From a virus: a stretch of DNA of 23,054 nt. The stretch covers positions 1-23,054 of IMG/VR virus record IMGVR_UViG_3300010354_000694. The stretch is one strand, 5' to 3'. A program made the translations under genes and the position numbers. This document shows, in pieces, positions 1 through 23,054 of the stretch. Numbering within the stretch: position 1 is the first letter of the stretch; the number at the start of each line of letters is the position of its first letter. The notes beneath the pieces are model-generated. The model was not told the origin of the DNA, searched no databases, and worked only from the letters and a program-made list of their open reading frames with translations.

Positions 1-3
1 GCG

Positions 4-11
4 TATAAATA
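4..11 (+). promoter_or_regulatory. T4-type late promoter box TATAAATA
   Basis: This is an exact match to the T4 late promoter -10 element TATAAATA, the site read by the phage sigma factor gp55 in T4-like viruses. It lies 42 bases upstream of the ATG of the giant structural gene, and no other gene intervenes. A weak ribosome-binding sequence (CAGGG, 37-41) sits before the start. The match is seen directly; its use as a late promoter is inferred from T4 and cyanophage biology. Confidence 0.75.
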
Positions 12-52
12 AATCCTAGGATAAAAGCTTACACCGCAGGGTCAGATTAATC

Positions 53-3000
53 ATGCCATTAACACGTCTGGATAACCTTATCAGCTCCAAAACTGGTAAG
101 TATCTTTATGTTTCTCCTGATGACTTTAACGCCACAGATTCGTTATCAAACAGAGGTAACTCTCCTGTTACCCCATTTAAGAGCATCCAACGTGCGTTCT
201 TAGAAATCGCAAGATATTCATATACCCCTGGTCCATCTAATGATAGATTTGACCAGTTTAGCATCATGCTGATGCCTGGTATTTACTATATTGATAACCG
301 TCCTGGTCTTGTAGATACCAGTGGTATTGATGTATTTGATTTCAACCAAGCTCTAAATGCTTGGGGTGATGATCCTATTCTTGATATTTCTAATCCAGAT
401 AACATTCTGTGGCGCTTCAACAACACAGAAGGTGGTGCTATCATCCCCAGAGGTTCTTCACTTGTTGGTTATGACCTTCGTAGAACCACTGTACGTCCTC
501 TCTACGTTCCAGATCCTGCATCTGTAACTGTTCCTCGTTCTGCAATCTTTAACGTAACTGGTGGTTGCTATTTCTGGCAATTTACTCTGAAGGACGGTCA
601 GACAACTGCAGAATCACCTCTGTATAATCCTCAGACTGGAACTGGTGAGGTTTATTATGATCCAAACGATTTTACCAGAAAGACAGCACCTAACTTCTCG
701 CACCACAAACTAACAGTATTTGAATATGCTGATAAGGAAGAGCTACAACTCTTCTATAGAAAGATTGCTAAGGCATTCTCTGCATATCAACCAACCATCG
801 ATGATGTATCTCCAGAAGGTATTCCTGAGTTTGATTACAACGTTCAGGAAAACAGAATCGTTGGTCCTCTATCTGACTCTCGTGTTATTGAGTCGCTGAA
901 ATTTACTGATGCAACAACCAATCCTGCAATTCCATCATCAACAACTGAGATTGAAGTAACAACCAAAGTTGATCACGGTTATTTTGCTGGTCAATTTGTT
1001 GCTATTTCTGGAACTGAAATTGATGATGAGATCGAAGGATTCTGGGGAATCTATGATATCTCAGATGATCCACGTAAATTTACTTACCGTGTTCCTTTTG
1101 TTGTATCTGGAATCGGTCAAGGTCTGTCTTCTGGAATTACTGTTAGTGTAGATACCACTCCAGCATTAGGTCAGAATGCACAAGTTCTCGCGGAAGTTGA
1201 TTCTGTTGAGTCTGCATCACCATACGTTTTCAACGTTTCAATTCGTTCTGTCTGGGGTATTTGCGGTATCTGGGCAAATGGTTTGAAAGCCACTGGATTC
1301 AAATCCATGGTTATTGCTCAATATACTGGTGTTTCACTTCAAAGAGACGATAGAGCATTCATCCGTTACGACGAATATGCAAACACTTGGAATCAAGCAT
1401 CACTAGTTGATGCATTCGCTAGTGTTCCTTACCACGCGAAGGGTGATTCTTACTGGAAGGATGATTGGAGAAACTTCCACGTTCGTGCTTCTGACGATGC
1501 ATTCATTCAGAACGTTTCGATCTTCGCTGTTGGTTTCGCAGATCACTTCCTGATGGAATCGGGTGGTGATATGTCAATCACCAACTCAAACTCTAACTTT
1601 GGTAATACCTCTCTACATGCTATTGGTTTCAAAGGATTCTCTTTCAACCAGGATAAAGCAGGTTACATTACCGACATCATTCCTCCTCAGCAAGTTGTTG
1701 AGAGTGAGACAAATAGAAAGAGAGTTCTATATTACACTATTGATGTTCAAGGAACTATTCAGGATGGAGCAAATCGCACCAAACTATATCTTGGCGGAAC
1801 TGATCTAGACAATCCATTGGATCGTCCTGCTGCTACTATTGGTGGATATAGAATTGGTGGCAAGTCTGGTGATAAACTTTATGTAAAACTAGACAAAAAG
1901 AATAATATTGATACTTTCCAAACAACACTAAGTCCAACTGGTTTTGTTAAGTATATTGCTAAGGGTTCTATTCTCAATCCAAGTAACTATACAATTAATA
2001 ATGTAAATGTTGACGCTGCTAATCTAATCGAAAGCAACCGTCGCATGATTCAGGAGGAAGTCTTTGGTTATATTCTAGAAAAGTATCCAAGACTCCAGAA
2101 CATTTCATATGTCAATCCATCACTTAACCCTGCTGCTGGTCGTTACCTTGATGCCAAGAATCTAATCATTGCTAATCGTCAAGAGATTGTTGATACAGCT
2201 TTCGACGAGATGGTTGAGGCATTTGGTATTGGTAACATTCAAGGCGTTGCTGATGGTAAGTGTAAGCGTGACATTGGTTTCATCGTCGATGCTATTGCAG
2301 AAGACCTTAGAGACGGTGGTAATGCTAATATCATTGCTGCAACTAGAGAGTATTTTGATGGCAATGGAGACGCAATTTCAAATGGTCTCGTTGGAGAAGA
2401 AGTTCCATCTGTATTTGCATTTAACAGAGCAAGAGATCTTTGTAAGAAAGCAATTGCTAATCTATTAACAGTTAAAGCATCTATCTATGATCCAGAGACT
2501 GATAACCTCCTAGCTCCTTATGGAGTTATCTCTGGAAGCACTGGATCTGCTGCTCTAGGACTAGACAGCGAAGGTGTAACTGTAGATAAGGCAAACAGAC
2601 AAGATCCTGCTGGTCGCTATAAGGATGCTCGCAACAGAATTATTGCCAACCGTGATTTTATTCTTGACGCAGCACTCGCAGAAGTTGCTGTTTATCATGA
2701 CGATTTCTATTTCCCAGGAACGGCACAGACCACTTCTAAGTCTCGTTTCTATGATGGATTTAGAATGATTCGTCGCAACAGCAAAGAGATTGCTGATAGA
2801 GCTCTTGCTAAGATTGCATTCGAACATCCTGATTTCTACTTCCCAGGAGATGCTCAGACAACTGCTGATTCAAGATTCTATGATTCATATCGTCTGATTC
2901 AGCAAAACAAAGATGAGATCCAAGATCGTGCATTAGCACAGATTGCAATCAATCATCCAGATTTCTACATTCCTGGTAGTGATCAGACAACAACACAATC

Positions 3001-6000
3001 AAGATTCTTTGATTCATATCGTTTGATTCAACAGAACAGAACTGATATCATCAATACAGCATGGAACAACATGGTTGCTGTATATCCTGGTGTTGCTGGT
3101 ACTGAGACCAAGTGTAAGCGTGACCTAGGATACTTTGTTGATGCTATCTCCCTCGATATTTTCATGGGTGGTAACAAGTATGCCCGTAAGTTTGTCTCCA
3201 TGTACTTTGCTAGTGGAGCACCTATTGGCAATGGTCTAGTTGGGGAAGAAGCGGAAAGCATCCGTGCATTCCAAGAGGCAAGAGACCTTATGGGTCAGGC
3301 AGTTGCTAACCAACTAGCAGTTAAGGATCTTTCACTGACTGCAGATCCTGCCACTGGTTCTAATATTGATCCTAACTCCTGCGCTAACGTTCAGTCTGCA
3401 ATTGATTCCCTTACACTTATCGTAACTGATGTAATTGCTGCTGGTTCTCTTGTTGGTATGGCTGCAGAAACTCCCTACTCTATTGAGGCAGGTGAGCTTA
3501 AGTGCCGCAGAGACCTTGGATTCTTCATTGATGCTGTATCCCTTGACCTCTTTATTCGTGGCAATGAGTACTCATACAGATTTGCTGCTGAATACTTTGA
3601 TGTCAATGGCGTAGCAATCAGCAATGGTCTAGTTGGCGAGACTGCAGAAAGCATCACTGCTTTCAACAAAGCAAGAGACATGATGAAACTTGCTATCACC
3701 AACTCCTTGTATGAGAAGGATCTAACTTTAACAGCAGATCCTGTAACTGGTGATAACCAAGACCAAGCATCCTGTGCTAACGTCCAGACAGCACTTGATA
3801 CCCTAACAAGCATTGTCACAACCATCGTTGCTGATGGTAATTTATCATCTCTACCTGTTGAGATCAACAAGGGTTCTGCCCCTGCAGGCATGGAGAAGTG
3901 TGGTCGTGACATTGGATATTTCATTGATGCAATTGCTGTTGATCTCTTCACTGGTGGTAACAAGCACACTAGAACTTTCATTCAGCAATACTTTGATGGT
4001 AACACACCTATCAGCAATGGTTTGGCTGGTGAAGAATCCGAGAGCATCACTGCTTTTAATGAAGCTTCTTCATATATGCAGTTGGCAGTTACAAACGAAC
4101 TATATTATAGAGATCTAACTGTTACCGCTGACCCTGCAACTGGAAGCAATCAAGATCCTAACTCCTGTGCTAACGTTCGTTCTGCTATCTCAACTCTAAC
4201 AACATACGTTACCGATGCTCTGACCGCAGGCAACCTCAACACTCTACCAACAGAGAATGCTGGATCATTCCAGACTGGAGAACTCAAGTGCCGTAGAGAC
4301 TTAGGATACGTTGTTGATGCCGTAGCACAAGATCTCTGGTTTGGCGGTAACGAATACACCATCGCAGCAACTAAGGAATACTTTAATGGTAACTCATTGA
4401 TTGCTAACGGTGTTGATAACGAGATCGCACCTTCAATCACAGCATTCAAGAGAGCTGCTGATCTAATGAATCGTGCAGTCAATAATCAATACTATGATCG
4501 TGATCTCACTCTAACTCTAGATCAAATTGGTGATCCAGCATTTGTCGCTGACATTCATGCTGATGCATACAACCTCGTTCTTGATAACAAGGAGTTCATT
4601 GCTGCTGAGGCATATGAGCGTATGCTTTCTGCTTACCCATCATACCAACCATCTGCTGGCAACACCAAGCAGGATTGCCTAGATGACGTTTATGACGTTC
4701 TAGAAGAGGTAATGTGGGATGTCAAGTTTGGTGGCAACTCTAAGACCTATGATGCTGCTGAGATCTATGTAACTAACGTATTCAATGGCGAACCAATTGA
4801 TACTTTCCTAGATGCTGAGCGTGATGAAGCTGCTAAGGTATTCCTTGAGGCAAAGAACATTGCTATTCAGTGCCTCAGAAATGAGACTGTAAATGTATCT
4901 CCTGGCAACACTCTAACTCAAGTCAAAGATCTAACAATTGTCAATGATTGGGATGATGATTTTGCTCCACTACCTCAGTGTGGTTCTGCTGCTGGTGCTG
5001 TAGATACTCTGTTTGGTATCATTCTGCAGGCAGTGGGTAACGATGGTGGTGTTGGTAACCTCAACGGAGTTACAAGAACTGCTCCTGCACAACCAACAAC
5101 ATATGCTCTAGGTAACTGTTCTGATGTTCTAGCAACAATCGATACTCTAATCGGTATTGTTTGTGACGCTCTCTATGCTGGTAGCCTTGATACACTGCCA
5201 CCTCTAAGCAATGGTGAGTGGGATTGTGCTAACGTTCGTTCTTCAATCGAAAACCTCTTCGACATCATTACAGATGCCATTTCTAGCGGTTCTCTTGCTG
5301 GACTACCAGTTCTTAACCGTGGAGACTTTATCGTTAATGCAGAGTCTTCTAAGTGCTTTAGAGACGTTGCTTATATCGTTGATGCTATTGTCAATGACCT
5401 TAAGTATGGCGGTAACATTAACAGCGTACAGGCAGGTGAAGCATACTTTGTTGGAACACAACTAGAGTATATTGATGGTGAGAAAGCAGAAACAATTGAT
5501 GCTTGGAACTACGTCGGTCAAATGGCAATCGCAGCAATGCGTAACTTTGATTTCCTTGCATATAACTGTGCTACAACCAATTCTTCTGCTCTTGTAACTA
5601 TTCCTGATGCTGCTGGAACTGGAACCAGAGATGTTCCTGCCTCTGCAATCATTAATGTTGGAGACAACAGCGGTATTATCATTGGTATGAAGGTTGAGGA
5701 GTATCCATCTGGTTCTTATACCAATGGATTACTAAATGCTGGATCTACACCAGTTACCACAAACATCCCAGAAGGAACATATGTTAAGAGCTTGATTGGA
5801 TCTGACAGCATCGAGTTGGGAACTTATGGTTCTCGCCTTGATAGTGGTGTAAATCAAAATTGTCAGCAACCACCAAGTTCAACAGTTTCCCTCTACTTCA
5901 CCTACGAACAGGGCGCATGGGCGGATACACTACCTAAGACAGTTGTTGTTGGACCAGAAGCATCAGATCCAGATGTTATTCAGGACACTACAACCTCACC

Positions 6001-9000
6001 TTCTCAGCGTGAGTGTGCTTCCACTGCTTCTGCTATCCTTCAGCTAACAGAGAACATCACCACTATTATTAACACTGGTCTAACCAAAGTTGTTAATGGT
6101 GTCACTGTTCCTACAGTAGATCGTGTAGAACCAACTTTCAACACTGCTCTACTTGCATCTAGAGCAACTGTATTCACAATTGATACAACTGGTTACGGTT
6201 CAACAGATGCTCATGACTTTGAGACTGGAACTCCTGTTAGACTTGTTCCACGTCCTCGTTTTAATCCAGCAACTGGTAAGTATGTTGATGTTGATAAGCG
6301 TGTTATTAGACTGCCTAATGGATTTGATACTAATACAACTTACTATGTGATTGCTCCTGGTAGAGCAACACAACCAGTAGATTACAGCGGATCAACTCTC
6401 TTTGATGAGACTGCAGTTACTAGATTGATGCTCGCAACCTCTAAGGAGAATGCTGCTGCTGGTATTTACATCTACGCATCAGAAACAGAATCTATTGATC
6501 CAGATATTGAGATCGATCTCTATCAGTTTGTACTTGATGACAAGTATGATCTTCATACCTATTCATGTAATCTAGTCAATACCGTTGTTGGCGGTATTGA
6601 GACAGATATTGCTCACATTTTTGATATACCTTCTACTGCAACAACTCCTCAGAAAGTATTCTTTAGAGCAATTGAAGGAAGTGATCTCCCAGATCTTGCT
6701 ACAAATTATGCTACAGATCCAAATGTTGCAATCACAACTGGCGTCAATGCTGGTAAGATTAACCCAAGTGTTGAATTTTATGTTCGTTATCAGACCAGCA
6801 AAGTCTTCACAATTCATAAGACTCTTGCTGATGCCTTAAACGATGTAAATCCAATCACTTTCAACAACGCCAACGGTCCATTTAGAGTATTTGCTAACAA
6901 GAAGCGCAGCCCAATGCGCTTTGATCCAGGATTTAATGGTTCTGACACCAACAATGGTAAGTGGTACTTACAGTGTCTGGATAGAGAAACTGAAGGAAAC
7001 GCAGTTTTCTATAATGAAATCTTCTACAGAATCAATGAGTCTGATTATCAAAGCAAGCCTACTACAACTGACACTTGGTATGAGCGTGTTGATGATACTA
7101 GAGATGCTAATGAGAGAACTTATAAACTCCGTTATGTCATTCCTAAGTACATTGAGAACGCAAGAGATCCTATCAATGGATTTGTTATTAAGACAAGAAC
7201 TGACGATACCCGTAAGTTAGTTCCTCAGAAACTACTACTCAAGCCTGTTGCTGGTAATGTTTATGGTGCTCGTTTTGAGAACCCACAACAACCAGGAGAA
7301 TTCATTGGATTTACCAAGGAACAATTTGCTGCAGATGATACACTAAATGATCTTAATGCATATGATCCATACAGAAGACCTCTAACTGGTGAGGATCAGG
7401 ATACTGATTATCGTGCAATTGCAAGATTTACATCTGGTGTTGCTGCTACAATTCAGTCTGGTCGTTATGTTGAGGATGTATTAGATGCATCTATTAAATA
7501 CCTAGAACTTACCGTATTCGATCTTGGAATTGATACTAAGAACTTCCCTGGTCTAAGAAATGAGATCCTAACAACTGTCAAGATCTCTGCTCCTCAGGGT
7601 GGTGCTTTTATTCCTAATAAGACACAGAGTATCGCTAACAATGCAGTTTCATTTGCTGGTAACTCTTCAGGTACTGCTTATATTCACGGATACTTTAATG
7701 TTGGTGGCGACCACTACCTAATTATCAAGGGTATCAGTGGTGCCAAGGGAAGTGCTTCTCTGGAGTATAGTGAATTCCAAGGCACACGATTCACTCAGGG
7801 TGCTGTCTTTGCTGATATGCTGGATGACCAGGATATGGGCAAATCGTTACCTCTGAAGACACATATCCGAAAAAATTTCCCAGAGTATTTTTACAAGCAA
7901 AACGGCGCTAACGTTTATACCATTACTCCTGGTGATCGTATTCAAGATGACGCTGGTATTGAATACTATGTTTATAGTGTAGAAGATGCTGGTGTTATTG
8001 AAGATACTTTCTACATCTTCGATAGCGAAGAACTTCAGAAGCGTATTCCTGGACAGCAAGATGGTATCTACTATCTAACAGCTCTCCGTGGTAATATCTC
8101 TCCATATCCAACTGGCGCTGGCGCTGGTGGAAACTTCCGTAAGTTCAAGTTCTCCCAACCAGTTGGTAAGATCTATCCTCTAAATTATAGAAATGATCCT
8201 CTCTGGTTCCAGAAGTCTGGTACAACTAACGAAGAGAAGAACTACTACTCCCAGTTGATTGATCCACCTCAGGCATTCTCTGCTGCTGATAACTATATCC
8301 ATGGCAAAGTCACTGTTAATGATACCAAGAACTCTGTAACCAAGGAACTTGTTATTGATCTTCTTAATCAACCTGCGTTTGTTGAGAATACTTATACCAA
8401 TGAGAACGAGATTCAGGCACAATTAGGTAATGCAACTTCTGGATCAGAAGATCGTCGTATTCCTATCTCTGGTGACAGCACAGTTCTTACTGATCAGCGT
8501 TACTATGTTGAACTCCGCAGACCATCTATTGCTCGTGCTGGTAACCACACGTTTGAATACCTTGGTTTCGGTCCTGGTAACTACTCAACAGGTCTTCCTG
8601 CCCGCCAGGAGATCGTTCTAGAACCAGAGCAAGACTTCTACGCACAAGCTAAGAAGCAAGATGCTGGTATCGTATTCTACACTGGTATCAACTCCCAGGG
8701 TGATCTCTACATCGGTAACAGAAGAATTAACGCTATCACTGGCGAAGAAGACTTCATCGATAGAGCAGTTCTTGCTGATGATGGTGATGCTGACGACGTA
8801 ATCGGACAACTCGTTACTACATTCGACACACCTGTAACGTTCAACCAGAATATTACAATTGTTGGTGGTCCAGATGGAGAACTTGTTAATAATATCAACT
8901 CCCCAATTCTTATCAATGTCCCAGATAATCAGTTAAGTAATCTTGGAGCACCTCTTGTTGTATATTCACTAGTAAGTTCAACTGATCCTATCAGTGGATA

Positions 9001-12000
9001 TCCTCAAGATACTACTCTTGATAGAAATAGTTTCTTCCCAAATACATCTGGTGATATCAGACTTGGCAAGAATAGAGTTGATGCCGCAATCTTTGGATTC
9101 AATCCAAGAGGAGAAGGTCAGAATTATAAGATTCAAACCCATGCTCCTGGTGGAATAGCATCAAATATTTCTCCAAATCAAGATACTCTGATTTCTCAGG
9201 GTGGATCTAGAATTAATGCAAACCAATATATTACATATGGTGGCACTGTTCTTCCTTCCACTGGAGATATGGCACTCAAGGGTGGTGCGGTTAATAAGAA
9301 TGGATCTCTTGGTTGGATCTTTGCTAACATTTACACAACAATTCCAAACAACGTAATTTCTTCCCTGAAAGTTGTTGTTGATCAGAGTGTTAATATCGCT
9401 AAATTCACATTTATCGATAGCAACAGCAATCCAGTTCCTGTTGGATCTCTTAACATTAAGTCTGGATCTGAAATCAGACTACAGAACATTAATTATAGTG
9501 GTGTTCTGAATGGAACATGGCCAGTTCTTTCTACTCAAGATTATCCATTCAATCCATTGGGTAACGTTGTATATTTCCAAGTTACTCCAAGAACTGGAAC
9601 TCCAATTGGTGCATTTGATGAAACATGGAGCAGTGGAATTATCAACAATCCCACAAACCCATCTACAAATGCTATTGTTTCTTTCTCTGTATCAAACTGG
9701 AAAGAGTTTGGTGTCCTAGGTTCCGAAGCAATTAGAACTGAAACTGAAACCATTGGCGATTACAAGCTTGGTATTAACACTATCAACAGAGCAACACATG
9801 ATGCATACAAGGATGCATTTGTTGAAGTTGCAAACACTGATCCTCGTGCTAACCTTGACGTTGTTGGTAACGCATACATCAGCGGTCGTAAGACTACTGA
9901 TTGGTTGTCACATGATGACTTTGCTGACCGTGAAAAGAATAAGATCTCTGATGCACTCGTCGTTGGTGGAAATAGTTCCAACATTGATGAATATGCAACA
10001 TTGCGTGTTTCCACTGAAGAGATTGCAATCACTGAATCTGGCAGAGGAAATAATGCTGGTAAGATCGGTGTCAATGTTACTGATGCTGAACTTGACAGAG
10101 CATTAGTTGTTAAGGGTAACGCAAGATTTACTGAAGACGTTCGCTTTGAGCGTGATATTGAGATTCATGGAGATGGTACTCTAACCGAGGTAAGAACTGA
10201 TACTACAACTGGTACATTCAACTTCATCACTGATGCCAACTTCACTGGAACTCTAAACATTGCTAACTCTGCTAGCGTACTTAACTTTGTTAATAACGCT
10301 ACTACAATTGAGTTTGGTAATGATGCTGCTACCAATACATTCTACTTTGGTAATGACGTAGCAGGAGATCAGTTCTTCTACTTCGGTAACACTGCAGATC
10401 ACAGCAACTTCTTTATTGGTAACACAGAAGATAGTGCAATTGTTGCTGCTAATGGATCTATTGCAGTAACTGGTAATGGAATTAGCAGAATAATGATCGG
10501 TGGTGCATTTGGTAACAGCAACCAAGATCAGTCTTACACAAGAATTGGATCTCAAATTCTTAGAATTGATGGTGATGCCTGGTTAGGTTTCCGTCGTCAA
10601 GGTGGAACTGCTAGAATGAGATCACAGGCATCTGTGATTGATTTCTTCTCTAACTCTGGTGGTCCTTCGACAATTAATTTTGCTCTGAATGCATCTGAGA
10701 TTAACATTGCTGGTCAGGGTGGCAAAACAACTATCAACAACCAGTTAGAGGTTGTTGCTTCTGCGAAGTTCAATTCAAATATCCTTCTTTGTGGTGGTCT
10801 TTCTTCCTTCTCCTTCTCTGGAAACAGAGCACAGATGGGATCAGTCATCTCAACACATGATGATGGAGTTAATCCAGATGGAACATTCATCAAAAACGTT
10901 GATATCCTGAATGTACTTGTTCTTGATCCACTGACAGATGGATATAATGCTGTTGATACTGCTGGTTCTGGAACATGGGGTGGATCATCTCACCAAGAAG
11001 CAGAAACATTTGATGGTTCTGCTGAACCAGTCGCAATTCCAGCTCTGAGTGGAGACGAGTATTACCTACCAATTAAATATTCTCCAAACAAAGCAAATGG
11101 AGATCCATATCTAACCACTGGTGATTACATCATTGTTAATAGTGCAATTGTTGGATCTACAAATCACCCAGAGATTGTTCAGATTCTTGAAGTTGTAAGA
11201 GCTGTTGCTCCATATTACCTAAGAGTTAAGCGTCGTCCATTTGGTGCATTTGGCGGTGTTCTGACAAATCATGCAGATACAACTGCAATCTATAAGGTTA
11301 ATGTACAGTTTGATGCTACATGGATCGAACAACCAGTAGATGGTGCAGGAGCACAAGATAACTTCTATCTTGCTGAGTTTGGTGGAGATCTCACCACTAA
11401 TGATTACATCCTTCTCAGTAGAGATGATGCTACTGGAACACCAGAATATGTAAAAGTTGTAACTCCGCTATCACAAGAAGTTCAGAAGTTCCGAATTGCT
11501 GATGGTACTGACTGTGATAATACCGATGGAGATGTATTTGTTGTTGATTCTAAGACTGGAGAGACTTACATCGGTGGATCTGTCACAGTTGATTCTTCCA
11601 TCGTTCAAAATGGTGGTTGCTTCCTGACATCTTCCCTGGTAACAGGTGATTTAGTACCAGAAACTGAGATTAATTTAACGTATAACATTACTAATATTAG
11701 CGATGAAGATATTGCTAATATTGATCTTGGTGACACTGTTAAGTTAAAAACTGGCACTGCTTCTTCCGAATTCTTCTATCCTTGGTCTAAAGTTGTTGAG
11801 ATTGAGAATAAAGGTGGCGATCAGAACAGTGTCAAGTTGTCTGTAGCAGCTGTGAATTTTAGCACAGAAGAAAATCTACAGTTTGAGTTTGGTAAGAATG
11901 AGGTATTCGCAATTAATAATGGACATGACCAATCAACATTACACTTTGACAGTTGCTCTGGAACACTTGAAATTGGTAATCAATATAGAAGATTTGAAAT

Positions 12001-13492
12001 TAAGAGAATTTTACCAGATGTTGAAACTGTATCAGAAACAGTTGCAAGATATGATGGCGATGTCTTCAAAACAATTAGAGTATATGGTTATCAGCAAGAT
12101 CCAAAATCTATTCAAGAAAATGGACCAAAAACTACTTTAAGTTCTGGTGCATCGACAGGATTAATTCCTAATTCTGTTTATCTAACTTGTGCTTCTATTG
12201 GAACTGGAGATGGTGCTTTTGCTGTTGGTGACTTGGTTATGGTCGGTGATACAGCAGATATTGATTCCAAGGGAATTAATGGAAATCAGTGGGAGATAAT
12301 GAAAATTGCCTCTATTGATGCAGTTAATAATATATTGAGATGTCTTCCAGGACAAGAAGGAACAACAGCAAGAGCTCTTACTGATTATCCTGCGATTTCA
12401 ACAACAGTAATGAGACTCATTAAGCATCCAGAGACTTCGCTAATCTATGATATTCAACAGAGAACGAGATCGAGTGTCGGTTTTGTTTCTCTAATTCTTG
12501 AGAAAGGATATATTTCTCAAACAATCATGGATTATGCTCAGTATTTCAGATTCTATGATACTACTGGAGTTTTGGATGATGAGTGGTTCTATGTTCCAAC
12601 TTGCCTAAGAGGAAAGCGTCACGAAACTGTGATGAATGAACAAGTTTATTCTGGTCAGTTTGGTGAGTATTCGCAGAGAATCGGTAATCTGGTTCTTAAC
12701 AATGATCTTGAGATGATCGGTGGTCAAATTCTCATGTATGATTCCACGAGAAAGACCAAAATTCTAAACTTTATTAATGATGGAGGACACTCTGATCACC
12801 AAGGAGAACTATATTTCGATGCTAAGGTGACAGGAAGAGGAACAATCACAATGTATGGATTGGGATGTCCAGAAGAGGTTTATTCCACATGTGATCCAAC
12901 CTTTGCTGTGAATCAGGACGGTGACGTGACAGCATTGAGAACTTTCTCAATCACTGGTATTGCTTCCACAAATCCACCAACATCACCAATATTGACGGTC
13001 AAGAACCTTGGCGTTCAGGGTGGATCTGAATTTACAGTAAATCATGATTGTTCTATTGATGCCTTTGGATACGACAAATTCTATACTAGAACTGGTGGTA
13101 GACATGCGAGATACCTAGCATCTGGTACTGACACCGAAAATCTATACCTGAAACCAAATATTAATTACTTTGTAAATGTAAGTGATGGAGATAATTTTGT
13201 TGTTTATCTACCAGAGGCTCCAATTTCTGGAGATACTGTTACTATTATTGATGTTGGTGGAAATCTAACATACAACACTTCATTGGTTGTTAGAGCACAG
13301 GGAACTGGAGTTAAAGTACAGGGAGATAGCACAGGAACAACCCTTGGTGGTCTTGCTTCTGCATATCCATCTGGTGAACTTGTTGTACAAACAGCACATG
13401 CCGCATTCACACTAATCTATCTTGGTGGTACTGATACTACTGGAGCAATTGTTTCTTCTAGTGTCAATGGATGGTGGCTCAAGGAGGTCTAA
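53..13492 (+). CDS. Giant repeat-containing virion structural / tail-fibre protein (4479 aa)
   Basis: This is a very large phage structural protein, probably a tail-fibre shaft or scaffold that helps display the host-recognition proteins encoded just downstream. Residues 15-60 carry the 'NSPVTPF.SIQ.A' signature that opens many phage beta-helix (pectate-lyase-like) fibre domains. Residues 507-533 hold an N-S-N-S-N-F-G-N stretch also typical of such fibres. Residues about 660-2000 are predicted mostly helical and made of repeats (listed separately). From about 2040 onward the sequence turns beta-rich, with shaft-like repeats near 3390-3500 ('LVVKGNARFTEDV', 'FGN' repeats). Residues 4370-4479 form a compact end domain finishing in G-W-W-L-K-E-V. 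No transmembrane segment or enzyme motif was recognised. Downstream collar genes follow after 3 bases. The exact virion position (long fibre or baseplate spike) cannot be told from sequence. Structural role is confident; the fibre assignment is moderate. Confidence 0.82.
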   Translation: MPLTRLDNLISSKTGKYLYVSPDDFNATDSLSNRGNSPVTPFKSIQRAFLEIARYSYTPGPSNDRFDQFSIMLMPGIYYIDNRPGLVDTSGIDVFDFNQALNAWGDDPILDISNPDNILWRFNNTEGGAIIPRGSSLVGYDLRRTTVRPLYVPDPASVTVPRSAIFNVTGGCYFWQFTLKDGQTTAESPLYNPQTGTGEVYYDPNDFTRKTAPNFSHHKLTVFEYADKEELQLFYRKIAKAFSAYQPTIDDVSPEGIPEFDYNVQENRIVGPLSDSRVIESLKFTDATTNPAIPSSTTEIEVTTKVDHGYFAGQFVAISGTEIDDEIEGFWGIYDISDDPRKFTYRVPFVVSGIGQGLSSGITVSVDTTPALGQNAQVLAEVDSVESASPYVFNVSIRSVWGICGIWANGLKATGFKSMVIAQYTGVSLQRDDRAFIRYDEYANTWNQASLVDAFASVPYHAKGDSYWKDDWRNFHVRASDDAFIQNVSIFAVGFADHFLMESGGDMSITNSNSNFGNTSLHAIGFKGFSFNQDKAGYITDIIPPQQVVESETNRKRVLYYTIDVQGTIQDGANRTKLYLGGTDLDNPLDRPAATIGGYRIGGKSGDKLYVKLDKKNNIDTFQTTLSPTGFVKYIAKGSILNPSNYTINNVNVDAANLIESNRRMIQEEVFGYILEKYPRLQNISYVNPSLNPAAGRYLDAKNLIIANRQEIVDTAFDEMVEAFGIGNIQGVADGKCKRDIGFIVDAIAEDLRDGGNANIIAATREYFDGNGDAISNGLVGEEVPSVFAFNRARDLCKKAIANLLTVKASIYDPETDNLLAPYGVISGSTGSAALGLDSEGVTVDKANRQDPAGRYKDARNRIIANRDFILDAALAEVAVYHDDFYFPGTAQTTSKSRFYDGFRMIRRNSKEIADRALAKIAFEHPDFYFPGDAQTTADSRFYDSYRLIQQNKDEIQDRALAQIAINHPDFYIPGSDQTTTQSRFFDSYRLIQQNRTDIINTAWNNMVAVYPGVAGTETKCKRDLGYFVDAISLDIFMGGNKYARKFVSMYFASGAPIGNGLVGEEAESIRAFQEARDLMGQAVANQLAVKDLSLTADPATGSNIDPNSCANVQSAIDSLTLIVTDVIAAGSLVGMAAETPYSIEAGELKCRRDLGFFIDAVSLDLFIRGNEYSYRFAAEYFDVNGVAISNGLVGETAESITAFNKARDMMKLAITNSLYEKDLTLTADPVTGDNQDQASCANVQTALDTLTSIVTTIVADGNLSSLPVEINKGSAPAGMEKCGRDIGYFIDAIAVDLFTGGNKHTRTFIQQYFDGNTPISNGLAGEESESITAFNEASSYMQLAVTNELYYRDLTVTADPATGSNQDPNSCANVRSAISTLTTYVTDALTAGNLNTLPTENAGSFQTGELKCRRDLGYVVDAVAQDLWFGGNEYTIAATKEYFNGNSLIANGVDNEIAPSITAFKRAADLMNRAVNNQYYDRDLTLTLDQIGDPAFVADIHADAYNLVLDNKEFIAAEAYERMLSAYPSYQPSAGNTKQDCLDDVYDVLEEVMWDVKFGGNSKTYDAAEIYVTNVFNGEPIDTFLDAERDEAAKVFLEAKNIAIQCLRNETVNVSPGNTLTQVKDLTIVNDWDDDFAPLPQCGSAAGAVDTLFGIILQAVGNDGGVGNLNGVTRTAPAQPTTYALGNCSDVLATIDTLIGIVCDALYAGSLDTLPPLSNGEWDCANVRSSIENLFDIITDAISSGSLAGLPVLNRGDFIVNAESSKCFRDVAYIVDAIVNDLKYGGNINSVQAGEAYFVGTQLEYIDGEKAETIDAWNYVGQMAIAAMRNFDFLAYNCATTNSSALVTIPDAAGTGTRDVPASAIINVGDNSGIIIGMKVEEYPSGSYTNGLLNAGSTPVTTNIPEGTYVKSLIGSDSIELGTYGSRLDSGVNQNCQQPPSSTVSLYFTYEQGAWADTLPKTVVVGPEASDPDVIQDTTTSPSQRECASTASAILQLTENITTIINTGLTKVVNGVTVPTVDRVEPTFNTALLASRATVFTIDTTGYGSTDAHDFETGTPVRLVPRPRFNPATGKYVDVDKRVIRLPNGFDTNTTYYVIAPGRATQPVDYSGSTLFDETAVTRLMLATSKENAAAGIYIYASETESIDPDIEIDLYQFVLDDKYDLHTYSCNLVNTVVGGIETDIAHIFDIPSTATTPQKVFFRAIEGSDLPDLATNYATDPNVAITTGVNAGKINPSVEFYVRYQTSKVFTIHKTLADALNDVNPITFNNANGPFRVFANKKRSPMRFDPGFNGSDTNNGKWYLQCLDRETEGNAVFYNEIFYRINESDYQSKPTTTDTWYERVDDTRDANERTYKLRYVIPKYIENARDPINGFVIKTRTDDTRKLVPQKLLLKPVAGNVYGARFENPQQPGEFIGFTKEQFAADDTLNDLNAYDPYRRPLTGEDQDTDYRAIARFTSGVAATIQSGRYVEDVLDASIKYLELTVFDLGIDTKNFPGLRNEILTTVKISAPQGGAFIPNKTQSIANNAVSFAGNSSGTAYIHGYFNVGGDHYLIIKGISGAKGSASLEYSEFQGTRFTQGAVFADMLDDQDMGKSLPLKTHIRKNFPEYFYKQNGANVYTITPGDRIQDDAGIEYYVYSVEDAGVIEDTFYIFDSEELQKRIPGQQDGIYYLTALRGNISPYPTGAGAGGNFRKFKFSQPVGKIYPLNYRNDPLWFQKSGTTNEEKNYYSQLIDPPQAFSAADNYIHGKVTVNDTKNSVTKELVIDLLNQPAFVENTYTNENEIQAQLGNATSGSEDRRIPISGDSTVLTDQRYYVELRRPSIARAGNHTFEYLGFGPGNYSTGLPARQEIVLEPEQDFYAQAKKQDAGIVFYTGINSQGDLYIGNRRINAITGEEDFIDRAVLADDGDADDVIGQLVTTFDTPVTFNQNITIVGGPDGELVNNINSPILINVPDNQLSNLGAPLVVYSLVSSTDPISGYPQDTTLDRNSFFPNTSGDIRLGKNRVDAAIFGFNPRGEGQNYKIQTHAPGGIASNISPNQDTLISQGGSRINANQYITYGGTVLPSTGDMALKGGAVNKNGSLGWIFANIYTTIPNNVISSLKVVVDQSVNIAKFTFIDSNSNPVPVGSLNIKSGSEIRLQNINYSGVLNGTWPVLSTQDYPFNPLGNVVYFQVTPRTGTPIGAFDETWSSGIINNPTNPSTNAIVSFSVSNWKEFGVLGSEAIRTETETIGDYKLGINTINRATHDAYKDAFVEVANTDPRANLDVVGNAYISGRKTTDWLSHDDFADREKNKISDALVVGGNSSNIDEYATLRVSTEEIAITESGRGNNAGKIGVNVTDAELDRALVVKGNARFTEDVRFERDIEIHGDGTLTEVRTDTTTGTFNFITDANFTGTLNIANSASVLNFVNNATTIEFGNDAATNTFYFGNDVAGDQFFYFGNTADHSNFFIGNTEDSAIVAANGSIAVTGNGISRIMIGGAFGNSNQDQSYTRIGSQILRIDGDAWLGFRRQGGTARMRSQASVIDFFSNSGGPSTINFALNASEINIAGQGGKTTINNQLEVVASAKFNSNILLCGGLSSFSFSGNRAQMGSVISTHDDGVNPDGTFIKNVDILNVLVLDPLTDGYNAVDTAGSGTWGGSSHQEAETFDGSAEPVAIPALSGDEYYLPIKYSPNKANGDPYLTTGDYIIVNSAIVGSTNHPEIVQILEVVRAVAPYYLRVKRRPFGAFGGVLTNHADTTAIYKVNVQFDATWIEQPVDGAGAQDNFYLAEFGGDLTTNDYILLSRDDATGTPEYVKVVTPLSQEVQKFRIADGTDCDNTDGDVFVVDSKTGETYIGGSVTVDSSIVQNGGCFLTSSLVTGDLVPETEINLTYNITNISDEDIANIDLGDTVKLKTGTASSEFFYPWSKVVEIENKGGDQNSVKLSVAAVNFSTEENLQFEFGKNEVFAINNGHDQSTLHFDSCSGTLEIGNQYRRFEIKRILPDVETVSETVARYDGDVFKTIRVYGYQQDPKSIQENGPKTTLSSGASTGLIPNSVYLTCASIGTGDGAFAVGDLVMVGDTADIDSKGINGNQWEIMKIASIDAVNNILRCLPGQEGTTARALTDYPAISTTVMRLIKHPETSLIYDIQQRTRSSVGFVSLILEKGYISQTIMDYAQYFRFYDTTGVLDDEWFYVPTCLRGKRHETVMNEQVYSGQFGEYSQRIGNLVLNNDLEMIGGQILMYDSTRKTKILNFINDGGHSDHQGELYFDAKVTGRGTITMYGLGCPEEVYSTCDPTFAVNQDGDVTALRTFSITGIASTNPPTSPILTVKNLGVQGGSEFTVNHDCSIDAFGYDKFYTRTGGRHARYLASGTDTENLYLKPNINYFVNVSDGDNFVVYLPEAPISGDTVTIIDVGGNLTYNTSLVVRAQGTGVKVQGDSTGTTLGGLASAYPSGELVVQTAHAAFTLIYLGGTDTTGAIVSSSVNGWWLKEV
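2258..6090 (+). repeat. About 130-residue bipartite repeats with conserved Cys in the giant protein
   Basis: A repeat unit opens with K-C-x-R-D-(I/L)-G, continues through DA..D....GGN, NGL.GE and AF..A, and closes with (S)-C-A-N-V followed by a helix ending in a G-(S/N)-L turn. First-half copies have their Cys at residues 737, 1021, 1151, 1283, 1413, 1542 (divergent) and 1768. Second-half copies have theirs at 1110, 1241, 1372, 1643, 1689, 1725 and 1988. Spacing is 130-132 residues in the central full copies. DNA is partly conserved too (for example GATCCTAACTCCTG.GCTAACGTTC), which points to tandem duplication. Confidence 0.88.
2705..3091 (+). repeat. Three tandem 43-residue (129-bp) repeats in the giant protein
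   Basis: Three in-register copies begin at residues 885, 928 and 971. Each reads roughly F-Y-(F/I)-P-G, then QTT..SRF(Y/F)D, then (F/Y)R.I..N..(E/D)I, and ends with a helical ALA.IA segment in the first two copies. Copies 2 and 3 are closest at the DNA level, sharing TTTGATTCATATCGT-like stretches. They sit just before the 130-residue repeats and look like a short helical solenoid or coiled segment in the stalk. Confidence 0.85.
10313..10450 (+). repeat. 11-12-residue FGN beta repeats in the fibre shaft
   Basis: Four short repeats of the form (F/I)-G-N-(D/T) begin at residues 3421, 3432, 3444 and 3455, with spacings of 11, 12 and 11. Between them lie alternating small/polar and aromatic residues (TFY, QFFY, NFF). 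This periodicity is typical of short beta-strands in trimeric phage fibre shafts. The repeat is seen directly; the shaft fold is inferred. Confidence 0.6.
13481..13488 (+). promoter_or_regulatory. Strong Shine-Dalgarno AAGGAGGT for the first collar gene
   Basis: AAGGAGGT ends 7 bases before the ATG at 13496 and lies inside the last codons of the giant gene. It is the best ribosome-binding site in the window. It supports the chosen start and suggests this collar protein is translated efficiently from the same late transcript. Confidence 0.85.
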
Positions 13493-13495
13493 TAA

Positions 13496-14878
13496 ATGGG
13501 AAGCTATAACCGAATAAAAGCAAGTAAAAATTTTCCGATTGGAACTATTATGCCATGGTCTGGTGGATCTAGACGAGGTGATGAAGCTGATCGAGTACCA
13601 GCTGGGTGGATAATATGTAATCAAGCAAATAGTTTATTATTTGCCGCTGATTATCCTATTCTTGCAAAAATTATAGGAAACACATATGGTCCAATACCAG
13701 AAACGGCTGATCAAGAAATTGGCGTAAATTATGGGATTGTAAATCAGTATCCATATAATCCACCAGATACTAGTCCAGACCACAATCCTAACTTACATGT
13801 TGATGTTTTTTCTCTGCCAAATTTAAATCAACTTGCTCTCGTTGATCTAGAGGGATCTAGATTATCAACAACGGATCTTTTGCAAGTCGGACAATATATT
13901 AGCACTAATGGAACTGAAGAAGGAAAACAAGCTCTAACCCTGATTAGATCTGATGTTGATATTCAATTTGACCTTGAACCATCAAATACACTTGCTGGAA
14001 AAATTACTGGTATAGCAATGTCTGATCCAGTTTATTTTGATACGCTTTATGTGCTCCCAAGAAAGTTGGGCATTGATCATATGCCGAACCATAATCACCA
14101 ACCCCAGAGTGCTGATGAGTTTGATCAATTTATTACTGCTGTTCCTTCTGGAACTAGTGTATTAGAATTTCAACCAGGAATTCCACTAAAGAATGATGCT
14201 GCAAAAACAACTGCTGTAACACCAGTTGGCAGAAAGGGAACAAGTTCTTCGGCACATACATTTAAACCAGGAAAAGCAGAAATTACTTGGTATGATCCAA
14301 ATGATGGTGGTATTTCTTTGGTTACAACGGATCAAAAAGTAAATATAGCTAGTAATTTGAATTTGATTCCGCAAGTGCAATCTAGAGTTATTCCAGAACA
14401 ATTTGGTATTGAATTTTCATATACTGATCCTGGAACTTCAATTGCAAATGTTCAAGCAGATGCTCATACTGGAGCATTTCCACCAGCAGGATATTATCAA
14501 GGAAAAAGAAATTATTATCAAAGTGTAGATATTCCAGCAGAACATAGGGGTGCTGATATGCCAGCATCTAATATTGCTGATATGATTTATGATCCAGCTC
14601 AGGAAAAACAACCAATCAACACAAGTGTAACAAATACATTTGCAACAACTCTAAACCATCCTAATGAGGAATGGGCATCTACTGGATTAAAATCTCATGA
14701 TCACGATTCCATGGAATTAACAATGAATAGGGGTGGATTGGGAATTACAACAACATTACTTGTTAATGATGTTTCTACTGGTACAACTTCTCCACTATCT
14801 ATTGAAACCGCTCTTAGTGTGGCAATCAATCCCAATACGCCCTCACTAACGATGATATATATTATGAGAGCTTTCTAA
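13496..14878 (+). CDS. Tail-collar-domain protein 1 (460 aa)
   Basis: This is a short-fibre or baseplate-associated adhesin of the phage tail-collar family (as in T4 gp12-type proteins). The collar module covers residues 13-110: F-P-I-G-T-I-M-P-W, then V-P-A-G-W-I-I-C, then the D-Y-P-I-L...I-I-G-N-T-Y-G block, and finally F-S-L-P-N-L at 105-110. Two H-x-H motifs follow, at H199/H201 and H401/H403 (the latter in H-D-H-D). In T4 fibres such motifs bind metal inside the trimer. The C-terminus ends in M-I-Y-I-M-R-A-F, resembling the ends of the next two proteins. It starts 3 bases after the giant gene with a strong Shine-Dalgarno and is followed after 2 bases by a second collar gene. It is the plainest of the three, with no Cys-rich or Gly-rich insert. 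Family call is strong; the precise tail position is inferred. Confidence 0.88.
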   Translation: MGSYNRIKASKNFPIGTIMPWSGGSRRGDEADRVPAGWIICNQANSLLFAADYPILAKIIGNTYGPIPETADQEIGVNYGIVNQYPYNPPDTSPDHNPNLHVDVFSLPNLNQLALVDLEGSRLSTTDLLQVGQYISTNGTEEGKQALTLIRSDVDIQFDLEPSNTLAGKITGIAMSDPVYFDTLYVLPRKLGIDHMPNHNHQPQSADEFDQFITAVPSGTSVLEFQPGIPLKNDAAKTTAVTPVGRKGTSSSAHTFKPGKAEITWYDPNDGGISLVTTDQKVNIASNLNLIPQVQSRVIPEQFGIEFSYTDPGTSIANVQADAHTGAFPPAGYYQGKRNYYQSVDIPAEHRGADMPASNIADMIYDPAQEKQPINTSVTNTFATTLNHPNEEWASTGLKSHDHDSMELTMNRGGLGITTTLLVNDVSTGTTSPLSIETALSVAINPNTPSLTMIYIMRAF

Positions 14879-14880
14879 AA

Positions 14881-16227
14881 ATGGCAGTATTCTACAACAG
14901 AGAGAAAGCAAGGCATGGTGGATTGACAGGAACTATTATATCGGTTCCTGTTCAGATTGCTTCTAATGATCCAGCTTCATCGATACAAAAGGCACAATTT
15001 CCTGCTGGATATTTAAGATGTGATGGAGGCATCTATACAGCAGATGATTATCCTTTGCTTGCTGAGGTTCTTGGAGTTGGGGATAATTGTAAATTTAAGA
15101 AAGATAATCAACCATTAAATGAAACTCAGTTTCAGTTGCCAGATCTTAGAAGTAAGCATATAAGAGCAACTACTTCATCCAACATTGGATTTTATAATGA
15201 CCTAGTAGTTCAAACTCAAGATGGCGATGATGTTGTAAAATCTGGTGTTGGGTTGGAAGTACTTCAGAATATTGAGAGTCCATATGAATTAACTTATAAT
15301 GGATCATTCTATATTCCACCCCAGTCTCAACCGTTGAAGGGAGAACCAGCTTTTAGTATTGATAGCGGAACCTACACATTTGAAAGAGAAGTTGCAGAAA
15401 ATGGTTTCCAACCACATATGCACAGATCAACAACATCTCGTGCTAGACAGGTTGATAAAAATGGAAATTATTTTTCAAATACTCAAGTAAATTCTATAAA
15501 GACTAGGTTATCTCTTAATACCTGTGAATGGTGGAAAAATACAAGGCAAGATCTTTGTTACTGGCAATTAACAACAGCTGCTGCCATTGATAATCCTGGA
15601 AAAACTGAAAACGCAACTTCATATTATGAACAATATGGTTTATGCTGGAATGCTTGTAGTGGATTTACTACAGCTGGATATTGCTTGTGGCCTAGTACCA
15701 CTGCTTGCCCTGGTTTGAATAATTCAAAAAACATGTGTATTGTTTTGGATGTCGCAAGTGATTGCAACACCCTCAAAGGAAATATCTGTGAAGGAACAAC
15801 ATTTGGCAATATTACATATGATCCAACATTCACACAAAATTGTGTTTGTACTCTTCCGATTCTTGGTGAATGTCCTGGTGCATTGAATGGTGGTGATTTA
15901 AGTCTCCCACAAAGTACATCTCAGTTGGTCAATTATGATGATCCAAACATGCCAGTCAGTAGTTTGGATGACAGCTATTCTACTGGATATGCTGCTGTAA
16001 GTAATTACACAATGCTTACTGGATTCAAAGGGGACGATGCTATTCATAAACATACGTTGAATTTTAGTGCAGATGAACCTCATACTTATGTTATGAAGAC
16101 TAGAGCTGGTAGTGCATCTGCTGCATCTGGACTAGTTTCTAAGATAACAATACAAAAAAACAACGAACCAAAGGCGGATAAATATATTCAACCATACATT
16201 GTCACCGAATATTTAATTAAGGTATAA
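14881..16227 (+). CDS. Tail-collar-domain protein 2 with cysteine-rich middle (448 aa)
   Basis: This is a second collar-family structural protein, probably a host-binding tip or short fibre. The collar module is at residues 13-92: G-T-I-I, F-P-A-G-Y-L-R-C-D-G-G (40-50), D-Y-P-L-L-A-E-V-L-G and F-Q-L-P-D-L-R (84-90). H-x-H motifs are at H179/H181 and H389/H391. Between them lies an unusual stretch, residues 215-331, holding 12 cysteines (215, 226, 255, 259, 268, 276, 286, 295, 303, 321, 323, 331) along with many Trp and Tyr. I do not recognise this insert; disulfides or metal binding are possible. The protein ends in V-T-E-Y-L-I-K-V. A modest GAGAG ribosome-binding site (14866-14870) precedes the start, and the next gene begins directly after the stop. 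Collar family is confident; the role of the insert is unknown. Confidence 0.87.
   Translation: MAVFYNREKARHGGLTGTIISVPVQIASNDPASSIQKAQFPAGYLRCDGGIYTADDYPLLAEVLGVGDNCKFKKDNQPLNETQFQLPDLRSKHIRATTSSNIGFYNDLVVQTQDGDDVVKSGVGLEVLQNIESPYELTYNGSFYIPPQSQPLKGEPAFSIDSGTYTFEREVAENGFQPHMHRSTTSRARQVDKNGNYFSNTQVNSIKTRLSLNTCEWWKNTRQDLCYWQLTTAAAIDNPGKTENATSYYEQYGLCWNACSGFTTAGYCLWPSTTACPGLNNSKNMCIVLDVASDCNTLKGNICEGTTFGNITYDPTFTQNCVCTLPILGECPGALNGGDLSLPQSTSQLVNYDDPNMPVSSLDDSYSTGYAAVSNYTMLTGFKGDDAIHKHTLNFSADEPHTYVMKTRAGSASAASGLVSKITIQKNNEPKADKYIQPYIVTEYLIKV
15523..15873 (+). other. Cysteine-rich insert of collar protein 2
   Basis: This region encodes residues 215-331, with 12 Cys codons in 117 residues, including C-V-C (321-323) and C-W-N-A-C (255-259). 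The other proteins of the window have few cysteines per 100 residues, so this is a clear local enrichment. It lies between the two H-x-H motifs that frame the middle of the protein. Confidence 0.85.
16177..16184 (+). promoter_or_regulatory. Candidate internal late promoter GATAAATA
   Basis: GATAAATA is an exact NATAAATA late-box match within the 3' coding end of collar protein 2. It lies 43 bases before the ATG of collar protein 3, nearly the same distance as the box before the giant gene (41 bases). Because it sits in coding sequence, chance occurrence is possible. Confidence 0.4.
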
Positions 16228-19200
16228 ATGGCAAGTTATAGACCTACGTTTGAGAACTTTTATTCGGATAAAGGTGGTTTCTATTCAACAATAGGAGCTA
16301 TCATGCCCGTATTGGTGAATAGTTATACTGACAGCTCCAATACTGTTACTGGTGGCAATCCAGATCACTATGCACATAGGGGATTTTTATATTGTGATGG
16401 ATCGGAATATTTTATTAGAGATTATCCTCTATTGTACAGAGTCGTTGGCAATAACTATGTTAAGTCAGCAGACAAAGTAAATAATAATTCTCATTTTTTT
16501 CAAAGTGCTGGTGAAGACGGTTCTATATACAGAACTTTTGTTGATAATGGAAACTTGTATGCTGAGATATACAAGTATGATTATACGTTTGATAATGCTA
16601 ACGTTGTTAAATACAGATCAACTCCAAATGGTGCAACTTTAAGGTTTGTTGGCAGCCTGGGATCTTTTCCTGATGGTGGTCTATTTTCAGCAGACGTTGA
16701 TTACCTTTTGGAATACAGTGATGCTTATCAAAATCTAGCACAAGATAGCAATACTACAGTTCATAGATTTATAGTAGATGGTGCTACTATATCTACTCCT
16801 GTTGTCTGGTCAGTAAATATGCCAGATCTTGTTCTAAATTTTGAGGGAGATCTTGTTCTTCCCATTCAATACTTTGGAACTGTTCCAGAATATGAACAAG
16901 ATCCAGCAACTGGACAATATTCAACTTCTCAAACTGGATATGATAGTTATGTATTAGATGGAGCATTAAATACAAGTCCAGCAGTTTCTTGGGGATCTCC
17001 ATCTGGACTTCCTGATGGAGTTGTTGTGGATGAATATGAGATTTATTTGGAGAATCTTTCTCTGGAAAATTTTGTTTGTTGGCACCTTTCCAACATCCCA
17101 GCAACAACAACATTTTTGGTTCCAAATGCCGAACCACCAAATGGTTCTACAGTTCAAACAAATAATGCGAATTCTGTCTTACAAAATGCTGATGGCACAA
17201 AACCTTGGATAAGAAGTAATGGTTATTCTGGACCACAACCAGAAAAAGGTGATACAAACATCTACAAGATGAATGTAATTGCATATCTATCTAACGGACA
17301 GACATTAGTTGTATCAAAAGAATTTATTGCTGGAGATGGACCTATTGTTCCAGTTTATTTAACTGGATCTGCATATACAGATAATCTCATTGTTGGTGGG
17401 TCTGGAAGTTCTATAAGTGGTAGCGATTTTAATATTTTATGGTCTAATCTTGCTACTCATCCCTCTGTGAGAATAAGGAAAGCATTTAGTTTAAGTGATT
17501 CTCCCTATCAATTAGGAAAATTTAGAGTTCCCGATTATCGTGATAGAAAATTAATCGGATACGGAGAAGGTGTTGAGGGAACAGGAACTCCATTGGTTGA
17601 AGACAGAATTAGCATCAAAGTTGGCGACATTGGTGGAAAATGGTTTATTCCAACCAGTGCAATTAAAGATCCACTTGAATTCTTTTCTATTAGTGATGTA
17701 TCTACAACTGGTTATTCCAATGTTCAAACCCAAATTCAGGCATATCTTACTGGATCAAAGAAATATGTAGTTGGACCAATTGATGATTATATTTTCTCAA
17801 AGCCACCAAGTCATCAACACCAACTTTTAACTTCAAGACTAAATGAAAGCAACGAAGTTAGTCTCGCTGGTGTAGATACATTTGCTATTCAATACTTAGA
17901 AAGTAAAGGAACTATATTAGAATTTACTCCTGGCGGAGAATTTACTGATGATTCTCCGTTTGGGCATTCGCATGGATTATTGGGAAGTAAGCCAATCAAC
18001 AAAGTTATGGCTACTTATGGTAATATAGATGGTATTGGTGTAAAGTATGAAGATACACAAAACTCTGGATGTTACACATATGGAGTTACAGAATCTCCGC
18101 CATTACTAACAACATCTGTCAGCAGTGATGGTACTTATATTACGGTTGTTACTTCTAATTCCCATGGATTATCACCAAATGATTGGGTCACTATTACTAA
18201 TGCGGGAAGTTTAAATGGAAGCTATAAAATCATAGCAACTGGAATAACATCTACTAGTTTTAATCTTCAGCCAAATCCAGCACCAGCAGTAACAACTGAA
18301 AATTCTGCTGTTGTGAAGCAAGCTAGTGGAATTTTTGAAGAGGTGACAAGCACACCAGATCCAGATTGTTGGGTTGTCAATAATAACACTGTTATTGGTG
18401 GAAAAGAAACGATTGCAATTCCTGCTGGAAATTATAAAATTTCTTATGACGATGAACTTACATCGTCAGGCAATCTTCTTAAGACTGCTGCTGATGGTGG
18501 AGCAAATGTATTAAGATATAGAATTGATATGTATGCTCCTGGCGGCGGTGGTGCTGGAACATCTGGTAATGGTGGAAATGCTGGAAGTGCATCAGTAACT
18601 TTTACCGTTAGTGGAGTACAATATACAGTTACTGCTAGTGGTGGATCTGGAGGCACAGCAGGGACATCTGGAGGCGCTGGTGGAAGTGGAGGTACGGTTA
18701 GTATTCCAACAGCTTTAGTTAGTGAACCTAAAGTTGAAATTAGTTCTACGACAGAAAACAAGGATGGAAGTACTGGAGGACAATCAAACAGCGCACAGCC
18801 ACCTGGGGGATTGTTGAACGGTGGTCCAGATGCACTAGCTGGAAATGGTGGAAAGGGCGGATATACCACAACATTGGTAACTGGCAGTCTTAGTAAAACC
18901 TTTACTGCAGATGGTAGTTATGATTCGACAACAGATGGTGATTTACCAACAATTGGTGGAAACACAGCAACTGTTGATAGTGTGAGTATTGATATCTCTG
19001 GTGGTGCGGGTGGAGATGGAAACAACAATGCAGTAGCTGGGTGTAGTACAATTGGTGGCAGTGGATCTAAAGGCAGAAGAGTTACTGGAACCACAACTTC
19101 AATTAAATCTTTTAATTTCGAAATTGGTACGAAGGGCGGAAATGGATTTAATAACCAATCTGGCAATGTACAAGAAGTAACCAACACTTCTGTAGGAACT

Positions 19201-20751
19201 GGTGCAGCAAATGGTGGTAATGGCGGACTAGGTTCATGGGCTAATGGTGGAACTGGTGGCGCTGGCGGTGGTGCTACTGGTGTTTCTGGCAACATTGGAT
19301 ATATTCTTGGTGCTGGCGGTGGCGGTGGCGCTGGAGGATCTGGTGGTAATGCATCTCAGGGTGATGGGTGTTCTTATGGAAACAATGGTAAAGGTCCAGA
19401 AGGTGGTATAGTAGGAACTACTTCTATTGGTCCTTACACTGGTGGTGCAGGCGGATCAACTGGATGCACAGGCGGTGGTGGCGGCGGCGGTGGTGGTGGA
19501 TTCTACATCGCTGGTTCTGGTGGTGGTGCTGGTACTGCTGATGGTGGTGCCGCAGGTGTTGCTCACCCGCAGTATGGAACTACTGGAGGTGGAGGTGGTG
19601 GTTATTCTGGATATTCTGCATATAATTCAAATTATTTTAGTACTGCCACTGAAAGTGATGGATCTAGTGGTAATGGATATGCGAAATTTACAGTAAATTA
19701 TTCTGGCACACAGATCAATCAATCTGGTGGTGGTGGAGGTGGCGGCGCTGCAGCAACTATCATTATTAGTGGAACTCTCGATGATTTGGGTCAATTTGCA
19801 ACAGCAATTAGCGCAACTTTGGGCACTCCTGGTGGTGCTGGTTCTGGAAATGGATCTTCTGGAAGTAATGGATATATCAGAGTTAGAGCGTATTATATCG
19901 AACAGGGAGATGCCCAAGTGGTTGATATTTCAACTCCTGGTGGTAGAGTGTGGGAAACTGCTGGATTTCCAACTAATAAACCATCTGGATCTGGAGCTTC
20001 TGTTGGTGGAGCCATTTGGCATTCCTCCAGTACGGGAGTGAATGTTAAGCAAGCATCTACTGGAACATTTCCTGTTGCTACCACATTAACTGGTGGTATT
20101 TCTGATAGATACATTGAATTTGCTGGTTCTGGTAGCCGTTATCTCCAACTCGGACCATTGAATCTGAGTGCCGCAGAACAACTAGTTTTTACAGTGATTA
20201 AAGGAAACGGCACCAACGGTGGGGATGCACCAGAAGAGCCATTGGATTTGTATTATAAAACTTCTGTAGATTCTCCAACAGAAACTCTATTACAGTCTAT
20301 TGCAACTGCTACTGTAACTGCCAGTGGATATGCTGATTACACAATTGACGTTGATGATTCTTCCCCGATAAAATTTAATGGTGTATATCTGGTCATAAGA
20401 CAAACTAGAGGATCAACTTCTGGTGATAATTCTGCTGTTAATGAAGCACAATTAGATTATTGGGGATTGGGTATGTTCTCTGTTGTTTATGGGGAGGTTA
20501 CACAAACTGTATTTACTCCATCATTAAACTCATCAATCCCTGGAAATGAAGGAACATGTGGTCCTGACAGTGGAATTGATGTTGTTCGCAGGACTGTTCC
20601 CGCAAATAAAACTAATATTACATTTACTGACGGAACTTTCCAATTATCGACATCTACTCCAATTTCTATAACGTCATCTGCATATGTTGTGAATACTATT
20701 CCACTGATCACCAAATATCATAGATCAAAATATTTGATTAAAGCATTCTAA
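16228..20751 (+). CDS. Multidomain tail-collar adhesin with PEBP-like insert and glycine-rich domain (1507 aa)
   Basis: This is probably a large host-recognition adhesin. A collar module begins at residues 22-78 (I-G-A-I-M-P; C56-D-G; D-Y-P-L-L...V-V-G-N-N-Y). Its expected F-R-V-P-D-Y-R motif appears only at 432-438, so about 350 residues are inserted. Within the insert, residues about 195-365 resemble a PEBP/YbhB domain: N-T-S-P-A-V-S-W (248-255), C-W-H-L-S-N-I-P (284-291) and G-Y-S-G-P-Q-P..G (332-341). H-x-H motifs are at 529/531 and 580/582. Residues 632-690 form a small beta module also seen in the giant protein. Residues 772-1220 are glycine-rich. About 1290-1420 looks like a beta-sandwich. 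The C-terminus is S-K-Y-L-I-K-A-F. An AAGG ribosome site ends 5 bases before the ATG, which directly abuts the previous stop. The collar call is confident, the PEBP call moderate, and the receptor unknown. Confidence 0.87.
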   Translation: MASYRPTFENFYSDKGGFYSTIGAIMPVLVNSYTDSSNTVTGGNPDHYAHRGFLYCDGSEYFIRDYPLLYRVVGNNYVKSADKVNNNSHFFQSAGEDGSIYRTFVDNGNLYAEIYKYDYTFDNANVVKYRSTPNGATLRFVGSLGSFPDGGLFSADVDYLLEYSDAYQNLAQDSNTTVHRFIVDGATISTPVVWSVNMPDLVLNFEGDLVLPIQYFGTVPEYEQDPATGQYSTSQTGYDSYVLDGALNTSPAVSWGSPSGLPDGVVVDEYEIYLENLSLENFVCWHLSNIPATTTFLVPNAEPPNGSTVQTNNANSVLQNADGTKPWIRSNGYSGPQPEKGDTNIYKMNVIAYLSNGQTLVVSKEFIAGDGPIVPVYLTGSAYTDNLIVGGSGSSISGSDFNILWSNLATHPSVRIRKAFSLSDSPYQLGKFRVPDYRDRKLIGYGEGVEGTGTPLVEDRISIKVGDIGGKWFIPTSAIKDPLEFFSISDVSTTGYSNVQTQIQAYLTGSKKYVVGPIDDYIFSKPPSHQHQLLTSRLNESNEVSLAGVDTFAIQYLESKGTILEFTPGGEFTDDSPFGHSHGLLGSKPINKVMATYGNIDGIGVKYEDTQNSGCYTYGVTESPPLLTTSVSSDGTYITVVTSNSHGLSPNDWVTITNAGSLNGSYKIIATGITSTSFNLQPNPAPAVTTENSAVVKQASGIFEEVTSTPDPDCWVVNNNTVIGGKETIAIPAGNYKISYDDELTSSGNLLKTAADGGANVLRYRIDMYAPGGGGAGTSGNGGNAGSASVTFTVSGVQYTVTASGGSGGTAGTSGGAGGSGGTVSIPTALVSEPKVEISSTTENKDGSTGGQSNSAQPPGGLLNGGPDALAGNGGKGGYTTTLVTGSLSKTFTADGSYDSTTDGDLPTIGGNTATVDSVSIDISGGAGGDGNNNAVAGCSTIGGSGSKGRRVTGTTTSIKSFNFEIGTKGGNGFNNQSGNVQEVTNTSVGTGAANGGNGGLGSWANGGTGGAGGGATGVSGNIGYILGAGGGGGAGGSGGNASQGDGCSYGNNGKGPEGGIVGTTSIGPYTGGAGGSTGCTGGGGGGGGGGFYIAGSGGGAGTADGGAAGVAHPQYGTTGGGGGGYSGYSAYNSNYFSTATESDGSSGNGYAKFTVNYSGTQINQSGGGGGGGAAATIIISGTLDDLGQFATAISATLGTPGGAGSGNGSSGSNGYIRVRAYYIEQGDAQVVDISTPGGRVWETAGFPTNKPSGSGASVGGAIWHSSSTGVNVKQASTGTFPVATTLTGGISDRYIEFAGSGSRYLQLGPLNLSAAEQLVFTVIKGNGTNGGDAPEEPLDLYYKTSVDSPTETLLQSIATATVTASGYADYTIDVDDSSPIKFNGVYLVIRQTRGSTSGDNSAVNEAQLDYWGLGMFSVVYGEVTQTVFTPSLNSSIPGNEGTCGPDSGIDVVRRTVPANKTNITFTDGTFQLSTSTPISITSSAYVVNTIPLITKYHRSKYLIKAF
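16810..17322 (+). other. PEBP/YbhB-like domain inserted in the collar module
   Basis: Residues 195-365 of collar protein 3 follow the PEBP order: a strand ending in L-P-I-Q-Y-F, then S-P-A-V-S-W (250-255), then W285-H-L-S-N-I-P-A, then G-Y-S-G-P-Q-P-E-K-G (332-341), then I-Y-K-M-N-V-I-A-Y-L (345-354). Compared with bacterial YbhB proteins, the ligand-site D-P-D-x-P is replaced by a Leu/Glu/Asn-rich stretch, the His before the Trp is Cys284, and the H-R-Y His is Asn344. This suggests a PEBP fold with an altered or lost anion pocket. Confidence 0.62.
18538..19890 (+). repeat. Glycine-rich (polyglycine) domain of collar protein 3
   Basis: Residues about 772-1220 are dominated by Gly with Ser, Thr, Asn and Ala. 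They include runs of nine or ten glycines near 19473-19500 and recurrent GGAGG, GGNGG and GTGG units. They begin at the Y-A-P-G-G-G-G turn typical of phage glycine-rich domains. The DNA is a degenerate GGT/GGA/GGC-rich low-complexity tract. Similar polyglycine blocks form stacked polyglycine-II helices in the receptor-binding tips of some T-even phages; whether this one does is inference. Confidence 0.85.
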
Positions 20752-20759
20752 AATAAATA
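20752..20759 (+). promoter_or_regulatory. Late promoter box AATAAATA
   Basis: AATAAATA matches the cyanophage NATAAATA late box. It begins right after the stop codon of collar protein 3, in one of the few real intergenic gaps of the window, and is 21 bases before the next ATG (20781). An AAAGAG sequence (20771-20776) may serve as the ribosome-binding site. Its intergenic place makes it more credible than the box at 16177. Confidence 0.65.
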
Positions 20760-20780
20760 AGTCATACCATAAAGAGCGTC

Positions 20781-21713
20781 ATGGCAACCAGAGTATCCAG
20801 TAACGTCGAATTTTATATGAACACCATTGAACGTGTCATTCAATATAAAGGCGTTCAAAAACAAATTAACGATGATTATTGGGAGTCTTCTATTGCCCCA
20901 CTTCTCTATCCATTTTGGGACAATCCAAAGGATAGACTAGAGTTGTTTGTTTATAACAAGGATGATTCTTTTGTTGTCACCAGAAGTAAATATAAGAGAG
21001 ATTGGAAAACGAACACTTCATCTTGGGTTTCTTATTCTTTTGATCCATCAACAGCAGAACCAACTTCTGTTTTAAATTTTAAAAATCAATTAGTTGAAAA
21101 ATTTATTGAGTTTAAAGATCTTTCTGACAAGACATATGAAGACTTCATCACTCAAGAGTATTCCAGAACAAATAGCCTGACGTGGAAAAAAATTCATCTA
21201 GTCAGGAAGTTTTTACTTCAAGATTCTGATTTTATTTTCAATCAAGATTATGAAATTAGTGATGAGAAAAAAGCGTTGTGGAAACAATATAGAACTTATA
21301 TTAGAGATATTCCAGAAATTCAAAAGGGGACAGAAACTCCATTTGATGTTGTGTTTCCCATCACCCCTGATGAATATTTGAAGAGAAAGGAATTATATGT
21401 TGAACCACTAGTTACTGAGATGGTTGGAGATCAGGGAATCAATGATGATTATTTGACTAGTTCTTATCATTTCTGGAAATTGAGTGCTCCAAATCTTGCT
21501 ATGTTTGCACAGAGATTTAGTTTCTACATTGCTGCTAGAGCAATAACTTCTGATCTTGAACCAAACTATCGTATAATGGTAAGTAATTTTATCACTAAAT
21601 TTACTTCAAACCCAGAAGTTCAGGCTTCAAGAATTAATTCTGAAAATTCGAGTCTTGCATCTGATAGTTTTATTGATGATCTGTTAAATAAAATTGAAAT
21701 TGGAGAGTTGTAA
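20781..21713 (+). CDS. Virion assembly protein with tail-assembly-chaperone-like segment (310 aa)
   Basis: This is a conserved-looking soluble phage protein, probably an assembly factor for the tail fibres encoded upstream. Residues 142-196 match the pattern of the phage tail assembly chaperone (APC) family: R-x-x-L-L-x-x-S-D at the start, then L-W-K-Q-Y-R, then I-R-D-I-P, then V-F-P-I-T-P. In that family the segment normally reads 'LL..SDW...W..YR..LRDIP...WP..P'. Here Trp of SDW is Phe and WP is FP. The flanking regions (1-140 and 200-310) are hydrophilic, rich in Lys, Asp and aromatic residues, with no signal peptide or membrane segment, and I do not recognise them. Length is close to T4 neck protein gp13 (about 310 aa), but I see no motif linking them. 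It has its own late promoter and overlaps the next gene by one base (TAATG). Confidence 0.75.
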   Translation: MATRVSSNVEFYMNTIERVIQYKGVQKQINDDYWESSIAPLLYPFWDNPKDRLELFVYNKDDSFVVTRSKYKRDWKTNTSSWVSYSFDPSTAEPTSVLNFKNQLVEKFIEFKDLSDKTYEDFITQEYSRTNSLTWKKIHLVRKFLLQDSDFIFNQDYEISDEKKALWKQYRTYIRDIPEIQKGTETPFDVVFPITPDEYLKRKELYVEPLVTEMVGDQGINDDYLTSSYHFWKLSAPNLAMFAQRFSFYIAARAITSDLEPNYRIMVSNFITKFTSNPEVQASRINSENSSLASDSFIDDLLNKIEIGEL

Positions 21714-22087
21714 TGCTAATCTCAATGGAACCAAAGCGACTATATGATATAGTTGCTTCACATGCAAAATCAACTGGCAAATATGTTTTAGTTGTTAATT
21801 ACGAAAACATATTTTCTCACACTGAAGAACAGAAGGCATCTCTGAAGGAATTTTATTCAGATGCAATCCCAGAAGAAGAGATAGATGAGATTTTTGGATC
21901 TCAATATAATTTCTATGAGTTCAACGCACAGTCATCTGCTGTTGAAACAGCTACGGATTGGTTTCCACGAACCATCGATTTAGATGACATGACGTATTTT
22001 GTTGAATGTTATGTCATAACCCCAGCTGGTGGAATTCCTCATACAAATAAAGTAGCACCAAGGCCATTGACAGAATCTGAAGAGTGA
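21713..22087 (+). CDS. Conserved-type hypothetical phage protein (124 aa)
   Basis: I do not recognise this protein. It is acidic, soluble, has no cysteine motif beyond one Cys (in V-E-C-Y-V), and carries an E-E-E-I-D-E acidic patch around residues 53-58. Its ATG overlaps the stop codon of the upstream gene (TAATG), and GGAG lies 7 bases before it, so it is probably translationally coupled to the assembly protein and co-expressed late. A second Met at residue 5 (ATG at 21725) is an alternative start. Its last codons contain the -35 hexamer of a sigma70-type promoter for the next gene. It may act with the 310-residue protein, but that rests on position only. Confidence 0.75.
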   Translation: MLISMEPKRLYDIVASHAKSTGKYVLVVNYENIFSHTEEQKASLKEFYSDAIPEEEIDEIFGSQYNFYEFNAQSSAVETATDWFPRTIDLDDMTYFVECYVITPAGGIPHTNKVAPRPLTESEE

Positions 22088-22095
22088 TCTATACT
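22067..22095 (+). promoter_or_regulatory. Consensus sigma70-type promoter TTGACA-N17-TATACT
   Basis: TTGACA (22067-22072) and TATACT (22090-22095) are separated by 17 bases: a perfect -35, optimal spacing, and a -10 with one mismatch to TATAAT. The -35 lies inside the last codons of the 124-residue gene. Transcription should start near 22102, about 18 bases before the ATG at 22120. This type of promoter is read by host RNA polymerase and marks early genes in cyanophages. Confidence 0.8.
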
Positions 22096-22102
22096 TGATT
22101 CT

Positions 22103-22116
22103 CTATTTCCAAATAG
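22103..22116. promoter_or_regulatory. 14-bp inverted repeat just downstream of the early promoter
   Basis: CTATTT-CC-AAATAG is a perfect 6+6 inverted repeat with a 2-base centre, placed at about +1 to +15 of the predicted transcript and ending 3 bases before the ATG. A 2-base loop is too tight for a good RNA hairpin, so a DNA operator is the likelier reading. No regulator gene is visible in the window. It may be chance, as the sequence is AT-rich. Confidence 0.35.
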
Positions 22117-22119
22117 CGA

Positions 22120-22353
22120 ATGAAAGTTCCCACACAATATGAACTGACGCATCTGCAACTGCAAGCGATGCTCCGTGATCATAATATTCCAGAAAGCGAA
22201 GTGAAGTATCTGGGTGAATTTGAATACACTACTGAATATCAGGCACATCCAGAACTCCATGGTTATATGATGCATTGGTATCGTATTGCTAATGAACATG
22301 AGGTGCCTGTATGTGACATTGCATCCATTGATCGGGTCGATGAGGACGATTGA
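22120..22353 (+). CDS. Small hypothetical early-type protein (77 aa)
   Basis: I do not recognise this small protein. It is acidic and soluble, rich in His, Tyr and Glu, with an N-terminal segment likely to be helical (Y-E-L-T-H-L-Q-L-Q-A-M-L) and an acidic tail D-E-D-D. It has no signal peptide or membrane segment. A strong sigma70-type promoter stands directly upstream, no clear Shine-Dalgarno precedes the ATG, and a rho-independent terminator follows the stop, so it forms a single-gene early transcription unit. Codon use is intermediate between the AT-rich late genes and the helicase gene. Coding status is supported by the promoter/terminator framing. Confidence 0.75.
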   Translation: MKVPTQYELTHLQLQAMLRDHNIPESEVKYLGEFEYTTEYQAHPELHGYMMHWYRIANEHEVPVCDIASIDRVDEDD

Positions 22354-22364
22354 AGAACTGTCAC

Positions 22365-22387
22365 AGGGGGTCTCGTGCCCCCTTTCT
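22365..22387 (+). terminator. Rho-independent terminator after the 77-aa gene
   Basis: AGGGGG (22365-22370) pairs with CCCCCT (22378-22383) around a 7-base loop TCTCGTG, followed by a short T-rich tail (TTTCT). It lies 11 bases after the stop codon of the 77-residue gene and separates it from the helicase gene. The tail is short, so termination may be partial. Confidence 0.78.
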
Positions 22388-22394
22388 CATGCCC

Positions 22395-22400
22395 TATACT
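22395..22400 (+). promoter_or_regulatory. Candidate -10 element TATACT before the helicase gene
   Basis: TATACT in the context CTATACT-ATTCTC resembles CTATACT-TGATTCTC of the upstream early promoter, at a similar distance to the ATG (22 against 24 bases). No recognisable -35 hexamer lies 16-18 bases upstream, because that region is the descending arm of the terminator. A helper protein or a weak promoter is possible. Confidence 0.4.
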
Positions 22401-22422
22401 ATTCTCATCAACAGCGCACCAC

Positions 22423-23054
22423 ATGACCCTGACCCTTCGCCCTCACCAGCAGCGTATGCTCGATGCTCTGCAGCGTGCTGATCGTGGTCGCCTGACCTGC
22501 CCTACGGGCGGCGGCAAGACCCTTGTGATGATTCTGGACACTCTGCGTCGCCTGCAGGCAGCAGAGACCCCTCAGACGATCGTGGTGGTCTCTCCTCGCA
22601 TCCTGCTGTCGGTTCAGTTGTATGAAGAGTTCTTTGCTGAACTGAATGGCAAGGTGAATGTGGAAGTTCTCCATGTTCATAGCGGTGAGGTTGATGGCAT
22701 GAGCACCACCAAGATCGATATGATCCAGTGCCATGACGTTGTGTGTGAGACTGCTGGTGTTCATCAACTGATCTTCACCACCTACAATTCTCTTCGCCGT
22801 GTCAATGAGGCAGGCATCGATGTAGATACTATCTACTATGATGAAGCGCACAATTCTGTCCGCCGTGACTTCTTCAAAGAAGTTGCTGCTGCTACTCTGA
22901 CTGCCAAGAATGCTTACTATCTGACTGCCACTCCTAAGTTTCGTGGTGGTGTGATCAGCATGAACAACACTGATGTGTATGGTTCTGAGTTGATCTCTGT
23001 GCCTGCTCCTGAGTTGATCAACAACGGTAGCATCATTCCTCCTACTGTGCAAGC
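22423..23054 (+). CDS. SF2 DEAH-type helicase, N-terminal part (cut by window end)
   Basis: This is a superfamily 2 DNA/RNA helicase that couples ATP hydrolysis to strand separation or translocation, likely in phage replication, recombination or repair. The 210 visible residues hold an N-terminal R-P-H-Q-Q-R-M-L segment (6-13, Q-motif-like), Walker A P-T-G-G-G-K-T (27-33), a motif Ia region V-V-V-S-P-R (near 50-56), Walker B D-E-A-H (140-143) and motif III L-T-A-T-P (167-171). The second RecA domain lies beyond the window. It differs from T4 UvsW in lacking that protein's long N-terminal extension before motif I, so I do not call it uvsW; ResIII/DEAD-like phage helicases are the nearest match. 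The gene is strikingly G+C-richer than the late genes (38 of 60 bases G or C at 22441-22500, against 15 of 60 at 21661-21720). No Shine-Dalgarno is obvious. Confidence 0.88.
   Translation, partial: MTLTLRPHQQRMLDALQRADRGRLTCPTGGGKTLVMILDTLRRLQAAETPQTIVVVSPRILLSVQLYEEFFAELNGKVNVEVLHVHSGEVDGMSTTKIDMIQCHDVVCETAGVHQLIFTTYNSLRRVNEAGIDVDTIYYDEAHNSVRRDFFKEVAAATLTAKNAYYLTATPKFRGGVISMNNTDVYGSELISVPAPELINNGSIIPPTVQ

Follow-up and report, generated by a model that had tools for sequence, protein, structure and literature searches.

Gene content and genomic setting

The window analysed here is the whole of a 23,054-base IMG/VR virus record. Every megablast match to the window comes from a marine cyanophage or a marine virus record, with S-RSM4 and S-WAM2 at the top, and a near relative (L002) has a helicase gene with about 88% identity to its counterparts in Synechococcus phages S-H9-1 and S-WAM2. 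A profile search for psbA/psbD (PF00124) found none in 13 related contigs, a result that is uninformative on host assignment.

The gene order runs from a giant tail protein (53-13492, an open reading frame (ORF) of 4479 aa) through three collar proteins to a tail-fibre assembly chaperone-like protein (20781-21713, plus strand; PF16778, E = 2e-7; phrog_4697, tail assembly chaperone). Collar proteins 1 (13496-14878) and 2 (14881-16227), both on the plus strand, have an uninterrupted collar without PEBP, and their two collar parts lie within about 10-45 residues of each other, in line with the sequence-only reading of this DNA. Collar protein 3 is encoded on the same strand by an ORF of 1507 aa (16228-20751). 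This gene order is common to the window, S-RSM4, S-WAM2 and S-PM2. The S-PM2 block resembles that of the window through S-PM2d218, 219 and 220, with 224 as a later collar protein, and a long stretch of S-PM2d218 is 40% identical to the giant protein.

Architecture of collar protein 3 and extent of the insert

Collar protein 3 is composed, in order, of a collar, a PEBP insert, post-collar domains, a Gly-rich stretch and a C-terminus ending in KYLIKAF. Its PHROGs matches are a virion structural protein (phrog_30655, E = 1e-60) and a short tail fiber (phrog_4924, E = 1e-19). The Collar profile PF07484, which is matched by 37/37 family members, scores 29.1 bits against a cut-off of 24 and covers the first part only (residues 48-77, 16369-16458, plus strand; profile positions 10-39 of 57, E = 9.6e-7). 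Since the match stops at residue 77, position 39 of the 57, the rest of the collar domain lies beyond the insert, and the second collar part is found there as FRVPDYR (residues 432-438, 17521-17541, plus strand), of which PDYR is invariant in the alignment of collar relatives. The Gly-rich stretch is long and of low complexity (residues 760-1220, at about 18500-19900 of the window).

Likeness to S-PM2d224, SRSM4_211 of S-RSM4 and gp221 of S-WAM2 extends over the collar halves, the PDYR motif, the region that follows and the gene order. Unlike the window protein, these cultured collar relatives of short tail fibre type lack a PEBP between the two parts of the collar; in S-PM2d224, a distant relative of collar protein 3 (E = 3e-8), the two parts are adjacent. 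By family and gene order, collar protein 3 resembles cyanophage short tail fibres.

The sequence-only reading had placed the end of the VVGNNY block at residue 77, the start of FRVPDYR at residue 432 and a PEBP/YbhB-like domain at residues 195-365 (16810-17322), and these positions are correct. It had also taken the roughly 350 residues between the collar motifs to be inserted, and here the insertion stands while its length does not. Six homologous collars without PEBP (L026, L029, L031, L033, L035 and L036) match the Collar profile and not PEBP; their N-terminus and collar are preserved, as are the stretch behind the collar and the GKFRVPDYR segment, and they are about 200 residues shorter. 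Counterparts of residues 78-185 and 397-431 of collar protein 3 are present in these homologues, so the insert makes up only about 200 of the 350 residues, and an insertion of the entire interval is ruled out. Alignment to the PEBP-less homologues places the insert at about residues 187-396 (16786-17415, plus strand), with approximate ends. The six collars represent a natural empty form of the architecture.

Assignment of the insert to the PEBP family

Annotation of the insert was performed with profile hidden Markov models and by structure prediction. PF01161 locates a PEBP core at residues 248-352 (16969-17283, plus strand), and the predicted fold reaches about residue 370. On the excised window domain this profile scores 24.1-24.2 bits against a curated cut-off of 24 (E = 5e-5), falling to 21.9 bits in a longer piece of the protein and to E = 0.0013 on all 1507 residues; because the window copy is borderline, a quick PF01161 genome search over the window gave no match at E<=0.001. 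The window copy alone therefore sits at the cut-off, and PEBP identity is settled by its relatives, as PF01161 matches 16/16 aligned inserts with a best E of 1.5e-11. TIGR00481 reaches E = 3e-4 on the window domain, at 20.6 bits against a curated cut-off of 57.75; the domain is related to the YbhB/YbcL subfamily without being a member. Searched against the PDB, the family profile matches 1fux (8e-7), 2evv (HP0218; 4e-4) and the YbhB structures 1fjj and 1vi3 (0.003). PHROG 5139, a separate 161-position family of phage proteins of unknown function, matches weakly across the PEBP region (E = 9e-4), with no full collar protein 3 match among the matches listed.

An AlphaFold2 model of 440 residues and several domains was built from 37 sequences; its mean pLDDT is 85, and about 95 within the PEBP domain, and the model leaves the first 55 residues unresolved. 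A single-sequence AlphaFold run on residues 168-382 reached a pLDDT of 36 and was left out of the evidence. Foldseek with the model returned four PDB matches at E<=0.001, all of them PEBP structures (HP0218 and CT736; probability 1.00, E = 6e-5 to 2e-4), the result that a fold check on the sequence-only reading called for. The TMt values of 0.54-0.57, which derive from a multi-domain model, point to a fold that is clear and diverged. Could the insert be another beta-sandwich, for example an FN3-like domain of the kind common in phage tail proteins? FN3 domains do appear as weak Foldseek matches, at E above 0.03, and a BFVD structure search with the model gave no significant match; against this, the PF01161 matches to every aligned insert and the exclusively PEBP hits at E<=0.001 leave the FN3-like reading largely refuted and, in our judgement, very improbable.

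The insert family and bacterial PEBPs (1fux, YbhB 1fjj/1vi3, Helicobacter pylori HP0218 2evv and Chlamydia trachomatis CT736 3n08) have profile and fold in common, as well as the motif order SPxxxW, xWxxxxIP, GYxGPxP and, in most relatives, HxY. They differ in that the bacterial proteins are free-standing whereas the window PEBP sits inside a phage collar protein, and in that the insert family is without DPD and has its pocket His partly or wholly replaced. Profiles, empty-site relatives and predicted fold agree with the PEBP/YbhB-like domain first proposed from the sequence, and the insert is best described as a PEBP member, by predicted fold and sequence, with a non-canonical anion-binding site.

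Distribution and inheritance of the collar-PEBP architecture

A search with the window domain alone recovered two near-copies, while a flank-based search recovered 52 loci. Profile searching yielded 47 viral loci, in all of which the PEBP motif lies within a frame of collar type, followed by the PD motif wherever the contig is long enough. Collar and PEBP also share one frame at three loci in MAG contigs (L104, L105 and L106), filed as Proteobacteria and Euryarchaeota; these are probably misbinned phage contigs, because the adjoining ORFs resemble phage tail genes. Such fusions were found in dozens of marine phage sequences and in none of the cultured phage records searched: with three family members as queries, no collar-PEBP was found in 50,697 phage records, where the best matches were weak and to free-standing YbhB/YbcL-like proteins, one of them from a transduced E. 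coli bio locus. A plasmid search likewise found no collar-PEBP. A literature search, with subscription journals mostly outside its scope, found no paper on PEBP/YbhB in a phage tail protein.

Relative by relative, identity to the window is similar in the insert and in the N-terminal flank; the two diverge alike and so have a shared evolutionary history. In a tree built from the post-insert region, the label for PEBP presence needs 2 changes, compared with 8.4 when labels are shuffled. A single gain and a single loss could account for the two changes, though the root is uncertain. Two PEBP-less collars (L031 and L035) fall within the PEBP group with moderate support, and a secondary loss is possible there. 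By a simple counting method, omega of the PEBP domain is below 1 in 8/8 close pairs, indicating purifying selection on a working part of the protein. It is 0.036 for the window pair and 0.13-0.64 in the other close pairs.

The collar linker of some relatives holds further modules. An extra domain of about 130 residues precedes PEBP (around ORF residues 150-290) in L013:2402-4195, L072:3918-5678, L078 and L079; that of L013 is PA14-like (E = 2e-4, below the curated cut-off), and that of L072 has a weak galactose-binding-like match. In L067, L071, L076, L081, L086 and L090, an extra domain of about 150 residues lies between PEBP and FRVPD, for which a Pfam search on the L067 group gave no match. 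The linker appears to be a preferred site for module gain, and extra modules are usual in adhesins.

Residues of the putative ligand pocket

Pocket positions were taken from an alignment to 1fux and their conservation was assessed over 31 relatives. In PEBPs, the DPD motif, the His of HW and the His of HxY form the anion-binding site. In the window copy, Cys284 (17077-17079, plus strand) stands at the His of HW, Asn344-Ile-Tyr346 (17257-17265, plus strand) at H-x-Y, and the DPD region reads E275-N276, so that the substitutions claimed from the sequence alone (C284, N344 and no DPD) are real, though His occupies position 344 in most relatives. Across the 31, position 284 is H in 12, L in 8, Q in 7, N in 3 and C in 1; position 344 is H in 24, N in 5, V in 1 and T in 1; and position 346 is Y in 30 and F in 1. 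Both pocket His are present in 9/31 relatives and neither in 4/31, the window included. W327 and GY-x-GPQP are invariant, and the whole GYSGPQP loop almost so, in this set, which was itself picked by the GPQP motif.

The canonical anion-binding site (DPD and both His) is eroded across the family and most strongly in the window copy, where it is not retained. As most relatives have His at 344, its substitutions look derived and are probably the state of its own clade. One reading holds that the domain binds host lipid or lipopolysaccharide through their phosphate groups, as classical PEBPs do. The two canonical His kept in nine relatives and the D at position 276 in most of them speak for it, and the window copy, with C284, N344 and E275-N276 in place of the His pair and DPD, speaks against it; overall we consider it improbable. 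With the anion-site residues mostly gone, classical phosphate or phosphatidylethanolamine binding by the window copy itself would be unlikely. GYSGPQP and Tyr346 are retained, whereas the His/Asp that bind phosphate are relaxed or replaced, a pattern suggesting that the ligand of the putative pocket is probably not classical phosphatidylethanolamine.

Proposed role of the inserted domain

We propose that a T4-like cyanophage of Synechococcus type has in collar protein 3 an adhesin of the short-tail-fibre type, and that a complete PEBP-fold domain, carried by the insert of about 200 residues, occupies the loop separating the halves of the tail-collar motif. The protein would be located in the virion and, as other collar fibres, would presumably be trimeric, with PEBP as an exposed, outward side domain that may help host-envelope contact in adsorption through the modified rim of its pocket. 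We give the reading of collar protein 3 as an adhesin whose PEBP side domain contacts the host surface a probability of about 0.5.

The adhesin role is supported by the fibre-type family names and the adjoining chaperone gene, and the invariance of W327 and GY-x-GPQP counts for it, within relatives picked by GPQP. Host contact draws indirect support from two sources. S-PM2d ORFs 218, 219, 220 and 224, which belong to the block syntenic with the window, acquired non-synonymous mutations while phage and Synechococcus WH7803 shared chemostats (PMC9910659); and the same linker has taken up further modules in relatives. Other observations count against the adhesin reading: an omega of 0.036 is below expectation for an arms-race host-range determinant and is easier to square with a structural role or a fixed ligand, the canonical ligand residues are variable, and S-PM2d224 is only distantly related.

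A purely structural role is accordingly a serious rival, and we regard it as plausible at somewhat less than even odds. Here PEBP would be a repurposed scaffold, a stable beta-sandwich without a ligand that serves as stiffener or spacer of the fibre tip, or that makes contacts inside the trimer or with adjacent baseplate proteins. The unconserved pocket His and Asp, with neither His in the window copy, and the very low omega of the window pair agree with this, and the PEBP-less homologues imply that the collar has no need of a ligand pocket. Against it stand His344 in 24/31, Tyr346 in 30/31 and the almost invariant GYSGPQP loop, although the loop may be conserved in part for folding. A scaffold, which the sequence-only reading also named, or a different ligand fits at least as well as phospholipid/LPS binding.

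PEBP and tail-collar families are both known already, so what would be new is their combination rather than a family. Within the searches made, no earlier report of a PEBP in a phage tail protein came to light, which would make this one the first. Little is known of how T4-like cyanophages recognize Synechococcus and Prochlorococcus in the sea. The PEBP domain, present in dozens of marine contigs and accompanied by natural relatives that do without it, offers a directly testable candidate for host contact. As a tentative scenario, marine T4-like phages may have captured a cellular PEBP and turned it into a receptor-contact module of the collar loop, its pocket rebuilt for a non-phosphate ligand on picocyanobacteria. 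If this is true, phages would have gained in the captured PEBP a host-recognition domain of a new class.
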